Origin: Methanomassiliicoccales archaeon LGM-RCC1
GTDB lineage: Archaea > Thermoplasmatota > Thermoplasmata > Methanomassiliicoccales > Methanomethylophilaceae
Assembly: GCA_030168575.1 (NCBI GenBank)
Contig: CP115555.1
Location: forward strand, 1-64,000
DNA: 64,000 bases
Reading direction: 5' to 3'
The position numbers were made by a program, and so were the translations under genes. The notes beneath the pieces were generated by a model. The model was given only the letters and a program-made list of their open reading frames with translations. It had not been told where the DNA came from and did no database searches. Positions 1-64,000 of the stretch are shown here, one piece after another (the first letter of the stretch is position 1; each line of letters starts with the position of its first letter).

Positions 1-1756
1 CCGCTGCGGCTCCTTTGTTGAACCACTTTCTGGCCTCTTCGAGATCCTTCTCGGTCCCGACTCCGTCCAGGTAGCAGCGCCCTACGATGAACATCGCATC
101 GGGGTCGCCGTTGTTGGCGGAGAACAGATAGGATTGGAACGGCGACTCGTCGCCTTTCAGCTCGATCCTCTTGCCGGTGGCTCCTTCCACGATCTCCCTG
201 GACACGACGTGTCCCTGCTCGGCAGCGCGGGTGTACCATATGAGTGCCTTCTTCTCATCGGACTTTGTTCCGATTCCGTTGGCGAGGCAGTATCCCGTGT
301 AGTACTGACAGAGGACGTTTCCGTTCTCCGCACCTTTGGAGAACCACTCATAGGCCAGCTTATCGTTCTTCTCCACGCCGACTCCCTCGAAATAGGAGTA
401 TGCGACATGGTACTGCGACTTTCCGAATCCGTTGTCTGCCAGCTTCTTGTGGAGCTCGAAGGCCTTCTCGGCATTCTTGGCTGTTCCCCTTCCCTTGGAG
501 TATGCCTCTGCGACGGAGAACATGGCCTTCATGAAGTTGTCCTCGGCAGCGCGGTTCAGCCAATCGAACGAGAGCTCGTTGTTCTTCTCCACGCCCCTTC
601 CGAGAGCGTAAGCGGTACCGATGTTGTAGCAGGCGATGGTGTTGCCGTGGGCCGCGGACATCCTGTAGTACTCGAGGGCGGTCTTTGCATCCTTCTTGAA
701 TCCCGTTCCCTCTGCGTAGTTGTCTCCGGTCACCAGCTGGGCATATCCGTCGCCCATGTCCGCCGCCTTCTTGAACCACTCGGCAGAGGTCTTGGTGTTC
801 TTGGGGACCTGCTTGCCTTTAGCATAAAGCTGTCCAAGCATGATCATCGCATCGGTCTGTCCGTAGGATGCGGCTGCCTCCAGGTACTGGATTCCCTTGT
901 CCCTGTTCTTGTCCTCCCCGACTCCGCCGAGGAAGCATCTTGCGAGTCCGTAGATCCCGTCGCGGGACCCCCTCATCGCTGCAGCCGTGTACCATGCATT
1001 GGAATAATTGCCGTCCTTGTCGACCCCGATGCCGTCCATATAACACCTTCCGAGGTTGTACATGGCTTCCACGGATCCGAGGCTGACGGCCTCGTCATAC
1101 AGAGCGAATGTCTTCTTCTGGTCACGCTCGACGCCGAATCCATACTCATAGCACTTCGCGAGCGCCAGGTACGCTGGAACGATCTTCTTGTCTACGAGCC
1201 CCTGCAAGAGCTTTGCTCCCTCTGGACGGTCCCTCTTGATTCCTGTTCCGTTGAGGATGCAAACCGCTGCCTGGCAGGCACCGTTGTTGTTACCCATGGA
1301 CTCGGACTTCCTGTAGGCCTCAAGGGCCTTCTCGGGATCGAAGGGTGTTCCCACTCCGAACTCGCAGAGTCTTCCGAGAATGAATGCTGCATCCGCATCC
1401 TCCTCGGATTTCTTTAAGAAATATTCGAAAACCGCTCCGTCTTCGGGCGTGTCGTGCGTTTTGTAGTAGTTGAGCAGCTCCAGATATGAATCCAGGTTTC
1501 CTTTCAGAGAAGCGCGGAAGAACCACATAGCGGCCTCATCCGCATCCTGTGCAACGACGATGCCATTGTTGTAACAGATACCGATAACGGAGGCTGCTAA
1601 AGGATGTCCCTTCTGTGCTGCCTTCAGATACCAGTCGAACGCAGCAGAATCGCTCTGCTCCGCTCCCTCTCCGATAGCAAAAATCTGCCCAAGCTCGAAG
1701 CAGGACTGCACGTCCCCCGCTTCAGCCATAGAAGTCAATTGCTCTAAGGATTGCAT
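1..1756 (-). CDS. Sel1-repeat (SLR) protein, 3' end outside window
   Basis: The minus-strand frame stays open from ATG at 1756 to the window edge, giving about 585 residues with the C-terminus missing. The translation is a run of about 36-residue helical repeats of Sel1 type, with recurring signatures such as YNLGRCYMDGIGVDKD, CYNIGTAYALGRGVEKN and MFIVGRCYLDGVGTEKD. No signal peptide or enzyme domain is visible. Sel1 arrays are alpha-solenoid scaffolds that bind other proteins, and the partner here is unknown. The small membrane gene upstream is on the same strand 39 nt away. A TATA-like TTTAATATC lies in that gap, so the gene may have its own promoter. The repeat assignment is firm; the role is not. 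Confidence 0.85.
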   Translation of the reverse strand, partial: MQSLEQLTSMAEAGDVQSCFELGQIFAIGEGAEQSDSAAFDWYLKAAQKGHPLAASVIGICYNNGIVVAQDADEAAMWFFRASLKGNLDSYLELLNYYKTHDTPEDGAVFEYFLKKSEEDADAAFILGRLCEFGVGTPFDPEKALEAYRKSESMGNNNGACQAAVCILNGTGIKRDRPEGAKLLQGLVDKKIVPAYLALAKCYEYGFGVERDQKKTFALYDEAVSLGSVEAMYNLGRCYMDGIGVDKDGNYSNAWYTAAAMRGSRDGIYGLARCFLGGVGEDKNRDKGIQYLEAAASYGQTDAMIMLGQLYAKGKQVPKNTKTSAEWFKKAADMGDGYAQLVTGDNYAEGTGFKKDAKTALEYYRMSAAHGNTIACYNIGTAYALGRGVEKNNELSFDWLNRAAEDNFMKAMFSVAEAYSKGRGTAKNAEKAFELHKKLADNGFGKSQYHVAYSYFEGVGVEKNDKLAYEWFSKGAENGNVLCQYYTGYCLANGIGTKSDEKKALIWYTRAAEQGHVVSREIVEGATGKRIELKGDESPFQSYLFSANNGDPDAMFIVGRCYLDGVGTEKDLEEARKWFNKGAAA

Positions 1757-1795
1757 TAGGAAGTGTGTAGGCTGACACTGATATTAAACCTATCT

Positions 1796-2104
1796 TCAGT
1801 TTGTCTGTTTTTTCGCATTGTTAGTATCGATGATCCTGTTCCTGATGTAGATCAGCACACCGGTGCTGACAAGGAATATGTCCAGCAAATAGAAGCACAG
1901 GACATAGTTGATGTCGTCGCTGACGATCTTGTTGGCAACGCCGAACAGATACCCCATCAGGATGATCAGCATGAACAGTATGCTGGTCCCTACGTTCGTG
2001 CGTGCACGGTACGCTTTCACAAGGTTGAATGGCCAAGATGCGGCGAAGCAAACAAGCATCGCCGCCTCGAACAAACCGACTATCATAGCATCTCGATTGC
2101 ACAT
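1796..2104 (-). CDS. small three-helix membrane protein, PQ-loop/SemiSWEET-like
   Basis: 102 residues with three hydrophobic helices. The stretch PFNLVKAYRARTNVGTS after the first helix resembles the PQ-loop signature of SemiSWEET/MtN3 small transporters, with Phe-Asn where Pro-Gln is usual. Proteins of this size dimerise to form a transport unit in that family. The tail is polar and ends in KKQTN. Start choice is open: ATG at 2104 or ATG at 2086, which would begin directly before the first helix. The gene is divergent from the phosphomevalonate dehydratase gene and shares the 2105-2195 promoter region with it. The substrate is unknown. Confidence 0.6.
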   Translation of the reverse strand: MCNRDAMIVGLFEAAMLVCFAASWPFNLVKAYRARTNVGTSILFMLIILMGYLFGVANKIVSDDINYVLCFYLLDIFLVSTGVLIYIRNRIIDTNNAKKQTN

Positions 2105-2166
2105 CTCGGATTTATCTTTGACATGCCTGCTCTGGTTCGGCGCTTGTCGGACTCCTCCGTCTTCTC

Positions 2167-2175
2167 TTTAATATA
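2167..2175 (+). promoter_or_regulatory. TATA box for phosphomevalonate dehydratase operon
   Basis: TTTAATATA is centred about 25 nt before the ATG at 2196. No Shine-Dalgarno site is visible before that ATG, so a leaderless transcript is likely. Confidence 0.5.
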
Positions 2176-2195
2176 GACCAAGTAGATGCCGAAGC

Positions 2196-3371
2196 ATGGA
2201 TCTCACAAGAGAAGAGGAAGCCATACTGAACGGCGAACAGGGCGAAGGCAAGCAGAAGGCCATGGAACTGGTCACAGCGCTTGGGAAGATATACGGCGCT
2301 GACAGCCTGATCGATATCACATCCGCCCATCTCTCGGGAGCATCCTACAAGACCATAGGGGACGGCGGGCTGAAGTACCTGGAAGATCTGGTCGGTGGAG
2401 GCGCAACGGTATCGGTGCCTTCCACATTGAACCCTGTCGGAATGGACAGGACCAGATGGAAGGAGATGCATATCTCCGAGGAGTTCGCCAAGAAGCAGCT
2501 GAGGATCATCGACCTCTACGGTCAGATGGGAATCAAGAAGACCTGCTCTTGTACACCCTACGTCGGTCCGAACGTACCGTCGATGGGCGATCATGTGGCC
2601 TGGGCGGAGTCCTCCGCGCTGAGCTTCGTCAACTCGTACATCGGAGCTAGGACCAACAGGGAAGGCGGTCCCGGTGCCCTCGCTGCGGCCATCCTCGGGA
2701 AGACCGCCAATTACGGGCTCCATCTCGACGAGAAGAGGAAGCCCACCGTGGTCATCGACGCGGACATCGATGGCTCGGTATTCTCATATTCACTGCTAGG
2801 ACAGGCCGTGGGAATGGCCATCGGTTCCGGCATACCGTTCTTCAATAACATCTCTCCCGAAGTAGAGGAAGCCAAGGCTCTTTGCGCTGCGATGGCCGCA
2901 TCAGGTTCCATAGCGCTCTACCATGTGGACGGCGTGACTCCCGAAGCGGGGAACTTCGATGTATCCGATCTCGAGGTGATCCACATCGGAGAGAAGGAAC
3001 TCCAGGACGCCTATGACAAGCTCAACAAGACGGACGATGTCCAGCTGATCGCCATCGGCTGCCCTCACCTTACCGAGAAGGAGATGCATCAGATCGCATC
3101 CTTCCTGAAGGGCAAGGAGAAGAGGAACAAGGACATCGAGGTATGGTTCTGCACATCGACCGAGATCAGGGAGAAGTGCGCAGAGGATGTCAAGATAATG
3201 GAGAAGTTCGGTCCCGTACTCGCCGACACCTGTATGGTCGTTGCACCGATCGAGGGCACATTCCAGAGAACGGCCACCAATTCGGCCAAGGCCGGAAACT
3301 ACCTGCCTACGCTCTGTTCACAGAAGGCCATGTGCAGGGACATCTCCGCACTCATGGAGTTGGTAATGTGA
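2196..3371 (+). CDS. phosphomevalonate dehydratase large subunit (aconitase X catalytic)
   Basis: 391 residues, full length for the aconitase-X catalytic subunit. In archaea this subunit with its small partner dehydrates (R)-5-phosphomevalonate to trans-anhydromevalonate 5-phosphate in the modified mevalonate pathway, using a [4Fe-4S] cluster. Family features seen are the N-terminal LTREEEAILNGEQGEGKQKA, the segment VSVPSTLNPVGMD, and the cysteines in KKTCSCTPYVGPN, AIGCPHLT and DTCMVVAP, which are candidates for cluster ligands. The stop overlaps the small-subunit start (GTG inside GTGA), so the two subunits are translationally coupled. The family is clear; the substrate assignment follows from what is known of archaeal aconitase X. 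Confidence 0.88.
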   Translation: MDLTREEEAILNGEQGEGKQKAMELVTALGKIYGADSLIDITSAHLSGASYKTIGDGGLKYLEDLVGGGATVSVPSTLNPVGMDRTRWKEMHISEEFAKKQLRIIDLYGQMGIKKTCSCTPYVGPNVPSMGDHVAWAESSALSFVNSYIGARTNREGGPGALAAAILGKTANYGLHLDEKRKPTVVIDADIDGSVFSYSLLGQAVGMAIGSGIPFFNNISPEVEEAKALCAAMAASGSIALYHVDGVTPEAGNFDVSDLEVIHIGEKELQDAYDKLNKTDDVQLIAIGCPHLTEKEMHQIASFLKGKEKRNKDIEVWFCTSTEIREKCAEDVKIMEKFGPVLADTCMVVAPIEGTFQRTATNSAKAGNYLPTLCSQKAMCRDISALMELVM

Positions 3372-4138
3372 TCTTCAACGGACGCTGCATCTGCAGAGGC
3401 AAGGCCAAAGGAGAGGTGATCAAACTCGAGGAGCCCCTGAGCTTCCTCGGAGGCGTCGACGGCTCCACCGGAGACCTCCGCGTGAGGGACGGCAACGTTG
3501 CCGGGAAGATCCTGGTCTTCCCCAAGGGGAAGGGCAGCACCGTCGGTTCCTATGTGATGTACGACCTGATGGTTCACGGTAAAGAGCCTGCCGCGGTGAT
3601 CAATGAATCCGCAGAGACCATCGTCGCCACTGGTGCCGTCATCTCTTCCATCCCCATGGTGGATCAGATCCCCTCGGTCAGATTGTTCGAGGACGGGGAC
3701 ATCGTCACAGTGGATGCCACAGAAGGCACTGTCGATATCGAGGGGATAGTCCTGAAGGAGGTCGTGTCCTCTGTTGTCTCAAGGAACGGAAAATGCATCC
3801 TTGAGAAGCGCCCGGATACCAACCGCTCGTTCCCCGGACACTGGTCGCTCGTGGCCGGGAAGGTCGAGGAAGGAGAGTCTCCTGTCGATGCGGCTCGCAG
3901 GGAGATCCTCGAGGAGACGTCCATCAAGGTCGGGGAACCCCTCGGCACGATGGGCCCGCTGTACGTACGCGAGGGGAAGGTCTTGTTCAAGGTCCACGTC
4001 TTCCACTTCGACGCAGGAGCTCAGGAGCCTGTGATCAACGAGGAGAACGAGGCATACGTTTGGGCGGATGTCGAAGAGGCCAAAAAGATGAAGACCGTGA
4101 CCGACACGATACTGGTCATGCAGACGTTCCTGGGCTGA
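3368..4138 (+). CDS. phosphomevalonate dehydratase small subunit fused to Nudix hydrolase
   Basis: 256 residues from GTG at 3368, chosen because it overlaps the large-subunit stop and restores the normal small-subunit N-terminus (IFNGRCICRGKAKGEV). Residues 1 to about 125 are the aconitase-X swivel domain, with GKILVFPKGKGSTVGSYVMY and PAAVINESAETIVATGAV. Residues from about 130 form a Nudix domain with the box GKVEEGESPVDAARREILEE followed by TSI. This fits GX5EX7REUXEEXGU except that Ser replaces the last Gly. The small subunit normally ends after the swivel domain, so the C-terminal half is an added enzyme. It may act on a diphosphate in the same pathway or be a housekeeping Nudix; the sequence does not say which. 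Confidence 0.85.
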   Translation: MIFNGRCICRGKAKGEVIKLEEPLSFLGGVDGSTGDLRVRDGNVAGKILVFPKGKGSTVGSYVMYDLMVHGKEPAAVINESAETIVATGAVISSIPMVDQIPSVRLFEDGDIVTVDATEGTVDIEGIVLKEVVSSVVSRNGKCILEKRPDTNRSFPGHWSLVAGKVEEGESPVDAARREILEETSIKVGEPLGTMGPLYVREGKVLFKVHVFHFDAGAQEPVINEENEAYVWADVEEAKKMKTVTDTILVMQTFLG

Positions 4139-4163
4139 TATTCGCGCGCATACACGACAAGTG

Positions 4164-4171
4164 CTTTTATA
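4164..4171 (+). promoter_or_regulatory. TATA box for rpo11-truD
   Basis: CTTTTATA is about 26 nt before the rpo11 ATG at 4194. There is no ribosome site between them, which suggests a leaderless mRNA. Confidence 0.5.
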
Positions 4172-4193
4172 GGACAAGCATATCACAACCCTC

Positions 4194-4439
4194 ATGCAGA
4201 CCTATGTCATCGAGAAGGACAAGACATCCGTTAAGCTCGGATTCAAAGAAGCGAACCTCACGCTGATCACGCCCCTTATGAAGGCGCTCAACGAGGATTC
4301 CAACGTCGTTCTCGTTAGGTACATCGACAAGCACCCCGAGCTCGTGGACCGTGCGCTCTACGTCCAGGTCAAGAAGGGCGACCCCATGAAGGCCATCGAG
4401 AAGGCTGCGAAGTCGGTGTCCGATTATTACACGATGTGA
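4194..4439 (+). CDS. rpo11: DNA-directed RNA polymerase subunit Rpo11 (RpoL)
   Basis: 81 residues, the usual size of archaeal subunit L, homologous to eukaryotic Rpb11 and the alpha N-terminal domain. It pairs with Rpo3 in the assembly platform of RNA polymerase. Recognisable features are the NLTLITPLMKALNED helix and the VRYIDKHPELVDRALYVQ strand-turn. The Rpb11 dimerisation motif is usually written with HTLGN at the position where this protein has NLTLI, so the motif is somewhat divergent. truD starts 10 nt after the stop and is probably co-transcribed. Confidence 0.8.
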   Translation: MQTYVIEKDKTSVKLGFKEANLTLITPLMKALNEDSNVVLVRYIDKHPELVDRALYVQVKKGDPMKAIEKAAKSVSDYYTM

Positions 4440-4449
4440 ACTGATTCTG

Positions 4450-5757
4450 ATGTACCGCAAGTGCATCACGGCCGAGAACGGCATCGGTCTCCACAACTAC
4501 CTGTGCGACACCGATGGTACCGGCGGCCATCTCAAGACTCTCCCTGAGGACTTCATCGTCAGGGAGGTCTCCGATCCCCCGAGACAGAAGGACAACGGGG
4601 ACTATTCTATAGCGACTGTCACGGCACGCAACTGGGAGACCAACCGTATGGTCAGGCTCATGTCCAGATGCATGGGCGTGTCCAGGGACCGCATCGGATT
4701 CGCAGGGACCAAGGACAAGAGGGCGGTAACCACTCAGCTCATGTCCGTCTACGGTACACCTGACCTCTGGGAGAAGGTGGACCTGAAGGACATAGAAGTG
4801 AAGGACGTGTTCAGAGGCGCCAGAGGCATACAGATTGGGGATCTCATAGGAAATGATTTCGAGATCACCGTGAAGGACTGCACGATGGACCCTTCGCTCA
4901 TCAAAGAGACCGTCGATGCGGACATCGCCACCATAAAGAAGACCGGCGGATTCCCCAACTACTTCGGCGTCCAAAGGTTCGGAGCGGTGAGGCCTGTGAC
5001 CCACCTGGTCGGAGAGAGGCTGGTCCGCGGCGACATCGAAGGCGCTGTCAGGACTTACATCTCATTCACCACGGAAGAGGAGGCCGAGGAACTCCGCCTC
5101 AAGAGGAAGGAGTTGCAAGAGACCGACATCAGCGAATGGAAATCCATCTTCCCGACGATACCGCCGGCCATGGCATTCGAGAAGATGATGGTCGGAGTAT
5201 TGATAGACGACCCGGAGAACTGGGTGGGCGCCATAGAGATCGTCCCAACGAACCTTCAGATGATGTTCGTACACGCCTACCAGTCATGGCTTTTCAACGA
5301 GATGCTCAGCAGAAGGATGGATGCGGGACTCCCGCTCAATGCACCTGTCGAAGGGGACATAATCATCCCTCTGGATGCGAACAAGATCCCCCAGCACGAG
5401 AACCCTATTCTGACCACCGCCAAGAACATAGATCTTGTCACCAGACAGGTCAGGGCAGGAAGGGCGTTCGTCACCATCACCCTCTTCGGTTCCGATGGGG
5501 AACTGGCCGAGGGAGAGATGGGGGAGATCGAACGCAAGGTCATCGAGGAGAACAGACTCAAGCATGACGACTTCGTCATCCCGGAGCTCTCCAGATGCAC
5601 TTCGAAGGGAAGCAGGAGAGAGATCCTTTGCCCTCTGAAGACCATCGATTACAACCTCAACGACGATGGCTACACCCTAAAGTTCAACCTTCCGAAGGGC
5701 AACTACGCCACATGCCTCCTCAGGGAGTTCATGAAGTCGGAGATGCGCGATTATTGA
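4450..5757 (+). CDS. truD: tRNA pseudouridine(13) synthase TruD
   Basis: 435 residues. TruD isomerises uridine 13 in the D-loop of tRNA. The family signature GFAGTKDKRAVTTQ is present near residue 78, with the catalytic Asp in TKDK. The N-terminal LPEDFIVREVSDPP and the central NYFGVQRFG, followed by VRPVTHLVGERLVRG, are also typical. The length fits archaeal TruD with its inserted domain. The 3' end overlaps the convergent TPR gene by 7 nt. No anomaly was seen. Confidence 0.93.
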   Translation: MYRKCITAENGIGLHNYLCDTDGTGGHLKTLPEDFIVREVSDPPRQKDNGDYSIATVTARNWETNRMVRLMSRCMGVSRDRIGFAGTKDKRAVTTQLMSVYGTPDLWEKVDLKDIEVKDVFRGARGIQIGDLIGNDFEITVKDCTMDPSLIKETVDADIATIKKTGGFPNYFGVQRFGAVRPVTHLVGERLVRGDIEGAVRTYISFTTEEEAEELRLKRKELQETDISEWKSIFPTIPPAMAFEKMMVGVLIDDPENWVGAIEIVPTNLQMMFVHAYQSWLFNEMLSRRMDAGLPLNAPVEGDIIIPLDANKIPQHENPILTTAKNIDLVTRQVRAGRAFVTITLFGSDGELAEGEMGEIERKVIEENRLKHDDFVIPELSRCTSKGSRREILCPLKTIDYNLNDDGYTLKFNLPKGNYATCLLREFMKSEMRDY

Positions 5758-8700
5758 ATCCCCATCAGCAGCTGTATCTGCCTGGCCTGATAGACACCGA
5801 CCTTGCAGACCCTGATTATCTCGAACAGTGAAGTTCCCTGGACCCTGCCCAGGACCATCTTCAGAGAATCGTCGCGGATCACATCCGCATTCATCGCCTT
5901 GTTGATGTACGACACCAGCCTCTTTGCCTCGTCCACATCCCTGAACGAGCCCGATACGAACACAGCCGCCAACGGCAGCTTAGGTCTGGTCTCGAGGTCC
6001 CTCCAGTTGAGCTTCAGGATGATCTCATTCGAGGCACGCTCCTGCTTCTGGAATTCCGTGGAACCGGGAACGATATCTCCGTATGGCGCATCCTTGAGTA
6101 TGTACCTCTTGACATCCTCCATGGCCTGTCCCTCGAATCCCAGAGAATTGAGGAAGTCGTCATCGGTAGGAGACGATCTTGAGACGTATGCACGGCGCAG
6201 GACCTTCTCCGCATCCCTCTTGACCTTGGTGCTCTCCGGCTTCTCCGGTTCCACTTTCCTGAGCCTGTTGGCCTCGGCGTCGTGTCCTGCCCTTTCCAGA
6301 ACCTCGATCATCTCGCTGTTCTGGTCATCGGTCACCTCGGTGCATATCCTGAACCTGTCGTAAGCCTCACTAACTCCGGCATCCTTCCTGAGGTTGCTCT
6401 TGATCCTAGCCATCAGTATGATGGCATCCACATAACCTGGATTGCGCTCCAGTATGATGTCCACCTGCTTGTCCGCACGGGACAGATATCCTCTGTCGAA
6501 GAGCTTCTCTGCCAGGGCCAGTCTCATCTCCAGGTTGCCCGTGTCCCTGTTGACCGCCATAGTGTAACTGTCTATGGCCCTGTCGTAGTAACCCAGGCCC
6601 TGCTGGGCATCTCCTTTCTTGATGAGGATCTCGGGCAGCGCCAGTCCGAGGCTGATCGCCTTCTCGTATTCCTGCAAGGCCGCCCTGTACTCGGATTTAT
6701 GGTACTTCACATCACCCATGGCCTCGTGGAGCAACGGGTTCTTCTCGTCTTTACGGATGGCATCGGTCATGAGATCCTCTGCCGTCCTGGGCTCGCCCAT
6801 AGTCAGCAGGATCGTGCATTTGATGCAGATGTATCCTGTCTCCTCACCGGCGATGGCAATAGCCCTATCGATGGATCTCAGTGCACCCTTGTAATCACCG
6901 ACAGCGAGCAGCGATTCCGCTATGGCCGCGGCCGCTGGAGCATCGTCCATGGACACTTCTTCCACGAACTCCTCTGGCTCCGTCTCGATGGCTGATGAAC
7001 CTCCCTCTATGGCATCCAAGGCCAACCTCAGACTGGACGAATCGCTCTTCTCCATAGCGGCCTCTATTATCCTGACTGCTCCTGTCCTTTGGCCGTTGGC
7101 CAGATAACAGGACGCCAATTCTATTGCGGAATCGTCTGATTTGACCTTGTTGTGGATCTCCTGTGCCCTCTCCAGGGCCTTTTCCTCCTGACCGGATTCC
7201 CTCAAGACCCTGCAGATCATCAGTGCGACATCCACGTTGTCAGGCTGCGTCACCGAACAGAGGTCGAGGAAGTACATCGCCTCCTCGTATCTGCCGGCCT
7301 TCTCCAGGATTGCTGCCTTGCGTACCATCGGGTAGATCGATTCTGGATCCAGCTCGATAGCACGGTTAAGTGATTCGATCGCTCCGTATGGGTCCTCGAA
7401 CTTCTCCTGGATGGCTGCCTTCGATATCCAATATTCTGATTCGTTGAGATCCAGAAGGACCGCGCGGTTGTATGATTCCTCAGCGGACTCCAGGTCCCCT
7501 CTGGCCTCGTCGGCCATCCCTTTGGAATGCCAAATCACGGGGTCGTACGGGGACAGCTCCGCTGCCGCCGCATACGATACGGATGACTTCGTGTAATCAC
7601 CCAAACAATACTCCGCGTTCCCCCTGAGCCTTCTTACGACGGGATCTGCGGGTATGTCCTTCTCCAGGTCGTAGCAGAGGTACATCGCCTCCTTGTACAT
7701 CCCGGATTCTATCATGGAGCCTACTACGGCGACCACGTTCTCCCTGCTGGGCTGGATGCGCAGGACGTTCCTCAGATTCAGCATCGCACCGTTCATGTCA
7801 CCTGAACTGCTGAGGGCGTTGGAGAGGTCGAGCATCGTGCTCACATCGTTGGAATCCAGCTCCAGGATGCGCCTGCAGACTTCCAGAGCTCCGGATACGT
7901 CCTCCTTCTTGACCAAGATGTCCTTCTTCAGCATCAGGGCCTCCCAGTCGTCCGGATCATCAGACAGGACCTTGTCGCAGTCCCTCTCGGCTCCCTTGAG
8001 ATCGTCAGAGATCAGCTTGATCCTCGCGGCCATGACCCTGACCGCGGAATCATCCTTTGCGCGGTGCATGGCCTCCTTGGATGCTTTCTTGGCCCCGCGG
8101 ATATCGCCTCTTGAGAGCAGATAGTTGGAATAGGATACAAGATAAGACGGGTCCTTCCTGTTTGAATCAGCCATGCGGTCCAGGAAGACCTTTGCCTGAT
8201 CCTGGTTGCCCGTGGATACCAGCATATCTATGATGTCGGAATACTCCTTGGTACCCGAATACTCGTTATCGAGATAATCATGGAAGGCGTTCATCAGATC
8301 GTTTGCCGAGCCCAGCTGCGCGTATGCGGCTATCCTGCCCTTCATCGACCTGACAGATATCTGGTCCAGCTCATCGTAGATGTCCAGGGCCCTGCTTGGA
8401 TCGTGACCGGAAACATAGGTCTCCGCCGCTTCATAGGATACGTATGCGGGAGCCTTCTTCGCTATCTTGTCGTAGACCATCTTCGCTGATATCCAATCCT
8501 TCTCGTCCACAGATAACCTGGCGGAGGCCAGTTGGAACTCCCAGTCGCCGTCCTTGTAGAATTCAGAAGATACCAGGAGTTCGGTCGCCCTGTCCTTGTA
8601 ACCGCTGAACCAGGAGCTGTATATCCTGTACAGCTGCCTCAGCCTCACATCGCTGGGCTCATCGGCCTGTTTGCCCTCGTAGGCGCTTTGGACCGCTTCC

Positions 8701-9185
8701 CTGTCCGCCCATTGGCCCATGGGATCATCCTCCTTGAGGATCTCATAGAGCCTTCTGCTCGAAGGGTCCAGATCAAGGCCTTTCTTGGCGCTTGTGACGG
8801 AATTGAGCCTGTCCCCTTCACCGTGATAGAGCTCCGCTTCGGCCAGATAGCGGTGGAACATATCCTTGGAGCTGTTCCTCGAGAGTATCTGCGCCGCTGC
8901 AGTGATCTCACCCTCGGACACCAATATCTCCGTCGCCCTGATGGCAGGCGAACAGTCCTGAGGACGGGCCTTGGAGACGATCGACTTCATGGTCGTCTCC
9001 GAAACGGACCCATAGACCTTCAGCAGCGCATCCATGAGAGCGATTAGGATCGCAGGATGGACGTAGCCGTCTGCCTCTAGGATCTTTGAATGGATCGAGT
9101 CCAACCTCTTATCGGACAGCTTGCCGTTGAGCACCTTCCATGTGCGGTACTCCTCAGAACTTCCGAATACGGGCAGGTTGTCCAT
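5751..9185 (-). CDS. large tetratricopeptide-repeat protein
   Basis: 1144 residues. Most of the protein is a TPR solenoid, visible as repeated motifs such as AEESYNRAVLLDLNESEYW, AIESLNRAIELDPES and GYYDRAIDSYTMAVNRD. About the last 190 residues differ: a charged linker (EPEKPESTKVKRDAEKVLRRAY) and a mixed alpha/beta region with PLAAVFVSGSFRDVDEAKRL. No signal peptide or transmembrane segment is seen, so it is probably cytoplasmic. TPR proteins of this size usually organise complexes; no partner can be named. It follows the methyltransferase gene by 33 nt on the same strand and ends in TAA, overlapping truD tail to tail. Confidence 0.88.
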   Translation of the reverse strand: MDNLPVFGSSEEYRTWKVLNGKLSDKRLDSIHSKILEADGYVHPAILIALMDALLKVYGSVSETTMKSIVSKARPQDCSPAIRATEILVSEGEITAAAQILSRNSSKDMFHRYLAEAELYHGEGDRLNSVTSAKKGLDLDPSSRRLYEILKEDDPMGQWADREAVQSAYEGKQADEPSDVRLRQLYRIYSSWFSGYKDRATELLVSSEFYKDGDWEFQLASARLSVDEKDWISAKMVYDKIAKKAPAYVSYEAAETYVSGHDPSRALDIYDELDQISVRSMKGRIAAYAQLGSANDLMNAFHDYLDNEYSGTKEYSDIIDMLVSTGNQDQAKVFLDRMADSNRKDPSYLVSYSNYLLSRGDIRGAKKASKEAMHRAKDDSAVRVMAARIKLISDDLKGAERDCDKVLSDDPDDWEALMLKKDILVKKEDVSGALEVCRRILELDSNDVSTMLDLSNALSSSGDMNGAMLNLRNVLRIQPSRENVVAVVGSMIESGMYKEAMYLCYDLEKDIPADPVVRRLRGNAEYCLGDYTKSSVSYAAAAELSPYDPVIWHSKGMADEARGDLESAEESYNRAVLLDLNESEYWISKAAIQEKFEDPYGAIESLNRAIELDPESIYPMVRKAAILEKAGRYEEAMYFLDLCSVTQPDNVDVALMICRVLRESGQEEKALERAQEIHNKVKSDDSAIELASCYLANGQRTGAVRIIEAAMEKSDSSSLRLALDAIEGGSSAIETEPEEFVEEVSMDDAPAAAAIAESLLAVGDYKGALRSIDRAIAIAGEETGYICIKCTILLTMGEPRTAEDLMTDAIRKDEKNPLLHEAMGDVKYHKSEYRAALQEYEKAISLGLALPEILIKKGDAQQGLGYYDRAIDSYTMAVNRDTGNLEMRLALAEKLFDRGYLSRADKQVDIILERNPGYVDAIILMARIKSNLRKDAGVSEAYDRFRICTEVTDDQNSEMIEVLERAGHDAEANRLRKVEPEKPESTKVKRDAEKVLRRAYVSRSSPTDDDFLNSLGFEGQAMEDVKRYILKDAPYGDIVPGSTEFQKQERASNEIILKLNWRDLETRPKLPLAAVFVSGSFRDVDEAKRLVSYINKAMNADVIRDDSLKMVLGRVQGTSLFEIIRVCKVGVYQARQIQLLMGIQ

Positions 9186-9218
9186 AGGGGATGAATTGAT
9201 TACGGACGTATAACGGTT

Positions 9219-9845
9219 TCACCGCTTGGTCGCCACCAGACCTATGTCGGAACAGGTCCTCCAGAATACCTGGATGTCACAGAATCCTGCCTTCTCCATG
9301 AGACAGATATGCTCCTCCTCGGTCAAAGGGTAATAGAAGGCCCCTCTGCGGTCGAGCATCTCCTTGATCGATTCTTCCTCAAGGCCCATGCCCCTCATGT
9401 AATCTACCCATTCAGCATCCTTCTCCGGCTGTGATGTATCATACCTGGTATGCTCCACGGTGATGAAGATTCCCCCGTCCCTAAGCATCCTGCGACAGTT
9501 TCTCACCGCTTCCAGCTTCAGATTCGTGTCGCTGTAGTAATGGTGGGAGAGGATGCATGTTATGATATCGAAGCAACCGTCGGAGAGCCTCAACGCATCC
9601 GATGTGGATTGAATGAATTCACATCCGGGTCTATCCCCAATCGAGTCCTTGGCGACACAAATGTTCTCCTCCGAGGGGTCGACCAAAGTAAATGTTGCTT
9701 CAGGGAACCTTTCCAGAGACTTCCTGATGGAACCGCCCATACCGCAACCGATGTCCAGCCATCTCTCCGGTTCCCCGATCCTCTCTGCTACCAGATTGGG
9801 AATCGATTCCCTTAGTGAATAATAGTCGGTTATCCTCTTGGACAT
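9219..9845 (-). CDS. class I SAM-dependent methyltransferase
   Basis: 208 residues from the ATG at 9845, preferred over the ATG at 9875 because a good ribosome site (AGGAGATC) lies just before it. The Rossmann SAM-binding motif is WLDIGCGMGGSIRKS, followed by motif II FTLVDPSEENI and motif IV DIITCILSHHYYSD. The C-terminal part, with MGLEEESIKEMLDRRGAFYYPLTEEEH read in pieces, resembles Methyltransf_11/UbiE-like small-molecule methyltransferases. The substrate is unknown. The upstream region 9846-10082 is very AT-rich and carries several TATA-like boxes. Confidence 0.85.
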   Translation of the reverse strand: MSKRITDYYSLRESIPNLVAERIGEPERWLDIGCGMGGSIRKSLERFPEATFTLVDPSEENICVAKDSIGDRPGCEFIQSTSDALRLSDGCFDIITCILSHHYYSDTNLKLEAVRNCRRMLRDGGIFITVEHTRYDTSQPEKDAEWVDYMRGMGLEEESIKEMLDRRGAFYYPLTEEEHICLMEKAGFCDIQVFWRTCSDIGLVATKR

Positions 9846-10082
9846 CCCGATCTCCTGGGCGGTCTCGGATTCCATGTTATCTTCATAATATTGTATATTT
9901 ATATTATTTAGTGAATTAAAAAGTACAATTTATATGATCTTTATAACAACATATCAGTCGTAGCATACGAATAGAGAATCAAAGAGGATGATGCCAATTG
10001 AGCAATGGTGGCTCCGATTCTGGATCCTCCTCGGAGCCGTTGGATAGAGTTATATACTTCTCTCCAATAAGGGAGTTTCAGT

Positions 10083-10155
10083 GCAGCTGTGATCTAGCTG
10101 GTTAGGATCTGAGCCTTCCAAGCTCATTGCCCGGGTTCGAATCCCGGCGGCTGCA
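10083..10155 (+). tRNA. tRNA-Gly (anticodon TCC)
   Basis: 73 nt that fold as a complete cloverleaf. The acceptor GCAGCTG pairs with CGGCTGC (one T-G pair), the D-stem ATCT with GGAT, and the anticodon stem TGAGC with GCTCA around the loop CTTCCAA. The T-stem CCGGG pairs with CCCGG around TTCGAAT, and the discriminator is A. The anticodon TCC reads Gly codons. No intron and no encoded CCA. The 3' end is the presumed integration site of the island downstream. Confidence 0.95.
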
Positions 10156-10160
10156 CTCAT
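10146..10160 (+). repeat. left attachment-site repeat (within tRNA-Gly 3' end)
   Basis: 15 nt identical to 22360-22374; this is the presumed attL core. Confidence 0.6.
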
Positions 10161-10168
10161 TTTATTCC

Positions 10169-10573
10169 ATCAAAAGTGACTTGAGCGCAGGCTATAACCT
10201 ATAAATTTTGGAAACAAAAAACATAGCTAACGCTAAAGATAAGTCAAAAAAAGAACAGTTTGTATAGTTCAGACCCTTCTCACAGCCCAGACATCATGTT
10301 ATTCTACGATTATACGCATGAAACGCAAATCTCGGTACCGCTTTTCGATTATCGTACGGTACTGCGTTATGTTATCTCTCGATCGACATCCGGAAGGATG
10401 TGATCACGATGGGTTCAACGATTATTTCCCGTACGATTTCTGGCGAAGTGTGATCCGATCTAGTATCGTATTTGAATGAAGAATCACAAAGTATGTTATT
10501 ATCCCTATCGTCAATCTGCCCGTAGGGCAGCTTATGAACGGGTCAATTTATTGACCCGTGAGTCACTTTTGAT
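10169..10573. repeat. MITE-like element with 13-bp terminal inverted repeats
   Basis: ATCAAAAGTGACT at 10169-10181 is the exact reverse complement of 10561-10573. The 405 nt enclosed contain no convincing gene. Inside are a hairpin CTGCCC-GTA-GGGCAG near 10517-10531 and a 22-nt perfect palindrome at 10538-10559. This looks like a small non-autonomous element sitting just after the tRNA. Its ends share 11 of 14 positions with the inverted repeats of the insertion sequence at 18559-19980, which might mobilise it. The rest of the gap, 10574-10750, shows nothing I can assign. Confidence 0.45.
10538..10559. repeat. 22-nt perfect palindrome
   Basis: The arm ACGGGTCAAT is followed by TT and its exact complement ATTGACCCGT. 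It could be an operator, a terminator hairpin or a transposon-internal structure. Confidence 0.5.
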
Positions 10574-10750
10574 TGGGCGGTGTTACTCTATCCAGCGTTC
10601 CGAGTGGTGCATCCCTTTCGCACTCACCACTTTTCCAACTTAAGATAAAATAATGCAATCAAAAAGCTGAAGCATAGCAGTACAAATGCATTATGGCCGG
10701 GAACCCTTCGCTAAAGGATTGAATTCAACTCAGATTAATGGATCAGAGAT

Positions 10751-10975
10751 TCAATTCTTCTTTCTGGATTCGGCGAAATCCTTGATCGCCGCATCGAACT
10801 CATCGGGAGTCATGTCATCGAAGATCTGACGTCTCCACTTGGTATAATCGGAGTTACCGGACTTGACCGCCGCCAGGAACATCTCTGTGTTGACTATCCC
10901 GAACCTCTCCACAAGGCAATCCATGCCGAGCCTGTACATCTCGCTCATGGTGTATACTTCGTTGGTGTCGCTCAT
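10751..10975 (-). CDS. small acidic protein, probable antitoxin partner of PIN toxin
   Basis: 74 residues, acidic and helical, with MSDTNEVYTMSEMYRLGMD at the start and a KK tail. It starts inside the stop of the PIN gene (ATGA overlap), so the two are translationally coupled. A small protein coupled to a PIN ribonuclease is typical of a type II toxin-antitoxin unit, although here the small gene lies second. No DNA-binding domain is obvious. The call rests on context, not on homology I can name. Confidence 0.55.
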   Translation of the reverse strand: MSDTNEVYTMSEMYRLGMDCLVERFGIVNTEMFLAAVKSGNSDYTKWRRQIFDDMTPDEFDAAIKDFAESRKKN

Positions 10976-11415
10976 GGCTGCTCCTCCTCTATAGATAAGA
11001 AGTCTAAGGGGGATATAACATTAATCCTGTTGTCCTTCAGTTTCAGGATGCGGTCGTCCGTGGTGATGAGGTAATCGCATCCGGCATGGATTGCGCAGGC
11101 CACATGGGAAGCATCGGCTGTCTTGAGGCCTTCGGCCATGATCTGGTTTCTCAACGGAACTAGGGTGCTGAAAATGTGCTCATCCACATACACCGAGCGA
11201 TTGGCATCCATGAAATGCTGTATCTTGCCGGCGGACGTCTCGTCCCTGTTGCGGCTGTTCTCGTAATCGAGAACGATGGAGGTTACGAGTCTGTGCTTCC
11301 CCTGAGCTATTTCTTTCTGGATCTGCATCTTGGAAAGGGCTTCCAGATGGATGCGGAGCTGGGAATGGTCGTCGTAAGGGCGATTGTAAGCACAGCTGTC
11401 AAGATAGATGAGCAA
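10972..11415 (-). CDS. PIN-domain ribonuclease, VapC-like toxin
   Basis: 147 residues. PIN domains are Mg-dependent RNases that often cleave tRNA or rRNA when the antitoxin is absent. The acidic residues are at the expected places: LDSCAYNRPYDD at the N-terminus, DYENSRNRDE, KTADASHVACAI and DYLITTDDRIL. DSCAYNRP is characteristic of a PIN subgroup common in gut anaerobes. It is probably a stability or defence module of the island. The 67 nt before the gene are AT-rich and suit a promoter. Confidence 0.8.
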   Translation of the reverse strand: MLIYLDSCAYNRPYDDHSQLRIHLEALSKMQIQKEIAQGKHRLVTSIVLDYENSRNRDETSAGKIQHFMDANRSVYVDEHIFSTLVPLRNQIMAEGLKTADASHVACAIHAGCDYLITTDDRILKLKDNRINVISPLDFLSIEEEQP

Positions 11416-11482
11416 GCAATATCACTGATGACATGATATATTGTATCGATTTAAGCATAACCCGCGGATGCAATCGATTTCG

Positions 11483-12099
11483 TCATCGAACGAGTGCATC
11501 CACTCCGTAGGCAGCTTTCTGCCTTGAGATGAAGTAATCATCCGGTTCGGCGAACGGGCCGTCGACCACTATATCCGCGTTCTGCGGCATGAACTCTAGA
11601 GTTGACACTGCGAATGGTACCATGGACGCAAAGTCCGACAGGTTGAGGTCGGCTTCCTTGAGCTTGTCCTTGCATCTCAGGTATGCAGTGATGGCTACGT
11701 CGTAGTCGTGGGCGAAGCATACGACGGGATTGTCCTGGATGTATCTGACGTAATTGCCGATGGGATCGTTGAATCCCTCGTATGTCCTGAGGATCTAGCC
11801 GCATTCGGAGCAGACCCTCATCTTGTATTGCCTGTGATAGCCTAGGAGTCTCATCCTGTTCCTTGCGATTCTTCCCCACTGTCTGATGCGTATCTTCCTG
11901 ACCAGACGGTCCATGGTCCAGTCCTCCCAGTCGATCTTGGAGAGGTCCCCTGCTCTTCGTCCTTTCCCGTAGTATTCGTCGTCGTAATCCTGCTCGGAAT
12001 ACTTCGCTTTGGGGGATTTGATCCCGGGGATGAGATAATCGAGGATGTCCAGATCACAATCCACAGTGTCCGGGTCTACCTCGGTGATGCCGAGGCCAA
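11483..12099 (-). pseudogene. 5'-truncated copy of the HUH Rep-like gene, with in-frame TAG
   Basis: The translation matches the C-terminal half of the intact gene at 20783-22270 almost residue for residue, from GLGITEVDPDTVD onward to a slightly different tail. The N-terminal half with the HUH motif is absent, since the homology stops abruptly near 12099. The codon for Gln in CTECGQILR of the intact copy is TAG here (11795-11797, a C-to-T change), and the frame then continues open to TGA at 11483. Loss of the catalytic half makes it a remnant, whether or not TAG is read. The DNA next to the break encodes a Lys-rich tail on the other strand (about 12092-12136) that I cannot assign. Confidence 0.75.
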
Positions 12100-12225
12100 G
12101 AAGAAGATCGCTAAGTTGAAGAAGAAGATGAAGTGAGGAGAATCCCTTCATCCCTCTTGAAACCGCTTTCACCAGTCTTTACAATTTCTGCATCCGCATC
12201 ATACGTGCAACATCTTTCGATTCAC

Positions 12226-12519
12226 TCATCTTTCGAGAATCTTCAACGATTCGGACATCCTCTGGCCGATCTCCTTCCCTTTCTCGGTGAGATGGAGAAC
12301 ATACTGCAGAGTGGGGTCCGCGGTCATCTCCTTGGTGAGAAGGCCCTCATCGACCAGTTCGTCGACCCTCTTCTTGATGGTGCTGTAGTCCTGTGTGAGG
12401 ACCTTCAGGTCGTTCATGTTGGTCCTTTCGCTGTCGTAGACGATTGCCAATATGTCGACGACGAGAGTCCTGGAGAGTATCGAGCGCTTCGTCGTTGCGG
12501 ATTTGTCCATATCCCTCAT
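12226..12519 (-). CDS. small winged-helix transcription regulator
   Basis: 97 residues, or 94 from the ATG at 12510. The sequence SRTLVVDILAIVYDSE, then LKVLTQDYSTIKKRVDELVDEGLL as recognition helix and turn, then a TADPTLQYVLHLTEKGKEIG wing, fits the one-domain archaeal wHTH regulators (MarR/PadR-like). A TATA-like GTTATATC lies about 23 nt before the second ATG, so that start may be leaderless. The target is unknown; genes of the island are the obvious candidates. Confidence 0.7.
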   Translation of the reverse strand: MRDMDKSATTKRSILSRTLVVDILAIVYDSERTNMNDLKVLTQDYSTIKKRVDELVDEGLLTKEMTADPTLQYVLHLTEKGKEIGQRMSESLKILER

Positions 12520-12682
12520 GGAGGTGATATAACCCTATGTAGTCTAAGTGCTCTTTAATGTGAATTCAAATGATAGTGTGAAAACACACCTTAAAATACG
12601 TGAGGAACCCTTGTGAGGCACGTAGCGGACGCGAGAGATTACCGAGAGGATATCCTCCCCTTGCGTTGCACCGGAGGGACAG

Positions 12683-12874
12683 ATGACAGATACCTTTGAA
12701 CCGGTTCCAGACAAAGTCAGGAGATATGTCGAATCCAGAGTATCGGCTCCGAAGGAGAGGACAGTCCTGGACATCCTTGAGGAAAAGCACATGCTGACCA
12801 TCATCGAATATATCGACAGTCATCGTCGCTCTGAGGTTCAACAGGAACTGAACGAGGTAACAACCACAAGATAA
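12683..12874 (+). CDS. short protein resembling a truncated wHTH regulator
   Basis: 63 residues. A strong ribosome site (CGGAGGGACAG) precedes ATG 12683 and a hairpin terminator follows the stop, so the unit looks transcribed. ILEEKHMLTIIEYIDSHRR resembles the first helices of archaeal one-domain wHTH regulators, but the protein ends (EVTTTR) where the recognition helix would continue. It is either a decayed regulator or a genuine small protein. Confidence 0.45.
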   Translation: MTDTFEPVPDKVRRYVESRVSAPKERTVLDILEEKHMLTIIEYIDSHRRSEVQQELNEVTTTR

Positions 12875-12881
12875 ACACTTT

Positions 12882-12901
12882 GGCCCCTCGTGAGAGGGGC
12901 C
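12882..12901 (+). terminator. hairpin terminator
   Basis: GGCCCCTC-GTGA-GAGGGGCC forms a perfect 8-bp stem 8 nt after the stop of the small gene and is followed by TATCATTTCT. Confidence 0.6.
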
Positions 12902-13119
12902 TATCATTTCTCGGTATGTGATGAATGTGTTTGATGATCGGAACCGCCAGATCTGTCCGCACATCCAAAAGAATGTCAATCTCGTTCTTGACGACCAGAA
13001 TTCTACCTATTCCGACTGCCAGTTGGTAAGAGGCCTCGTCATAGCTGTCATTTGTTCATCCAGAGGACAACGTCTGCTGGGCAGGTGTATGAATTGATAC
13101 TTTCGAAGGGACAGTTTGT

Positions 13120-13902
13120 ATGACCGATATCAAGACCAACAGACCCTGCCCTAACAAGGGCTGCCCATAGTATGGGGAGATCGGAAGGAACGTAGTATCC
13201 AGAGGCACGAGGGTGAACAAGAACGGCGACACCGTTAGAAGATACTCGTGCACCTGCTGCGGACTTAACTTCAACGACCGTACCGGTACGAGGTACGAAG
13301 GCATCCATATCACCAAGGAGGAGTATGATTCCATCGTAGAATCTCTTTCTCAAGGAAGTACCTGCAGAGAGGCAGCTGTCAGTGTATCCGATAGGACAGT
13401 CAGGAACTATGCGAAGGCCGCAGGTATCGTAAAAAGAGCTGATAGAATGGTCCAGAGGCCTATCGACGGCAGGTTCCCCCGGATCGATACATTGAGGTCC
13501 AGATATTACGGACCTGAGGTTTGTTCCAAACCGCTCAGGGAAGGACTCGACATCCCACCGGACGAGATCGACAGGACATTTCAAAGATTCGAATCCGTTC
13601 TGATATCTCTTGGGTTCACAAGACCCGAATCCAGATTACTTTCTCTTCTTGTAGCATACGATGGCCTGACAAGCATGGACATAAGCAATCTCACAAGGAT
13701 GTCATCCTCTACTATCGTAAAGGCCTCCGAATCACTCGCTTCGATGGGTCAGGTCGAGATATATGTAGGCAAATCGGTCGACGGAAGGAAACCTTACAGA
13801 TCCTTCGCACTCAAGGTGGATCCGGATCATATGTTGGATGAAATCCGGTCCAAATTGCTAGATTCCGTCGATTTCATAGATGACCTATCAGAGCATCTAT
13901 GA
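13120..13902 (+). CDS. zinc-ribbon plus wHTH regulator with in-frame TAG at codon 17
   Basis: Read through TAG (13168-13170), this is 260 residues from ATG 13120. The N-terminus is an insertion-sequence type zinc ribbon: CPNKGCP, then TAG, then YGEIGRNVVSRGT, and later RRYSCTCCGLNFNDRTGTRY. In the known family the first Cys pair sits exactly here and one residue separates CP from YG, so TAG stands for that residue. A HTH segment (STCREAAVSVSDRTVRNYAK) and a C-terminal TrmB/MarR-like winged helix (MDISNLTRMSSSTIVKAS) follow. A product starting at GTG 13213 would lack half the zinc site. It is probably a DNA-binding regulator built from a transposase N-terminus. Confidence 0.6.
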
Positions 13903-14052
13903 ACCGTATTCTTCCGTCATCTGTTACTTTTTTTCCAATCGTTATATTGGTTCTCCCGAATACAGGGTCAGCGGACTTACTTTTGTCTTGTCACCAAATG
14001 ACAGTGCAAAGAACCTATGTCCTAAGTCTTCGCATATTCAACGGTGATACGG

Positions 14053-14772
14053 ATGAATTCAAGGAATGGTCTCGACGATTATGCAGCTCGCGGATTCCCA
14101 AGCTATCCAATGGGTCCAGGCCAGTGTGCTCAGGTGTCGGGTCAAATCCTCGATGACCATGCAGGCAAAGGCCGCAGCAGGATCGCCAGATTCATCCCGA
14201 CCATGCTGCTGATCGTCCTGGTCATATTCGCCGGATACTACATCTACGACCACAACGACGGGTTCGGTTTCGATACCGAACTGAAGGTGGTCGTATCCGG
14301 GTCCATGGACGGGGAACCCCGGGATCAATACGATATCAAGTCAATCCCATTGGGAAGCCTCGTCTGGATCAAAAAGGTACCCTCGGACAGCGATACATTC
14401 TATTCATCCCTCCGCGAAGGGGATGTGCTTACGTTCAACTACAGGCATCCGATATCGGGAGAGAACATGGTCGTCACCCACAGGATAATATCCATTGAGC
14501 AGGGCAACGGCGGATTCACATACACTTTGAAGGGCGATTCCATCGCCGACGATCCGACCAACGGATCGGTGCAGAAGGTGACGAGCTATAGCGGCGACAT
14601 CATCGGAAAGGTATCCGGTGTATCCCCCTGGCTTGGACAGCTGGTGATATTCATGTCCACGCTGGAGGGAAGGATCTGTCTGATAGGCATACCGTGCGCT
14701 ATAATCGTGCTCGCCGAGTTCAACAGCATCAGGAAGAACATGGCATCGCTCAGAAGGGGTGATGCCGAATGA
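14053..14772 (+). CDS. signal peptidase I, SipW/archaeal type
   Basis: 239 residues from ATG 14053, chosen because GGTGATACGG lies directly before it; an in-frame GTG at 14044 is the alternative. The N-terminal cytoplasmic tail precedes one membrane helix (FIPTMLLIVLVIFAGYYIY). The peptidase core has the catalytic Ser in VVVSGSMDG and the His in MVVTHRIISI, so it is of the Ser-His ER/archaeal/SipW type with no Lys general base. A second hydrophobic segment lies near the C-terminus. It is coupled to the next gene by an ATGA overlap, and a protein with a SipW-type signal peptide is the third gene, so it is probably its dedicated peptidase. Confidence 0.85.
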   Translation: MNSRNGLDDYAARGFPSYPMGPGQCAQVSGQILDDHAGKGRSRIARFIPTMLLIVLVIFAGYYIYDHNDGFGFDTELKVVVSGSMDGEPRDQYDIKSIPLGSLVWIKKVPSDSDTFYSSLREGDVLTFNYRHPISGENMVVTHRIISIEQGNGGFTYTLKGDSIADDPTNGSVQKVTSYSGDIIGKVSGVSPWLGQLVIFMSTLEGRICLIGIPCAIIVLAEFNSIRKNMASLRRGDAE

Positions 14773-16514
14773 TCTTCAGGGATGAGGACGGGGACATCAG
14801 GTTGGTACCGGTCATATCGGTACTGGCGGTCATATTGGTCGTAGCGGTGTTGCTCCTGTACCCGCACCCTTACGATGTGGACCACGAGGGGCAAGGCACG
14901 GTAACGTCTGAGGGCTGCCACAGCATATCATATCTGAGCATGCTGCTGGACGGCCAACCGGAGATCGGATATGAACCTGCCGAGGGATGGGAAGGTACGA
15001 TGTACCTCAACGGCACGGAGGTAGAGGGCAACCCATACAGGCTGTCCATCGGATTGTTCGATTTCTCATGCGACAGGATCCACGTGGAGTTCAAGGAGCT
15101 GGAGCCGGAACTGGAAGTGGACATCGAGATCCAGGTAGATGTCATATCGTCCACGGCATTGGGAGCAGCACCCGACGACGGAGTGACCTTCTCGTCGGTC
15201 TCATCCGACCACTGGGAGCAGCCTTTCACGGTCGATCCCATGGGGAAGGTCCTGGTCAAAAGGGGAGGCTCCCTCACCATTACCATAGATTGCAAGCAGG
15301 AAGGCTGTTGGATCAGCTACATCCAAATCGACGGGGTGTCCAGGGAGATCACCGACCACTCCCACATGGAAGTGGTCGTGGAGGACATCCAGAAGGACAT
15401 CCTGGTGGAGATCGGAATAGAAAGGTACCCGATGATAACGGCCTCGGCAGACAGTGACGCATACATCTCGCCCGAGGGATATGTTCTGGTGATCCCGGGG
15501 AAGGACCAGACATTCGTCTACGGCTCGAAGATCGGACACACAGTGTCCAAAGTGGTCGTGGACGGATACGAGGTCGAGCCCACAGGAGCATACACCTTCG
15601 AGAACGTGAGAGAGGACCATACCATAGACGTCTTCATTGACATGAGGTGTCATGTGGTCACGGCCAACTCCTCATACGGGGGGACGATAACACCATCTGG
15701 AAGGATACTCGTCCAGGACGGGAACTCGATCACCTTCACCCTCACCCCGATGGCAGGATACGTACTGTCGGGAATCACCGTGGACGGCAAGACAGTGAGA
15801 TCCTACGGATTGACCTTCACGCTATCCGATATAAGGGATGACCACGCGGTGTACGCAACGTTCAGGCACATAGAGCCCCCTACGCCCACTTTCTACAGGC
15901 TTACTGTGGACCAGCCGGCCCACGGTACCATCACGCCCTCATCGGGCCTTGTGCGCGAAGGGAGCACCGTCAACGTCAACGTGATCCCGGACGACGGATA
16001 CTACGTCGCAGGGATATACGTCGACGGCACCAAGGTGACGACATCGTCCACGTACTCCTTCAGGATGTACGGGGACCACACCGTATCGGCGGAGCTCAAG
16101 GAGACCACGATGTCCGTCTACGTGACGGAGAGGAACGGCGAGCCGATCATACCTGTGAGGCTGTCTGAGTACGTCTTCTCGATGGACAACATCCAGCCCG
16201 GAGACGTGCAGAGCATCAAGATGAAGATAACCGTGGATTCTAAGATGCCGTTGGAGCTGTCGATAAAGCTGAAGGATACAACCCTCTCCGAGGACCTTCA
16301 GAAGCAGCTGATGGTCATTCTGGATAGCGATTACACGGAGTATTCCGGCACTTTATGGAATATCTCCGAGGTCGGACTCGGATTCGGGGAGATCGGCGCC
16401 GAGAAGGACGTCTATCTATCGATCGAGTTCATGAATCTGTACGATAACAACAAGGTCATGGGCCAGTCAGGAACAGTCACATTGTCGGTATCGGCATACC
16501 AAGACACTGAATGA
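14769..16514 (+). CDS. membrane-anchored surface protein with InlB-B-like repeats
   Basis: 581 residues. One N-terminal membrane helix (VPVISVLAVILVVAVLLLY) anchors an extracellular part. From about residue 215 three or four beta-rich repeats of about 70 residues resemble the Bacterial repeat/InlB B-repeat family, for example VDQPAHGTITPSSGLVREGS and IPDDGYYVAGIYVDGTKV. The C-terminal 140 residues (YVTERNGEPIIPVRLSEYVF and on) are a separate domain that I do not recognise. It lies between the peptidase and the TasA-like gene in one operon, so it may assemble with or anchor that protein. Confidence 0.75.
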   Translation: MIFRDEDGDIRLVPVISVLAVILVVAVLLLYPHPYDVDHEGQGTVTSEGCHSISYLSMLLDGQPEIGYEPAEGWEGTMYLNGTEVEGNPYRLSIGLFDFSCDRIHVEFKELEPELEVDIEIQVDVISSTALGAAPDDGVTFSSVSSDHWEQPFTVDPMGKVLVKRGGSLTITIDCKQEGCWISYIQIDGVSREITDHSHMEVVVEDIQKDILVEIGIERYPMITASADSDAYISPEGYVLVIPGKDQTFVYGSKIGHTVSKVVVDGYEVEPTGAYTFENVREDHTIDVFIDMRCHVVTANSSYGGTITPSGRILVQDGNSITFTLTPMAGYVLSGITVDGKTVRSYGLTFTLSDIRDDHAVYATFRHIEPPTPTFYRLTVDQPAHGTITPSSGLVREGSTVNVNVIPDDGYYVAGIYVDGTKVTTSSTYSFRMYGDHTVSAELKETTMSVYVTERNGEPIIPVRLSEYVFSMDNIQPGDVQSIKMKITVDSKMPLELSIKLKDTTLSEDLQKQLMVILDSDYTEYSGTLWNISEVGLGFGEIGAEKDVYLSIEFMNLYDNNKVMGQSGTVTLSVSAYQDTE

Positions 16515-16545
16515 AATCATTTCAACAATTCAAAGAGGAAATCAA

Positions 16546-18513
16546 ATGAAATCAGAACACAAGGCAATTCTGGCATCCCTGCTGGTAGTGGCTCTCTGCC
16601 TCTCTGCAGTAGGCGGTGTAACATATTCGTGGTTCTCCGACACGGAGACAGGGGAGATCAAGACATCATCGGCCGTCATCGACATCGACGGCGTCTACTC
16701 CGACCCCCTGGTCACTCTCACCAACAGCCCTGCGACAGAATACACATCCGATGTCTACGGCACGGCTGCATCTTTCAACGATGACGAACTCGACATTACC
16801 GATCTCCAAGCCAACAGAACGATAACATCCGTCTACACCATCACGAACAAATCTACAGTCAATTCGTTGTACAGGCTCTACATATCCGTACCCGATGTGA
16901 GCGACAGCCTTCTGAACACAGCGATCAAATTCTATGTCTCAGGTACCATCAACGGACACACCCTTGACGGCACCACGCCCATTGCATTCAACAACCACCT
17001 CGGATACGCATTCGGTGACGCAACCAGCGGAATCCTGCTGCCCAAGAACACATCGACGGGCGGATTCGACCAGTACGCATTGACCATCAAGGTAGTGACC
17101 AACGAAGGGCTCGTACAGGGAGTCCTCCCTAGCGAATTTACCATCAGCATGGTCTCCGAGGCATATCAGGTAGACTACCAGTACACCGAGCCCGTATTCA
17201 TGTCCGTCGGGACCAACGCAGATACCGCAACGGTATCCGGAACCAATGCGACTACATTCTCCGCCAGCACCGTTCCCAAAGCGGCTGGTGCATCATCCGC
17301 ACTCAGCAACCTCGGTGCGGTCAGCGTGACATTCCCCGAGAACGCCATGAGGGCCATCGATGCTTCCGCAACAGGCACCGTCACCCTGAACGTCGACGTC
17401 ACGGATGCCGTCAGCACAGTTTCATCTGCTACATTGGAACTCAGTCTGACCGACTCCCAGACCGGACCCATCACGACATTCGGCGGAGAGAAGATCACCG
17501 TTACCGTCGTCGTACCTTACACAGGACCTCTCGACATCACATACAACGGAACGCTAGACGAACAGCCCGAGGTACTGAGCATCGTCGACAACGGCGACGG
17601 AACATCCACGGTCACATTCCAGACGGACCACTTCTCCGGATTCGACCTCATCGAGCTGGACAAGGTCCAGGCAAAGGATCTCTCCACAGGACAGTACCAG
17701 ATGAGCTTCCTCGATGCGCTGGCAAGCGATTCGACGGCGGGTCACACCCTGAAACTCATCAATGACTTCTCCGTTTCCGCACCCATCCTCGTTCCCCACA
17801 CCGTCACCATCGAAGGCGACGGAAAGACCATCACCACTTCCGCCACAAGGGGTGTGCGTGTCAATGGTGACAACGTGGATCTGACAATCAAGGATTTCAA
17901 CCTCGTATGCGGATCTAACACCGAGAGAGCATTGCAGATCGACAACAACCGTTCCAACATCAACATCGCCGTGTACAACTGCGACTTCGGAAAGGTCTCA
18001 TACTACTCTATCAACATCTGCAACGGAATCACGGATGCGAACATCTACATCGAGAACTCTAGATTCGCCGGATGGGGTGCAGTCAACATCTGGTCCGCCA
18101 ACAACACCTTCAAGGCGGTCGGATCCACATTCATCGGACTCAACGATAAGGGATACAACGCTGAGGGATGGAACAACTTCGGTACTGTCGTCCTTGAAGC
18201 GGACACTACCAGCCAGACCGCAATGGCGGCCCATGGGAACACCGTGACCTTCGAGGACTGCGAGATCGTGGCCAAGACCATAGGACAAGGCAACACGCAG
18301 ACATGCATCATATTCAACTACTGCAACCTCACGGTGCCCGTCGGCGCACACGAGAACGTGGTCAAACTCACGGACTGTGTCCTTGACTACAACGAATCCG
18401 AGAAGACATACGAGTACATCGACAACGGTTCTTACAACTACCTTGAGATCAACGGGGAGGTAAAGGTCGACAATACCCCTCTCGAAGTTCAGGAAGAACC
18501 CGTCGAGCCGTGA
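16546..18513 (+). CDS. TasA/camelysin-like secreted protein with SipW-type signal peptide
   Basis: 655 residues. The N-terminus LLVVALCLSAVGGVTYSWFS followed by DTETGE matches the SipW-dependent signal peptide class of TasA/CalY proteins, where cleavage is followed by a beta-sandwich that can form matrix fibres. The first 230 residues carry the TasA-like domain (YTITNKSTVNSLYRLYISVP). A middle region follows, then a C-terminal Asn-rich, parallel beta-helix-like part (NICNGITDANIYIENSRFAG). The ribosome site GAGGAAATCAA precedes the ATG. It probably forms a surface or biofilm structure. Homology is clear at the signal peptide and weaker in the body. Confidence 0.75.
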   Translation: MKSEHKAILASLLVVALCLSAVGGVTYSWFSDTETGEIKTSSAVIDIDGVYSDPLVTLTNSPATEYTSDVYGTAASFNDDELDITDLQANRTITSVYTITNKSTVNSLYRLYISVPDVSDSLLNTAIKFYVSGTINGHTLDGTTPIAFNNHLGYAFGDATSGILLPKNTSTGGFDQYALTIKVVTNEGLVQGVLPSEFTISMVSEAYQVDYQYTEPVFMSVGTNADTATVSGTNATTFSASTVPKAAGASSALSNLGAVSVTFPENAMRAIDASATGTVTLNVDVTDAVSTVSSATLELSLTDSQTGPITTFGGEKITVTVVVPYTGPLDITYNGTLDEQPEVLSIVDNGDGTSTVTFQTDHFSGFDLIELDKVQAKDLSTGQYQMSFLDALASDSTAGHTLKLINDFSVSAPILVPHTVTIEGDGKTITTSATRGVRVNGDNVDLTIKDFNLVCGSNTERALQIDNNRSNINIAVYNCDFGKVSYYSINICNGITDANIYIENSRFAGWGAVNIWSANNTFKAVGSTFIGLNDKGYNAEGWNNFGTVVLEADTTSQTAMAAHGNTVTFEDCEIVAKTIGQGNTQTCIIFNYCNLTVPVGAHENVVKLTDCVLDYNESEKTYEYIDNGSYNYLEINGEVKVDNTPLEVQEEPVEP

Positions 18514-18531
18514 TACTGTACCAACACCCAC

Positions 18532-18548
18532 GGGGGTCTGTGACCCCC
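18532..18548 (+). terminator. GC-rich hairpin after surface operon
   Basis: GGGGGTC-TGT-GACCCCC is a perfect 7-bp stem 19 nt after the stop. The DNA downstream was separated by the insertion sequence 10 nt later; TGACCCCCTCAA here has its exact reverse complement at 20080-20091 on the far side. Confidence 0.45.
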
Positions 18549-18617
18549 TCAAACGATTTCATTAAAAGTGGCCTCTTGCTTCGTTTGAAGTGAAGTAAAA
18601 CAAAGAGGCAAGAGGCC

Positions 18618-19658
18618 ATGAAATTCATAGGAATTGATGTACATAAACGCATCTTCACAGCTTGTGTTTTGGATGAGAATGAGAAGGTCGTCGGAGAGAT
18701 TATCGACGCAGAAACTTCTGAGAAAGGACTCGATGAATTCATCGAGCAGTATCCTCCTGAGGATTGTCGTATCGTTTTTGAGAACCTCGGAAGAGCCCAT
18801 TTCGTGTTCCATTATCTTTGGGATAGGGGGTACGCGGTCGATGTAGCACATACTGGACACGGTTCGATGCAGGAAATTGCCAATTGCAATTTCAAGACCG
18901 ATCGCATTGACGCATACAAGCTGGCGCTTGTTTGCAAGGACATCTGGTCAGGAAGGAAGTTCATCAGGCGTGCGCATCTGTCGAAAGACGATGTGATGAG
19001 GATGAAGGGTCTCGTTAGGATCCATAACGAATGTGCGAACATCAGGGACGAGATGTATCTCCGCATTCTTGAATATATGAGCCTTCACAACATCCCGGAA
19101 CATCCGAGATACAAGGATGTCAAAGGACAGGGGTACAGCCAGTATCTTCTGGATATGAAGGATCCTGCGCTTTCAGCGATGGTGAATATGATGTGTTCTG
19201 CTATCTAGCAAGTGAATGTGGCCAATGAGGAAATCAAGAGATATGCAAGGAAATCCGAGGATGCCAGACTGCTGATGACCATCAAGGGTGTTTCGGCTTT
19301 GACAGCAGTCACGGTCGTGACTGCCATCGACGGCATCTACAGATTCGAGACCCCGGAGAAATTGGTATCCTTCTTCGGTCTGGCCGTTCCTCACAAGGAG
19401 TCCGCTCACAAGAAGCAGAAGGTGGGCGTGATCACCAAGGAAGGCGATCCGCTGGTCAGGAAGTATCTGGCCAATGTCGTAATACAGCAGAACATGTGGT
19501 GCAAGGACAGCGATCTTTCGCAATTCTTTAGGAAGAAAGCAGAATCCATGCCACATTGGAAAGCCGTAACGGCGGCGATGAGGAAGCTCACCTCCATCAT
19601 CTGGGCGATGCTGACTAAGAAGCAACCTTACAAGTTCCACCCCATGATGCAATCTTGA
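18618..19658 (+). CDS. IS110/IS1111-family transposase with in-frame TAG at codon 197
   Basis: 346 residues if TAG (19206-19208) is read through. The N-terminal RuvC-like DEDD domain has the Asp in FIGIDVHKR, a Glu in FENLGRAH and KTDRIDAYKLA. The C-terminal transposase-20 domain has GVSALTAVTVVTAIDG, LVSFFGLAVPHKESAHKK (with the candidate catalytic Ser) and GDPLVRKYLANVV. TAG falls in the linker between the two domains and the frame continues unchanged. Without read-through neither half would be active. In the family this enzyme recombines DNA guided by a bridge (seek) RNA made from the element's noncoding part. Confidence 0.8.
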
Positions 19659-19959
19659 TGAAGCTCGATTTAGGCTCCGGGTACCGGAGCCAGTCCAATG
19701 AGGACAGATCGTATTCTGTCCTGAGATGAGGGAATCGGGAGGTCCGTCCGACGTGACCGCGAAGAGGTTTTGCAGGCATAGACCGCGTTCATCAAACTTA
19801 GGCAGTTCGGACAGGACCAAGGTCGACATCGTTGTGCGGCAATGACCGCGGGGTAGGGAAAATGGCATTCTGAAGACTCATCTACGGAAGGTTTACGATC
19901 GTAGTTCGAAAAACCTTCGCATCAGCGAAAGCTTTTTCTCACAACCAGAGGATGTAATC
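19659..19959 (+). ncRNA. candidate bridge/seek RNA region of the IS1111-like element
   Basis: The roughly 300 nt between the transposase stop and the right inverted repeat have no gene but clear structure. GGCTCCGG-GTA-CCGGAGCC lies at 19673-19691, and AGGACAG paired with CTGTCCT around 8 nt follows shortly after. IS1111 elements carry their guide RNA in this position. The exact RNA ends and the target- and donor-binding loops cannot be fixed by eye. Confidence 0.45.
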
Positions 19960-20176
19960 GCAAGAGGCCACTTTTAATGAGGGAAACCCCTTACAATCCT
20001 TCTGAAAAACGATCCCGCCCCCACTTTGATGATACACCCTATTCCCCGCCTTATGTATAGGGCCTGTACAGGGTGCTTATTGAGGGGGTCAAAAACACCC
20101 TAGCCAGATGTTTCCGGAAACCATCGATTTCCGCGGAAACCTTCCGGAACCTTTCCGCGGTCGATCCCGGGCATGA

Positions 20177-20240
20177 GCATTAAATAGAGTCCACGTGAAC
20201 TCATAGAGCAGCAAGGGTACCACAGGGGCCCGACTTGCTG
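20177..20240 (+). ncRNA. structured repeat A (putative small RNA)
   Basis: It starts with GCATTAAATAGAGTCCA, shared exactly with repeat B 104 nt downstream. A 7-bp stem CAGCAAG/CTTGCTG (20209-20215 with 20234-20240) then closes a loop containing CCACAGGGG. TTAAATA could serve as a TATA box for a short transcript. The strand is a guess. Confidence 0.35.
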
Positions 20241-20280
20241 TTTCCTATTTCCAATTTACCTCAGGGCCCCGCCTTCTCAA

Positions 20281-20349
20281 GCATTAAATAGAGTCCAGCC
20301 GGAGTATGGTCCGGCGGAGCTGCCATCACAGGGGGGTCGGTACTCCGCC
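20281..20349 (+). ncRNA. structured repeat B (putative small RNA)
   Basis: It has the same 17-nt leader as repeat A. It then has a 6-bp hairpin GCCGGA/TCCGGC and a 7-bp stem GGCGGAG/CTCCGCC (20313-20319 with 20343-20349), which closes a loop containing TCACAGGGG. The stem sequence differs from repeat A while the loop core is kept, which suggests selection on structure. The rest of 19981-20782 shows no convincing gene. Confidence 0.35.
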
Positions 20350-20537
20350 ACCAGCGTTAAAGCCGGCCCCTCTACATTCTCAAAGGAAGTCCAACAGGGT
20401 CGTCTGTTCTCCCATACTCGGAATCATAGATTCTGACTTAGTCCGATGTGTCGAAGTCAGGAATCATCATTGATGGGAACTGTAAGAAAAGATTTCTCAG
20501 AACATGGTTTTTTACCACTTCATGCATAATAACGCCC

Positions 20538-20726
20538 ATGTTGCCCAACTCCGAGGACGCCACCACCGAATTCATCAGATCCGTATGCATCACGGATTAG
20601 CAGCGGACTATCCCCATAGCGATATTGAGCGACTGGAACCTCAGGCTTCGCTCAGTGGGTATAACGAGGGATGCCATATTCGTCATGGACGGTAAGATGT
20701 ACAGATTCGGCCTCGGAGTCCGATGA
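20538..20726 (+). other. weak ORF with in-frame TAG, possibly a decayed gene
   Basis: From ATG 20538 to TGA 20724 the frame encodes 61 residues plus one TAG at 20598-20600. Its composition is protein-like (for example AIFVMDGKMYRFGLGVR), but it has no ribosome site and no family I recognise. Upstream in the same frame two further TAG codons but no TAA or TGA occur back to about 20400. It could equally be chance. Confidence 0.15.
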
Positions 20727-20782
20727 GAGAACGAACCTCCCCGATCGTGCAGAACAGGTAAACTGTAAGAACGAGAGAGAGC

Positions 20783-22270
20783 TTACGCTAGGATATCCGC
20801 TGAAGAATCGTTGCCGTATGCTGAGTTCTGTCTTCTTATGAAGTATTCGTCCGGTTCGGCGAACGGGCCGTCGACCACTATATCCGCGTTCTGCGGCATG
20901 AATTCCAGAGTTGACACTGCGAATGGTACGATGGACGCAAAGTCCGATAGGCTGAGGTCGGCTTCCTTGAGCTTGTCCTTGTATCTCAGGTATGCAGTGA
21001 TCGCGACATCGTAATCGTGGGCGAAGCATACGACGGGATTATCCTGGATGTACCTGACGTAATTGCCGACAGGATCGTTGAATCCCTCGTATGTCCTGAG
21101 GATCTGACCGCATTCGGTGCAGACCCTCATCTTGTATTGCCTGTGGTATCCGAGGAGCCTCATCCTGTTCCTTGCGATTCCTCCCCACTGTCTGATGCGT
21201 ATCTTCCTGACGAGACGGTCCATGGTCCAATCTTCCCAGTCGATCTTGGAGAGGTCCCCTGCCCTGCGGCCTTTGCCATAGTATTCGTCGTCGTAGTCCT
21301 GCTCGGAGTACTTCGCTTTGGGGGATTTTATTCCGGGAATGAGAAAATCGAGGATGTCCAGGTCCCAATCCACAGTGTCCGGGTCGACCTCGGTGATGCC
21401 GAGGCCCATGTGCGTGTACAGATAAGCGGCGGTCTGGGAGATGGAACGGATCCTCTGATGGGGATGGACCTTCTTGATGATCCATCCCGGATTCTCCCTC
21501 CTGAACCTGTCGGTATCGAGATGGCCGTAGCAGATGTTATGGAAATGAGGGGAGAACACCCATCTGTCCTTCATCCTCCACGGGTGGAAGATGGTGAAAC
21601 CGGAAAGGGCGCCGATGTCCTTCAGAGCGGCTTCGATATACTGGACGAGCTGCTGATATTCATCGGTGGTCTGCATGAGAACCTTGACCAGCTCCTGGGG
21701 CGGCGATATCACCCAATGGCCGACGTCACCGACGTCGATGCCTTTCTTTTTGCAAAGGGCCTTGAAGGCGAGGAGCTTCTTCTCCTGTTGCTTGCCGTTC
21801 CTGAGGGCGGTGTCGTTCATGCATTCCGGACAGTGGAGGGACCAGCAGTGGATCCTCTTGCCCTTGATATAATGCTCCGGATGCCCGGGGCACTGACTGT
21901 AGACGAGCTCTCCTGTCTTGGTGCGGATGAAACCGCAATGCTTCTCCTTCGGACGGTTCGCGTCGTGTCCGGGCATGCACCAATGGATGTACTCATGATA
22001 CTCGGGTCTGAAGAAGTGGACGTTGCCTTTGGAGTCGTAGAACGACCTCTTTCCCTCCTGAACCTGATTGTAGACCTCCTGTAACGGCTTGCCTATGTCG
22101 ATCGCAAGTTTAAGGTACTCTATGGCAGGTCCGTTCCGGACCAGCTTCTCTGCTTGTTGGGTAAAAGGTTTGGAGGGCTTTCGCCCCGAAGATGTTTGAA
22201 GGACTTCGGCAGTGAAGGATGAAGATAACGCGAAATGCATCCCGAGGGATACAACTAGGATATCAAACAA
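20783..22270 (-). CDS. HUH-endonuclease Rep-like replication initiator
   Basis: 495 residues from TTG 22270, or 485 from ATG 22240; neither has a clear ribosome site. An N-terminal Cys/His region (CPGHPEHYIKG, HCWSLHCPECMND) is followed by HWVISPPQELV, FTIFHPWRMKDRWV and the HUH signature SPHFHNICYG. A candidate catalytic Tyr lies in TAAYLYTHMG. This order matches the rolling-circle Rep proteins of haloarchaeal plasmids and pleomorphic viruses (SPP, FHPYR, PHFH, YLLSHAG). The C-terminal half has a CTECG zinc-like knuckle. It is probably the replication protein of the integrated element; an IS91/IS200-like transposase is the alternative. It ends in TAA. A truncated copy lies at 11483-12099. 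Confidence 0.6.
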   Translation of the reverse strand: MFDILVVSLGMHFALSSSFTAEVLQTSSGRKPSKPFTQQAEKLVRNGPAIEYLKLAIDIGKPLQEVYNQVQEGKRSFYDSKGNVHFFRPEYHEYIHWCMPGHDANRPKEKHCGFIRTKTGELVYSQCPGHPEHYIKGKRIHCWSLHCPECMNDTALRNGKQQEKKLLAFKALCKKKGIDVGDVGHWVISPPQELVKVLMQTTDEYQQLVQYIEAALKDIGALSGFTIFHPWRMKDRWVFSPHFHNICYGHLDTDRFRRENPGWIIKKVHPHQRIRSISQTAAYLYTHMGLGITEVDPDTVDWDLDILDFLIPGIKSPKAKYSEQDYDDEYYGKGRRAGDLSKIDWEDWTMDRLVRKIRIRQWGGIARNRMRLLGYHRQYKMRVCTECGQILRTYEGFNDPVGNYVRYIQDNPVVCFAHDYDVAITAYLRYKDKLKEADLSLSDFASIVPFAVSTLEFMPQNADIVVDGPFAEPDEYFIRRQNSAYGNDSSADILA

Positions 22271-22359
22271 GTGTTACAGCGGTTTGGGAATCAAAACCCG
22301 AAAAAACTGAAAAATTGAGCAATCTATAGATGATGCTGGCCATCCGGGGGGTGAATCCT

Positions 22360-22374
22360 GGCGGCTGCACTCAT
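22360..22374 (+). repeat. right attachment-site repeat (tRNA-Gly 3' end fragment)
   Basis: GGCGGCTGCACTCAT is identical to 10146-10160. The T-arm upstream is only partly matched (GTGAATCCT), so no functional tRNA can form here. It lies in a 200-nt gap (22271-22470) that otherwise shows nothing. Confidence 0.6.
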
Positions 22375-22470
22375 CTTTCTTCTTCCAGATGTGTTTTTGA
22401 GTGCGACCGCACGGATTGCCACTTTCCCGGACCGGATTAGTCCAATTACGACTGTTCTCCGACGGTACCC

Positions 22471-24045
22471 TCATCCGTCGCGGGGAGAGGAGCCATCCTC
22501 ATCCAGCCTGCCAACCCTCAGCTTTTCGTAGGGCATCTGGATACCGGCTTCGGCCAGAGCGATGTAGAGCTCCTTCTTCATATCCGAGAGGATGTTGTCC
22601 GCATAGGAGAAATCCACGACAGTGGCTTCCAGGCTCATCTCCAATCCGGTGTTCTTGAACTCCATGAGCTTTACCTCCGGCTTGCCATATTTCCCATCGT
22701 GGACGAGATATTTGCTCTTGTTCGCCATATCGATTACGACCTTCTCGACCTGGTCCATATCGTCCCCGTAAGGGATCTGGAATAGGATCTTCATCGTGAA
22801 CGTCCTGTCGTTCTTGCTCATATTGACGATGGTCTGGGAGGCAAGGACGTTGTTGGGGAACGATATTATGCGGTCGTTGTACGTGTTGGTTAACTCGGTG
22901 TTCATGAGCCTGATGCGCACAACCTTGTAGGTCTCGTTGTTAATCATCAGATAATCGCCCTCCCTGAAAGGCCTGGTGAGCAGAAGGGAGATACCGTTAA
23001 ACAGCTGCGAGAGGACGTTCTGGGCACCCAATGTAATCCCCAGAGTGATTATTCCGGCGCTCATCAGTATGGCGGTGAGGTCGAATCCGAACACATGCAG
23101 TATGGCACTGATCGACCCGACCCACAGAACCATCTTGCCCAGCATCGTAAATATCGGAAGGAAAGACAAGTCGAGTGGAGAGTCCTGGACCTTGCCTAGT
23201 CTGGTCAGCGACGTCTTCACTATGAGGACGTAGATCTTCCATCCGACCATGGCCAACAGCATGATGAAAACCGCTGTGGCTATCTTCTCCAGGTCCACTA
23301 TGAGGTTCAGATCCGTGCTGACGATCTCGAGTGCGTTCCCCAGATACAGCAAGACCGCGATTATCGGGGCTGCCAATGAGAGGACTCCGCTGTATCTCTT
23401 CTTGTCCTCATCGATATACCTGGCGAATAACGGAATCAGTATCCTGCCTATGAACAATCCAAGCAGGAATACAGTAAGAATGGATACAAGGAACGGTATG
23501 ACAGGGGTGCTGAAAGGATCCTGGAGGGTGTTGGGTATCACACCGAAGAACTTGTTGTAACTTCCCGAAGTGTCCAATTTGGAATTGACGTCTATCGCGA
23601 ATGTGACCGGCGAGATCGTGAACGTAGAATCCTCCACATCCGCGATGCTGACGGTGAGGAAGAACATTCCTCCCTTCAACGAAGGGATCACTTCGTCGAC
23701 GTGTATCGTAACCGTGACCTTGACGAAATCACCGTTCTTCGGATCGCCGGCGGGCATCAGGGTTATGGGTTCCAAAGGATCCCAAGTCAGATAGGTGACG
23801 TTGCTCTCACCTGAGAAAGCAACATCGAGGACATGTTCTGAATTGTTTGTTATGTAGACAGAGTAGGTAGTGGACTCCCCGTTTCCCACTATCCTGGGTA
23901 TGAGATTCGTGACCTGATGGAAAGGAACGGAGATCGTGTAGTCCTCCGTTGAGATGGCATCCGAATCCTCACTCACGAGAAACGGTGCGAAACAGCTTGC
24001 GGCCACGATCAGAGCGAATGTCAGGGCGGCCATCCTTTGTCTCAT
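22471..24045 (-). CDS. MscS-family mechanosensitive channel with N-terminal ectodomain
   Basis: 524 residues from ATG 24045; the open frame extends further upstream, but this Met begins a good signal peptide (MRQRMAALTFALIVAASCFA). Residues of about 30-160 form a beta-rich extracellular domain (STTYSVYITNNSEHVLDVAF). Several membrane helices follow from about 180. The MscS pore helix and beta domain are visible: LMSAGIITLGITLGAQNVLS, LTRPFREGDYLMI, FPNNVLASQTIVNMS. MscS channels release solutes on osmotic downshift. The added ectodomain resembles NPCBM/COG1470-type adhesion-like domains but I cannot name it. The 24046-24281 region before it carries no other gene. Confidence 0.85.
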   Translation of the reverse strand: MRQRMAALTFALIVAASCFAPFLVSEDSDAISTEDYTISVPFHQVTNLIPRIVGNGESTTYSVYITNNSEHVLDVAFSGESNVTYLTWDPLEPITLMPAGDPKNGDFVKVTVTIHVDEVIPSLKGGMFFLTVSIADVEDSTFTISPVTFAIDVNSKLDTSGSYNKFFGVIPNTLQDPFSTPVIPFLVSILTVFLLGLFIGRILIPLFARYIDEDKKRYSGVLSLAAPIIAVLLYLGNALEIVSTDLNLIVDLEKIATAVFIMLLAMVGWKIYVLIVKTSLTRLGKVQDSPLDLSFLPIFTMLGKMVLWVGSISAILHVFGFDLTAILMSAGIITLGITLGAQNVLSQLFNGISLLLTRPFREGDYLMINNETYKVVRIRLMNTELTNTYNDRIISFPNNVLASQTIVNMSKNDRTFTMKILFQIPYGDDMDQVEKVVIDMANKSKYLVHDGKYGKPEVKLMEFKNTGLEMSLEATVVDFSYADNILSDMKKELYIALAEAGIQMPYEKLRVGRLDEDGSSPRDG

Positions 24046-24281
24046 GTGGGTGAATAGTCGGGAGTATAGAAAAACATAAGGGAGCACCTCCTCCTCAGAA
24101 ATGTCCAGCTGCAAACTATTTTCGAAATACGTGGAATCCGTGGCCATTCGTCCGTAAGATGACCGGGTCACTGTGGGCCGATAATTCTCAATGTTTTTTG
24201 AGAAGGGGAGGTGGGGTGAACCGCCCTGGCAAGACTGGCTGGTTACCTCCGATCCTCCCTCCCTTGGATGATTGAATTGTT

Positions 24282-24713
24282 TCAGGGTCTCCTCGATACA
24301 AGGACAGCACACTTGGAATGCCTCACAAGTGCCTCGGACACGCTTCCCATGAACACCTTCGAAAGTCCGGTAGCTCCCAGAGAACCGCAGACGATGAGGT
24401 CATACTGATCGGAGATCTTCACAATCTCGTTCGCGGGGGTGCCACCGACCGTAATCATCTTGACTTCAACTCCTGCCTTCTCACTCAGGTATTTGACCTC
24501 TTTGAATGCCTCGTTCGCCGATTTCTGGGCTATGTCCGCCCTCTCCGATGCGGAGACGTCTCCTCCGAACGCATTGGTCTTGAGATCCGCTCCTGCCATT
24601 ACATGGATGGCTGTGAGCTTGGCTCCCATGGACTTCGCTATGCATACTGCGTCCTTTACCGCGATGCTGTTGTTCTCACTTCCATCTACTGCCAGCAAGA
24701 TATTCTTGTACAC
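24282..24713 (-). CDS. universal stress protein (UspA family)
   Basis: 143 residues from GTG 24713. The start is fixed by GGTGATC at 24717-24723, a perfect match to the ribosome site, and gives the usual VYKNILLAVDGSENN N-terminus. The ATP-binding signature G-x2-G-x9-G-S is present in GSLGATGLSKVFMGSVSEAL. Its role is general stress; ligand and signal are unknown. A TATA box (TTTTAAATA on the minus strand, 24746-24754) lies about 30 nt upstream. Confidence 0.9.
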   Translation of the reverse strand: MYKNILLAVDGSENNSIAVKDAVCIAKSMGAKLTAIHVMAGADLKTNAFGGDVSASERADIAQKSANEAFKEVKYLSEKAGVEVKMITVGGTPANEIVKISDQYDLIVCGSLGATGLSKVFMGSVSEALVRHSKCAVLVSRRP

Positions 24714-24745
24714 CTGGATCACCAGATTCAAACTCGGTTTGTAAG

Positions 24746-24754
24746 TATTTAAAA
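24746..24754 (-). promoter_or_regulatory. TATA box of the universal stress gene
   Basis: TTTTAAATA on the minus strand. It places the transcription start just before the GGTGATC ribosome site at 24717-24723. Confidence 0.5.
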
Positions 24755-24817
24755 GAGCATCATAGAAGAACCTAAACTTTATCTACGATTATCCTGAACA
24801 CAATTTAGTTGGATTAT

Positions 24818-24840
24818 TTTGGTAAATCTTTCTTACCAAA
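24818..24840. promoter_or_regulatory. inverted repeat in the cobN-1 upstream region
   Basis: TTTGGTAA and its complement TTACCAAA are separated by 7 nt. It resembles an operator, but the spacing differs from the 17-nt sites elsewhere. It lies about 145 nt before cobN-1. Confidence 0.35.
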
Positions 24841-24964
24841 TAGGGTGAAAAACGAATTCTTTAATTACTACCAGCTAACAACAGGATGTTCGACCGCTCT
24901 GGTGAAATCAGACATTTTGTCATCTACTACTGGAAAATCAGTCGAACAATCTTTTTATCCCCTG

Positions 24965-24981
24965 TTGGATGATATTACCAC
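24965..24981 (+). promoter_or_regulatory. TTGG-N9-CC operator-like site before cobN-1
   Basis: TTGGATGATATTACCAC ends 3 nt before the ATG of cobN-1 and about 10 nt after a TATA-like CTTTTTAT. It would cover the transcription start, as expected for a repressor site. It belongs to the 17-nt motif family seen through the locus. Confidence 0.5.
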
Positions 24982-24984
24982 CCG

Positions 24985-27900
24985 ATGCCCTCGGACGAAC
25001 CTGTCGATTCTTACAAGTCCAAAACATTCAGGATCGCCTATCTTTCGATCCATTCCACGGCACCGAAGATGCTGGAAGAATCCTGTCTGAAACTGAAGAA
25101 GGAACTCGGGATAGAGGTCTCCTTCAAAGGTTATACGAAAGAGGATTGTGAGGACGACCCCCTGATCTACGAGGACCTCTGCAGGAATACCTTGCACTGC
25201 GACTTGGTGCACATACGCTGCATGGGGGATCCGTGGAAATTCAGCAGATTCGACCGCTACTCCGAAGTACTCAGAAAATCCAAAGCGTTCATAGCGCCGG
25301 TCACCGGGAACATCGAAGTGGATATGCTCACAGAGGACCTTTACACAGGCACCATGGAGGAGCTCAAGGACCTGGAGACATACATCGTATACAAGTGTCC
25401 AGAGAACGACTTCCGCTTCCTTTGGTGGGCGGCAAGACACCTTGGCTTTACCGACAGGGAACCCCCGGGACCTGAACCCCATCCCGACCACGAGATATAC
25501 CACCACAGATATCCCGGGAAGATTGACACCATGGAATACCTGTCCGAGCTGGACAGATCCAAGATCACCGTCGGGATGGTGTTCGCCGACAGTCAGAAGG
25601 TCTATGACAACACCAAGTACATCGATATGCTGACCGACATGCTGGAGGAACGCGGGATGCAGACAATCCCCGTATCGAGCTCTTTCGCATGCACAAGGAG
25701 ACCCGGCGGTACGGAGAGCATCTTTCGCACATACTTCATGGATGAGAACGGCCCGATTGTGGACGTCATAATCTCGCTGACCGCATACTCCAATATCAAC
25801 AGGGCCGACGGGGTCATCCCCAACATAGACGAGGAGAGCTGCCTGCGCAGGCTGTTGGACGTGCCCGTCATATTCGGCATGGCCTACCACAACTCCTTCC
25901 TGGACTTCGAGATGGAGAAGACCGGCATGAGGAAATCAGATTTCGGAGCCAACGTGATATATCCGGAACTGGACGGTAATATTCTCGGACCGCCCGTATC
26001 TTTCACATCTAAGGAGAAGCCGAAGATCAACCAGCCCATCCCCGAGAGGATGGATCATCTCTGCCGTCTCACCGAGGCTTGGGGGAAACTGAGGAGGAAA
26101 CCGGTAACCGAGAGGAAGGTCGCAATTATGATGTGGCAGTCCCGCCCCAATTCGGGCATGATCGGCTCTGCCGCCAGCCTGGACACCGTGGAGAGCGTCT
26201 CTGACATACTGAAGAGGATGAGGGACCTCGGATACAGGGTAGATAGCTGTCCGTCCCAGGGGAGGGAGTTAATCGACGAGATCCTGGACAACATCACCAA
26301 CGATCTCGACAACCAATCTTTGGAAACTGTGAGGAAGAAGGCCGTCGACCTTGTGTCAAGGGAAGACTATATCAGGGATTACGACCAGATTCCAAAATGG
26401 GACAGGATGATGACCGAGAGGTCCTGGGGGGAACCCGTCGGAGAGCTCATGACCGACAGAGGGAAGATAATCATCCCAGGCCTGATGAAGGGCAACGTTT
26501 TCGTCTGCTACCAGCCGATGAGGGGCTGGGCTGAGAACATGGAGCAGAACATCCACGACCCCATGCTGTTCACCCAGCACCAGTACAATGCCTACTACTG
26601 GTGGATCAAGAACGTGTTCAAGGCGGACATGATATTCCACATGGGCACCCACGGGACCCTGGAATGGCTCCCCGGACTGAACGTGGGCCTTTCCGAGAAA
26701 TGCAATCCGGATTATGTGCTCGATGCGGTCCCCAACGTCTATCCGTACATCGTAAACGACCCGGGAGAGGGTGTGCAGGCCAAGAGGAGGGCGGAATCGG
26801 TGCTGATCGGGCATATGCCCCCAACCATGGCCCGTGCCGATTCACATGGGGAGCTGATGGAGATAGAGGTCCAGCTCCAGGATTACTTCAAGTACCGTGG
26901 CAGCGCATCCGATGTGATGAAGACAGAGCTGGTGAGGCAGATCTACGAAGCGGTGAAAACCAACAATCTGCTGAAAGACCTCGGTCTGGATGGGGATGAC
27001 GATCCGGGACCGGAAGGATTCGCCGACCACATCATCGATCTACATCAGTACCTGGAGGATGTCCAGGAGACGCTGGTCAGGGCCGACCTGCACATCATTG
27101 GCAGAGAACCCAAAGGGGACCACTTCGACGAGATGGTCTATTCGCTTTCAAGATTGGACAACGGCGATATCAGATCCCTGAGGGATGCATTCTCGGAGAA
27201 TCAGGGCGTGGACCTCCAGGCGGCCATAGACGATCCGTCCGGAGAACAGACTGACGGCGAGCTGAATGCAGTCACGGTGAGCAGGATCGACGGAGAGGAA
27301 AGGGAATTCATCCAGAAGCTCAGGACTGAATTCAATTATGATACGGAGAAGGCCAAATCATACCTTCTGGACAGATACGGGAAGGTCTCCGAAGACCTCT
27401 CCGAATCCGTAAGGTATGTCTGCGAGAGGATCGTGCCCAACATCCGCAGGATGAGCTACGAGCTCGACCACATGATGGATGCGGTGGACGGCAGGTTCGT
27501 CATCCCCGGACCGTCGGGAGCACCGACGCGCGGAAGCGCTGACATCCTCCCCATGGGAAGGAACTTCTACAGCCTTGATCCGGAGAAGGTCCCCACCAAG
27601 ACCTCATGGGAGATCGGGAAGAGAATGGCCGACCAGATGATCGAGCGCTTCGTTTCCGACAAGGGGACCTATCCGAGGGAGGTCGGGATAGTCATCTGGG
27701 CGACGGACATGATGAAGACCGGCGGAGACGATGCCGCATACATCCTCTGGCTCCTGGGAGTGAAACCCGTATGGTCGAAAATGGGCGGGCAGGTCGTGGA
27801 CCTGGAGGTCATACCGGTCAAGGAACTCGGCAGGCCCCGTGTCGATGTAACCCTGAACATAACTGGACTGTTCAGGGACACGTTCCCGGCGACGATAGAT

Positions 27901-28767
27901 CTTCTAGACGATGCGGTGAAGATGGTGGCGGCACTGGACGAATCCGATGAGGAGAACGCCCTTGCGGCCAACCTGAGGAAGGATATCGTGGAGGATGTCC
28001 TGAACGGCATGTCCCCCGATGAGGCTCGCGCCAGGAACTCCGTGAGGATATTCGGAGAAGCACTGGGGACCTACGGGACCGGTGTAGGCAGACTGATCGA
28101 GACCGGCAAATGGGATGAGACGAAGGACCTAGCCGACATGTATGCCGCACTGTGCAGCTACGGCTACTCCAAAGGCGAATACGGCAAACCCATGAAGAAC
28201 GAGTTCATGAGACGTTTCGGAAAGGTCGAGGCTACGATCAAGAACGCTCCGACCAGGGAGATCGACATCCTGGACATCGACGACGTCTACCAGTACCTCG
28301 GAGGGATGAACTCCTTCGTAAGGACCTACGGAAGACAGGATGCCCTGACATATATGGGAGACAATTCCGACCCGAAGAAGACCAGGATCCGCAGCACCCA
28401 GGAGGAGCTGCGTTTCCTCTTTAGATCAAAGGTCACCAATCCCAAGTTCAACAATGGCCTGATGGAACACGGATACCGCGGTGCATCCGAGATGGCCAAG
28501 ATCACCGAGTATACCATGGCCTGGGGGGCGACCTCGGGCATTACCGAGGACTGGATGTACGAATCCCTTGTGGACACTTACCTGAGGGACAGGAACGTCC
28601 ACGACTGGATGGACGATGTGAATCCGTATGCGGTGATGAACATCCTGAACACCCTTATGGAAGCCATCAACAGAGGTCTTTGGGATGCCACTCAGGAATA
28701 CCGGGATCTCCTCGAGGAGATGTACATCGATGCCGAGGAGAGGATCGAGGAACTCACCGACAAATGA
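24985..28767 (+). CDS. cobN: CobN/BchH-type chelatase large subunit, copy 1
   Basis: 1260 residues, full length for CobN. In characterised systems CobN or BchH binds the tetrapyrrole and inserts Co or Mg with an AAA+ I/D motor. Family blocks are present: HDPMLFTQHQYNAYYWW, then HMGTHGTLEWLPG near residue 552, NDPGEGVQAKRRAESVL, PGPSGAPTRGSADILPMG and WATDMMKTGGDDAAYI. It differs from copies 2 and 3 in having GA in place of GC in the PSG-PTRG motif and an extra N-terminal stretch. It stands alone as a transcription unit with its own operator-like site. Methanogens insert Co by CbiX/CbiK and Ni by CfbA, so the substrate of this paralogue is open. Confidence 0.85.
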   Translation: MPSDEPVDSYKSKTFRIAYLSIHSTAPKMLEESCLKLKKELGIEVSFKGYTKEDCEDDPLIYEDLCRNTLHCDLVHIRCMGDPWKFSRFDRYSEVLRKSKAFIAPVTGNIEVDMLTEDLYTGTMEELKDLETYIVYKCPENDFRFLWWAARHLGFTDREPPGPEPHPDHEIYHHRYPGKIDTMEYLSELDRSKITVGMVFADSQKVYDNTKYIDMLTDMLEERGMQTIPVSSSFACTRRPGGTESIFRTYFMDENGPIVDVIISLTAYSNINRADGVIPNIDEESCLRRLLDVPVIFGMAYHNSFLDFEMEKTGMRKSDFGANVIYPELDGNILGPPVSFTSKEKPKINQPIPERMDHLCRLTEAWGKLRRKPVTERKVAIMMWQSRPNSGMIGSAASLDTVESVSDILKRMRDLGYRVDSCPSQGRELIDEILDNITNDLDNQSLETVRKKAVDLVSREDYIRDYDQIPKWDRMMTERSWGEPVGELMTDRGKIIIPGLMKGNVFVCYQPMRGWAENMEQNIHDPMLFTQHQYNAYYWWIKNVFKADMIFHMGTHGTLEWLPGLNVGLSEKCNPDYVLDAVPNVYPYIVNDPGEGVQAKRRAESVLIGHMPPTMARADSHGELMEIEVQLQDYFKYRGSASDVMKTELVRQIYEAVKTNNLLKDLGLDGDDDPGPEGFADHIIDLHQYLEDVQETLVRADLHIIGREPKGDHFDEMVYSLSRLDNGDIRSLRDAFSENQGVDLQAAIDDPSGEQTDGELNAVTVSRIDGEEREFIQKLRTEFNYDTEKAKSYLLDRYGKVSEDLSESVRYVCERIVPNIRRMSYELDHMMDAVDGRFVIPGPSGAPTRGSADILPMGRNFYSLDPEKVPTKTSWEIGKRMADQMIERFVSDKGTYPREVGIVIWATDMMKTGGDDAAYILWLLGVKPVWSKMGGQVVDLEVIPVKELGRPRVDVTLNITGLFRDTFPATIDLLDDAVKMVAALDESDEENALAANLRKDIVEDVLNGMSPDEARARNSVRIFGEALGTYGTGVGRLIETGKWDETKDLADMYAALCSYGYSKGEYGKPMKNEFMRRFGKVEATIKNAPTREIDILDIDDVYQYLGGMNSFVRTYGRQDALTYMGDNSDPKKTRIRSTQEELRFLFRSKVTNPKFNNGLMEHGYRGASEMAKITEYTMAWGATSGITEDWMYESLVDTYLRDRNVHDWMDDVNPYAVMNILNTLMEAINRGLWDATQEYRDLLEEMYIDAEERIEELTDK

Positions 28768-28803
28768 CGTCGGTCACATATACCCCTAATTGAATTACCA
28801 GGC

Positions 28804-29466
28804 ATGGCAGGTCACATTCACAACCTCGTCTCCATGACAGGTCCGTCGACGGCTATCCAAGAGATACTGTACGGATTCATCATGGCGCTGATATTCGTGA
28901 ATGCCGCCAGCTTCGGTTTCCTTACATTCTCGGGTCCGGTCGAGTTCGTGCTGGTGATCTTGGGCATGAATGCCACCTGGGGAATCATCGATGCAATCAT
29001 CTTCTATTACATGGCGGAGTTCGACCAACGCGGTTACAAGAAGATAATATCGGGCGATACCGAACTCAGCAGGGATCAGAGACGGGAGATGCTTGTGAGC
29101 GAGTTCAGCGGTACACCCCTGGATGTCCTTCCCGACGATGAGAAGGAAAGAATTTGCGAAGGACTGCTCGACAGGAAGCTGGAATCCGATGAGGAGTTCC
29201 GCGAGAGCAAGAAGGAGTACCTGATGAGCTCCATCGGATGCGTCATATTCAGTTTGTTGACGGTCATCCCCTTCGCCGTGACGATACTCCTGATAGAGGA
29301 TTTCCAACAGGCTCTTCTGGCATCCAAGATACTCGCATCGGCGATCCTGTTCTTCGTCGGTTATGAGCTTGGCCCTCGCATCGGTGTCAACAGGTACGTG
29401 ACCGGCGTGTTCCTGATGGGCATGTCCCTCATAATCGCCATAATCTCCACATTCACTGGCGGATGA
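28804..29466 (+). CDS. VIT1/CCC1-like integral membrane protein
   Basis: 220 residues with two hydrophobic helices near the N-terminus, a charged helical middle (ELSRDQRREMLVSEFSG), and three helices at the C-terminus ending TFTGG. This split layout is that of the VIT1/CCC1 iron-manganese transporter family, and NATWGIIDAIIFYYMAEFDQ is at the place of its first functional loop. The canonical GxxDG motif is absent, so the assignment is tentative. It lies 36 nt after cobN-1 on the same strand, which would suit a metal-handling role. Confidence 0.5.
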   Translation: MAGHIHNLVSMTGPSTAIQEILYGFIMALIFVNAASFGFLTFSGPVEFVLVILGMNATWGIIDAIIFYYMAEFDQRGYKKIISGDTELSRDQRREMLVSEFSGTPLDVLPDDEKERICEGLLDRKLESDEEFRESKKEYLMSSIGCVIFSLLTVIPFAVTILLIEDFQQALLASKILASAILFFVGYELGPRIGVNRYVTGVFLMGMSLIIAIISTFTGG

Positions 29467-29467
29467 T

Positions 29468-31279
29468 TCAATCATCGTTCTCGAACTGGGAGTGATACAG
29501 GTCTGCGTACACCCCGCCCCTGCTCAGCAGCTCATAGTGCGTTCCCTTCTCGGCGATGTTTCCGTCCTTCATGACCAGGATGATGTCCGCGTTGCGTACG
29601 GTGGACAGCCTGTGGGCTATGACGAAGCATGTCCTCCCGTGCATCATCGAATCGATGGCATTCTGGATGACGACCTCGGTACGGGTGTCGACCGAACTGG
29701 TCGCCTCGTCGAGTATCAGCATCGGGGAACGGTCCACAAGGGCGCGGGCGATGCATATCTGCTGTCTCTGACCTTCCGACAGCGAGCTCTTAGAACCTAT
29801 CCTGGTCTCCAATCCGTCGGGAAGGGTACAGATGAACTGATCCAAACCAACCTTCCTACACGCCTCCATGACATCGTCCTCGGTCGCTTCCGAGCAGTAG
29901 GCAATGTTTTCCCTTATCGTGCCCTCGAACAGCCAAGTGTCCTGAAGGACCATGCAGAACAGATCGTGCACATCACTGCGTGTCATATCCTTAACGGACA
30001 CACCGTCAACCAGGATGTCCCCGCTGCTGGGCTCGTAGAACCTCATCAGGAGGTTGACGGTCGTGGTCTTCCCCGCGCCGGTGGCACCGACTATGGCTAC
30101 CTTCTGGCCAGGCTCTATGACAGCAGAGAACCCCTTGATCGTATCCACGCCGTCGAAGTAACCGAAATGAACATCCCTGAACTCCACTTTGCCCCTGATC
30201 TCCTTGGGCACTGTTCCCGCCGTGTCGGCAGCCATCTCTTCCGAGTTCAGGAACTCCTCTATCCTCTCCGCACCTGCTCCGGCGGCCTGCATGTTGCCTA
30301 GGGAATGAGCTATCATGTCCAGGGGACCCATGAACATCTTGACGTACAGTATGAATGCGACGACCACGCCTATGGTGATCTCCCCCTCGATGACCATGAC
30401 CGAACCGACTATGCACACGGCCACATAGCCCAGATTACCGAAGAACTGCATTATGGCGGGAAGCAGACCCATGGTGACCTCGGAACGGAAACCGCTGGCC
30501 CTCAGAGATTCGTTAATGCCATCGAAGGTTTCCTTGTTCTTCTCCGAAGCCGAATAAGCCAGCACCATATCGTGGGTGCTGTACAGCTCGGAGATCAATC
30601 CGTACATCTTGCCGATGTTCTTCTGCTGGTTGCGGTAGTACTTCTGAGTGTACTTGACTATGAGGGCGCTGACGATCATGCCCCCGGAGGCTGCGATGAT
30701 GGAGACGAAAGCGAGCTTCAGGTCGGTGACCAGCATCATGAACAGACACACGAAGAACAGGATTATCCCGTGTGCGAAGATGGGGAGACTCCTGGCCAAT
30801 GCGGAACCGACGGTGTCGGCATCGTTGGTGAATCTGCTCATCACATCGCCCTTCCTGCAGTTATCATAGAAGCGCAGCGGAAGGCGTTCCATCTTTCTCT
30901 CCAGATCCGACCTCATGTTCTTTGCCACGGTCTGCGCTATACCGGCCATCCAATACTGGCGGGCATACATGGCCAGAGAGCCGGAGAGGTAAAGGAGCAA
31001 CGCGATAAGACCATTGACGGAAACGCTGTCCAGATCTATCGAACCGGTGTACAGGCCGTCTGATATCAGGTCGGTTATGTTCCCGACGAATTCAGGAGCT
31101 ATGGCGGTGAGGGCCGACTCCAGGAACACCATGAACATGGCCAGGAAGAACAGCCCTCTGGCCTCGTAGACGTACCCGAGGATCATCCTCCAGGCATTCC
31201 TCATCGATTTGGGCGTATCCTTACGGACGCCCCCCTTCTCCGAGTACCCTCCTGTGAGCAACGGGACGCGTCCGCTCAT
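29468..31279 (-). CDS. ABC exporter half-transporter (ATPase plus permease), subunit 2
   Basis: 603 residues: an N-terminal six-helix type IV exporter domain and a C-terminal ATPase. The ATPase is canonical: Walker A GATGAGKTTT, signature LSEGQRQQICIARAL, Walker B LILDEATSSVD with the catalytic Glu, and the H-loop FVIAHRLST. Its start overlaps the stop of the next half-transporter (ATGA), and together they form a heterodimer. Such pairs export lipids, drugs or peptides; the substrate here is unknown. The 3' end meets the VIT-like gene tail to tail. Confidence 0.92.
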   Translation of the reverse strand: MSGRVPLLTGGYSEKGGVRKDTPKSMRNAWRMILGYVYEARGLFFLAMFMVFLESALTAIAPEFVGNITDLISDGLYTGSIDLDSVSVNGLIALLLYLSGSLAMYARQYWMAGIAQTVAKNMRSDLERKMERLPLRFYDNCRKGDVMSRFTNDADTVGSALARSLPIFAHGIILFFVCLFMMLVTDLKLAFVSIIAASGGMIVSALIVKYTQKYYRNQQKNIGKMYGLISELYSTHDMVLAYSASEKNKETFDGINESLRASGFRSEVTMGLLPAIMQFFGNLGYVAVCIVGSVMVIEGEITIGVVVAFILYVKMFMGPLDMIAHSLGNMQAAGAGAERIEEFLNSEEMAADTAGTVPKEIRGKVEFRDVHFGYFDGVDTIKGFSAVIEPGQKVAIVGATGAGKTTTVNLLMRFYEPSSGDILVDGVSVKDMTRSDVHDLFCMVLQDTWLFEGTIRENIAYCSEATEDDVMEACRKVGLDQFICTLPDGLETRIGSKSSLSEGQRQQICIARALVDRSPMLILDEATSSVDTRTEVVIQNAIDSMMHGRTCFVIAHRLSTVRNADIILVMKDGNIAEKGTHYELLSRGGVYADLYHSQFENDD

Positions 31280-33027
31280 AACTCATCACCTGTTCTCTGG
31301 GATTCAGCGATCTCCCTGTAGAGGGCGCAGCCGTCAAGCAGCTCCTCGTGGGTACCCTGACCTACGATCCGTCCCTTATCCAGGACGATGATCCTATCCG
31401 CACCACGGGCAGTGCCGATCCTCTGTGTAACAAGGACCACCGTGGAACCTTCGGTACGTCTCTTGAGCCTGCGCCTCACCTCCAGATCGGTACGGAAATC
31501 TATGGCTGAGAAACAGTCGTCGAAGACGTAGATCTCCGGACCTTTGCAAATGGCCCTCGCGATAGCGACCCTCTGCTTCTGTCCTCCTGAGATGTTCCTT
31601 CCCTCCTCGGACAGGTTAATGCCCAATCCTCCCGAGTCCTCGATGAAATCCTTAATACAGGCGGTTTCCAGAGCTGACCATATGTCATCATCCGTGCGGT
31701 TCTCGGATCCCTTGCCATAATTGACATTGTCCCTTACGGATCCGGACAGGATGGTGGGCCTCTGAGAGACGTACCCTATCTTGGAACGCAGTGAATCCAG
31801 ATCGTACTCCTTCACATCGATTCCGTCGACTAGGACCTTTCCTTCATTGCAATCGTAGAATCTCGGTATGAGGTTCATAAGCGATGTCTTGCCGCATCCC
31901 GTTGCACCGATCACCGCCACCGTCTCACCGGGATTCACATCGAAACTGATTCCGCTGAGGACATCCGCTGATGACCCCATGTAACGGAAGCTCACATCCC
32001 TGAAGGAAATGGATCCTTTCCTATCGCCATCGGTCACCGTACCTCCGACGATCGTCAGATCGGTATCCAAGACCTCGAAGATACGGTCGAGGGATGCCTG
32101 GGCCCTCGGGAACACATTGAATATCTGCACCATTGTACGGAACCCGTTCAGGGCCAGTATGGCATATGTCGAGAACACGATCATCTCCGAGAACAGCTCA
32201 AGGCGGAGGGGCTCCGAGGATGTCCCGGCTATTATGAATGCTCCCAACCAGTAGATGGTCATGGCCAGGCCGTTCCTTATGAAACCGTTCATGGGCACGT
32301 TGAAACCCATGATCCTAGCTGCACGGATGTGGTTCTGTGTCAGAGCATCGTTGGCAGCTTCGAACTTGTCCCTCTCGAGATCGTCCGCATTGTACGCCCT
32401 GATGACCCTCTGTCCGGTCAGCATCTCCATGGTCACGGCATTGATCCCGTCGTTCAGTTTCTGCACCTTCCTGTACAGAGGTGCTGTGAGGCGGAGTATG
32501 GTGATGACCAGCAGGATCATCGCGAATATGGATATCACCGTGGCCACGGTCCAGGTCATATCGCTCTGACTTATCCTGAGGATCGCCCATATGGAGATGA
32601 TCGGCGCCCTGATGAGCGATTCCAATGCGACTCCGATGAAATCCTGTACCTGCTTGACATCATTGGTGGAACGTGTGATCAGACTGTAAGTGGAGATCCT
32701 GTCGATCTCCGACAGGGAGAACTTCTGGACGTGATCGAACTCGGCCTGACGGATGGTCTTAGCGGTCGATGATGATATCCATCCCACGGTACTGCTGACA
32801 AGCAACCCGATGATCAACGTGGCAACGGCACAACCTACCATGGCGAACGACTTCTCAAGGACCTCCTCCGACGTCCCGTGAGATGTGATGACATCCGTGA
32901 TGGCCGCCATGTAGTTTGGTATCTCCAATTCGAACCATACCTGCAGGACTATCATCAGGACCACTAGAACAGAAAGGGCCCATTCCGTCCTGCGGAAGAA
33001 TCTGACGAAGGAGAATATACCGCTCAA
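31276..33027 (-). CDS. ABC exporter half-transporter, subunit 1 (degenerate ATP site)
   Basis: 583 residues with the same domain order as its partner. Walker A is GATGCGKTSL and the signature ISGGQKQRVAIARAI. Walker B reads YVFDDCFSAID, so the catalytic Glu is Asp, and the H-loop is Gln in VLVTQRIGT. Heterodimeric exporters of the TM287/288 type have one such degenerate site. It is the first gene of the two-gene unit. No metal-locus operator was seen upstream, so it may not belong to that regulon. Confidence 0.92.
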   Translation of the reverse strand: MSGIFSFVRFFRRTEWALSVLVVLMIVLQVWFELEIPNYMAAITDVITSHGTSEEVLEKSFAMVGCAVATLIIGLLVSSTVGWISSSTAKTIRQAEFDHVQKFSLSEIDRISTYSLITRSTNDVKQVQDFIGVALESLIRAPIISIWAILRISQSDMTWTVATVISIFAMILLVITILRLTAPLYRKVQKLNDGINAVTMEMLTGQRVIRAYNADDLERDKFEAANDALTQNHIRAARIMGFNVPMNGFIRNGLAMTIYWLGAFIIAGTSSEPLRLELFSEMIVFSTYAILALNGFRTMVQIFNVFPRAQASLDRIFEVLDTDLTIVGGTVTDGDRKGSISFRDVSFRYMGSSADVLSGISFDVNPGETVAVIGATGCGKTSLMNLIPRFYDCNEGKVLVDGIDVKEYDLDSLRSKIGYVSQRPTILSGSVRDNVNYGKGSENRTDDDIWSALETACIKDFIEDSGGLGINLSEEGRNISGGQKQRVAIARAICKGPEIYVFDDCFSAIDFRTDLEVRRRLKRRTEGSTVVLVTQRIGTARGADRIIVLDKGRIVGQGTHEELLDGCALYREIAESQRTGDEL

Positions 33028-33126
33028 ACTACCGTCAACAACCTAAGACCTCCATGATGTTAAATCCTCCTCCGTTCGACAAAAGAGACCCTTATCGGTA
33101 AATACGGATAAACCCATCCGAACCTT

Positions 33127-33594
33127 ATGACAGATGTCAAGTCCGAGGAGTTCAGGAGGTTCATCCTGGAGAACAGGGAGATAATAGAGAGGATTCTGAA
33201 GGATGATCTGAAGGAGTCCAAGCAGAAGACCGAGGAGTTCGTCGATGAGAACCTCGACCGCGCTAAGGCAAAAGCCATGGACATCAGCGACGGCATCTTC
33301 AAGATCGTCGGGGACGACGATGTCCAAAAGCATTTCATCACCGGATGTCTGGAATTCCTTCATTTCTTCGAAGCAGTAATCAACGCGGCACCGCTATCGC
33401 CCGAGGCGAGGGAATTCGTAGATAAAGTGGAGGAGACCCGCGACAAGACCGTGCGCAACGTGGTCAAAACCGGTGCGGACGACCTCGTTCAGAACATCCC
33501 CGTCAAGGAAGTCAAGCCCAGGAAGGCCCCCGCCAAGAAGGCGAAGCCCAAGGCTGAGAGCATCAAGATAAACGACGTCAAGAAGAAGGCATAA
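33127..33594 (+). CDS. uncharacterised coiled-coil protein with Lys-rich tail
   Basis: 155 residues. The N-terminal 70 residues are strongly helical and charged (RRFILENREIIERILKDDLK). A hydrophobic helical patch (FITGCLEFLHFFEAVINAAP) follows, and the end is rich in Lys, Pro and Ala (PRKAPAKKAKPKAE), like nucleic-acid-binding tails. No membrane helix, signal or known domain. It is divergent from the ABC exporter unit and tail to tail with the isochorismatase-like gene. Function unknown. Confidence 0.65.
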   Translation: MTDVKSEEFRRFILENREIIERILKDDLKESKQKTEEFVDENLDRAKAKAMDISDGIFKIVGDDDVQKHFITGCLEFLHFFEAVINAAPLSPEAREFVDKVEETRDKTVRNVVKTGADDLVQNIPVKEVKPRKAPAKKAKPKAESIKINDVKKKA

Positions 33595-34146
33595 TCACTT
33601 CTTCTTGTGGATCTCCAGGTTCTCTTCGAGTTCCTGGAGGTCGTACGTCTTACACAGTCCGTAGACCAGCTCTATCATGTCTTCTTTGTTGCTTATCAGG
33701 CCGTCCCTCATCATGTAAGGCGAGACTTCCTTATCGAAGGCTCCCCAATATGTGGCCACGACACAGTGCTGGGCAAACATCCCCATGATAAGAGCCGCAT
33801 CACAATCGTTCTTCAGAATGACGTCGGAGAGGTTGGTGTTATTGAATGAGTTCATGTGATACTTCCTCACGACAAAATCCGAATCCTTGATCTCGAAACC
33901 GTCCAGGAGCTGCATGGCATCATCGGTGATACCTTCCATACAGGTAGGACCCTCGTATAGGATCCAGATCACAGGCCTGCCGGCCTCCCTGAACATATCG
34001 ATGACTTTCTTCATGGTCTCGGTATGGAGTTTGGCTGATTCCAGAGTGGAATCGTCCGCCCCGATGATGAACTTCTTCTGGACATCAACGATGACCAGTG
34101 CCAATTTCCTGTCCTTCTTATCTACAGGCTTCATCGATTCCGACAT
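33595..34146 (-). CDS. isochorismatase-family cysteine hydrolase
   Basis: 183 residues from ATG 34146, preferred over GTG 34155 because GAGGTGA lies 5 nt before it. The Asp-Lys-Cys triad is placed as in the family: ALVIVDVQKKFI, VVRKYHMNSFNNTNL and GMFAQHCVVATYW. The family includes nicotinamidases, isochorismatases and other amidases, and the exact substrate cannot be told. It is the last gene of the long unit that begins with chlI. Isochorismatase would hint at a catechol metallophore, but no other such biosynthesis gene is present. Confidence 0.85.
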   Translation of the reverse strand: MSESMKPVDKKDRKLALVIVDVQKKFIIGADDSTLESAKLHTETMKKVIDMFREAGRPVIWILYEGPTCMEGITDDAMQLLDGFEIKDSDFVVRKYHMNSFNNTNLSDVILKNDCDAALIMGMFAQHCVVATYWGAFDKEVSPYMMRDGLISNKEDMIELVYGLCKTYDLQELEENLEIHKKK

Positions 34147-34156
34147 GTCATTCACC

Positions 34157-34903
34157 TCAGCATTTGTTACTCTTTATCAAATAATAGCATATTGCGAACA
34201 GCGCCACCGTATAGACCGCGATGATGAATATCGAGTCCATGCCGACCGTGTAGTCGGGGAGCATTATGCCTCTCATCACCATGCTCACATGCGTAAGAGG
34301 CAGAGCGTAGATCACCGCGGCAGCGAAATCTGGCAGCGCACTGGCATCGAACAGCGTGCCGCACAGGAAAGTCATCGGTATGATCACGATGCTGGTAAAA
34401 AGAGAGAGATTCTGCGTCTTGTTTGTCAGCATTCCCGCCAGCAATCCGAGGAGCGAGAACATGAGACTTCCCACGATGATCAGTACGAATATCCACGGAC
34501 TGATCACCACCTCCGGCGACAGGAGCCGACTGACCACCAGAAGGATGGTGCAGCTTATGAGCGCCCTCGCCACTCCCTGTATGGTCTTCCCCAGGATTAT
34601 GGCAGATATATGCAGCGGGCATAGCAGGAGCTCGTCGAAGCTCATGTAGAACAGCCTCTGGACGAGAATTTTCATGGACACGGTGCTGAACGTTGCGGAC
34701 AGAGTCGTCATGGCGATGATTCCGGGTATGATGTACTTGACATACCCTGCCGGATCCTCCATGCTCCCTCCCACTCCGAAACCGAATGCGAGCAGATACA
34801 ACAGCGGCCCTACGAGCGATGAGAGCAGAACCTCGATGAGATTGCCCTTCATGTACACCAGGTCACCCCAGGCAACACGGTAGGTCTCGTCGATCACACT
34901 CAT
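34157..34903 (-). CDS. ABC-2 type permease (system B)
   Basis: 248 residues with six predicted membrane helices, in the ABC-2 family (LLSSLVGPLLYLLAFGFGVG; PMTFLCGTLFDASALPDF; YALPLTHVSMVMRGIML). It is translationally coupled to the ATPase upstream (ATGA). It is the close paralogue of the permease at 35761 and of 62091. ABC-2 systems usually export, and the substrate is unknown. The position after cobN-2 suggests export or efflux tied to tetrapyrrole or metal handling. Confidence 0.88.
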   Translation of the reverse strand: MSVIDETYRVAWGDLVYMKGNLIEVLLSSLVGPLLYLLAFGFGVGGSMEDPAGYVKYIIPGIIAMTTLSATFSTVSMKILVQRLFYMSFDELLLCPLHISAIILGKTIQGVARALISCTILLVVSRLLSPEVVISPWIFVLIIVGSLMFSLLGLLAGMLTNKTQNLSLFTSIVIIPMTFLCGTLFDASALPDFAAAVIYALPLTHVSMVMRGIMLPDYTVGMDSIFIIAVYTVALFAICYYLIKSNKC

Positions 34904-35760
34904 TGCATGCTGCCTCCTCTGTCACCGGTGAGCTCCAGGAATACGTCCTCCAGGGTCGTCCTCCTGATGTTGTACATCCTGTCTCCAAGAGTCTGTGAGA
35001 ACTCCTTGGCCTCAGGGATTGTGCCGAAGTACTCGACACGGCGCTTTCCGTCATCGTTGGTGGTATCGACCGTAATCCTCCCGATCCTGTCTCTCAATTC
35101 ATCCACTGTGCCTATGGCGATGAGCTTCCCCTTGTCGATGATGGCCACCCTGTCGCAGAGGGACTCCGCCTCTTCAATGTAATGCGTGGTGAGGAATATG
35201 GTGGTCCCTCTGGAATTCAACATGCTGACCAGATCCCACAGCATGTGACGGGAACGGGTGTCCAGACCGGCGGTGGGCTCGTCCAGCAGAAGGATCTTGG
35301 GCTCATGGATGATGGCGCATATGATTGATGCCTTCCTCTTCCACCCTCCGGATAGTTCGCTGACCTTCTTATCCATATGGTCCTGCAGCTCCAGTATGGC
35401 CGCCGTCTCCTCCACAATGCGGTCGATATCCTTACGGGGGATCTTGTGCATAATCGCATGGTGCTTCAGGTTCTGCCTCACTGTTAGGTCTTTGTCCAGC
35501 GAGATGTTCTGCTGCGACATGCCTATGAGCTTCCTGGCCTCGAGATAATCCGTCTTGATGTCGTGTCCGCTGATGGTGATGGATCCTGTGACGTATTTCT
35601 GGATGGTCGTTATCGTGCGAATGGATGTGGTCTTACCCGCACCGTTGGGACCGAGGAAACCGAAGATCTCCCCCTCCTTGACATCGAAGCTGATTCCGTC
35701 TACGGCGGCGAAGTCTCCGAACTTCACCACTAGGTCCCTCACTTCGATGATATTATCCAT
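34900..35760 (-). CDS. ABC-2 type ATP-binding protein (system B)
   Basis: 286 residues. Walker A is GPNGAGKTTS, the Q-loop lies near GMSQQNISLDKDL, the signature is LSGGWKRKASI, Walker B is LLLDEPTAGLD and the H-loop TTHYIEEA. The C-terminal extension of about 70 residues (RRVEYFGTIPEAKEFSQ) is typical of DrrA-like ATPases. It is adjacent to the permease genes on both sides with no gap. Confidence 0.92.
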   Translation of the reverse strand: MDNIIEVRDLVVKFGDFAAVDGISFDVKEGEIFGFLGPNGAGKTTSIRTITTIQKYVTGSITISGHDIKTDYLEARKLIGMSQQNISLDKDLTVRQNLKHHAIMHKIPRKDIDRIVEETAAILELQDHMDKKVSELSGGWKRKASIICAIIHEPKILLLDEPTAGLDTRSRHMLWDLVSMLNSRGTTIFLTTHYIEEAESLCDRVAIIDKGKLIAIGTVDELRDRIGRITVDTTNDDGKRRVEYFGTIPEAKEFSQTLGDRMYNIRRTTLEDVFLELTGDRGGSMQ

Positions 35761-36507
35761 TCAGTTACGCCCCTTCGTCACGACATATCTGCTGATGAGC
35801 ACGAACGCTACAGCGTACAGTATGATGATGCATAAAGATATCCAGGGGAACTCAGTGTCCAGTATGGATGCCCTTATGCATGCGGTCGAGTGTGTGAGCG
35901 GTAATGCGTACAATATCCACTGCGCGAAATCTGGCAATGCATCGAGCGAGAAGATGGTCCCCGAAAGGAACGACATCGGTGTGATTACCAAAGTCGTGAA
36001 CAGATTCATCGTGAGATGGGAATTCGCCAGCATTCCCGCCACTACTCCGAGCAGCGCATAGGTGAGACAGCATATCGGGATCATCAGGACACCTTGAATC
36101 GTCAGATGCATGTCCGGGGTGAGAGCCATGCCGATAGAGTACAGGACCGCGCAGCTGATCAGACTGCGGACCATTCCCGCCCATGCCTTTCCCAGTATTA
36201 TGGACGTAGGTTTCATGGAACACAGGAACAGCTCATCGAAGCTCCTGAAATACGTACGTTGTATCATGACTTTCACGGCGACGTTGTTGAAGCACGACGT
36301 CATGGTGGACATAGAGATGACCCCCGGGATCATGAAAGCGATGTAGTCGAATCCCTCGACCTCTGCTCCCGCTCCGAATCCGTATCCGAACGCGACAATG
36401 TACAGCAGCGGAGTCACCAGGCATGTGATCAGCACAACCGCTATGTTCCTCTTGATGAAGACCAGGTCTATCCAGGCCACACGAAATGAGTCTCCTATGA
36501 CAGTCAT
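35761..36507 (-). CDS. ABC-2 type permease (system A)
   Basis: 248 residues with six membrane helices and the ABC-2 motifs VTPLLYIVAFGYGFGAGAE and PMSFLSGTIFSLDALPDF. It overlaps the upstream ATPase stop by 4 nt and abuts system B. Systems A and B are tandem duplicates and could form one hetero-oligomeric exporter or two separate ones. Confidence 0.88.
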   Translation of the reverse strand: MTVIGDSFRVAWIDLVFIKRNIAVVLITCLVTPLLYIVAFGYGFGAGAEVEGFDYIAFMIPGVISMSTMTSCFNNVAVKVMIQRTYFRSFDELFLCSMKPTSIILGKAWAGMVRSLISCAVLYSIGMALTPDMHLTIQGVLMIPICCLTYALLGVVAGMLANSHLTMNLFTTLVITPMSFLSGTIFSLDALPDFAQWILYALPLTHSTACIRASILDTEFPWISLCIIILYAVAFVLISRYVVTKGRN

Positions 36508-37394
36508 ACCCTGAACTCCACCTCCTGCGTCGCTTTGGTGTTGTCCCTTCCAGTAAGCTCCAGGAAGACGTCCTCCAAGCCGGTCATCCTTGATGTAACC
36601 GTACAGCTCTCATCGAGAGAATCCCTAAACGCATTCGCCTCTTCACGGTCGTGGAAATAGCGATATTCTTTCTGGCCGCCTTCGGCCTTGTACTCGACCG
36701 TCCATCTGCCCAGGTCATTGCAGAGTTTCTCTGAGGAGCCCTCGGCTATGATCCTTCCGTGATCGAGGATTGCGATCCTGTCGCACAGTTCCTCGGCCTC
36801 GTCCATGTAATGAGTGGTGATGAAGATCGTCGTGCCCTTGGCATTCAGCTCCCTTATGAGTCCCCACAGCATATGCCTGGACTGCGTGTCCAAGCCGGCG
36901 GTGGGCTCGTCAAGGACCAGTATCGACGGATTGTGGATGAGAGCGCTGACAATAGCGACTCTCCTCTGCCAACCTCCTGAGAGGTTGATCGCCATATGGT
37001 CCATGTACGGGCCCAGACCCATTATCTCGACCAATCTGTCGATCCTCTCCTTGGCCTCCTTCTTCGGGATATGATGGAGTATCGCATGGTACACGATGTT
37101 CTCCCTGACGGAGACATCCTTGTCCAGAGCGATGTGCTGCTGTATGATCCCGACCTTCTCCTTCACCGGGTCGTCGAGACCTTTGACCTCATGGCCCTCG
37201 ATGATTATCTTGCCGGAGGTGGGAGGCGTGAGGGTGGTCATGACCCTGATGGTGGTGGTCTTACCGGCACCGTTGGGACCGAGGAAACCGAAGATCTCCC
37301 CCCTCTTCACGTTGACGTCTATGTTGTCCACTGCGGTGAAATCCCCGAACTTCTTGGTGATGCCCTTACCGCTGATTATGAAATCATCTGTCAT
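36504..37394 (-). CDS. ABC-2 type ATP-binding protein (system A)
   Basis: 296 residues from ATG 37394, which lies inside the last codons of cobN-2 and is preceded by GGAGGAGATCA. The open frame upstream to 37466 is out-of-frame cobN sequence. Walker A is GPNGAGKTTT, the signature LSGGWQRRVAIVSAL, Walker B LVLDEPTAGLD and the H-loop TTHYMDEAE. The 11-nt overlap with cobN-2 means translational coupling of a chelatase and an exporter. Confidence 0.92.
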   Translation of the reverse strand: MTDDFIISGKGITKKFGDFTAVDNIDVNVKRGEIFGFLGPNGAGKTTTIRVMTTLTPPTSGKIIIEGHEVKGLDDPVKEKVGIIQQHIALDKDVSVRENIVYHAILHHIPKKEAKERIDRLVEIMGLGPYMDHMAINLSGGWQRRVAIVSALIHNPSILVLDEPTAGLDTQSRHMLWGLIRELNAKGTTIFITTHYMDEAEELCDRIAILDHGRIIAEGSSEKLCNDLGRWTVEYKAEGGQKEYRYFHDREEANAFRDSLDESCTVTSRMTGLEDVFLELTGRDNTKATQEVEFRV

Positions 37395-40300
37395 TGATCT
37401 CCTCCAGCTCCCCTTCCAGGTCCTCGTACAGTTGCAGGAGCCTCTCCCTAGTCTCGTCGTCCGCATCCCACATCTTGCGGTAGATGGCCTCCAGCAACCT
37501 GCTGGTGACCTCCATCATCGCATATGGGTTGGCGTCCCTGAACCACTCGGCGTTCTCCTTGTTGAACAGGAAATTGTCGGCTATGGATTTGTATTCCCAC
37601 CCTTCGATGATATCGGAGGTGGCGTCCCATCCGAAGACGTACTCGGTCATCTTGGATATCTCCTGGGCACCCTTGAATCCATGGGGCTTCAATCCCTCGA
37701 ACCACTTCGGGTTGTTGATCTTGCTGCGGAAGATATAGCGGCCTTCTTCGTCGATCGTCTTGGTCTTAATGTTGCTTGTGTCGGCGGAGAAGCCTATAAC
37801 CGACATGGGAAGCTCCCCCTTGACGGATTTCACTGCTGCGTTGAATCCTCCCAGGTCTGTGTAGACATCGTCGTTGTCGAACATGTCGTATTCCCTGCTG
37901 ACGCTGTTCTTAACCGTGACGTCCATGCTCATGAGCCTGTGCCTGAATGCATCGGACTTCCTCTCCCCGTACCTGCCGATGCCGTATGCATACTCGCCGT
38001 AGTCGCGATAGATCTTTCCGAGCTCGGAAGGGTCCTTCCAGTCGGATGTCCTGATCAGTATGTTGGTTCCGGAACCGTAGCTGCCCGGGGCATCGCCGAA
38101 GATGCGTATCATCGCATCCTCCCTGGCCTGGTCTTCGGGCATGCCTTCCTCAATCGATGTGACTATGTCCTTCCTGAGGTTCGCGAGAAGGTAGTTCTCC
38201 TCCTCCGTCTCGTCCAGCTCCATGGCCATGCGCACGGCCCTGTCTATCATCCTCACGAGGTTGGGGAACGTGTCCCTGAACAATCCGCTTATCCTGAGGG
38301 TCACATCGATCCTCGGCCTTCCCAGCTCCGAGACCGGGATGACCTCCAAGTCCTTCACGCGACCGGCGTAACCGGTCCATACGGGGCGGATCCCCATCAG
38401 CCAAAGGACGTATGCGGTGTCGTCGCCGCCGGTCTTCATGGTATCCGTGGCCCACATCACGATTCCGATGTTCTTCGGATAGCTTCCGTGCTCATCGACG
38501 AACCTCTCCAGCATCTGGTCGGCCATCTTCTTCCCTATCTCCCAGCTCGAATGCCAGGGGACCGCGTCCGGATCTATCGAATAGAAGTTCCTTCCCGTGG
38601 GCAGGATCTGGGCCCTGCCCCTGGTCGGGCATCCCGACGGGCCGGGCTCGATGAACCTTCCCTGGAGGGCCTCCATGACGCTGTCCACCTCCTTGCCCAT
38701 CTTCAGGAGGTTGGGGTGGAGCTCGTCGCAGATGAATGTTATGACCTTCATCATGTCCTCCGGACTTCCGTATCCATCCGCCAAGGACAGGCAGCGCTGC
38801 TTGTCGAATCCGTACTCCATCATCTCGGATATCATGGATTCCATCGTGGTCTCCACATCCTCCAGCACCTGTCCCTTCATCAAACCGGTCCTCGCGTCGA
38901 TCTCTGAAGCGTGATTCTGGATGTCAAGGATATCGTATCCTTTCGCTGAGGCGATCGCCTTCCTGAGCGAAGGTATCTCACCGTTGTCCACACGGACGAG
39001 GCTGTACACGTCCTCCTCCATCCTCTTGCCCTGTGAGACGTCGCCGAGTATGTGCAATCCATCCTTGATCAGGTTCTCCTTGATGTCTACGACGTAATCG
39101 TAGAGGTCGTCGAACTTATCGTCGAGTTCCTCGTCAGAGCATGTATGCTCCAGCTTTAGGTCGTTGTACATGTCCATCCTCGCCAGGACCTCCCTGAGCT
39201 TCGACCTTATCAACGGCAGGTTCTGGTCCTGCTGCTGCGTCTTTGCGGCCATGAAGTTCTGGAGGATGCCTTCCAGTTCGAGGATGTCATCGTAGCCTCC
39301 GGCACGGGTCATGGTGGGGATCATGTGGTCGATTATGACCGCCGCGGCCCTCCTCTTGGCCTGAACCCCCTCTCCGGGGTTGCCTATCACATAAGGGTAG
39401 ATGTCCGGCAGCGAGGTTTGGATGTAATCGGGACAGCAGTCCCCGCTGAGCGCCACCGATTTGCCCGGAAGCCACTCCAGGGTGCCGTGGGTGCCCACGT
39501 GGATCACCGCGTTGGCCCCGAAGTCGTTCCTCAGCCATTTGTAGTAAGCGTAATACTGATGGGGGTGCAGGACATTGGGATCGTGGTAGTTCGCCTGTAT
39601 GTCCCTGCCCCTGTCGGGCTGGAATCCGACGAGGATGTTCCCGAATATCGTTCCGGGGACGATGATGTCTTTACCGACCGTATAGAATTCACCGGTAGGC
39701 TTTCCCCAGTCCTTCTCGATATGCTCCTGCACCGTTTCTGATAACTCCTGGTACCATCCGTCGTACTTATCCGGGGTTATCAGGTCCAGAGAGCGCTTCT
39801 CCACCTCCTCCTTGGAGATCCATTCCGTATCATTGGTCAGACCGTTGAGCATGATCTCGACCAACTCTCTGGAATCCTCCGGGATGTGGTTCCCTACATC
39901 GTATCCATCCTCCTTCATCCTCCTTAGGATGCTCACGACGCTGCCGAATGTATCCAGACCTGCGGCCCCTCCGGCATCCGCGTTCTTCGGCGGATACTGA
40001 TAGAGAAGGATCGCGACCTTCCTATCCTTGTTCTGGATGTGGCGCAGCTTCGCCCACATGATCGCCATGTCGGCCAATCTATAGACCCTGTCCTTAATCC
40101 CCTTGTAATAGTAGACTCCCTTGGAGGATGATTCTGTGCTGGCGCTGGGAACACCGATGATCTGTCCGTCGAATTCCGGATGGACGACATCATAGGCGAC
40201 CTCCGCTGGATTCAATCCCTCCAAGTGGGAGCGCCAGTGCTCCTCCGTGGCTGTGAGGGTCATGGCCTGGATGATCGGGATCCCGTATCTCAGATAGAAG

Positions 40301-41115
40301 TTGTCCTCGCAGACCTGGTCTCCCACACCAGGGGTGGCGATGAGCGTCTGACTGAAGCTCATCGTGTTGATCGCAGCATCTAGAACTGGCTTCCCATCGA
40401 TGGTGAGTTCCTCCTCCAGAAGCCTCTTGATTCCCTTGGAACCGTCCACCTTGTTGTCGTAGGTGTTGAAGAACATGGCGACGGGGTTCCCTCCCAGTTC
40501 CTCCACCGCTCTGATCAGGCAGTCGATGTTGTCGATGTTAGAGTTGATCCACTGCTTCTGATAGAAGAATATCCCGATGTTGGGCTTCGACGGATCGAGG
40601 TTCCTCACGTACTCCGAGAACGACGTGTCCTCCAGCCCGGGGTAGTATATCCCCTCTGTGATCGGACGGATGGGGTCTGGCACCTCGATATCCAGATTAT
40701 CGAATCTCCTGAGCGCCCACATCATCAGTGAGGCGTAGTTCTTGTCCCCTCCCAGTACCGCATACCTCATCACGAGATCGTACTCATCGTCGGTACCGAT
40801 GAAGTGCTTCCTGAAGGCCTCGGTGACACAGTCGTCCGTACAGCTCAGGTGCATGCACACATGATGGAGCTCGATGGCACCCTGGAGCTTGTCGAACTTC
40901 TTGCAGTAGGATGTGTCCCCGTGGACCTTGATGGTGACGAAATCGGCCCCGGAGATGAATTCAACCGCTTCGGCCAGGCACAGCGGGTCCTCGTCGAGAT
41001 CCGCACTGTCGTAGTTGCGGTACTCGATGTCGTATCCCGCGGCGCAGACCTCCTGCACCGCCTTGTTCGTTAGGAAACTGTCATTGGTCCCTATCGATAT
41101 ATTGACATACCGCAC
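37384..41115 (-). CDS. cobN: CobN/BchH-type chelatase large subunit, copy 2
   Basis: 1243 residues from GTG 41115. This start is chosen because GGGAGGTG lies 7 nt before it and the product then begins VRYVNISIGTNDSF, like copy 3. The upstream ATG at 41181 would add an unrelated leader and overlap the operator-like site. Family blocks: HVGTHGTLEWLPGKSVALS near residue 537, GNPGEGVQAKRRAAAVI, PSGCPTRGRAQILPTG, WATDTMKTGGDDTAYVLW. It sits 96 nt after chlD and overlaps the downstream ABC ATPase by 11 nt. It is the copy most likely to work with the ChlI/ChlD motor because of its position. Confidence 0.88.
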   Translation of the reverse strand: MRYVNISIGTNDSFLTNKAVQEVCAAGYDIEYRNYDSADLDEDPLCLAEAVEFISGADFVTIKVHGDTSYCKKFDKLQGAIELHHVCMHLSCTDDCVTEAFRKHFIGTDDEYDLVMRYAVLGGDKNYASLMMWALRRFDNLDIEVPDPIRPITEGIYYPGLEDTSFSEYVRNLDPSKPNIGIFFYQKQWINSNIDNIDCLIRAVEELGGNPVAMFFNTYDNKVDGSKGIKRLLEEELTIDGKPVLDAAINTMSFSQTLIATPGVGDQVCEDNFYLRYGIPIIQAMTLTATEEHWRSHLEGLNPAEVAYDVVHPEFDGQIIGVPSASTESSSKGVYYYKGIKDRVYRLADMAIMWAKLRHIQNKDRKVAILLYQYPPKNADAGGAAGLDTFGSVVSILRRMKEDGYDVGNHIPEDSRELVEIMLNGLTNDTEWISKEEVEKRSLDLITPDKYDGWYQELSETVQEHIEKDWGKPTGEFYTVGKDIIVPGTIFGNILVGFQPDRGRDIQANYHDPNVLHPHQYYAYYKWLRNDFGANAVIHVGTHGTLEWLPGKSVALSGDCCPDYIQTSLPDIYPYVIGNPGEGVQAKRRAAAVIIDHMIPTMTRAGGYDDILELEGILQNFMAAKTQQQDQNLPLIRSKLREVLARMDMYNDLKLEHTCSDEELDDKFDDLYDYVVDIKENLIKDGLHILGDVSQGKRMEEDVYSLVRVDNGEIPSLRKAIASAKGYDILDIQNHASEIDARTGLMKGQVLEDVETTMESMISEMMEYGFDKQRCLSLADGYGSPEDMMKVITFICDELHPNLLKMGKEVDSVMEALQGRFIEPGPSGCPTRGRAQILPTGRNFYSIDPDAVPWHSSWEIGKKMADQMLERFVDEHGSYPKNIGIVMWATDTMKTGGDDTAYVLWLMGIRPVWTGYAGRVKDLEVIPVSELGRPRIDVTLRISGLFRDTFPNLVRMIDRAVRMAMELDETEEENYLLANLRKDIVTSIEEGMPEDQAREDAMIRIFGDAPGSYGSGTNILIRTSDWKDPSELGKIYRDYGEYAYGIGRYGERKSDAFRHRLMSMDVTVKNSVSREYDMFDNDDVYTDLGGFNAAVKSVKGELPMSVIGFSADTSNIKTKTIDEEGRYIFRSKINNPKWFEGLKPHGFKGAQEISKMTEYVFGWDATSDIIEGWEYKSIADNFLFNKENAEWFRDANPYAMMEVTSRLLEAIYRKMWDADDETRERLLQLYEDLEGELEEINDR

Positions 41116-41142
41116 CTGTCCGCACCTCCCTGCCCGGTCATA

Positions 41143-41159
41143 TTGGATTCTACATCCAT
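41143..41159. promoter_or_regulatory. TTGGAT-N5-ATCCA operator-like site before cobN-2
   Basis: TTGGATTCTACATCCAT is a 17-nt palindrome with one mismatch, 28 nt upstream of the cobN-2 start in the chlD-cobN gap. It suggests an internal regulated promoter. Confidence 0.55.
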
Positions 41160-41211
41160 CTCGTCTGAGAGGATGATTCACTTCATAGGTATTTGTTGGT
41201 TGGTTCTTCCG

Positions 41212-43104
41212 TCAGCGGATGACCGCTCTCACGCTCTCCGCAAGCCTGTCCGCGTTGAGGTCCTCGAGCCTGAAGTAAGTTCCCTCTAGTGCCTGAGCGA
41301 GCTTCTCGGCGTTGTCGAACCGTATGAATCCCGCACTCGCATCGATGACGATCCACTTGACCTGCGGGATCGCCATGTCCTCGGCGAGCTTCAGGACCTC
41401 GTCGTTGGCATTGGCGCCCTCGCTCAACGCGACATTCGCGCGTCCGTCCGTGATGATTACGATGTAGCACATCTCTCCGACATGGGAGCGGGAATAGGAT
41501 GTCATGTAATCGTTGACGGTGATGAGGGCCTGGGCCAGCGGGGTCTTCCCGCCGGTCGGCATCTCCTCCAGTTTCCTATAGCTGTACTCCACCGACCTTG
41601 TCGGAGGAAGGACCAACTCGGCAGAATCGCGCCTGAAGGCCATCATTCCGATCCTGTCCCTCTTCACATAGCTGTCCCTGAGCATGGATAGGACTGCGCC
41701 CTTCACGGCGGTCATCCTCTTCCTGACCCCCAGGGAACCGCTGGCATCCACCAGGAACAGTATGGTGCATCCTGCACGCATCTCGCGGACCTTCTCCCTG
41801 ATGTCCTGTTTCTGGATGCTGATGGTCAGCCCCTCGTGTTCCCTCCCCTTCTGGAAAGGGGCCGCTGCTCTGACAGTGGCGTCGAATGCTATGTCGTGAG
41901 TCTTATCGGCCGGGATCCTGGACCTGGCGTAGCGTCCGGAGGAATCCGAACTCTCGACCATCATTCTGCGGCCCTTCTTGGCGGATGTCTTCGAGACCTT
42001 CCTCGGACCGTCGTTGAGGTAATCGACCACTCTGAACTGCTCCCCTATCTCGAAGACCATGTCATCCAGCAACTGCTGGAAATCCATATCCGGCGGCTCC
42101 GGAGGGGGGTCCTGCTGCCGATCGTCCTGTTCCTCCTCCGGGGGCTCGGGCTCCTGCTGGTCGTTCTGATCCTGATCCTCGGGCGGTTCCTCATCCTGAT
42201 CGTCCTGTTCCTCCTCCGGAGGTTCGGGCGGCTGCGGCGGAGGCTCCTGCACATAGTTGCGCCTGTGTGCCAAACAGAGCATTGCCGCCTCTTCGACGTC
42301 CTTCTTCATGACCTCGTCGCGGCCGTTGAGCGCCGCGAGCGCCTTGGCCGTGTTGACCATGCATATGTCGCCGCGGTAACCATCGGCCAGCACCTTCATC
42401 GCAAGTTCGACTGATACTCCCATCAGATCATCGGACATCGAGACCAGGGGCAGGATCTTCTGCGCCCTCACGATGTTGGAGATGAGCTGATCCTCTTCTT
42501 CTTTGTAAAGTGAGACGAATGATGCGGGATCCTTCTGGAAGTCCATGTTACGCCTGAGGATCTCCGCCTTCCTGTCATCCTCCTGGGGGAATGCGGCATA
42601 TGCACAGAGATCGAAGCGGTCCAGGACATGCGAGCTCACATCGGAATCGTTGGGATTCATGGTTGCTATCAGCATGGTGTCCACGGTGTATTCCGCGGAG
42701 ACGCCTTCCCTCTCCAGAACAACCCTGCCTTCGATGACAGAATTCAGGAGGGACATCAGTATCCTCTGGTCCATGAGGTTCACGTCATCGACGTAGACGA
42801 TGTTCCCGTCGGCCCTGGACAGGAGCCCGGGCTGCATGACGGCCTTGCCCTCCTTGATGGTGGCGTCGATGTCCATCCCTCCGAAGAGCTGCTCCTCGGA
42901 TACGTTCACGGGAACGTTGATTATGTTCTTACCGCAGATACGTCCCACGGACCTTGCGAGTACGGTCTTGGCGGAACCCTGCCCGCCCCTTATCATGACC
43001 GTCCTTATGTTGGGATTGACCAGCATGCACTGCATGGCCCTCTTGGCGTCCTCCATGCCGAGGACTGCTGAGAATGGGAAGGACCTCAGATCGACTGGAG
43101 GCAT
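41212..43104 (-). CDS. chlD: Mg-chelatase-type subunit D (AAA+ plus VWA)
   Basis: 630 residues. An N-terminal AAA+ domain (Walker A RGGQGSAKTVLARS) is followed by an acidic Pro/Glu/Gln-rich linker near residues 285-345 and a C-terminal VWA domain with the MIDAS motif FLVDASGSLG. This is the ChlD/BchD/CobT-like architecture that links the I-subunit motor to the large subunit. The linker is unusually regular, with repeated PEEEQDD blocks. The start overlaps the chlI 3' end by 19 nt, so the two are coupled. Gene-symbol use is by family; the metal is unknown. Confidence 0.9.
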   Translation of the reverse strand: MPPVDLRSFPFSAVLGMEDAKRAMQCMLVNPNIRTVMIRGGQGSAKTVLARSVGRICGKNIINVPVNVSEEQLFGGMDIDATIKEGKAVMQPGLLSRADGNIVYVDDVNLMDQRILMSLLNSVIEGRVVLEREGVSAEYTVDTMLIATMNPNDSDVSSHVLDRFDLCAYAAFPQEDDRKAEILRRNMDFQKDPASFVSLYKEEEDQLISNIVRAQKILPLVSMSDDLMGVSVELAMKVLADGYRGDICMVNTAKALAALNGRDEVMKKDVEEAAMLCLAHRRNYVQEPPPQPPEPPEEEQDDQDEEPPEDQDQNDQQEPEPPEEEQDDRQQDPPPEPPDMDFQQLLDDMVFEIGEQFRVVDYLNDGPRKVSKTSAKKGRRMMVESSDSSGRYARSRIPADKTHDIAFDATVRAAAPFQKGREHEGLTISIQKQDIREKVREMRAGCTILFLVDASGSLGVRKRMTAVKGAVLSMLRDSYVKRDRIGMMAFRRDSAELVLPPTRSVEYSYRKLEEMPTGGKTPLAQALITVNDYMTSYSRSHVGEMCYIVIITDGRANVALSEGANANDEVLKLAEDMAIPQVKWIVIDASAGFIRFDNAEKLAQALEGTYFRLEDLNADRLAESVRAVIR

Positions 43105-44111
43105 CTCTCGAGCTCCTCCGTATCGAATGCGGCCTCCTCGAAGGGTCTGCGCCTCATGCGGTGCGAAAGGACGAGTGCCGCCACGGCCCTGATGTCATCC
43201 TTGTTGACATCGGTCCTGCCGTCCAGGGCCGCATTGGCCTTGGCGGCCTTCATCATGGTGATGTCGGCCCTGTGGCCGTCGATCCCGAACGAGGTGGTGA
43301 TGGATACGATCGCCCTGATGATGGAATCGTCGGTCACGACCTTGGGAAGGAGCTCCCTCGCCTTGGTGATCTTCTCACGCATGGCATCGGTCTCCGCCTT
43401 GCACTCCGCAGTGTACTTCGCGGGGTCGGCATCGAAAGCGACCCTGCGCTTCACGACCTCCATGCGCATCTCCATGTCCTTGTCACCCTTGACGTCCACG
43501 GATAATCCGAATCTGTCCAGGAGCTGGGGCCTGAGCTCTCCCTCTTCGGGATTCATGGTCCCCACGAGGATGAAACGCGACGGATGGGAGAAGGACACGC
43601 CCTCCCTCTCGATGTAATTGACTCCCATGGCTGCGGAGTCCAGGAGGAGATCTACGATGTGATCGTCCAAAAGATTGACCTCGTCCACGTACAGCAGGTT
43701 CCCGTTGGCCTGCGCCAGGACTCCGGGCTCGAACTTCTTCTCGCCGGTCTTCAGTACGTGCTCGATGTCCAGGGTTCCCGCGACACGGTCTTCGGTCGCA
43801 CTCAAGGGAAGCTCCACGACCCTCATCTGGACCTGTTCAGGGACAAGTTTCTCTCCTTTTGCCAGCTTCTCTGCGCAATAGGGACATAGCCTGTCAGGCC
43901 TGGAGGGATCGCAGTTGAAGACACAACCTTCAACAGTGTCCCTGTAGGGAAGTATCTGCGCCAACGAACGGACGGTGGTCGACTTGGCGGTACCCTTCTC
44001 TCCTTTGATGAGCGCACCGCCGATTCCGGGGTCCACCATGTTGAGGAGGAGAGCCCTCTTCATGTCCTCTTGGCCTACGATCGATACGAACGGGAATAGG
44101 AGTTTCTCCAT
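43086..44111 (-). CDS. chlI: Mg-chelatase-type AAA+ ATPase subunit I
   Basis: 341 residues from ATG 44111, preceded by AGGTGTAATC. Walker A is GEKGTAKSTTVRS, Walker B LLYVDEVNLLDD, and the ChlI insert has LDRFGLSVDV. A Cys cluster (CVFNCDPS followed by CPYC) is present, as in many archaeal and bacterial I subunits. It is the motor that drives metal insertion by the large subunit. It is the first gene of a unit running chlI, chlD, cobN-2, two ABC-2 systems and the isochorismatase-like gene. An operator-like site overlaps its TATA box. Confidence 0.92.
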   Translation of the reverse strand: MEKLLFPFVSIVGQEDMKRALLLNMVDPGIGGALIKGEKGTAKSTTVRSLAQILPYRDTVEGCVFNCDPSRPDRLCPYCAEKLAKGEKLVPEQVQMRVVELPLSATEDRVAGTLDIEHVLKTGEKKFEPGVLAQANGNLLYVDEVNLLDDHIVDLLLDSAAMGVNYIEREGVSFSHPSRFILVGTMNPEEGELRPQLLDRFGLSVDVKGDKDMEMRMEVVKRRVAFDADPAKYTAECKAETDAMREKITKARELLPKVVTDDSIIRAIVSITTSFGIDGHRADITMMKAAKANAALDGRTDVNKDDIRAVAALVLSHRMRRRPFEEAAFDTEELERCLQSI

Positions 44112-44154
44112 GATTACACCTGGTGATTGACTGTAACAACGACCTCGGATATAA

Positions 44155-44171
44155 TTGGTATTATAAACCAA
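44155..44171. promoter_or_regulatory. TTGG-N9-CCAA operator overlapping chlI TATA box
   Basis: TTGGTATTATAAACCAA has perfect 5-bp arms. Read on the minus strand it contains TTTATAATA, which can be the TATA box of chlI, whose ATG is 44 nt downstream. Confidence 0.6.
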
Positions 44172-44214
44172 CTGTTTGGCTGCATACTGCTGGAAAAGTG
44201 TTATGTCGATGACA

Positions 44215-45039
44215 TCAGCAACAATGAGAGAATCCATCACATGAGGAATCGGGGTTCTCCGGCAAGGTGTCGTCAAAACCGTCGCTCATGATGAGATGAG
44301 GACTGCCGTTGTCGTCGATGATCTTGCACTTGACCCCGTATACGGTGAGAATGTTCTCCTCGGTAATTACATCCTTGGGCTTACCGACCGCGAAGATGGA
44401 CCCCTCGTGCATCAGGATGATGCTGTCCGAATACTTGGCCGCGATGTTAATGTCGTGACTTATCATTATCACGAGAATCTTCTCTTGGCGGGACAGATCC
44501 CTAAGCATCCTTGATATCCCCAACTGGTGTTTGATGTCCAGATTCGAAGTTGGTTCGTCCAATAGAAGAATTTGCGGCCTCTGGACTAATCCCCTTGCCA
44601 AAATAACGCGCTGATGCTGGCCTGCGGAGAGTTCATTGAAGGGCCTCATGGCCAGATCGTCGATGCCCAACATCTTCAAAGTATCATATACGATGTCTAG
44701 ATCTTCGTCGGTGGTCTTCCACCCCGCGTGAGGGTGCCTACCCAAAAGAACAGTGTCCACCACGGTTAAGGGAAATGTATCCGGCGAGGTGTAGGGCACG
44801 TACCCGATTTTCTTTGCCATTTCCTTGTAATTGTAATCCTTAACGTCTTTCGAATCAAGAAGTATGGTCCCTCCGCTTGGAGACAGGATCTTGTTGATGC
44901 AATGGATGAGTGTGGATTTGCCGACACCATTCGGACCCAGAATGCTGACCAGCTGTGGGCCGGTGATGTTCAAGCTGATGTCCTTCAGAACATCCAGGTC
45001 CGTGTAGCCGAAAAACATCTTGTTCGCATCTATTTCCAT
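44215..45039 (-). CDS. FecE/BtuD-type ABC ATPase (importer A)
   Basis: 274 residues from ATG 45039. Walker A is GPNGVGKSTL, the signature LSAGQHQRVILARGL, Walker B ILLLDEPTSNLD and the H-loop MISHDINIA. It powers import of Fe-siderophore, haem or cobalamin-like cargo in the family. It is divergent from the binding protein and permeases of the same system, with the operator-like site at 45092 between them. It is close to the ATPase at 56191, down to the C-terminal DD-G-PHLIM pattern, so the two systems are duplicates. Confidence 0.92.
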   Translation of the reverse strand: MEIDANKMFFGYTDLDVLKDISLNITGPQLVSILGPNGVGKSTLIHCINKILSPSGGTILLDSKDVKDYNYKEMAKKIGYVPYTSPDTFPLTVVDTVLLGRHPHAGWKTTDEDLDIVYDTLKMLGIDDLAMRPFNELSAGQHQRVILARGLVQRPQILLLDEPTSNLDIKHQLGISRMLRDLSRQEKILVIMISHDINIAAKYSDSIILMHEGSIFAVGKPKDVITEENILTVYGVKCKIIDDNGSPHLIMSDGFDDTLPENPDSSCDGFSHCC

Positions 45040-45091
45040 AGGCAATCAACCTTTTGACATCCCCAATACCATTATCGAAATATATGAACAA

Positions 45092-45108
45092 TTGGATGTA
45101 ACATCCAA
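45092..45108. promoter_or_regulatory. TTGGATGT-type operator in divergent promoter (importer A)
   Basis: TTGGATGTAACATCCAA is a perfect 17-nt palindrome, directly before a TATA-like ATATATAC that serves the binding-protein gene, and 53 nt from the ATPase start on the other strand. It is the best copy of the motif in the window. Confidence 0.7.
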
Positions 45109-45153
45109 TGATATATACTCGATATTGTATTTCATAGAGACAGGTGAATACAT

Positions 45154-46491
45154 ATGGACAAAAAAGTCTCAACGGTAGTCGCTGTCGTGGTTATTGTCGC
45201 CGTGATAGTAGCCGCGGCCGTAGTTGTCATGTATGGCAACAACAACCATGGAGGAGCCTACAAGATCGATGGCGCCCTGATGGTTTACGGTAACGCTGAC
45301 GGTGATTACAAGATTGACAACAATGACGTAAAACTCATTGAAGACATTATTGACGGAAAGAAAGATTTTGCCGACTACCCTTATGCCGACGCGACATACG
45401 ACGGCAAGGTTAACTCAGATGATGTCGCTTTGACAAACAAGATCATCAAAGGCGAAAGCTGTTCGGTTAACGTAGTGAGCACACATTCCATCCAGGATTA
45501 CGTCGTCAGCGTTAAATGGCCCGTGAAATCGGCCATCGCTACCGGATCCGCGAACATGCTCCTGATGTACAGCTATGCTCACATCGAGGATAACATCCAC
45601 GGAATATGCTACACGACCTCATCCCCTCCGAACAAAGCCCTGTTCCCCTCCTTCGTCAACTGCACTCAGATTGGTACCTCCACTACCAAGATTAACATGG
45701 ATCTCGCATCCCAGGTGCAGAAGGACTATGGTGTTACTTGTATGCTTCTGGACCGCACTGCCTCCACCTTAAAGAACGAGGAACCTCTGCTGGTCGAGAT
45801 GGGAATCGATGTCGTGAGGCTCAACGCTGCCTGTGTAGACGCAAAGAGCTTCCAGTCACAGCTCCTCATGATCGGATTCCTCTTCCAGACGGATACCGCA
45901 TGCCGTGAAATCGCTGACTGGACGCAGAAGACCATGGACGAGATTCAGAAAAAGACTAGCAAGCTCAAGGACGACGAGAAGTATTCGGTCCTGACTGCAA
46001 ACGCTGGATACCCCAGAGCATGGATCTCTGGTGGAAACTCCGACTACAAGGATGTAATGATTCAGGCCGGCGCCAACTATGCACTGTCGGATGAAAAACT
46101 GGCAGAGATCAGTACGTACGCATCCGGTGCCTACTTCAACGAGGGAGACACATGGATTTACGACCTGGATGTGGACAAGTTCGTCGCAATCCGTACTGGC
46201 GGATGGTACTCCGGAGACATCAACATCGTCGATATGTGGGAGAACCAGTTCGCACTCCTCAAACAGATGGACTGCTACAAGGAAGGTAACGTCTACATCA
46301 TCCCCGGTGATGCACCCATCATCCTGCGTGTCGTTTACACCGCAGCCTTGCTGTATCCTGACCTGTTCACCATGGAGTGGGCAGACAAGCTCAACAAGGA
46401 GTTTATGGAGAAGTTCTATCCAGTCGACATCAACCTGGAAGGAAAGATTTTCTACATAACAAAAGAAATGGTGGAGAACACTATAGCTTGA
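45154..46491 (+). CDS. dockerin-like module plus TroA-type substrate-binding protein (importer A)
   Basis: 445 residues. An N-terminal membrane anchor (VAVVVIVAVIVAAAVVVMYG) is followed by two dockerin-like Ca-binding repeats at about 40-110 (GNADGDYKIDNNDV and ADATYDGKVNSDDV) and then a class III periplasmic-binding fold of FepB/BtuF type. The binding fold has motifs like ATGSANMLLM and RTGGWYSGDINIVDMW. The ribosome site AGGTGA is 6 nt before the ATG. It delivers cargo to the two permeases that follow. The dockerin part is unusual for such a protein. Confidence 0.85.
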   Translation: MDKKVSTVVAVVVIVAVIVAAAVVVMYGNNNHGGAYKIDGALMVYGNADGDYKIDNNDVKLIEDIIDGKKDFADYPYADATYDGKVNSDDVALTNKIIKGESCSVNVVSTHSIQDYVVSVKWPVKSAIATGSANMLLMYSYAHIEDNIHGICYTTSSPPNKALFPSFVNCTQIGTSTTKINMDLASQVQKDYGVTCMLLDRTASTLKNEEPLLVEMGIDVVRLNAACVDAKSFQSQLLMIGFLFQTDTACREIADWTQKTMDEIQKKTSKLKDDEKYSVLTANAGYPRAWISGGNSDYKDVMIQAGANYALSDEKLAEISTYASGAYFNEGDTWIYDLDVDKFVAIRTGGWYSGDINIVDMWENQFALLKQMDCYKEGNVYIIPGDAPIILRVVYTAALLYPDLFTMEWADKLNKEFMEKFYPVDINLEGKIFYITKEMVENTIA

Positions 46492-46536
46492 AACATTTTT
46501 CCAGGGCATCTGCCCTGGATCTTCTACAGTGATTGA

Positions 46537-47634
46537 ATGAACGAGAATGCAGACACTGAACATACATCATTCAGAGACGAGTACGGGACCTACATAGTCA
46601 GGAAAATCGTCCTTATCGTCTTGTGCATCATCCTGTCGATATTCTTACTTGGTTTTTCAATCTACATAGGCGGCTCGGATATCGATTTCGCCAGAGTCTA
46701 TTCACTTTTGATAGACCATCTCATGGGTCACGAATATGAAACAGGTACAATCGATTTCATCGATGATTATGTCGTTTGGAATCTGAGGTTGCCCCGCGCT
46801 CTGATTGGAATAATTGCAGGAGCAGGATTGGCCGCGGGCGGTGCGGTCATGCAGTCAGTCATGAAGAATCCTCTGGCAGACCCATACACCACAGGAATAT
46901 CCTCTGGGGCCTGTTTCGGAATGGCCATTGCCATAATAGTGGGACTGGAGATAGGCTCCGGAACAATTCTGGGCGATACTGGAGGTGTCCTAAACGCATT
47001 CATCTTCGCAGTCGTACCGATGCTTCTGATCATCGTTTTGAACCAAAGGATTGGTGCGTCCCCTACGACACTGATCCTAGCTGGAGTGGCCATATCTTAC
47101 ATCTTCAACTCTCTGACTACGATCCTGATGATGATGACCGATTCAGAGACCCTGGCCAACGTTTATCGCTGGCAGATAGGATCCCTCAGTAACAACCTGA
47201 CTTGGAATGATTTCCCAATCTTGGCATCGGTGAACATTGTAGGATCGATAGCGTTGATTATGCTCTCATCCAAGCTCAACGTGCTAACCCTAGGAGATGC
47301 TAGTGCGAAAAGCCTTGGTATGGACGCGGACATGATGCGCGTGGTCTGCCTTTTCATCATCTCTCTAATGGTGGCATCAATTGTCAGTTACTGCGGAATA
47401 ATAGGATTTGTCGGACTTGTGGTCCCGCACATCATTCGCATACTAATCGATTCTGACAACAAATTCGTTATCCCGGCATCCATGGCCCTGGGGGCTGTTT
47501 TTCTCATATCCGCAGATATAGCGGCAAGACTGATATCTCCGTTGGATGCCATACCTGTAGGCGTCATCCTTTCATTCGTCGGTTCGCCGATATTCCTCTA
47601 CCTGATCATAAGGCAGAAGAAGGAGGTGTGGTGA
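46537..47634 (+). CDS. FecCD/BtuC-type permease 1 (importer A)
   Basis: 365 residues with about ten membrane helices. Family motifs: LRLPRALIGIIAGAGLAAGG, MKNPLADPYTTGISSG, CGIIGFVGLVVPHIIR and GVILSFVGSPIFLYL. It overlaps the next permease by 7 nt, so the importer is a heterodimer. It is most like the permease at 53587. Confidence 0.92.
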   Translation: MNENADTEHTSFRDEYGTYIVRKIVLIVLCIILSIFLLGFSIYIGGSDIDFARVYSLLIDHLMGHEYETGTIDFIDDYVVWNLRLPRALIGIIAGAGLAAGGAVMQSVMKNPLADPYTTGISSGACFGMAIAIIVGLEIGSGTILGDTGGVLNAFIFAVVPMLLIIVLNQRIGASPTTLILAGVAISYIFNSLTTILMMMTDSETLANVYRWQIGSLSNNLTWNDFPILASVNIVGSIALIMLSSKLNVLTLGDASAKSLGMDADMMRVVCLFIISLMVASIVSYCGIIGFVGLVVPHIIRILIDSDNKFVIPASMALGAVFLISADIAARLISPLDAIPVGVILSFVGSPIFLYLIIRQKKEVW

Positions 47635-48701
47635 TGAATCCTCTGACATCTATCTACAGGGCCCTTACGAAGAAACATCTGTTATTGATAGTCGCCGTAA
47701 TCCTCATTACCATAGTCATCACGACCTATTCAATATGCGTCACCCAATATAGCATATCCTTCGAGGAAGCTTTAACGGTGATCCACAACCGCCTTAATAA
47801 CATCCTGCCGAGCACCAACAAGGAAGAGCTCCTCGATTTCATCGTATGGGATAATCTGATTCCCCGCGGTCTCGCAGGAGTCCTGATAGGCGCAATACTA
47901 GGGGTCTGCGGTTGCCTGATGCAGTCCACGATAAGGAATCCTCTGGCCGATCCGTATACCACCGGAATATCGTCAGGAGCGCTGCTGGGAGTCACTCTGT
48001 ATGTGATCTTCGGCATATCCCTGATCCCCGAGAGCGTATCCGGCGTCGGCATGATGACTATGGCCTTCATATTCGCACTCATCCCGTGCTCCGCGATACT
48101 GCTGATCTCGGCATTCAAGAAAATCTCCTCGACGACGATCGTTCTCATAGGAATTGCCCTGATGTACTTCTTCACATCCGTATCCACGTTATTCCGTTAT
48201 ACCGGTACGGATGAGAGTATCGCCATCATCTATTCCTGGACTGTCGGTACCTTGGGAAAAGCGGGTTGGGATTCTATCATCCCCCTTTTGTTAACGACGA
48301 TTCTCATCGTCGTGATCTCGATGTATCTGGCGAACAGCATCAACGTCATGTCCACCAGCGATAAGCTCGCGATATCCCTCGGAGTGAATCCGCAGAGAAT
48401 ACGCTTAATCATGATGGTCGTGGTTTCTATTTCAGCTGCAATAGCGGTATGCTATTCAGGTACCATAGGCTTCGTCGGTCTGGTCGCCCCTCACGTGTCA
48501 AGGATATTCGTGGGTTCCAATGCCAAGATACTCATCCCGACATCCGCCTGCATAGGCGCATTCATGCTGATCGCTGCGGATGTGGTCTCACGTATAATCA
48601 TCCCGACCGGTCTCCCTGTAGGAATCATCACTTCTCTGGTAGGAGGTCCGCTGTTCCTGCTCATACTCATCAGACAGAAGAGGAACGCCTGGGGACAATG
48701 A
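47628..48701 (+). CDS. FecCD/BtuC-type permease 2 (importer A)
   Basis: 357 residues with about ten helices and the same motifs (IRNPLADPYTTGISSGA; SGTIGFVGLVAPHVSRI; GIITSLVGGPLFLLIL). It pairs with the permease before it. cobN-3 starts 16 nt after its stop, so importer and chelatase subunit are one operon. It is most like the permease at 52471. Confidence 0.92.
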   Translation: MVMNPLTSIYRALTKKHLLLIVAVILITIVITTYSICVTQYSISFEEALTVIHNRLNNILPSTNKEELLDFIVWDNLIPRGLAGVLIGAILGVCGCLMQSTIRNPLADPYTTGISSGALLGVTLYVIFGISLIPESVSGVGMMTMAFIFALIPCSAILLISAFKKISSTTIVLIGIALMYFFTSVSTLFRYTGTDESIAIIYSWTVGTLGKAGWDSIIPLLLTTILIVVISMYLANSINVMSTSDKLAISLGVNPQRIRLIMMVVVSISAAIAVCYSGTIGFVGLVAPHVSRIFVGSNAKILIPTSACIGAFMLIAADVVSRIIIPTGLPVGIITSLVGGPLFLLILIRQKRNAWGQ

Positions 48702-48717
48702 GGAGCGGGGTGTCGCT

Positions 48718-51700
48718 ATGAAATTAACAATCGTATCCGTCAGAATCCGTGACGGTTCATATCTTGCAAATTCCATCAGGCAACTGCAGAACGAGGGATA
48801 TGACATATCTGTGGAAGATTACGACTACGGAGATATAGACAACAATCCCGATACTCTGTCCTCCTTCCTGGATTCCTTAGATTCTACTGATTTCCTCTAC
48901 ATATGGGTATCCGGGAATCTGGAATATTTCAAGAATTACAGCATCGCCCTGAAGAAAGCCTCCAGGATGTCGATACCGACATTCATCTTCAACGCCAGCC
49001 GCGAAAGGGCCGATGAGCATAGGGGCACGTTCCCCTATCCGGATCCGGACTACGAGATCCTTTACAACTATGCCCTTCTGGGAGGCTCGTCCAATTTCAG
49101 GGGCATCGGCTTCTGGATACTGAACAATATCGCGGGAGAGAAAAACGAGCTACCCGAACCCCAGATTCCTCCCGGACAGGGCGTGTACAAACCAGGTTGC
49201 ACAGACGTGTCTTTCGAGACTCACATACCGTAGATCGACCACAGCAAAACAGTTGTCGGAATATTCATGAGCCAGAGGCGCTGGAACGGGATGGATCTCG
49301 CCACTATTGACTCATTGATGGATTCCATCGAGAAACAGGGCGGTTATCCGCTCACGGTTTTCTTCACATACGCAGAAAAGGAAGAATCGCAATCGATTGG
49401 CATCAGGAACATCATAGACAAGTATCTGATGGAAGACGGAAAACCCCTGATCGATGTAGCTATCAATACGATATCGTCCTCCGTTGTGACTGAAGCCAAA
49501 TTCAACTCACCGCTTCCCGAAGATCCATTCTTGGAAAGACTGGATGTCCCCATTCTGCAATCACCAATGCTGGTCAAATCGGAATCTGAATGGAGGGGGA
49601 GCATATTCGGCCTTACCACCGCAGAAATTGCGTACGATGTGGCCTTCCCCGAATTCGACGGTCAGATAATCACAGTACCGCACTGTTCTACCGTTCATGA
49701 AACGGACGGGATCAAGCATGTCCCCATAGAACAGCGCACCAAGGACGTCGTCGAGATGGCCATCAGATGGGGCAGGCTCAGACACATCCCCAACGACAGG
49801 AAAAAGGTCGCCATCCTCTTCTACATGTACCCTCCCCAGATATCGAACGGAGGGAGCGCTGCCGGCCTTGACACCTTCGAAAGCATATCCAATCTCCTCA
49901 AGAGGATGTCTGAGGCAGGGTACAAGCTGGATTGGGTTCCAGATGACCGCAAGGACCTTTCTGACAGAGTGATGAGCTAGGTTACCAACGACATCGAATG
50001 GACGAATGAGAATGACCTCCTGTCGAGGGCCTGCGCAATCATCGAGCCTGAATCCTATGAGAGATGGTTCTCCACCCTCTGCGAAAGGGAGAGGGAAGGC
50101 ATGATCAGGGATTGGGGCGAACCGCCGGGAGAGATCCTCACCAGCAAAAAGCGCATCGCCGTGCCTGGAGTCATCAACGGCAATGTCATGCTAAGTTTCC
50201 AACCTGCTCGCGGAAAGGACGTGCAGGCGACTTATCACAATCACAACTGCTCCATTCCCCATCAGTACCTATCCTTCTACAGGTGGCTGAAGGACGAGTT
50301 CAAGGCGGATGCCATCATCCATGTGGGAACACATGGGACACTGGAGTGGCTGCCTGGAAAATCAGTGGGACTGTCCGAGGATTGCGCCTGCGACTATGTC
50401 CTCTCCCAGCTCCCCAATCTTTACATCTATGTCATCTGCAACCCCGGAGAAGGGATCCAGGCCAAGCGCAGGAGCTATGCGGCATTGGTAGACCATCTCA
50501 TACCTGCGCTCATGAGAGCGGGCTCATACGACGAACTCAGCGAACTGGAGGTGGCGATTCAGTCCTTCATGCGGATGAGGGGCAGCAACCAACAGGTTCA
50601 GATGGAGGCGTACAGGAGCAACGTCTTGGAGCTCATAAAGCAACTGAACCTTGAGAGCGAGGCCGGGATCAGGGATGACTCGACCTCAGAGGAGATCGAT
50701 GAATCGATCGTCCGTCTTTACGACTACGTCGAAGAGGTCAAGGAGAACATCATCAAGGACGGTCTGCACATATTCGGCAAGGTCCCGGAATCAGAGCGCA
50801 TGCTAGAGATGATATACTGTCTGACCAGGCTCCCAAACGATTCAGTGCCTTCGCTTCCCAGATCCATCGCGGAAGCCAAGGGCTATGACCTGATCCAATT
50901 GCAGGATCACGCCTCGGACATCGATCCCTTGACGAACAGGTTCAACGGGGAGGTCGCTGAGGATATCGCCAATCTCACCATGCAATTCATAGAGAGATGC
51001 ACATCGGTAGATTGGGAACATACCGCGTGTTCCGAGATCATCGATTCGGAATTCAGCGGCAACGGAAACCTGCACTCGGTTGCAACCTTCATCTGCGGAG
51101 AACTCTATCCAAACATCAGGAAGACCACATATGAGATCGATAGCCTCCTCCATGGGTTGGACGGGGGATATGTTCCCCCGGGACCGTCGGGCTGCCCCAC
51201 CAGAGGGAGGGCGCAGATACTTCCCACAGGGAAGAACTTCTACGGGCTCGATCCGGATGGTATCCCTTCACAGGCCAGCTGGAAGATCGGATGCACCATG
51301 GCGGACCAGATGATACAGCGCTTCCTGGATGACAACGGCCGCTATCCGGACAGCATAGGCATAGTGCTGTGGGCGACTGACACCCTCAAGACGGGGGGCG
51401 ACGATGTCGGCTATGTGCTATGGCTACTCGGCGTACGCCCAGTGTGGGCAGGAACCGGCGATTGTGTGACCAGACTCGAGATAATACCGTTGGAAGAGCT
51501 GGGGAGACCCAGGGTCGATGTCACTGTAAGGGTCAGCGGACTCTTCAGGGACGCTTTCCCCAACTTGACGGCCATGATCGACAGGGCCGTAGAGATGGTG
51601 GCCGAATTGGATGAAGACGAGGAGAGCAACCACATCAGGGCCAACTACCGCGAGGACCTGTCGAAGATGATTGCCGACGGAATCCCGGAGGACGAGGCAA

Positions 51701-52449
51701 GGTCTAGATCCCTCTCCCGCATATTCAGTTCCGCACCGGGACAGTACGGGGCCGGAGTGAACGTCCTCATCAGGAACTCCTGCTGGGATGAAAGAAAGGA
51801 GATCGGGGACTACTACATAGGTGTGGGCGGCTACCGCTACGGAATAAGGAACAACGGAGTACTGGACGAGGGATTGTTCAGGAACAGGATGGCGAAGATA
51901 GAAGTGACCGTCAAGAACAGCACCAGTCGCGAGTACGACATGTTCGACAACGATGATGTCTTCATGTACCTCGGTGGATTCAATGCCGCGGTGGAATCCG
52001 TCACGGGTAAGAGGCCCATGTCCGTGATCGGTTGCTCTGCCGACACTTCCAGACCTGTATTCCGCACCATCGAGGAGGAATCCAAATTCATATTCCGCAG
52101 CAAGGTCCTGAATCCGAAATACGAACAGGGGCTGCGTGTACACGGCTTCAGAGGCGCGACCGAGATCAAGCACATGTTCGAATACATCTTCGCATGGGAT
52201 GCGACATCGGATATCATCGAGAACTGGATGTACGACCGTCTCGCAAAGGATTACATCGTCAAAGAAGACGTCAGGGAGTGGATCAATGAGGCCAACCCAT
52301 ATGCCATGCGCGATATGATCGACATCCTTATGGAAGCGTACGACAGGAAGATGTGGGATGCTTCCGACGACCTCCTCAAGGAGTTATCGGACATCTATCT
52401 GGAGAATGAAGAGATCATCGAGGAGCTGACTGACAGCAAGGGTAGATGA
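48718..52449 (+). CDS. cobN: CobN/BchH-type chelatase large subunit, copy 3, with two in-frame TAG codons
   Basis: Read through TAG at 49231-49233 and 49978-49980, the frame gives 1243 residues, exactly the length of copy 2. Homology is collinear across both sites: THIP-TAG-IDHSKTVVGIF faces YVRN-LDPSKPNIGIF, and VMS-TAG-VTNDIEW faces MLNGLTNDTEW. Both lie at positions where the paralogues have variable residues (N or E; G or N). No other stop or frameshift occurs, and the catalytic blocks are intact: HVGTHGTLEWLPGKSVGLS near residue 535, CNPGEGIQAKRR, PSGCPTRGRAQILPTG, WATDTLKTGGDD. It is probably decoded with pyrrolysine; a young pseudogene is the alternative. Confidence 0.8.
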
Positions 52450-52470
52450 GGTCCTTCCGGTGACCGATCT

Positions 52471-53586
52471 TCAGAACGCTGCATTCTTTCTCTGCTTATA
52501 CAGGATGTACAGGAAGATCGGAGCACCGATCAATGCCGTTATGACTCCTGCTGGCAGACCGCCGGGTATCCTTCTGACAAGGATATCGGCACAGATTATC
52601 ATGAATGCCCCCAGAACGGCTGATGTAGGTATCAGGATCTTGTTGTCGCTTCCGACGAATAGCCTTGCGATATGCGGGGCCACCAGACCTACAAAACCGA
52701 TTGTTCCTGTGTAGCAAACACAGATACCCGTGGCGATGGAGATGCTAACAAAACAGACGACCCTAGTCAGGATCGGTCTGACTCCCAATGCCTTAGCCAT
52801 AGAGTCTCCTGAGGCCATGACGTTGATGTGATTGGCCAGGATTATGCCGATGACCAATATCAGAACGGTACCTGCTAGGAGTGGGACAGCGAAATCCCAT
52901 CCGATGACGGTGGCCAGTGTTCCGATGCTCCACTCGTAGATCTCCTGGAGAGCATCAGGATCCGCATTGAACTTGATGAATGTGGAGAACGCGTTGAACA
53001 TGTACATTATACCGATACCGATCAGGACCATCATGGTTGGACTCATCTTCTTGAAAGATGAGATCACAGTGATTACTGCGGCAGGTATCAATGCGAACAG
53101 GAAGGCATTGACGATGTTGCCTGCGTTTCCGGTGAACACAGGGATAATGCAAACGCCGTATACGATCCCGATAGTCACTCCGAGCATCGCGGCTGATGAT
53201 ATACCGATGGTGTATGAATCCGTCAAGGGGTTCCTGGTGATGGATTGCATCATGGCTCCGGAAACTGCCAATGAGATACCGACGAGGATTGCGGCCACCG
53301 TCCTGGGCATACTGCGGTCCAATATGATTGAGGCCTTGACTTCCTCCATACGGCTGTCGTAAGGGGTTCCGGTAAGGGTCTTCCTGAGAATCTCCAAGAC
53401 CTCTTCGTATGTTATCGTCATGGTCTCGATGGTCGCTGAATAGATGCTCAGAGCAGCGATTATGACTATGAGGATCATCAGGTAGACCAATCTGCGGTGC
53501 TCCTTTGCCCTGTATCCTTTGATGTGTTCCTCCACGGGAGCTTCCGGCGGAGTATCCTTCACAGGTTTCAGAGCCTTCAGATTCAT
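52471..53586 (-). CDS. FecCD/BtuC-type permease 2 (importer B)
   Basis: 371 residues. It has a longer cytoplasmic N-terminus (PVKDTPPEAPVEEHIKGYRA) than its paralogue, then about ten helices with ITRNPLTDSYTIGISSAA and TGTIGFVGLVAPHIARL. It starts directly after the stop of permease 1 with no gap. The 3' end meets cobN-3 tail to tail (21 nt). Confidence 0.92.
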   Translation of the reverse strand: MNLKALKPVKDTPPEAPVEEHIKGYRAKEHRRLVYLMILIVIIAALSIYSATIETMTITYEEVLEILRKTLTGTPYDSRMEEVKASIILDRSMPRTVAAILVGISLAVSGAMMQSITRNPLTDSYTIGISSAAMLGVTIGIVYGVCIIPVFTGNAGNIVNAFLFALIPAAVITVISSFKKMSPTMMVLIGIGIMYMFNAFSTFIKFNADPDALQEIYEWSIGTLATVIGWDFAVPLLAGTVLILVIGIILANHINVMASGDSMAKALGVRPILTRVVCFVSISIATGICVCYTGTIGFVGLVAPHIARLFVGSDNKILIPTSAVLGAFMIICADILVRRIPGGLPAGVITALIGAPIFLYILYKQRKNAAF

Positions 53587-54651
53587 TCACCACACCTCCT
53601 TCTTTTCCCTTATGATGAGGAACAGGAAAATCGGTGCGCCGATGAATGAAGTGACCACTCCAATCGGAATAGTTGCACCGAGGTCCATCCATCTTGCCAG
53701 ACAATCGCAGGCAAGAAGGAAGAATGCTCCGAATGCCATTGCGGCGGGTATTATGAATTTGTTATCGGAGCCCAGAATCAGCCTTACGATGTGGGGAATA
53801 ACCAATCCTACAAAACCGATTATTCCTGTGAATGCGATCAAGCATGCTGTCATGAATGACAGGACTGTCAAACAGATTATGCGAAGGTTCTTGCCGTCAA
53901 GACCCAAGGCTTTAGCGTCCTTGTCATCCAACGACATGAGGTTCAGCTTATTGGCCATAGGCCAAAGGATGCCTGCTCCTACCAGCAGCACCACGAACAG
54001 AACGTAGACAGGTGTCCAGCCTAGCTCTGCAAGGTTTCCTATCTCCCAATGGTAGACGTGCGCAAGGTTCTCAGAACTAGTCGATACCAACAGGAGTGCC
54101 GTAAGTGAACTGAACAGGTACGAAGTGGCTACTCCAGCGAGAATCAATGTCGATGGTGATTTGCGGAAGAACGGGGACATGATGATTATGACTGCGACAG
54201 GGACCATCGCGAATACTATCGCGTTGAGCACGGTCGCGTATTCTCCGACAAAACCGTTACCGATCCTGAAACCCAATACTGCAGCGATGGCCATTCCGAA
54301 CACTGCACCAGAAGATACTCCTGTTGTATACGGATCGGCCAACGGATTCTTCATGACACTCTGCATGACAGTTCCGGCGATCGCCAGTATGCATCCTGCG
54401 ATTACCGCCAGGAATGCGCGAGGAATCCTGTATTCCCAGATGATCCTGTCATCGTATGCATCCTCAGGGCTGACGTCGCCCTTGAGATGGTTGATAACTA
54501 AATCAAAAACCTGCTCCACAGATAGATTCCTGGTTCCCACTGCCAACGAAATGAACGTTACGGCCACAGCCAAGGCGACGCATACCAGAATGAAGGCATA
54601 CTTCTTGCGACGCTCCTTGGCGTATTTGACACGCAGTTCATCGGAATCCAT
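53587..54651 (-). CDS. FecCD/BtuC-type permease 1 (importer B)
   Basis: 354 residues with about ten helices. Motifs: MKNPLADPYTTGVSSGAVFG, TGIIGFVGLVIPHIVRL, GVVTSFIGAPIFLFLI. It follows the binding protein by 73 nt. It is nearly the same in its core as the permease at 46537, so importers A and B arose by duplication. Confidence 0.92.
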   Translation of the reverse strand: MDSDELRVKYAKERRKKYAFILVCVALAVAVTFISLAVGTRNLSVEQVFDLVINHLKGDVSPEDAYDDRIIWEYRIPRAFLAVIAGCILAIAGTVMQSVMKNPLADPYTTGVSSGAVFGMAIAAVLGFRIGNGFVGEYATVLNAIVFAMVPVAVIIIMSPFFRKSPSTLILAGVATSYLFSSLTALLLVSTSSENLAHVYHWEIGNLAELGWTPVYVLFVVLLVGAGILWPMANKLNLMSLDDKDAKALGLDGKNLRIICLTVLSFMTACLIAFTGIIGFVGLVIPHIVRLILGSDNKFIIPAAMAFGAFFLLACDCLARWMDLGATIPIGVVTSFIGAPIFLFLIIREKKEVW

Positions 54652-54724
54652 TTTTCAATCAACACACCTGAATGTTCCGGGACCCTGCTGAGCAGGGATC
54701 CCGGTAATGAGTTTAGCAATAGTT

Positions 54725-56089
54725 TCAGTAAAGGGTCGATCCGTCAACGAAGAACTTCATCTCGGAAATGTCCAGGTCGGACTTGATGAAGAAGTTCTTC
54801 ACGAACTTCTCATGGAGCTCGTTGACCTTATCGACAGTCAGACCATCGTTGAAGATGCTCTCGACGAACAGAACCCTCACAGGTACGGGCATAACTCCGG
54901 ATATCAGGTACTGGTGCTCTCCGTCGGTGTACTCCCAGTACTTGCAGAATGCATCAGTGTATCCTTTCAGGGTTGCCTCGTTGATTGTTCCACCATAGTT
55001 GATGTTCGTCCTGATGTGGATGGTGTAATCCCAGTGATTCTTCTCGGTGTTGTAGATGTCGAGGTTGGTCCAAGTGTTGTATGATGTCTTGCCGCCGAAA
55101 TCGATTCCGGGCAATCCAAAGGACAGACCAGCTGCGATCAGAACCTCAGTATAATCGGAACTGGGGGAAGAGACATAAGCATACTTGGTAGGGTCTGCCA
55201 TAGATGATGCGCATCCCTTGAGACTTCCGTCGCCCTTGTACTTCACGATAAGCTTACCGCACTCATCGTAGAGCGCCAGCAGGCTCTTGGCCCTGTCTTC
55301 CTTCTGGAAGAGGAATCCCAAAAGGAGAATGGTGTGGGTATAGGCCTCAGAATCTACGGCTGCTGCTGCAATCCTTACAACATCGACTCCACCCTTCTCG
55401 AAATCTGCCTCGTTCTCGATGTAGGTCTTGTTCCAATCAGTGATCAGAGCTGTCACGTTCTGCTCCTTGATGACGTCTGAGGAACCGGCCTTTCCGTCCT
55501 CGAATGTGATGGCCCCGGTGTTGCTTCCCAGGTTGACACACTTGCTCTTGTCGAGATAGGTGGTGTCGAACAGGGCCTTGTCCGCGGAAGAGGAGGAGTA
55601 ACAGGCTCCCTTGACCTCGCTTACGATATCCATAAGCTGGAGCATCATAAGTCCGTTAGCAGAACCGGTAGCGATCGTGGATGTGATCGGGTACATGGTC
55701 TGGACGATCTCCATTGCCATGACTCCCTTACCGTTGTCATGATAGTTCACATGCCAAACGGGTACCTGAGCATCGCCGTCTTTGTAATTCAGAATGGCTT
55801 TCACAAAGTCCACATCATCGCTGTCGATGACGCCGTCGTTGTTGGCGTCGGCAAGGGGGTACTTGTCAGCTGTTCCTTCACTCTTAATAATCTTCTCAAT
55901 CTCGGAAACGTCCTTGTCATCGAGAACCTTATCACCGTTTGCGTTACCCAAAACCTTCAGATCTGCATCCACAAGCACTGTGGGTGATGAGGGCTGGCCG
56001 CTCATAATGACGGCCGCAGATATTCCTGCGATCGCAATTACAGCGACGGCAACAATCGCGATGATAGCATTCTTTGATAATGCTGCCAT
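54725..56089 (-). CDS. dockerin-like module plus TroA-type substrate-binding protein (importer B)
   Basis: 454 residues. An N-terminal anchor (AIIAIVAVAVIAIAGISAAV), then two textbook dockerin-like loops (GNANGDKVLDDKDV; ADANNDGVIDSDDV) separated by a short helix, then the binding-protein fold (ATGSANGLMMLQLMDIV; LIAAGLSFGLPGIDFGG). The ribosome site GAAGTGAT precedes the ATG. It carries two operator-like sites in its promoter. It is paralogous to the binding protein of importer A. Confidence 0.85.
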   Translation of the reverse strand: MAALSKNAIIAIVAVAVIAIAGISAAVIMSGQPSSPTVLVDADLKVLGNANGDKVLDDKDVSEIEKIIKSEGTADKYPLADANNDGVIDSDDVDFVKAILNYKDGDAQVPVWHVNYHDNGKGVMAMEIVQTMYPITSTIATGSANGLMMLQLMDIVSEVKGACYSSSSADKALFDTTYLDKSKCVNLGSNTGAITFEDGKAGSSDVIKEQNVTALITDWNKTYIENEADFEKGGVDVVRIAAAAVDSEAYTHTILLLGFLFQKEDRAKSLLALYDECGKLIVKYKGDGSLKGCASSMADPTKYAYVSSPSSDYTEVLIAAGLSFGLPGIDFGGKTSYNTWTNLDIYNTEKNHWDYTIHIRTNINYGGTINEATLKGYTDAFCKYWEYTDGEHQYLISGVMPVPVRVLFVESIFNDGLTVDKVNELHEKFVKNFFIKSDLDISEMKFFVDGSTLY

Positions 56090-56115
56090 TTTATCACTTC
56101 AAAGCAATTCGGTAA

Positions 56116-56152
56116 TTGGATGTATTATCCGTTTGCTGGATGTATCAACCAT
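56116..56152. promoter_or_regulatory. two operator-like 17-mers before binding protein B
   Basis: TTGGATGTATTATCCGT (56116-56132) and CTGGATGTATCAACCAT (56136-56152) lie in tandem 27-63 nt before the start, next to a TATA-like AATAAATATG read on the plus strand at about 56157. Confidence 0.5.
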
Positions 56153-56190
56153 TAAGTCATATTTATTATTGGCGAGAATGTACAACCACA

Positions 56191-57009
56191 TCAACTGGTC
56201 GTTATCCTACAGACCGCATCCTGACACAGAGGTGCTTCCAGTGAACCGTCGTCATGCATTATCAGATGAGGGGTGCCCTCGTCATCTATGATCGTACAGT
56301 CCACACCGTACACTTCCTTGATGTTCTCACAGGTCAGAACTTCCTGCGGTGTTCCCACCGCATAGATGCCTCCGTGATGCATCATTATGACGTTGTCAGA
56401 ATATTTCGAGGCGATGTTGAGATCGTGACTGATCATAATGACCATGATGCTCTCTTCTCTTGACAGATGCTTTAACAGCTTAGAGATTCCCAGCTGATGC
56501 TTGATATCGAGATTGGATGTCGGTTCATCGAGCAGGAGAACGTCGGGTCTTTGGACCAGTCCACGGGCGAGCATCACCTTCTGGTGCTGTCCGGCCGAAA
56601 GCTCGTTGAAATTACGCATAGCGAGGTCTTCGATCTCCAGCTGTTTGAGTGTCTTGTATACGATCTCAAGATCCTCGTCGGTGGTTTTCCATCCTGCATG
56701 AGGATGCCTTCCCAGCAGAACTGTATCCACGACGCTGAGAGGGAATGTATCCGAAGATGTGTAAGGAACATAACCCACGTGCTGGGCGATCTCCTTCTGG
56801 TTGTATTCCGAGATCTCCTTGTCATCAAGAACAACGGTACCGACGGTCGGTGAGAGGATCTTGTTGATGCAATGGATGAGGGTGGATTTACCGACCCCGT
56901 TCGGGCCGATGATTGAGATGAACTGTGGCTGACTAAGGTCAAGGCACACATTTTCCAGCACAGGAACGCTGGAGTACGAAAAACCCATTCCGTTGAACCT
57001 CAATTCCAT
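56191..57009 (-). CDS. FecE/BtuD-type ABC ATPase (importer B)
   Basis: 272 residues. Walker A is GPNGVGKSTL, the signature LSAGQHQKVMLARGL, Walker B VLLLDEPTSNLD and the H-loop MISHDLNIA. It lies upstream of binding protein B on the same strand, with a separate promoter. A TATA box (GTTTTATATC on the minus strand, about 57034-57043) and a motif copy sit just before the ATG, so the transcript may be leaderless. Confidence 0.92.
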   Translation of the reverse strand: MELRFNGMGFSYSSVPVLENVCLDLSQPQFISIIGPNGVGKSTLIHCINKILSPTVGTVVLDDKEISEYNQKEIAQHVGYVPYTSSDTFPLSVVDTVLLGRHPHAGWKTTDEDLEIVYKTLKQLEIEDLAMRNFNELSAGQHQKVMLARGLVQRPDVLLLDEPTSNLDIKHQLGISKLLKHLSREESIMVIMISHDLNIASKYSDNVIMMHHGGIYAVGTPQEVLTCENIKEVYGVDCTIIDDEGTPHLIMHDDGSLEAPLCQDAVCRITTS

Positions 57010-57016
57010 ACTATAG

Positions 57017-57033
57017 TTGGAGGAATAATCCGA
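57017..57033. promoter_or_regulatory. operator-like site before ATPase B
   Basis: TTGGAGGAATAATCCGA lies between the TATA box and the start codon of the ATPase at 57009. Confidence 0.45.
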
Positions 57034-57090
57034 TATAAAACCATTCTGTGAAAGATAACGATTTAATGGTCAGATCACACTACTGAGGGC

Positions 57091-57711
57091 ATGGCCAAGA
57101 CGATAAAGATAGATGAATCCAAATGTAATGGATGCGGGCTTTGCGTGGAAGCGTGCCACGAGGGTGCTCTAGCTCTCGTCGATGGCAAAGCGAAACTTGT
57201 GAGACCTAACTTCTGCGACGGCATGGGTGACTGCCTGCCGGCCTGCCCTCAGGATGCGATATCCTTCGTCGAGGATGCTCCGAAGCAGACGATCCCTGTA
57301 TCGCCCGGTTTAGGAAACTTGCCTATGATGAGCTCACCCAACATGATGTCCGTACCCGGTGTCCAATGGCCCATACAGCTCGCACTTGTTTCCCCGATGG
57401 CCGATTTCCTTAAGGGCACCCTTATAGTAGCTGCTGACTGCACTGCGTTCAAGGTCGAGAACTTCCAGAAGAAGTTCGTCAATGACGACCCCATGGTCAT
57501 AGGATGCACGAAGCTGGATGACAGGGCAAGATTCGACAAGCTTGTGGAGATATTCCGTAACAGACCGATCGAAAAGGTCATGGTCATCAGGATGGAGGTC
57601 CCCTGCTGCAGCGCCATGACCAGGACCGTGAAGGCTGCCGTTGAGATGTCCGGAAAGGACATCCCCGTGTCTGAGACGGTCATCTCCAGATCGGGAGAGG
57701 TCATCAGCTGA
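57091..57711 (+). CDS. 2[4Fe-4S] ferredoxin-like protein with C-terminal domain
   Basis: 206 residues. The first cluster motif is CNGCGLCVEACHEG (CxxCxxCxxxC). The second is CDGMGDCLPACPQD, the CxxxxxCxxxCP variant usual in this family. The C-terminal 140 residues form an extra domain with conserved Cys (VAADCTAFKVENF; VIGCTKLDD; MEVPCCSAMTRTV). Such proteins occur in anaerobes, often next to hybrid-cluster or metal enzymes, and probably carry electrons. It lies between two importers and is tail to tail with the ATPase of importer C. It could supply electrons for release of cargo metal or for the nitrogenase-like protein. Confidence 0.82.
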   Translation: MAKTIKIDESKCNGCGLCVEACHEGALALVDGKAKLVRPNFCDGMGDCLPACPQDAISFVEDAPKQTIPVSPGLGNLPMMSSPNMMSVPGVQWPIQLALVSPMADFLKGTLIVAADCTAFKVENFQKKFVNDDPMVIGCTKLDDRARFDKLVEIFRNRPIEKVMVIRMEVPCCSAMTRTVKAAVEMSGKDIPVSETVISRSGEVIS

Positions 57712-57713
57712 TA

Positions 57714-58529
57714 TCAGAGATCGTCCAGGTCCGAATCGTAGGAATGGATGAACTTACCCTTGGATCCCTCGACGATCTCCGAATCCACACCGTAGACGTC
57801 CTTGATCATCTTGGGCGTGATGACCTTCTCGATCTCGCCAGAGTCGTATACCGATCCGTCCTTGAGGACCAGGACCTTGTCAGAGTACCTGTAGGCCAGG
57901 TTGAGGTCGTGCATGGCGATTATCATGCATGCGTTGGTCTCGTTGATCACCTGACGCATGACCTTGAGCGTGTCCAGCTGGTTCCTGAGGTCTAGGGCGC
58001 TGGTGGGCTCATCGAACACATAGAACGACGGTGCCTGGGCGAGAGCACGAGCGAGCGTGACCCTCTGACGCTGTCCTCCGGATAGTCTGTGGATGGGCCT
58101 GTCGTACAGGTCATCGATCTTCATGCGGATCATGGCGTTGGCGGCCATGGCGATATCCTCTGAGGAATATGACCACTGCACGTACGGCCTGCGGCCTATG
58201 AGGACATTGTCATAAACGGTGGCGCTGCCGAAGAACACCGCCGTCTGGGGGACATAGCCGATGATCTTGGCATACTCCCTCTTATCGATGTCGGTGATGT
58301 CCCTGCCGTCGATGCATACCCTTCCGGCCATCGGGGACAGGACGTTGCATATCGTCTTGATCATGGTGGACTTGCCGGCACCGTTCGGTCCGAGGACCGT
58401 CACCACCTCTCCCGAGTTGGCCTCCATGTCGATGTCATGGATGATCACCTTGCCCTGGTATCCCTGCGACAGCCCTTCCACGGTCAGCTTCACAGTCTCG
58501 ACCCCCATTTCCTGTTGGTGACCAGCCAT
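57714..58529 (-). CDS. FecE/BtuD-type ABC ATPase (importer C)
   Basis: 271 residues from ATG 58529; an internal ATG at 58508 is possible. Walker A is GPNGAGKSTM, the signature LSGGQRQRVTLARAL, Walker B YVFDEPTSALD and the H-loop IAMHDLNLA. It overlaps the permease gene by 40 nt. It is less similar to ATPases A and B than they are to each other, so importer C probably carries a different cargo. Confidence 0.9.
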   Translation of the reverse strand: MAGHQQEMGVETVKLTVEGLSQGYQGKVIIHDIDMEANSGEVVTVLGPNGAGKSTMIKTICNVLSPMAGRVCIDGRDITDIDKREYAKIIGYVPQTAVFFGSATVYDNVLIGRRPYVQWSYSSEDIAMAANAMIRMKIDDLYDRPIHRLSGGQRQRVTLARALAQAPSFYVFDEPTSALDLRNQLDTLKVMRQVINETNACMIIAMHDLNLAYRYSDKVLVLKDGSVYDSGEIEKVITPKMIKDVYGVDSEIVEGSKGKFIHSYDSDLDDL

Positions 58530-59653
58530 ATGAAGAATGCTCCTCCGATGAGGTAGAGGAAGATGCCGACCGGCAGCTCGCCCGGACGGATTATGAGCCT
58601 GCAGAACAGGTCGGACAACGAGAGCACGACCACCCCCATCAGAGCGGATGCGGGCATCAGGTACCTCGCGTCATTGCCTATTATTATCCTGCAGATGTGC
58701 GGTGCCATCAGACCTATGAATCCGATGACTCCGGTGAATGCTAGGCATACGGCTGACATCAGCGTACATACAATCAACCCCTTCTTCCTGAGCTTCTCCA
58801 CGTCCACTCCCAGGGAGCTTGCGACCTCGTCGCCTGCTGACAATGCGTTGAGATCCATTGACTGCTTGAACAGATAGATCAGGCACACCACGATCACAGG
58901 GAATATGATGAGGTCGATTCCCCACGAACCGTTGGCCATGGTCCCCATAATCCAAAGTGTAATCTCCCTCAGCTGATCGTCATCCGAGAAGTATTTGGTG
59001 GACATGATTCCGGCCTGGAACAGGTAGCTCACCACGACTCCCGAAAGGATCAGGAGCGACCTGGATGACGATCCTCTCCTGGACATCATTATGACCAGTG
59101 CTATGCTGGCCAAAGCCGTCAGGAACGCGAACAGCACCCTGAGCAGGCTTCCGTATGTGAAGGATGTGCCCAGCAGGTGGAAGTTGGTGCCCATGAAAGT
59201 GAGGCCGAACACGGCGTCCCCCAGCAATATAGCGATGGCCGCTCCGAACGATGCCGCTGTGGATACCCCGAGGGTGAACGGGCTGACCAGCGGATTGCGC
59301 AGGACCGCCTGCATCATCATTCCTGCGGCACCCAGGCTGACTCCGGTCAGAATGACCAGTATGGCCCTTGGCATCCTTCCGTCATAGACGAATGAATAGT
59401 AGTAATCCTGCGACGGCTCGGGCACGAGATCGGGCAGTAGCGGATGGAAGAAAACGCAGAACAGGTCTCCCAGAGGGATGTCCACGGAACCGAGGCATAT
59501 GGCCGCTATGAACGTGACGATGGATGCCGCGATCAGAGCTAAAAGGAACAGGATCTTCTTACGGATCGATGCATCGTACTTCCCCTCGAAGGTATCCGCA
59601 TCTATCTTGTTGCGGATTATGCGGGAGAGTTCGACCTTCTTATCCTCAGCCAT
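58490..59653 (-). CDS. FecCD/BtuC-type permease (importer C)
   Basis: 387 residues from ATG 59653 (AEDKKVELSRII); the open frame extends further but without coding character. A charged cytoplasmic N-terminus of about 35 residues precedes about ten helices, with LRNPLVSPFTLGVSTAASFG, TGVIGFIGLMAPHICRI and GIFLYLIGGAFFIWLV. A single permease is present, so the importer is a homodimer, unlike A and B. Confidence 0.9.
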   Translation of the reverse strand: MAEDKKVELSRIIRNKIDADTFEGKYDASIRKKILFLLALIAASIVTFIAAICLGSVDIPLGDLFCVFFHPLLPDLVPEPSQDYYYSFVYDGRMPRAILVILTGVSLGAAGMMMQAVLRNPLVSPFTLGVSTAASFGAAIAILLGDAVFGLTFMGTNFHLLGTSFTYGSLLRVLFAFLTALASIALVIMMSRRGSSSRSLLILSGVVVSYLFQAGIMSTKYFSDDDQLREITLWIMGTMANGSWGIDLIIFPVIVVCLIYLFKQSMDLNALSAGDEVASSLGVDVEKLRKKGLIVCTLMSAVCLAFTGVIGFIGLMAPHICRIIIGNDARYLMPASALMGVVVLSLSDLFCRLIIRPGELPVGIFLYLIGGAFFIWLVTNRKWGSRL

Positions 59654-59703
59654 GTTATCGGTCCGTACTTCATCCCGACCAGTCGGGTCAGGGATTGTGT
59701 GAA

Positions 59704-59720
59704 TTGGTTGTATATTCCGA
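59704..59720. promoter_or_regulatory. operator-like site before importer C permease
   Basis: TTGGTTGTATATTCCGA fits TTGG-N9-CCGA and lies about 50 nt before the permease start, after the binding-protein stop. Confidence 0.4.
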
Positions 59721-59772
59721 CAGTTTGATAAAACGGTTTGGATGGGGTATGACCCCCATCCTTTTTGATCCT

Positions 59773-60903
59773 TCAATCGATGCTCGAGGGCATTACTTCC
59801 GCGAGGTCTCCGTTCTCGTCGAACTGGAACTCCCAGATGTAGGTCTCCGTATTGGGTCCGAAACCGTACAACTGCTTGTATTCATCGACGAGATCCGAGA
59901 CGGTGAAGTCCAGATCCATTCCGACGATCTTCCCGATTGCGGCATAAGCGATGTAGTCCATGGGCCCGGAGAGAAGGTCGCTCTCGATTGCGAAGACATT
60001 GCTGTCCGATCCATCGATGTAATCGAACTTGTAAACATGGATGGACTTAGAATTCCACTTGGAAAACAGCTGCTCTGCCTGGTCCCCAGCAGAACCTCTC
60101 AGGAGGAGCAGTTTGATGGGCGTCTCCTCGTTGATGACGGTGAGGGATGCGAAGATTCCTTCCGTCTCGGGAGCCTTGGTGGTCGGGCTCGTGGGATTGA
60201 GTCCCTCTATGAGCCTGGTGGCGTTTTTGCCATAGATCTTCTCCACTGTCTTGCTCAGCTCCCCGGTCTCGTTGTAGAATGCCCCGAGTCCCAAGAAGTA
60301 GAACAGGAAGAGGTCGGAATCCACAGTCTTCTGGGAGACGACGGGCTGGATGACTTTGTTCCTGAGCTCCTTGTAAGCGGAATAAGCTTTCTTGATCTCA
60401 TTGGTGTTACCGAACAGGGTTGCCATCTTCTCCATATCCTCCAGCATCGTCTCTCCGAAACAGTCCAACTTGATGGTGGTGATGTTGGCATTGGCGCATG
60501 CAGCCTCTGCCGCTGCAGACAACGTGTTACTGCTGACAGGTTCGATGATGTACTTGACCCCCTTCTGCTGAAGGTACTCGATGTTGGACATCGTCTTGGC
60601 GGAAGGCTTGTCAGAACTCATGTCGATTTTCGTGAATCCCGCCTCGTAATACTGTTGTGACTTGTTCTCTGTGTAGAATATTATATTGTCCACTTTGTCC
60701 GTCAGACCGAGGATCTTCATGGCCATCGCAGGGTTTGTCGATACGATGGTGCATGATGTCAGGGGTTCATCGAGCGTAATGGTGGCTCCTGAGCCGTCCA
60801 CGATTGTGATCCCGGTCGGTTCTGGATCGGGATTTTGCTGTGCAAAGGCGAAGTATGCGCCTACTCCTATTATCGCGATGGCGATAACCGCGATTACGAT
60901 CAT
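59773..60903 (-). CDS. TroA-type substrate-binding protein (importer C)
   Basis: 376 residues from ATG 60903. An N-terminal hydrophobic anchor (MIVIAVIAIAIIGVGAYFAF) is followed by the FepB/BtuF-like fold (LTSCTIVSTNPAMAMKILGL; YLQQKGVKYIIEPV). There is no dockerin module. The best ribosome site (GGAGG) lies 8 nt before an ATA codon six codons upstream, in frame with no stop. That start would add ITKNST and supply the Lys seen in the other two anchors, so initiation at ATA is possible. It is the first gene of importer C. Confidence 0.85.
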   Translation of the reverse strand: MIVIAVIAIAIIGVGAYFAFAQQNPDPEPTGITIVDGSGATITLDEPLTSCTIVSTNPAMAMKILGLTDKVDNIIFYTENKSQQYYEAGFTKIDMSSDKPSAKTMSNIEYLQQKGVKYIIEPVSSNTLSAAAEAACANANITTIKLDCFGETMLEDMEKMATLFGNTNEIKKAYSAYKELRNKVIQPVVSQKTVDSDLFLFYFLGLGAFYNETGELSKTVEKIYGKNATRLIEGLNPTSPTTKAPETEGIFASLTVINEETPIKLLLLRGSAGDQAEQLFSKWNSKSIHVYKFDYIDGSDSNVFAIESDLLSGPMDYIAYAAIGKIVGMDLDFTVSDLVDEYKQLYGFGPNTETYIWEFQFDENGDLAEVMPSSID

Positions 60904-61018
60904 TGTTGAATTCTTGGTTATGTTGTCGCCCTCCTTTCCTTACAGGGTGTGTAGGCGAAAGAAGTTGCTCATAGTAGATAAGGTGGATGGTGACGATTAT
61001 TCATATGCTGGATATATA

Positions 61019-61162
61019 AAGGACATAACATCCATATTAAGCGGTGATAATATTTTCAAAGTTTTTGGTGTTACTAAATACCGATACCCCCTACGGGTTT
61101 ACTATATGTTTCAAATAGTTGGATGATATACCCTGCACCCCTAGGTCTACCCATCCAACTAT
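61019..61162. promoter_or_regulatory. divergent promoter region with motif copies (importer C / ABC-2 C)
   Basis: The 60904-61227 gap holds AAGGACATAACATCCAT (61019-61035), a partial motif copy, and a 10-bp perfect inverted repeat ATAGTTGGAT (61115-61124) with ATCCAACTAT (61153-61162), 28 nt apart. TATA-like stretches are present on both strands. The arms contain the TTGGAT half-site of the operator family. No gene or RNA was seen in this gap. Confidence 0.45.
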
Positions 61163-61227
61163 TCCAATCTTTTATGAGCATTACCCTAATATACGACGAC
61201 TCCTATTGTCAGTTGACTTAGCAACTG

Positions 61228-62094
61228 ATGATATCAATGTCAGAGATTATCGAGATAGAAAACCTCACCAAGAGATTCGGTGAGAAGACAGCCGTGGACG
61301 GCATATCCTTCACGGTCCACGAGGGGGAGCTCTTCGGATTCCTCGGCCCCAACGGTGCTGGTAAGACCACCACCGTTAGGTGTGTCTCCACTCTTACCAA
61401 CCTCACATCGGGGAAGGTCCTGGTGAACGGCGTGGATGTCATGAAGGATCCGGTCAAGGCGAAGCAGTATATGGGAGTCATCCAGCAACAGGTCTCCCTG
61501 GACAAGGACCTGAGTATCCGCGAGAACATGATCTCCCATGCGATGTACCATGGAATGGGCAAGCAGGAGAGGAACGAAAGGATCAATGAGCTGACTGAGT
61601 ACTTCGGACTCGAAGAATACCTCGACAAACCCGTCGATTCGCTCTCCGGAGGATGGAAGAAAAGGGCCGCCATCGTCTGCGCGATGCTCCACCAGCCGAA
61701 GGTGCTCTTCCTGGATGAACCCACATCAGGACTTGACATCAACGCCAGGCGCCTGCTTTGGGATGTGGTGAAGAGGCTCAACCAGACCGGCACGACCATC
61801 GTACTCACAACCCACTATATCGAGGAGGCCCAGGCACTCTGCGACCGTGTGGGAATCATAGACCGCGGAAAGATCATCGCCCTGGATGCCCCAAGCAAAC
61901 TGATTGAGGACACAGGGAAACTGGCCGTCGAGAATCTGGTCAACGGGAAGACCGAGTACAGGTACTTCAAGACGATGGCCGAGGCACAGCAATACGTGTC
62001 CGACAACAAACTGGAGGATGCGACGATAAGGAAAACGAACCTGGAGGACGTCTTCGTGGAATTGACCGGTAAATCGGTAGGTGATCAGAAATGA
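61228..62094 (+). CDS. ABC-2 type ATP-binding protein (system C)
   Basis: 288 residues from ATG 61228, or 285 from ATG 61237, which gives the cleaner MSEIIEIENLTKRFG start. Walker A is GPNGAGKTTT, the signature LSGGWKKRAAIVCAM, Walker B LFLDEPTSGLD and the H-loop TTHYIEEAQ. The C-terminal extension (KTEYRYFKTMAEAQQYVSDN) is like that of systems A and B. It overlaps the permease by 4 nt. It is divergent from importer C and shares its regulatory region. Confidence 0.92.
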   Translation: MISMSEIIEIENLTKRFGEKTAVDGISFTVHEGELFGFLGPNGAGKTTTVRCVSTLTNLTSGKVLVNGVDVMKDPVKAKQYMGVIQQQVSLDKDLSIRENMISHAMYHGMGKQERNERINELTEYFGLEEYLDKPVDSLSGGWKKRAAIVCAMLHQPKVLFLDEPTSGLDINARRLLWDVVKRLNQTGTTIVLTTHYIEEAQALCDRVGIIDRGKIIALDAPSKLIEDTGKLAVENLVNGKTEYRYFKTMAEAQQYVSDNKLEDATIRKTNLEDVFVELTGKSVGDQK

Positions 62095-62879
62095 GCGAGA
62101 ACGTCAACGGATACAAAAGGTACAACGGGTTCTTCCACCAGGTCTACCACATAGCATGGTCCGACCTGATGTTCCTGAAGCACAACGTCGCGAACATAGT
62201 CATCATGACCATCATGAGCCCGCTGCTCTACCTGATAGCTTTCGGTTACGGACTCAGGACCGGAGAAACGGACATAGGCGCATCCTACGTCGCTTTCGTC
62301 ATCCCCGGAATCATGGCACTCTCGTCGCTATCGTCCTCGTTCGCCTCCACATCCACGAGGCTGAACGTCCAGAGGTTGTATTACAAGAGCTTCGATGAGA
62401 TGATGATGTGCCCTGTGAGCCTTTCCGCCATAGTGTTCGGAAAGAGCGTACTGGGCCTGATCAGGGGAATGATCGGATGCTTCCTGATGTACGCGCTGGG
62501 CCTGTTCCTGGCGCCCGAACTCCAGCTCACTCCGCTCGCAATCGTTTCTGTGATTCTGAGCTGCGAGGTGTTCTCTCTGCTTGGAGTCGCCGGAGCGTTG
62601 CTGGCCAAGTCACATCAGTCCATGGCGACCTTCAACAGCCTGATCATCCTTCCGATGACCTTCCTGTGCGGTACCTTCTTCTCGGTATCGTCGCTGGACA
62701 CCGTCTTCCAGGTTATTCTGTACTGCCTGCCTCTGACCCACAGCAGCCTTTGCATAAGGGCTGCGTGTCTGCCAGAGTACCTTCCAGACTTCCCATGGAT
62801 ATCGCTGATCGTGATATTCGCGTTCGGGGTGGCGCTGTTCATATTGAACTATTACCTGCTGAAGACCAGGAAGTTCTGA
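62091..62879 (+). CDS. ABC-2 type permease (system C)
   Basis: 262 residues with six membrane helices and ABC-2 motifs (IMSPLLYLIAFGYGLRTGE; PMTFLCGTFFSVSSLDTVF; YCLPLTHSSLCIRAACL). It is a paralogue of the permeases at 34157 and 35761, including the conserved YYKSFDEMMMCP-like segment. It is probably an exporter with an unknown substrate. A GC-rich hairpin (CCGGGG/CCCCGG, about 62889-62905) follows the stop and may terminate transcription from this side. Confidence 0.9.
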   Translation: MSENVNGYKRYNGFFHQVYHIAWSDLMFLKHNVANIVIMTIMSPLLYLIAFGYGLRTGETDIGASYVAFVIPGIMALSSLSSSFASTSTRLNVQRLYYKSFDEMMMCPVSLSAIVFGKSVLGLIRGMIGCFLMYALGLFLAPELQLTPLAIVSVILSCEVFSLLGVAGALLAKSHQSMATFNSLIILPMTFLCGTFFSVSSLDTVFQVILYCLPLTHSSLCIRAACLPEYLPDFPWISLIVIFAFGVALFILNYYLLKTRKF

Positions 62880-62913
62880 AAATATTTACCGGGGGGAATA
62901 CCCCGGATCTTTC

Positions 62914-64000
62914 TCATGAATTGCGAACACCGTGAAGGATCTCGTCCAGGATGTACATGGCGCCCTGGATCCCGTAGATCGGCCTGGGGATCACATCATC
63001 CAATCCCATAGAGGAGTGGCCGATCGGGATTCCAATCTTGCATTCACCGTTGAGTTTCATCGTCAATGCGGTGATACCTTCGCTGAGGACCACATCGGAA
63101 CCGACCAAAGGCTCCTTCCCGAACGAATCCCCATAGTCGATGCTCGCCAGGAACTCCTTTATCTTGGCGATCTCGCCCTCGTCGGAACCAGGATCCGCAT
63201 CTACGGCAATCGGCGCCAGTGCCAGATAATCATAGAGCCACATCGTCATGGGCCTTATTACGGAGGCGATTCCCGCAATGGAGAACCTCAGTCCCTTGAT
63301 ACGTAGAGCGTTGTACTTCATCCCTACGAACTTGCGATAGATCTTGTCCCTGGCCTTGGCGATCCTCATCAAAGGTACGGACGCGTCCTTGCCGGTTGCC
63401 TCAGCGATGGTCTTGTACCAAGCCTCGGTGGCGTCGAAGCCTACTGGAGCGCCGGCATCGGACTCGATGATCTTCAGGCCCGTTGATCTGTAGAATTCGC
63501 ACAGGTCGTGGCATGCCTCCTTACATACGACCACGCAGTACTCGGAATCCACTGATTCCCTCAGGGACTGCAAGTCCGCTCCTGCTCCTAGAATGCTCCT
63601 GACCTTGAGACCCATGGACTCGATGTTCTCCTTGAACTCGTCCAAAGCGCTCTCCCAATCCTTGTCCAGGACGGTCATGCCCAGGATATTGACGGTGTCC
63701 TTCACCGTCTCCCCTTTCTTCGGATCCAGATGCTCCATTATCTCGTGGAGGGTATGGTCGTAGCCCTGAGTGACCGGCATCGAGACTAGAGCCTCGTCCA
63801 TCCAGATCGCACGGTCCTCCATTCCGGCCTCGCGTATTGCCCTCTCATGGTTGTCTCCGATGAGCCCGGCTCCCGGAGAATTAATAATGACCACCAGTCC
63901 GGGTTTCTTGGAATCTATGATCGGAAGCCCTTCCTCCAGCTTATAATAAGCCCCGTTTATGAAATCGTATTCGTCAAGATATGTGGCAGGAACCCTGGGG
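62914..64000 (-). CDS. nitrogenase component-1-like protein, N-terminus outside window
   Basis: At least 362 residues. The frame stays open from TGA at 62914 to the window edge, so the GTG at 63894 is internal. The C-terminal two thirds resemble the nitrogenase component 1 superfamily (NifD/NifK, BchN/B, CfbD): KPGLVVIINSPGAGLIGD, KDTVNILGMTVLDKDW, GLKVRSILGAGADLQSLRES, GAPVGFDATEAWYKTIAEAT. Typical cofactor-binding residues cannot be judged without the N-terminus. CfbD acts in F430 synthesis; this could be CfbD-like or one of the uncharacterised nitrogenase-like groups. Its place beside chelatase subunits and importers points to tetrapyrrole or metal cofactor chemistry. Confidence 0.65.
   Translation of the reverse strand, partial: PRVPATYLDEYDFINGAYYKLEEGLPIIDSKKPGLVVIINSPGAGLIGDNHERAIREAGMEDRAIWMDEALVSMPVTQGYDHTLHEIMEHLDPKKGETVKDTVNILGMTVLDKDWESALDEFKENIESMGLKVRSILGAGADLQSLRESVDSEYCVVVCKEACHDLCEFYRSTGLKIIESDAGAPVGFDATEAWYKTIAEATGKDASVPLMRIAKARDKIYRKFVGMKYNALRIKGLRFSIAGIASVIRPMTMWLYDYLALAPIAVDADPGSDEGEIAKIKEFLASIDYGDSFGKEPLVGSDVVLSEGITALTMKLNGECKIGIPIGHSSMGLDDVIPRPIYGIQGAMYILDEILHGVRNS

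Follow-up and report, generated by a model that had tools for sequence, protein, structure and literature searches.

An in-frame TAG codon, predicted to encode pyrrolysine, in the zinc ribbon of a putative island-borne regulator of a Methanomassiliicoccales archaeon

The first 64,000 nucleotides of contig CP115555.1 of Methanomassiliicoccales archaeon LGM-RCC1 (hereafter, the window) include a gene whose reading frame continues through a TAG codon that interrupts a zinc ribbon. This gene probably encodes a DNA-binding regulator that is made full length, with predicted insertion of pyrrolysine at residue 17, that travels as cargo of an integrated island, and whose TAG site is under selection. 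The tRNA-Pyl/PylS system of the organism would translate this TAG as pyrrolysine, joining the first Cys pair to the remainder of the zinc ribbon and yielding a protein of 260 residues. The protein would thereby combine, without a catalytic domain, an IS1-transposase-type zinc ribbon and helix-turn-helix (HTH) with a winged helix of MarR/TrmB type. Coordinates of the features discussed below are compiled in Table 1.

Table 1. Coordinates of the regulator gene, its island, and associated features (positions in the window unless a locus is named).
Feature	Position	Strand	Remarks
Regulator gene	13120..13902	+	260 aa when the TAG is decoded; zinc ribbon of IS1/InsA type, then helix-turn-helix and a winged helix of MarR/TrmB (MreA-like) type
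Zinc-ribbon Cys pair 1 (Cys10, Cys15)	13147..13164	+	Upstream of the TAG
In-frame TAG, predicted pyrrolysine, residue 17	13168..13170	+	Between Cys15-Pro16 and Tyr18
Alternative start GTG, codon 32	13213..13215	+	Sole in-frame start codon from the TAG to codon 110
Zinc-ribbon Cys pair 2 (Cys44, Cys47)	13249..13260	+	
Integrated island bearing the regulator	10138..22382		12,214 bp repeat to repeat (12.2-kb)
tRNA-Gly(TCC)	10083..10156	+	Its 3' end marks the left island border; left copy of the exact 15-bp core spans 10146-10160
15-bp core, right copy: GGCGGCTGCACTCAT	22360..22374	+	
SipW/archaeal-type signal peptidase I	14044..14772	+	Next gene downstream of the regulator; below curated cut-offs
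Surface protein, InlB B-repeat-type domains	14769..16514	+	
Surface protein, SipW-dependent-type signal	16546..18513	+	Match is weak, falling slightly under the cut-off
IS110 transposase with its own in-frame TAG	18618..19658	+	Flanked by 21-bp inverted repeats
tRNA-Pyl(CTA)	L048 6440-6510		Followed by ORFs reading as PylS, PylB, PylC, and PylD

Zinc ribbon and winged helix of the regulator

The frame opens with ATG at 13120, closes with TGA at 13900-13902, and contains the TAG as its single internal in-frame stop; translated across this codon it reads MTDIKTNRPCPNKGCP-TAG-YGEIG... A search of the whole 1,664,211-base, single-contig genome recovered one copy of the gene. A profile of ten IS1-type rows (A2 rows 3-12), from which both TAG-bearing proteins were left out, scored 74.7 bits against the whole frame, 60.0 bits from the residue after the TAG, and 52.2 bits from GTG 13213. 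The upstream residues contribute 14.7 bits to this score, and when they were shuffled, 74.7 bits was attained once in 1000 trials, which argues that the upstream Cys pair is not a product of chance; a chance upstream frame was ruled out on the basis of this gain and these shuffles.

The profile aligns through the TAG without a gap, and the TAG column corresponds to one profile residue, at which the ten IS1-type rows carry N, H, H, Y, K, R, K, M, K, and Y. The ungapped alignment indicates that the TAG replaces a single residue, as had been suggested in an earlier note made from the sequence alone, and the varied residues in the column show the position to be variable. Two further proposals of that note, that the first Cys pair lies before the TAG and that read-through is needed to make a four-Cys zinc site, are borne out by the positions of the two pairs on either side of the codon. 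Termination at the TAG would leave a peptide of 16 residues. It is very unlikely that the TAG is a real stop, that translation of the working protein begins at GTG 13213 so that only half of the zinc ribbon is made, and that the upstream 16 codons are a relic. From this GTG, an uninterrupted 229-aa frame covers the HTH and winged helix, but it loses the first Cys pair, the residues upstream match the IS1-type family profile, and the genome decodes TAG elsewhere.

The regulator resembles InsA and the IS1-family N-terminal protein (NF033558, NF050000) in having a CPN-x2-C zinc ribbon and, after it, an HTH, both of which are present, although the NCBIfam IS1 match is below cut-off. It differs from InsA/IS1 in lacking the InsB catalytic part and in having a C-terminal winged helix. 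Consistent with the absence of a catalytic transposase domain anticipated by the earlier note, no Pfam or NCBIfam match to a catalytic (DDE-type) domain was detected within the 260 aa.

The same note had read the C-terminal half as a winged helix, and both profile matches and a structural model agree. Matches to TrmB (PF01978; 22.8 bits, cut-off 25.6) and MreA (NF053756; 30.7 bits, cut-off 100) span residues about 156-248 and fall below their curated cut-offs in this copy, whereas the homolog from another genome of the genus (G055) passes MarR_2 at 29.5 bits versus a cut-off of 27. MreA differs in being a 139-residue protein, and the available part of PMC4158304 mentions no zinc ribbon in it. 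An AlphaFold2 model, with Lys substituted at residue 17, has a mean pLDDT of 83.3 and a pTM of 0.53, and its C-terminal winged helix is confident. Foldseek returned 0 matches to this model at E <= 0.001; the best E was 0.002 and the list comprised mostly MarR, TFE-alpha, and TrmBL2 chains. A sequence search against solved structures likewise gave weak matches only, with MarR on top.

In two other genomes (G011, L123 4754-5629; G016, L124 542-1399), an IS1-type zinc ribbon is joined to a half that looks MarR-like, as judged by eye only. Each is encoded near a tRNA-Thr gene and has no TAG in the zinc-ribbon column; they possibly represent a separate fusion event.

Decoding of TAG in the genome

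The organism carries tRNA-Pyl(CUA), pylS, and pyrrolysine synthesis genes, of which the pylB/C/D-like genes were assigned from position and translation rather than with a profile. Its methylamine and pyrrolysine genes fit a gut-type, probably Methanomethylophilus-like methanogen. Two mtmB-like genes with a TAG are present at the tRNA-Pyl locus (L048), and two dimethylamine methyltransferase genes carry one TAG apiece. A CobN-like gene (window 48718-52446) has two TAGs within one Pfam domain match and is split by the standard code. An aconitase gene (L106 6211-9033, minus strand; G000:C1:1206211-1209033) has a TAG where 19 of the 19 relatives aligned, out of 29 other matches, have Lys. Since the 99%-identical copy from the same species also has Lys at this position, the aconitase TAG is, as judged from these alignments, a fresh Lys-to-TAG change (AAG to TAG) within the species. 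The presence of TAG inside CobN, aconitase, and the IS110 transposase of the island suggests that it is an ordinary sense codon whose use looks routine in this genome.

Two crude counts over 460 kb placed TAG at the ends of 1 of 307 or 5 of 302 genes, these being based on crude codon-bias gene calls from a non-random sample that included the window and the locus chosen for its pyl genes. A similarly crude tally over 103,880 codons put the number of internal TAGs at about 14. The earlier note had further proposed that the protein may be tuned by TAG decoding, and this could not be substantiated: the rarity of TAG at gene ends and its occurrence inside CobN, aconitase, and IS110 give it the look of a routine codon. 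Given that TAG is decoded generally in the genome, read-through at residue 17 would need no special signal. No RNA structure downstream of the TAG was common to the two copies of the gene (folding z of -1.96 in this genome and +1.17 in G055), and a downstream RNA insertion signal was dropped from consideration.

General use of TAG as a sense codon recalls the 'Pyl code' archaea that Kivenson et al. are said to have described in 2025, in which all TAG codons reportedly encode pyrrolysine. The gene-end counts are close to the 1.6% reported for 'Ca. Methanomethylophilus alvus' in the available part of PMC4153887, which also predicts 16 pyrrolysine proteins besides methyltransferases (section 12, Table 7). 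The two organisms appear to share an order, and in both, TAG is rare at gene ends and is scattered in frame among genes, one of the proteins listed for 'Ca. M. alvus' being transcription-factor-like. In contrast, Table 7 of that source includes no IS1-type zinc-ribbon regulator, and retention of a TAG site across divergent homologs is not described in the part available. According to the portion of PMC3639795 at hand, TAG also occurs in mobile-element and DNA-binding proteins of Methanosarcina acetivorans, namely transposases and a TetR-family regulator, but these belong to other families and the two transposase clusters are of low sequence diversity.

Two ABC transporter frames in the window (31276-33363, minus strand, and 61123-62094) continue in the 5' direction through a TAG. 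The 5' extension of the former has no coding bias, and its TAG may therefore lie outside the gene.

Conservation of the TAG site

Searches of the order (147 genomes) and of the class (400 genomes) gave a single full-length homolog other than the gene itself, that in G055 (G055:C3:70613-71410), which shares 39% identity with the regulator. A search of genome contigs led to this same G055 record. The TAG codons of the two genes align with one another, ungapped, and in-frame sequence is conserved on both sides. The earlier note had reasoned that homologs starting after the TAG position and lacking the first Cys pair would count against its interpretation; the one full-length homolog keeps both the pair and the TAG. 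By comparison, the four residues after the TAG all differ (YGEI versus AATD in G055), and identical residues that could be encoded in more than one way share the codon in 40 of 91 cases, where 36.0 are expected by chance. This chance-level sharing suggests that synonymous sites carry no memory of common ancestry.

Other TAGs in the genome behave differently. Both CobN TAGs are kept in the 99%-identical copy of a genome of the same species (G054), but homologs of 55% identity or less do not have them and nearly all have no TAG; the four that carry other TAGs share no TAG column with this CobN when aligned. The aconitase TAG is not kept even within the species. The TAG column of IS110 is kept at 88% identity in G055, whereas a 41% relative lacks the TAG. 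Independent gain at the same column is improbable at the crude density of internal TAGs given above. Together with retention at 39% identity, this favors descent with selection, as opposed to a passing mutation, as the source of the shared TAG, a reading of the sequences that is drawn from one divergent pair.

It is possible, albeit doubtful, that the TAG is a neutral passenger, an AAG- or TAC-type codon that drifted to TAG, is harmless under decoding, and has no special role. Such changes do occur, as evinced by the aconitase and by an island gene (20783-22270) in whose truncated duplicate a Gln CAG of the parent is replaced by TAG; moreover, the TAG column is variable among IS1-type relatives, and neutral gain of TAG is reported in the available part of PMC3639795. 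Nevertheless, a passenger would not be expected to persist in a 39%-identical homolog in which synonymous codons match only at chance level, and the CobN TAGs are not kept in homologs of 55% identity or less.

In the G055 copy, the next start codon is 58 codons past the TAG, beyond the zinc ribbon, which weighs further against a real stop in a gene that retains the first Cys pair. This observation would suit a role for the TAG as a gate, whereby scarcity of charged tRNA-Pyl leads to termination after 16 residues and production of the regulator and its surface cassette is restricted to times when pyrrolysine, and hence methylamine metabolism, is available. A stop at codon 17 would indeed abolish the product, and the TAG is kept in G055, but the rarity of TAG at gene ends and its presence inside housekeeping aconitase and CobN suggest constant, efficient decoding, and the two copies have no downstream structure in common. 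We consider such a gate unlikely.

The start of the G055 gene is less clear-cut. There is no in-frame ATG before the Cys, the first start being GTG 10491 (L115), about 40 codons upstream; a run of ten G (L115 about 10540-10560) lies between this GTG and the Cys, and an ATG at 10499 is out of frame. The contig is from a metagenome assembly with a coverage of 2.97, and the start region may reflect an assembly error, a decaying gene, or a slippage switch at the ten-G run. Homologs with the winged helix only were found twice in G065 and once in G066, and tblastn detected no SipW-like gene in the stretches taken around them. Searches of viral contigs and of plasmids recovered no homologs.

The tRNA-Gly island and neighboring genes

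The regulator is carried on an island with the features of a tRNA-targeting element: the tRNA 3' end is directly repeated at each border, and a relative has the unoccupied site. The G054 genome lacks the island: its alignment to the window breaks off at 10167 and resumes at 22353, the two aligned stretches share 30 bases of G054, and an intact tRNA-Gly is joined to the right flank. No integrase was recognized among the part of the island ORFs that was scanned. The cargo comprises a PIN-domain gene, a winged-helix gene, the regulator, the signal peptidase, two surface proteins, IS110, and a 495-aa protein with its truncated duplicate. Perfect 21-bp inverted repeats surround IS110 (18559-18579 and 19960-19980), and an identical second copy at G000:C1:1563086-1564123 keeps the TAG. 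The 495-aa protein and its duplicate (window 20783-22270, minus strand, and 11483-12172) have no family match above cut-off; a PHFHN stretch in the former recalls HUH replication proteins. Since the gene sits on an island that is missing from a genome of the same species, the description of the protein in the earlier note as domesticated, if taken to mean that the host has settled the gene as its own, could not be upheld.

This setting, beside IS110 and a truncated duplicate gene, could also point to a decaying transposase/regulator fusion that is not expressed. Codon bias in the part downstream of the TAG is weak (12.4 bits over 243 codons), which may mean that the gene arrived recently or is poorly expressed, and the start of the G055 copy is problematic. 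However, neither copy has a TAA, TGA, or frameshift from the first Cys to the end, and at 39% identity the two copies still share the Cys residues, HTH, and winged helix, as purifying selection predicts. Decay is thus improbable, and we retain the interpretation of an intact regulator with pyrrolysine at residue 17.

The next gene downstream has below-cut-off matches to signal peptidase families NF046067 (1.3e-14) and TIGR02228 (2.2e-12), and the putative SipW-dependent signal of the second surface protein scores 18.1 bits to TIGR04088 (cut-off 19). The G055 homolog also adjoins surface-protein genes and the gene of a SipW-like peptidase, which has 35% identity over 166 residues (E 8e-19) to the product of 14044-14772 and a below-cut-off match to TIGR02228 (1.8e-9). 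The G055 cassette continues after the peptidase with four small proteins whose N-terminal hydrophobic segments terminate in a recurrent GYAYQ/GFAYQ motif, and it includes one protein with a Listeria-Bacteroides repeat; TIGR04088 had no match in four G055 neighbor proteins. The regulator and peptidase genes are on the same strand in this genome but are divergent in G055. A scan with TIGR02228 identified two matches in each genome and missed the G055 neighbor, indicating at least three such genes in G055; because such genes are few per genome, the shared neighborhood is notable. Based on this neighborhood in two genomes, the regulator most likely controls the adjacent SipW-like peptidase and surface-protein genes. 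A sigma-70 promoter/terminator scan was uninformative, as the host is an archaeon.

The reactive imine ring of pyrrolysine handles amines in methylamine methyltransferases. A highly speculative extension, to which we assign the lowest likelihood of those discussed, is that pyrrolysine at the zinc knuckle is itself functional, such that the regulator would sense an amine directly, control surface proteins, and be bound to hosts that use pyrrolysine. If true, this would represent a pyrrolysine-based sensor over surface proteins, restricted to such hosts.

Many in-frame TAGs outside of methylamine methyltransferases are thought to be neutral passengers. A pyrrolysine protein with an in-frame TAG is of a known kind, and the deep conservation of the TAG site is the interesting part. 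Because the zinc ribbon is incomplete unless the TAG is decoded, and because the TAG has outlasted both the randomization of synonymous sites and change in the neighboring residues, the regulator is a candidate for a selected pyrrolysine, or for selected control by TAG, in a regulatory protein. As TAG-bearing cargo on a mobile island, its expression could be confined to hosts that use pyrrolysine.

Follow-up and report, generated by a model that had tools for sequence, protein, structure and literature searches.

The stretch of DNA analysed (the window) comprises the first 64,000 nucleotides of the genome of Methanomassiliicoccales archaeon LGM-RCC1, which consists of one contig of 1,664,211 bases. 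On its forward strand, a gene for a CobN-type class I chelatase large subunit runs from an ATG start at 48718 to a terminal TGA at 52449. Translation of this frame gave 1243 residues followed by the TGA, and TAG codons at 49231 and 49978 were its sole interruptions, which confirmed the frame for a full-length CobN-type product noted in a preliminary description of the locus. A single uninterrupted match to PF02514 (CobN-Mg_chel) spans both TAG codons (1179.9 bits, residues 117-1218 of the read-through product), and the match to TIGR02257 reached 868.7 bits against a cut-off of 822.05, while the remaining NCBIfam CobN models scored under their cut-offs. Sequence relatives in the PDB were CobN (7c6o and 9uk9), ChlH (4zhj) and HmuS (9d26). 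By sequence, the predicted product thus belongs to the CobN/class I chelatase large subunit family, and the frame, with about 1,070 homologous codons past the first TAG, cannot have arisen by chance.

Standard-code ORF calling cuts this gene into three ORFs; unless TAG is read through, both the number of genes and the pathways assigned to these archaea will be in error. The ORFs beginning at ATG 49267 and ATG 50101, the second of which is preceded by a purine-rich sequence (GGGAGAGGGAAGGC), could in principle allow the protein to be made in separate pieces from internal starts past the TAG codons, for example as a 782-residue product from ATG 50101. That in-frame ATG, however, lies 40 codons past the second TAG, with the loss of conserved residues including T423-N424-D425, and no split CobN of such a layout was noticed among relatives. 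Translation in pieces is consequently regarded as extremely unlikely.

Chelatase paralogues, importer genes and likely role

A paralogue without internal TAG codons, cobN-2, occupies 37384..41181 on the minus strand and has a GTG start. The preliminary description had given cobN-2 as 37384-41115 and noted the same length of 1243 residues; the ORF extends to 41181, and the equal length holds for the version beginning at an in-frame GTG at 41115. The product of the TAG-containing gene is 46% identical to cobN-2 in an alignment of 1232 columns that contains 8 gap positions. The alignment around the TAG codons, previously described as gapless, is nearly so: within 30 residues on either side, a lone gap of one residue was seen, some 17 residues ahead of the second TAG. 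Together with its neighbours, cobN-2 forms a chlI-chlD-cobN operon conserved in the genus; it is the strongly conserved CobN of the genus, and several relatives have it, along with ChlI/ChlD, at 72-80%. The TAG-containing gene evolves faster. In all, four CobN paralogues were seen in the 1.66-Mb genome, three of them within 28 kb (24985-28767, 37384-41181 and 48718-52449) and the fourth at C1:1654631-1657996. No similar plasmid DNA was found.

Next to cobN-2 and on the same strand lie an AAA+/VWA chelatase partner subunit (ChlD/CobT-like; 41212..43104, -) and a ChlI-like AAA+ partner subunit (43086..44276, -). Both partner genes (41212-44276) are on the strand opposite to the TAG-containing gene, and it is inferred that the subunits are used by both chelatases. 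An ABC-transporter ATPase (44215..45045, -) is divergent from a set of importer genes, which comprises a substrate-binding protein (45154..46491, +; a weak Peripla_BP_2 match, below the Pfam cut-off), a FecCD/BtuC-type permease (46537..47634, +) and a second permease of this type (47628..48701, +), whose end lies 16 bp before the chelatase start. The placement of the chelatase alongside its importer, as claimed previously, therefore proved real, with the substrate-binding protein and two permeases on the same strand, and the order of importer and CobN was found again in the orthologues at 53-54% identity. An adjacent BtuC-type importer and ChlI/ChlD partners suggest that the likeliest role of the enzyme, a weaker inference than its family membership, is the insertion of metal into, or its removal from, an imported tetrapyrrole.

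Pyrrolysine machinery and TAG usage in the genome

The preliminary description proposed a search of the genome for pyl genes, and a complete set was found: pylT, pylS, pylB, pylC and pylD stand in a row at about 1290439-1294378 of the same contig. The tRNA-Pyl encoded by pylT has the anticodon CTA (that is, a CUA tRNA), PylS is of the C-terminal type (259 bits), and PylB, PylC and PylD each scored above their cut-offs. Directly upstream of the pyl genes is an mtmB gene with an in-frame TAG. The PylS N-terminal domain was searched for and found to be absent; this was rejected as an argument against pyrrolysine, as a short PylS lacking that domain has been described for Methanomassiliicoccales (PMC3941956). 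TAG would then be decoded as pyrrolysine by the CUA-anticodon tRNA-Pyl and this short pyrrolysyl-tRNA synthetase.

The use of TAG was examined in a 479-kb sample consisting of the window, the region of the pyl genes and 20 stretches of 20 kb each at even spacing (400 kb), in which coding ORFs of at least 100 amino acids were counted and an extension was scored when it covered at least 60 codons with coding-like codon usage. Coding ORFs ended at TGA in 298 cases, at TAA in 25 and at TAG in 11 (about 3%). Coding sequence continued past the stop in 7 of the 11 TAG-ended ORFs, compared with 37 of the 323 ending at TGA or TAA (Fisher p = 1e-4), and with the two cobN pieces left out, 5 of 9 TAG-ended ORFs still continued (p = 0.002). 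For the most part, then, this genome uses TAG as a sense codon. The other four TAG-ended ORFs (4/334 of all coding ORFs, about 1%) had no long coding extension, and either genuine termination or short pyrrolysine-containing tails would account for them. As about 1% of coding ORFs seemingly end at TAG, termination and pyrrolysine insertion may compete at this codon.

Besides the chelatase, read-through genes in the sample were mtmB, an aconitase, an IS110 transposase, a TraG/VirD4-like protein and a 229-residue protein. The aconitase (L081:6208-9033, -; C1:1206208-1209033) has its in-frame TAG inside the catalytic Aconitase domain, and its nearest orthologue, 92% identical and present in a relative, is uninterrupted; a core enzyme thus seems to need TAG read-through. 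In the IS110-family transposase (18618-19658, +), a read-through candidate, the TAG at residue 197 falls between its two Pfam domains, and the TraG/VirD4-like coupling protein (L075:5121-7229, +) has one at residue 549. The 229-residue frame (11483-12172, -) contains one TAG (residue 126) with coding-like codon usage on both sides, and no Pfam match to it was found. A chelatase with two predicted pyrrolysine sites and an aconitase with a TAG of its own indicate that this lineage treats TAG almost like any other sense codon.

Competition at TAG also bears on whether the two codons act as partial stops, yielding fragments of 171 and 420 residues besides the whole protein in a ratio set by pyrrolysine supply. 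According to a review (PMC9499178), UAG is probably contested by release factor and Pyl-tRNA, no dedicated signal being involved, and some genes in the 479-kb sample still seemingly end at TAG; both points favour such a scheme. The fragments, however, would be incomplete domains, and no regulatory element was detected at the codons: there was no credible Rfam match and no PYLIS-like element at either TAG, and the RNA downstream folded no better than shuffled sequences (z = -0.02 and 1.52). Partial termination of this kind is highly unlikely. A PYLIS-like stem-loop has been reported as not required (PMC9499178), and as an optional feature its absence does not disqualify pyrrolysine read-through.

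Conservation of the gene and of the two TAG sites

The rumen MAG SIG9 (Thermoplasmata archaeon isolate SIG9) matched 11.9 kb of this region at 99.7% with no gap or indel and retained both TAG codons, making sequencing error very unlikely as their source. Among farther homologues, every orthologue or paralogue with no more than 55% identity carries a sense codon at each of the two sites. A search of 60 genomes, comprising that of the window and its relatives, gave 98 CobN matches spanning at least about 1000 query residues (a hand count). Internal stops occurred in five of these, namely the gene described here and homologues in genomes G003, G006, G009 and G011; all seven codons concerned were TAG, and no internal TAA or TGA was found among the 98. 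The TAA and TGA codons first flagged in the CobN genes of relatives, as well as a TAG in L054, were rejected as internal since they lie at gene ends. In CobN paralogues of four other species (L055, L056, L057 and L058), the internal TAG codons correspond to query residues 468, 726 and 902, 555, and 953, respectively, and these differing positions point to independent gains. PylS scored over its cut-off in G009 and G011 and was present as a contig-edge fragment in G003; it was not found in G006, which is 82% complete.

Divergence along the gene was compared with that of two sense-codon orthologues (L009 and L014, 54% and 53% identity). The branch of the TAG-containing gene was about 1.25 times longer overall. 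Its largest excess was in residues 1-420, before the second TAG (0.83 versus 0.64 and 0.55); it was smaller in residues 422-800 (0.65 versus 0.55 and 0.44) and absent past residue 800 (0.32 versus 0.29 and 0.40). The sequence past the second TAG therefore displays no clear extra divergence, and these branch lengths lean towards constraint downstream. Changes were seen in 7 of 191 near-invariant columns, a number that uninterrupted homologues also reach. His539 and Glu578, to which a catalytic role is assigned from PMC12583661, are invariant in the alignment. Residues 558 and 570, in contrast, are Cys and Ile in the TAG-gene product and Pro in 44 of 44 homologues; both lie close to the active-site loop (His539) and may reflect a changed substrate. 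Taken together, the branch lengths, the near-invariant columns and the retained His539 and Glu578 suggest a paralogue that evolves faster but still works.

These data also bear on the possibility of a recent pseudogene, in which two nonsense mutations cut the protein short and what follows them is still recognisable since too little time has passed. The mildly faster evolution of the gene relative to its orthologues and the changes in columns invariant in 44 homologues, such as 558 and 570, would be in keeping with decay, as would the nine base differences from SIG9, of which five are non-synonymous and four synonymous, too few changes from one sister assembly for a dN/dS estimate. However, both stops are TAG, with no TAA or TGA, in a genome that mostly reads through TAG, and the TAG-only pattern recurs in CobN paralogues of other species. 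Furthermore, the acceleration is stronger before the second TAG than after it, and the frame, the importer gene order and the catalytic residues have all been kept. A pseudogene is therefore considered unlikely. The explanation held with high confidence is instead an intact gene encoding a full-length CobN/HmuS-type class I chelatase in which TAG is decoded as pyrrolysine. Insertion at both codons, as the preliminary description had proposed, has good support from four observations, namely the complete pyl operon, the rarity of TAG termination, the retention of both codons in SIG9 and the lack of clear decay downstream; it would entail efficient translation of both TAGs and a functional protein.

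The two sites themselves differ. Both had been described as variable, which holds for residue 172 (TAG at 49231..49233, +) and not for residue 421 (TAG at 49978..49980, +). At the former, Lys (AAG) or Glu (GAA) is found in the nearest orthologues, and the Lys codon of the 54% orthologue, AAG, is one base off TAG. The latter corresponds to Gly in 40 of the 44 homologues and to Asn or Ala in the others, and is followed by the motif T423-N424-D425, invariant in the alignment; pyrrolysine at residue 421 may therefore carry some structural cost. The structure model was modest (mean pLDDT 71.8, pTM 0.59) and its use was limited to secondary structure at these residues, which it places at the C-terminal ends of predicted helices 166-172 and 411-421, with a pLDDT of about 89 for block 171-180 and about 54 for block 421-430. 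Both pyrrolysine sites look tolerated rather than catalytic. Sitting at predicted helix ends and distinct from the conserved His539 and Glu578, they would probably have arisen by near-neutral substitution, for example at residue 172 through the change of a Lys codon, AAG, into TAG. It is very improbable that pyrrolysine is useful in the chelatase, for example through its imine side chain binding a ligand or by tying output to the methylamine-dependent supply of pyrrolysine; if it were, tetrapyrrole metal handling would be coupled to methylamine growth.

Comparison with known pyrrolysine proteins and chelatases

As a class I chelatase sequence, the predicted protein resembles both CobN of Mycobacterium tuberculosis (7c6o) and the heme dechelatase HmuS of Bacteroides thetaiotaomicron (9d26; PMC12583661). 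The GKHG histidine of CobN, numbered His522 in PMC12583661, is the counterpart of His539 in the alignment; the T-H order matches Thr537-His538 of HmuS, and Glu578 falls in the matching motif. Unlike these proteins, it is an archaeal paralogue encoded beside a BtuC-type importer and by a gene with two TAG codons.

The preliminary description had placed the protein outside a known set of pyrrolysine proteins limited to methyltransferases. That set proved to be wider, as many other such proteins had already been predicted (PMC4153887, PMC5011839). In Ca. Methanomethylophilus alvus, 16 non-methyltransferase pyrrolysine proteins were predicted, TAG ends only 1.6% of genes, and TAG mutations were argued to be tolerated (Borrel 2014, PMC4153887). 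For ISO4-H5, the genome report gives 46 amber-containing genes (PMC5011839). Examples listed in these reports are Cas1, MtxX and, in ISO4-H5, insertion sequence elements (PMC4153887, PMC5011839). The present genome shares with these organisms in-frame TAG codons in ordinary genes that have TAG-less homologues, the same pyl system and rare TAG stops. The chelatase differs from their examples in being another protein and in having two TAG codons in one gene; a CobN-type chelatase is absent from Table 7 of the M. alvus report (PMC4153887) and is not named in the searched text of the ISO4-H5 report (PMC5011839). No paper naming CobN or a Mg chelatase with pyrrolysine was found in the literature searched.

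A pyrrolysine-containing tRNA-His guanylyltransferase (Thg1) from Methanosarcina (Heinemann 2009) is cited in PMC8211752 and PMC4153887. It is likewise a case of pyrrolysine outside the methylamine methyltransferases and is explained by neutral evolution; unlike the chelatase, predicted from sequence, it was reported from the Methanosarcinales.

The mechanism is thus one expected and already reported for this order, and the chelatase is a well-supported further case of it that does not figure in the published lists consulted. Kivenson and colleagues (Science, 2025) have reportedly described a 'Pyl code', in which some archaea use every TAG to encode pyrrolysine. General use of TAG as a sense codon would be common to that code and to the genome described here; as a difference, 4 of the 11 TAG-ended coding ORFs in the present sample are without a long coding extension. 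With the chelatase, a large metabolic enzyme with two predicted pyrrolysine sites joins the TAG-containing genes of gut methanogens.
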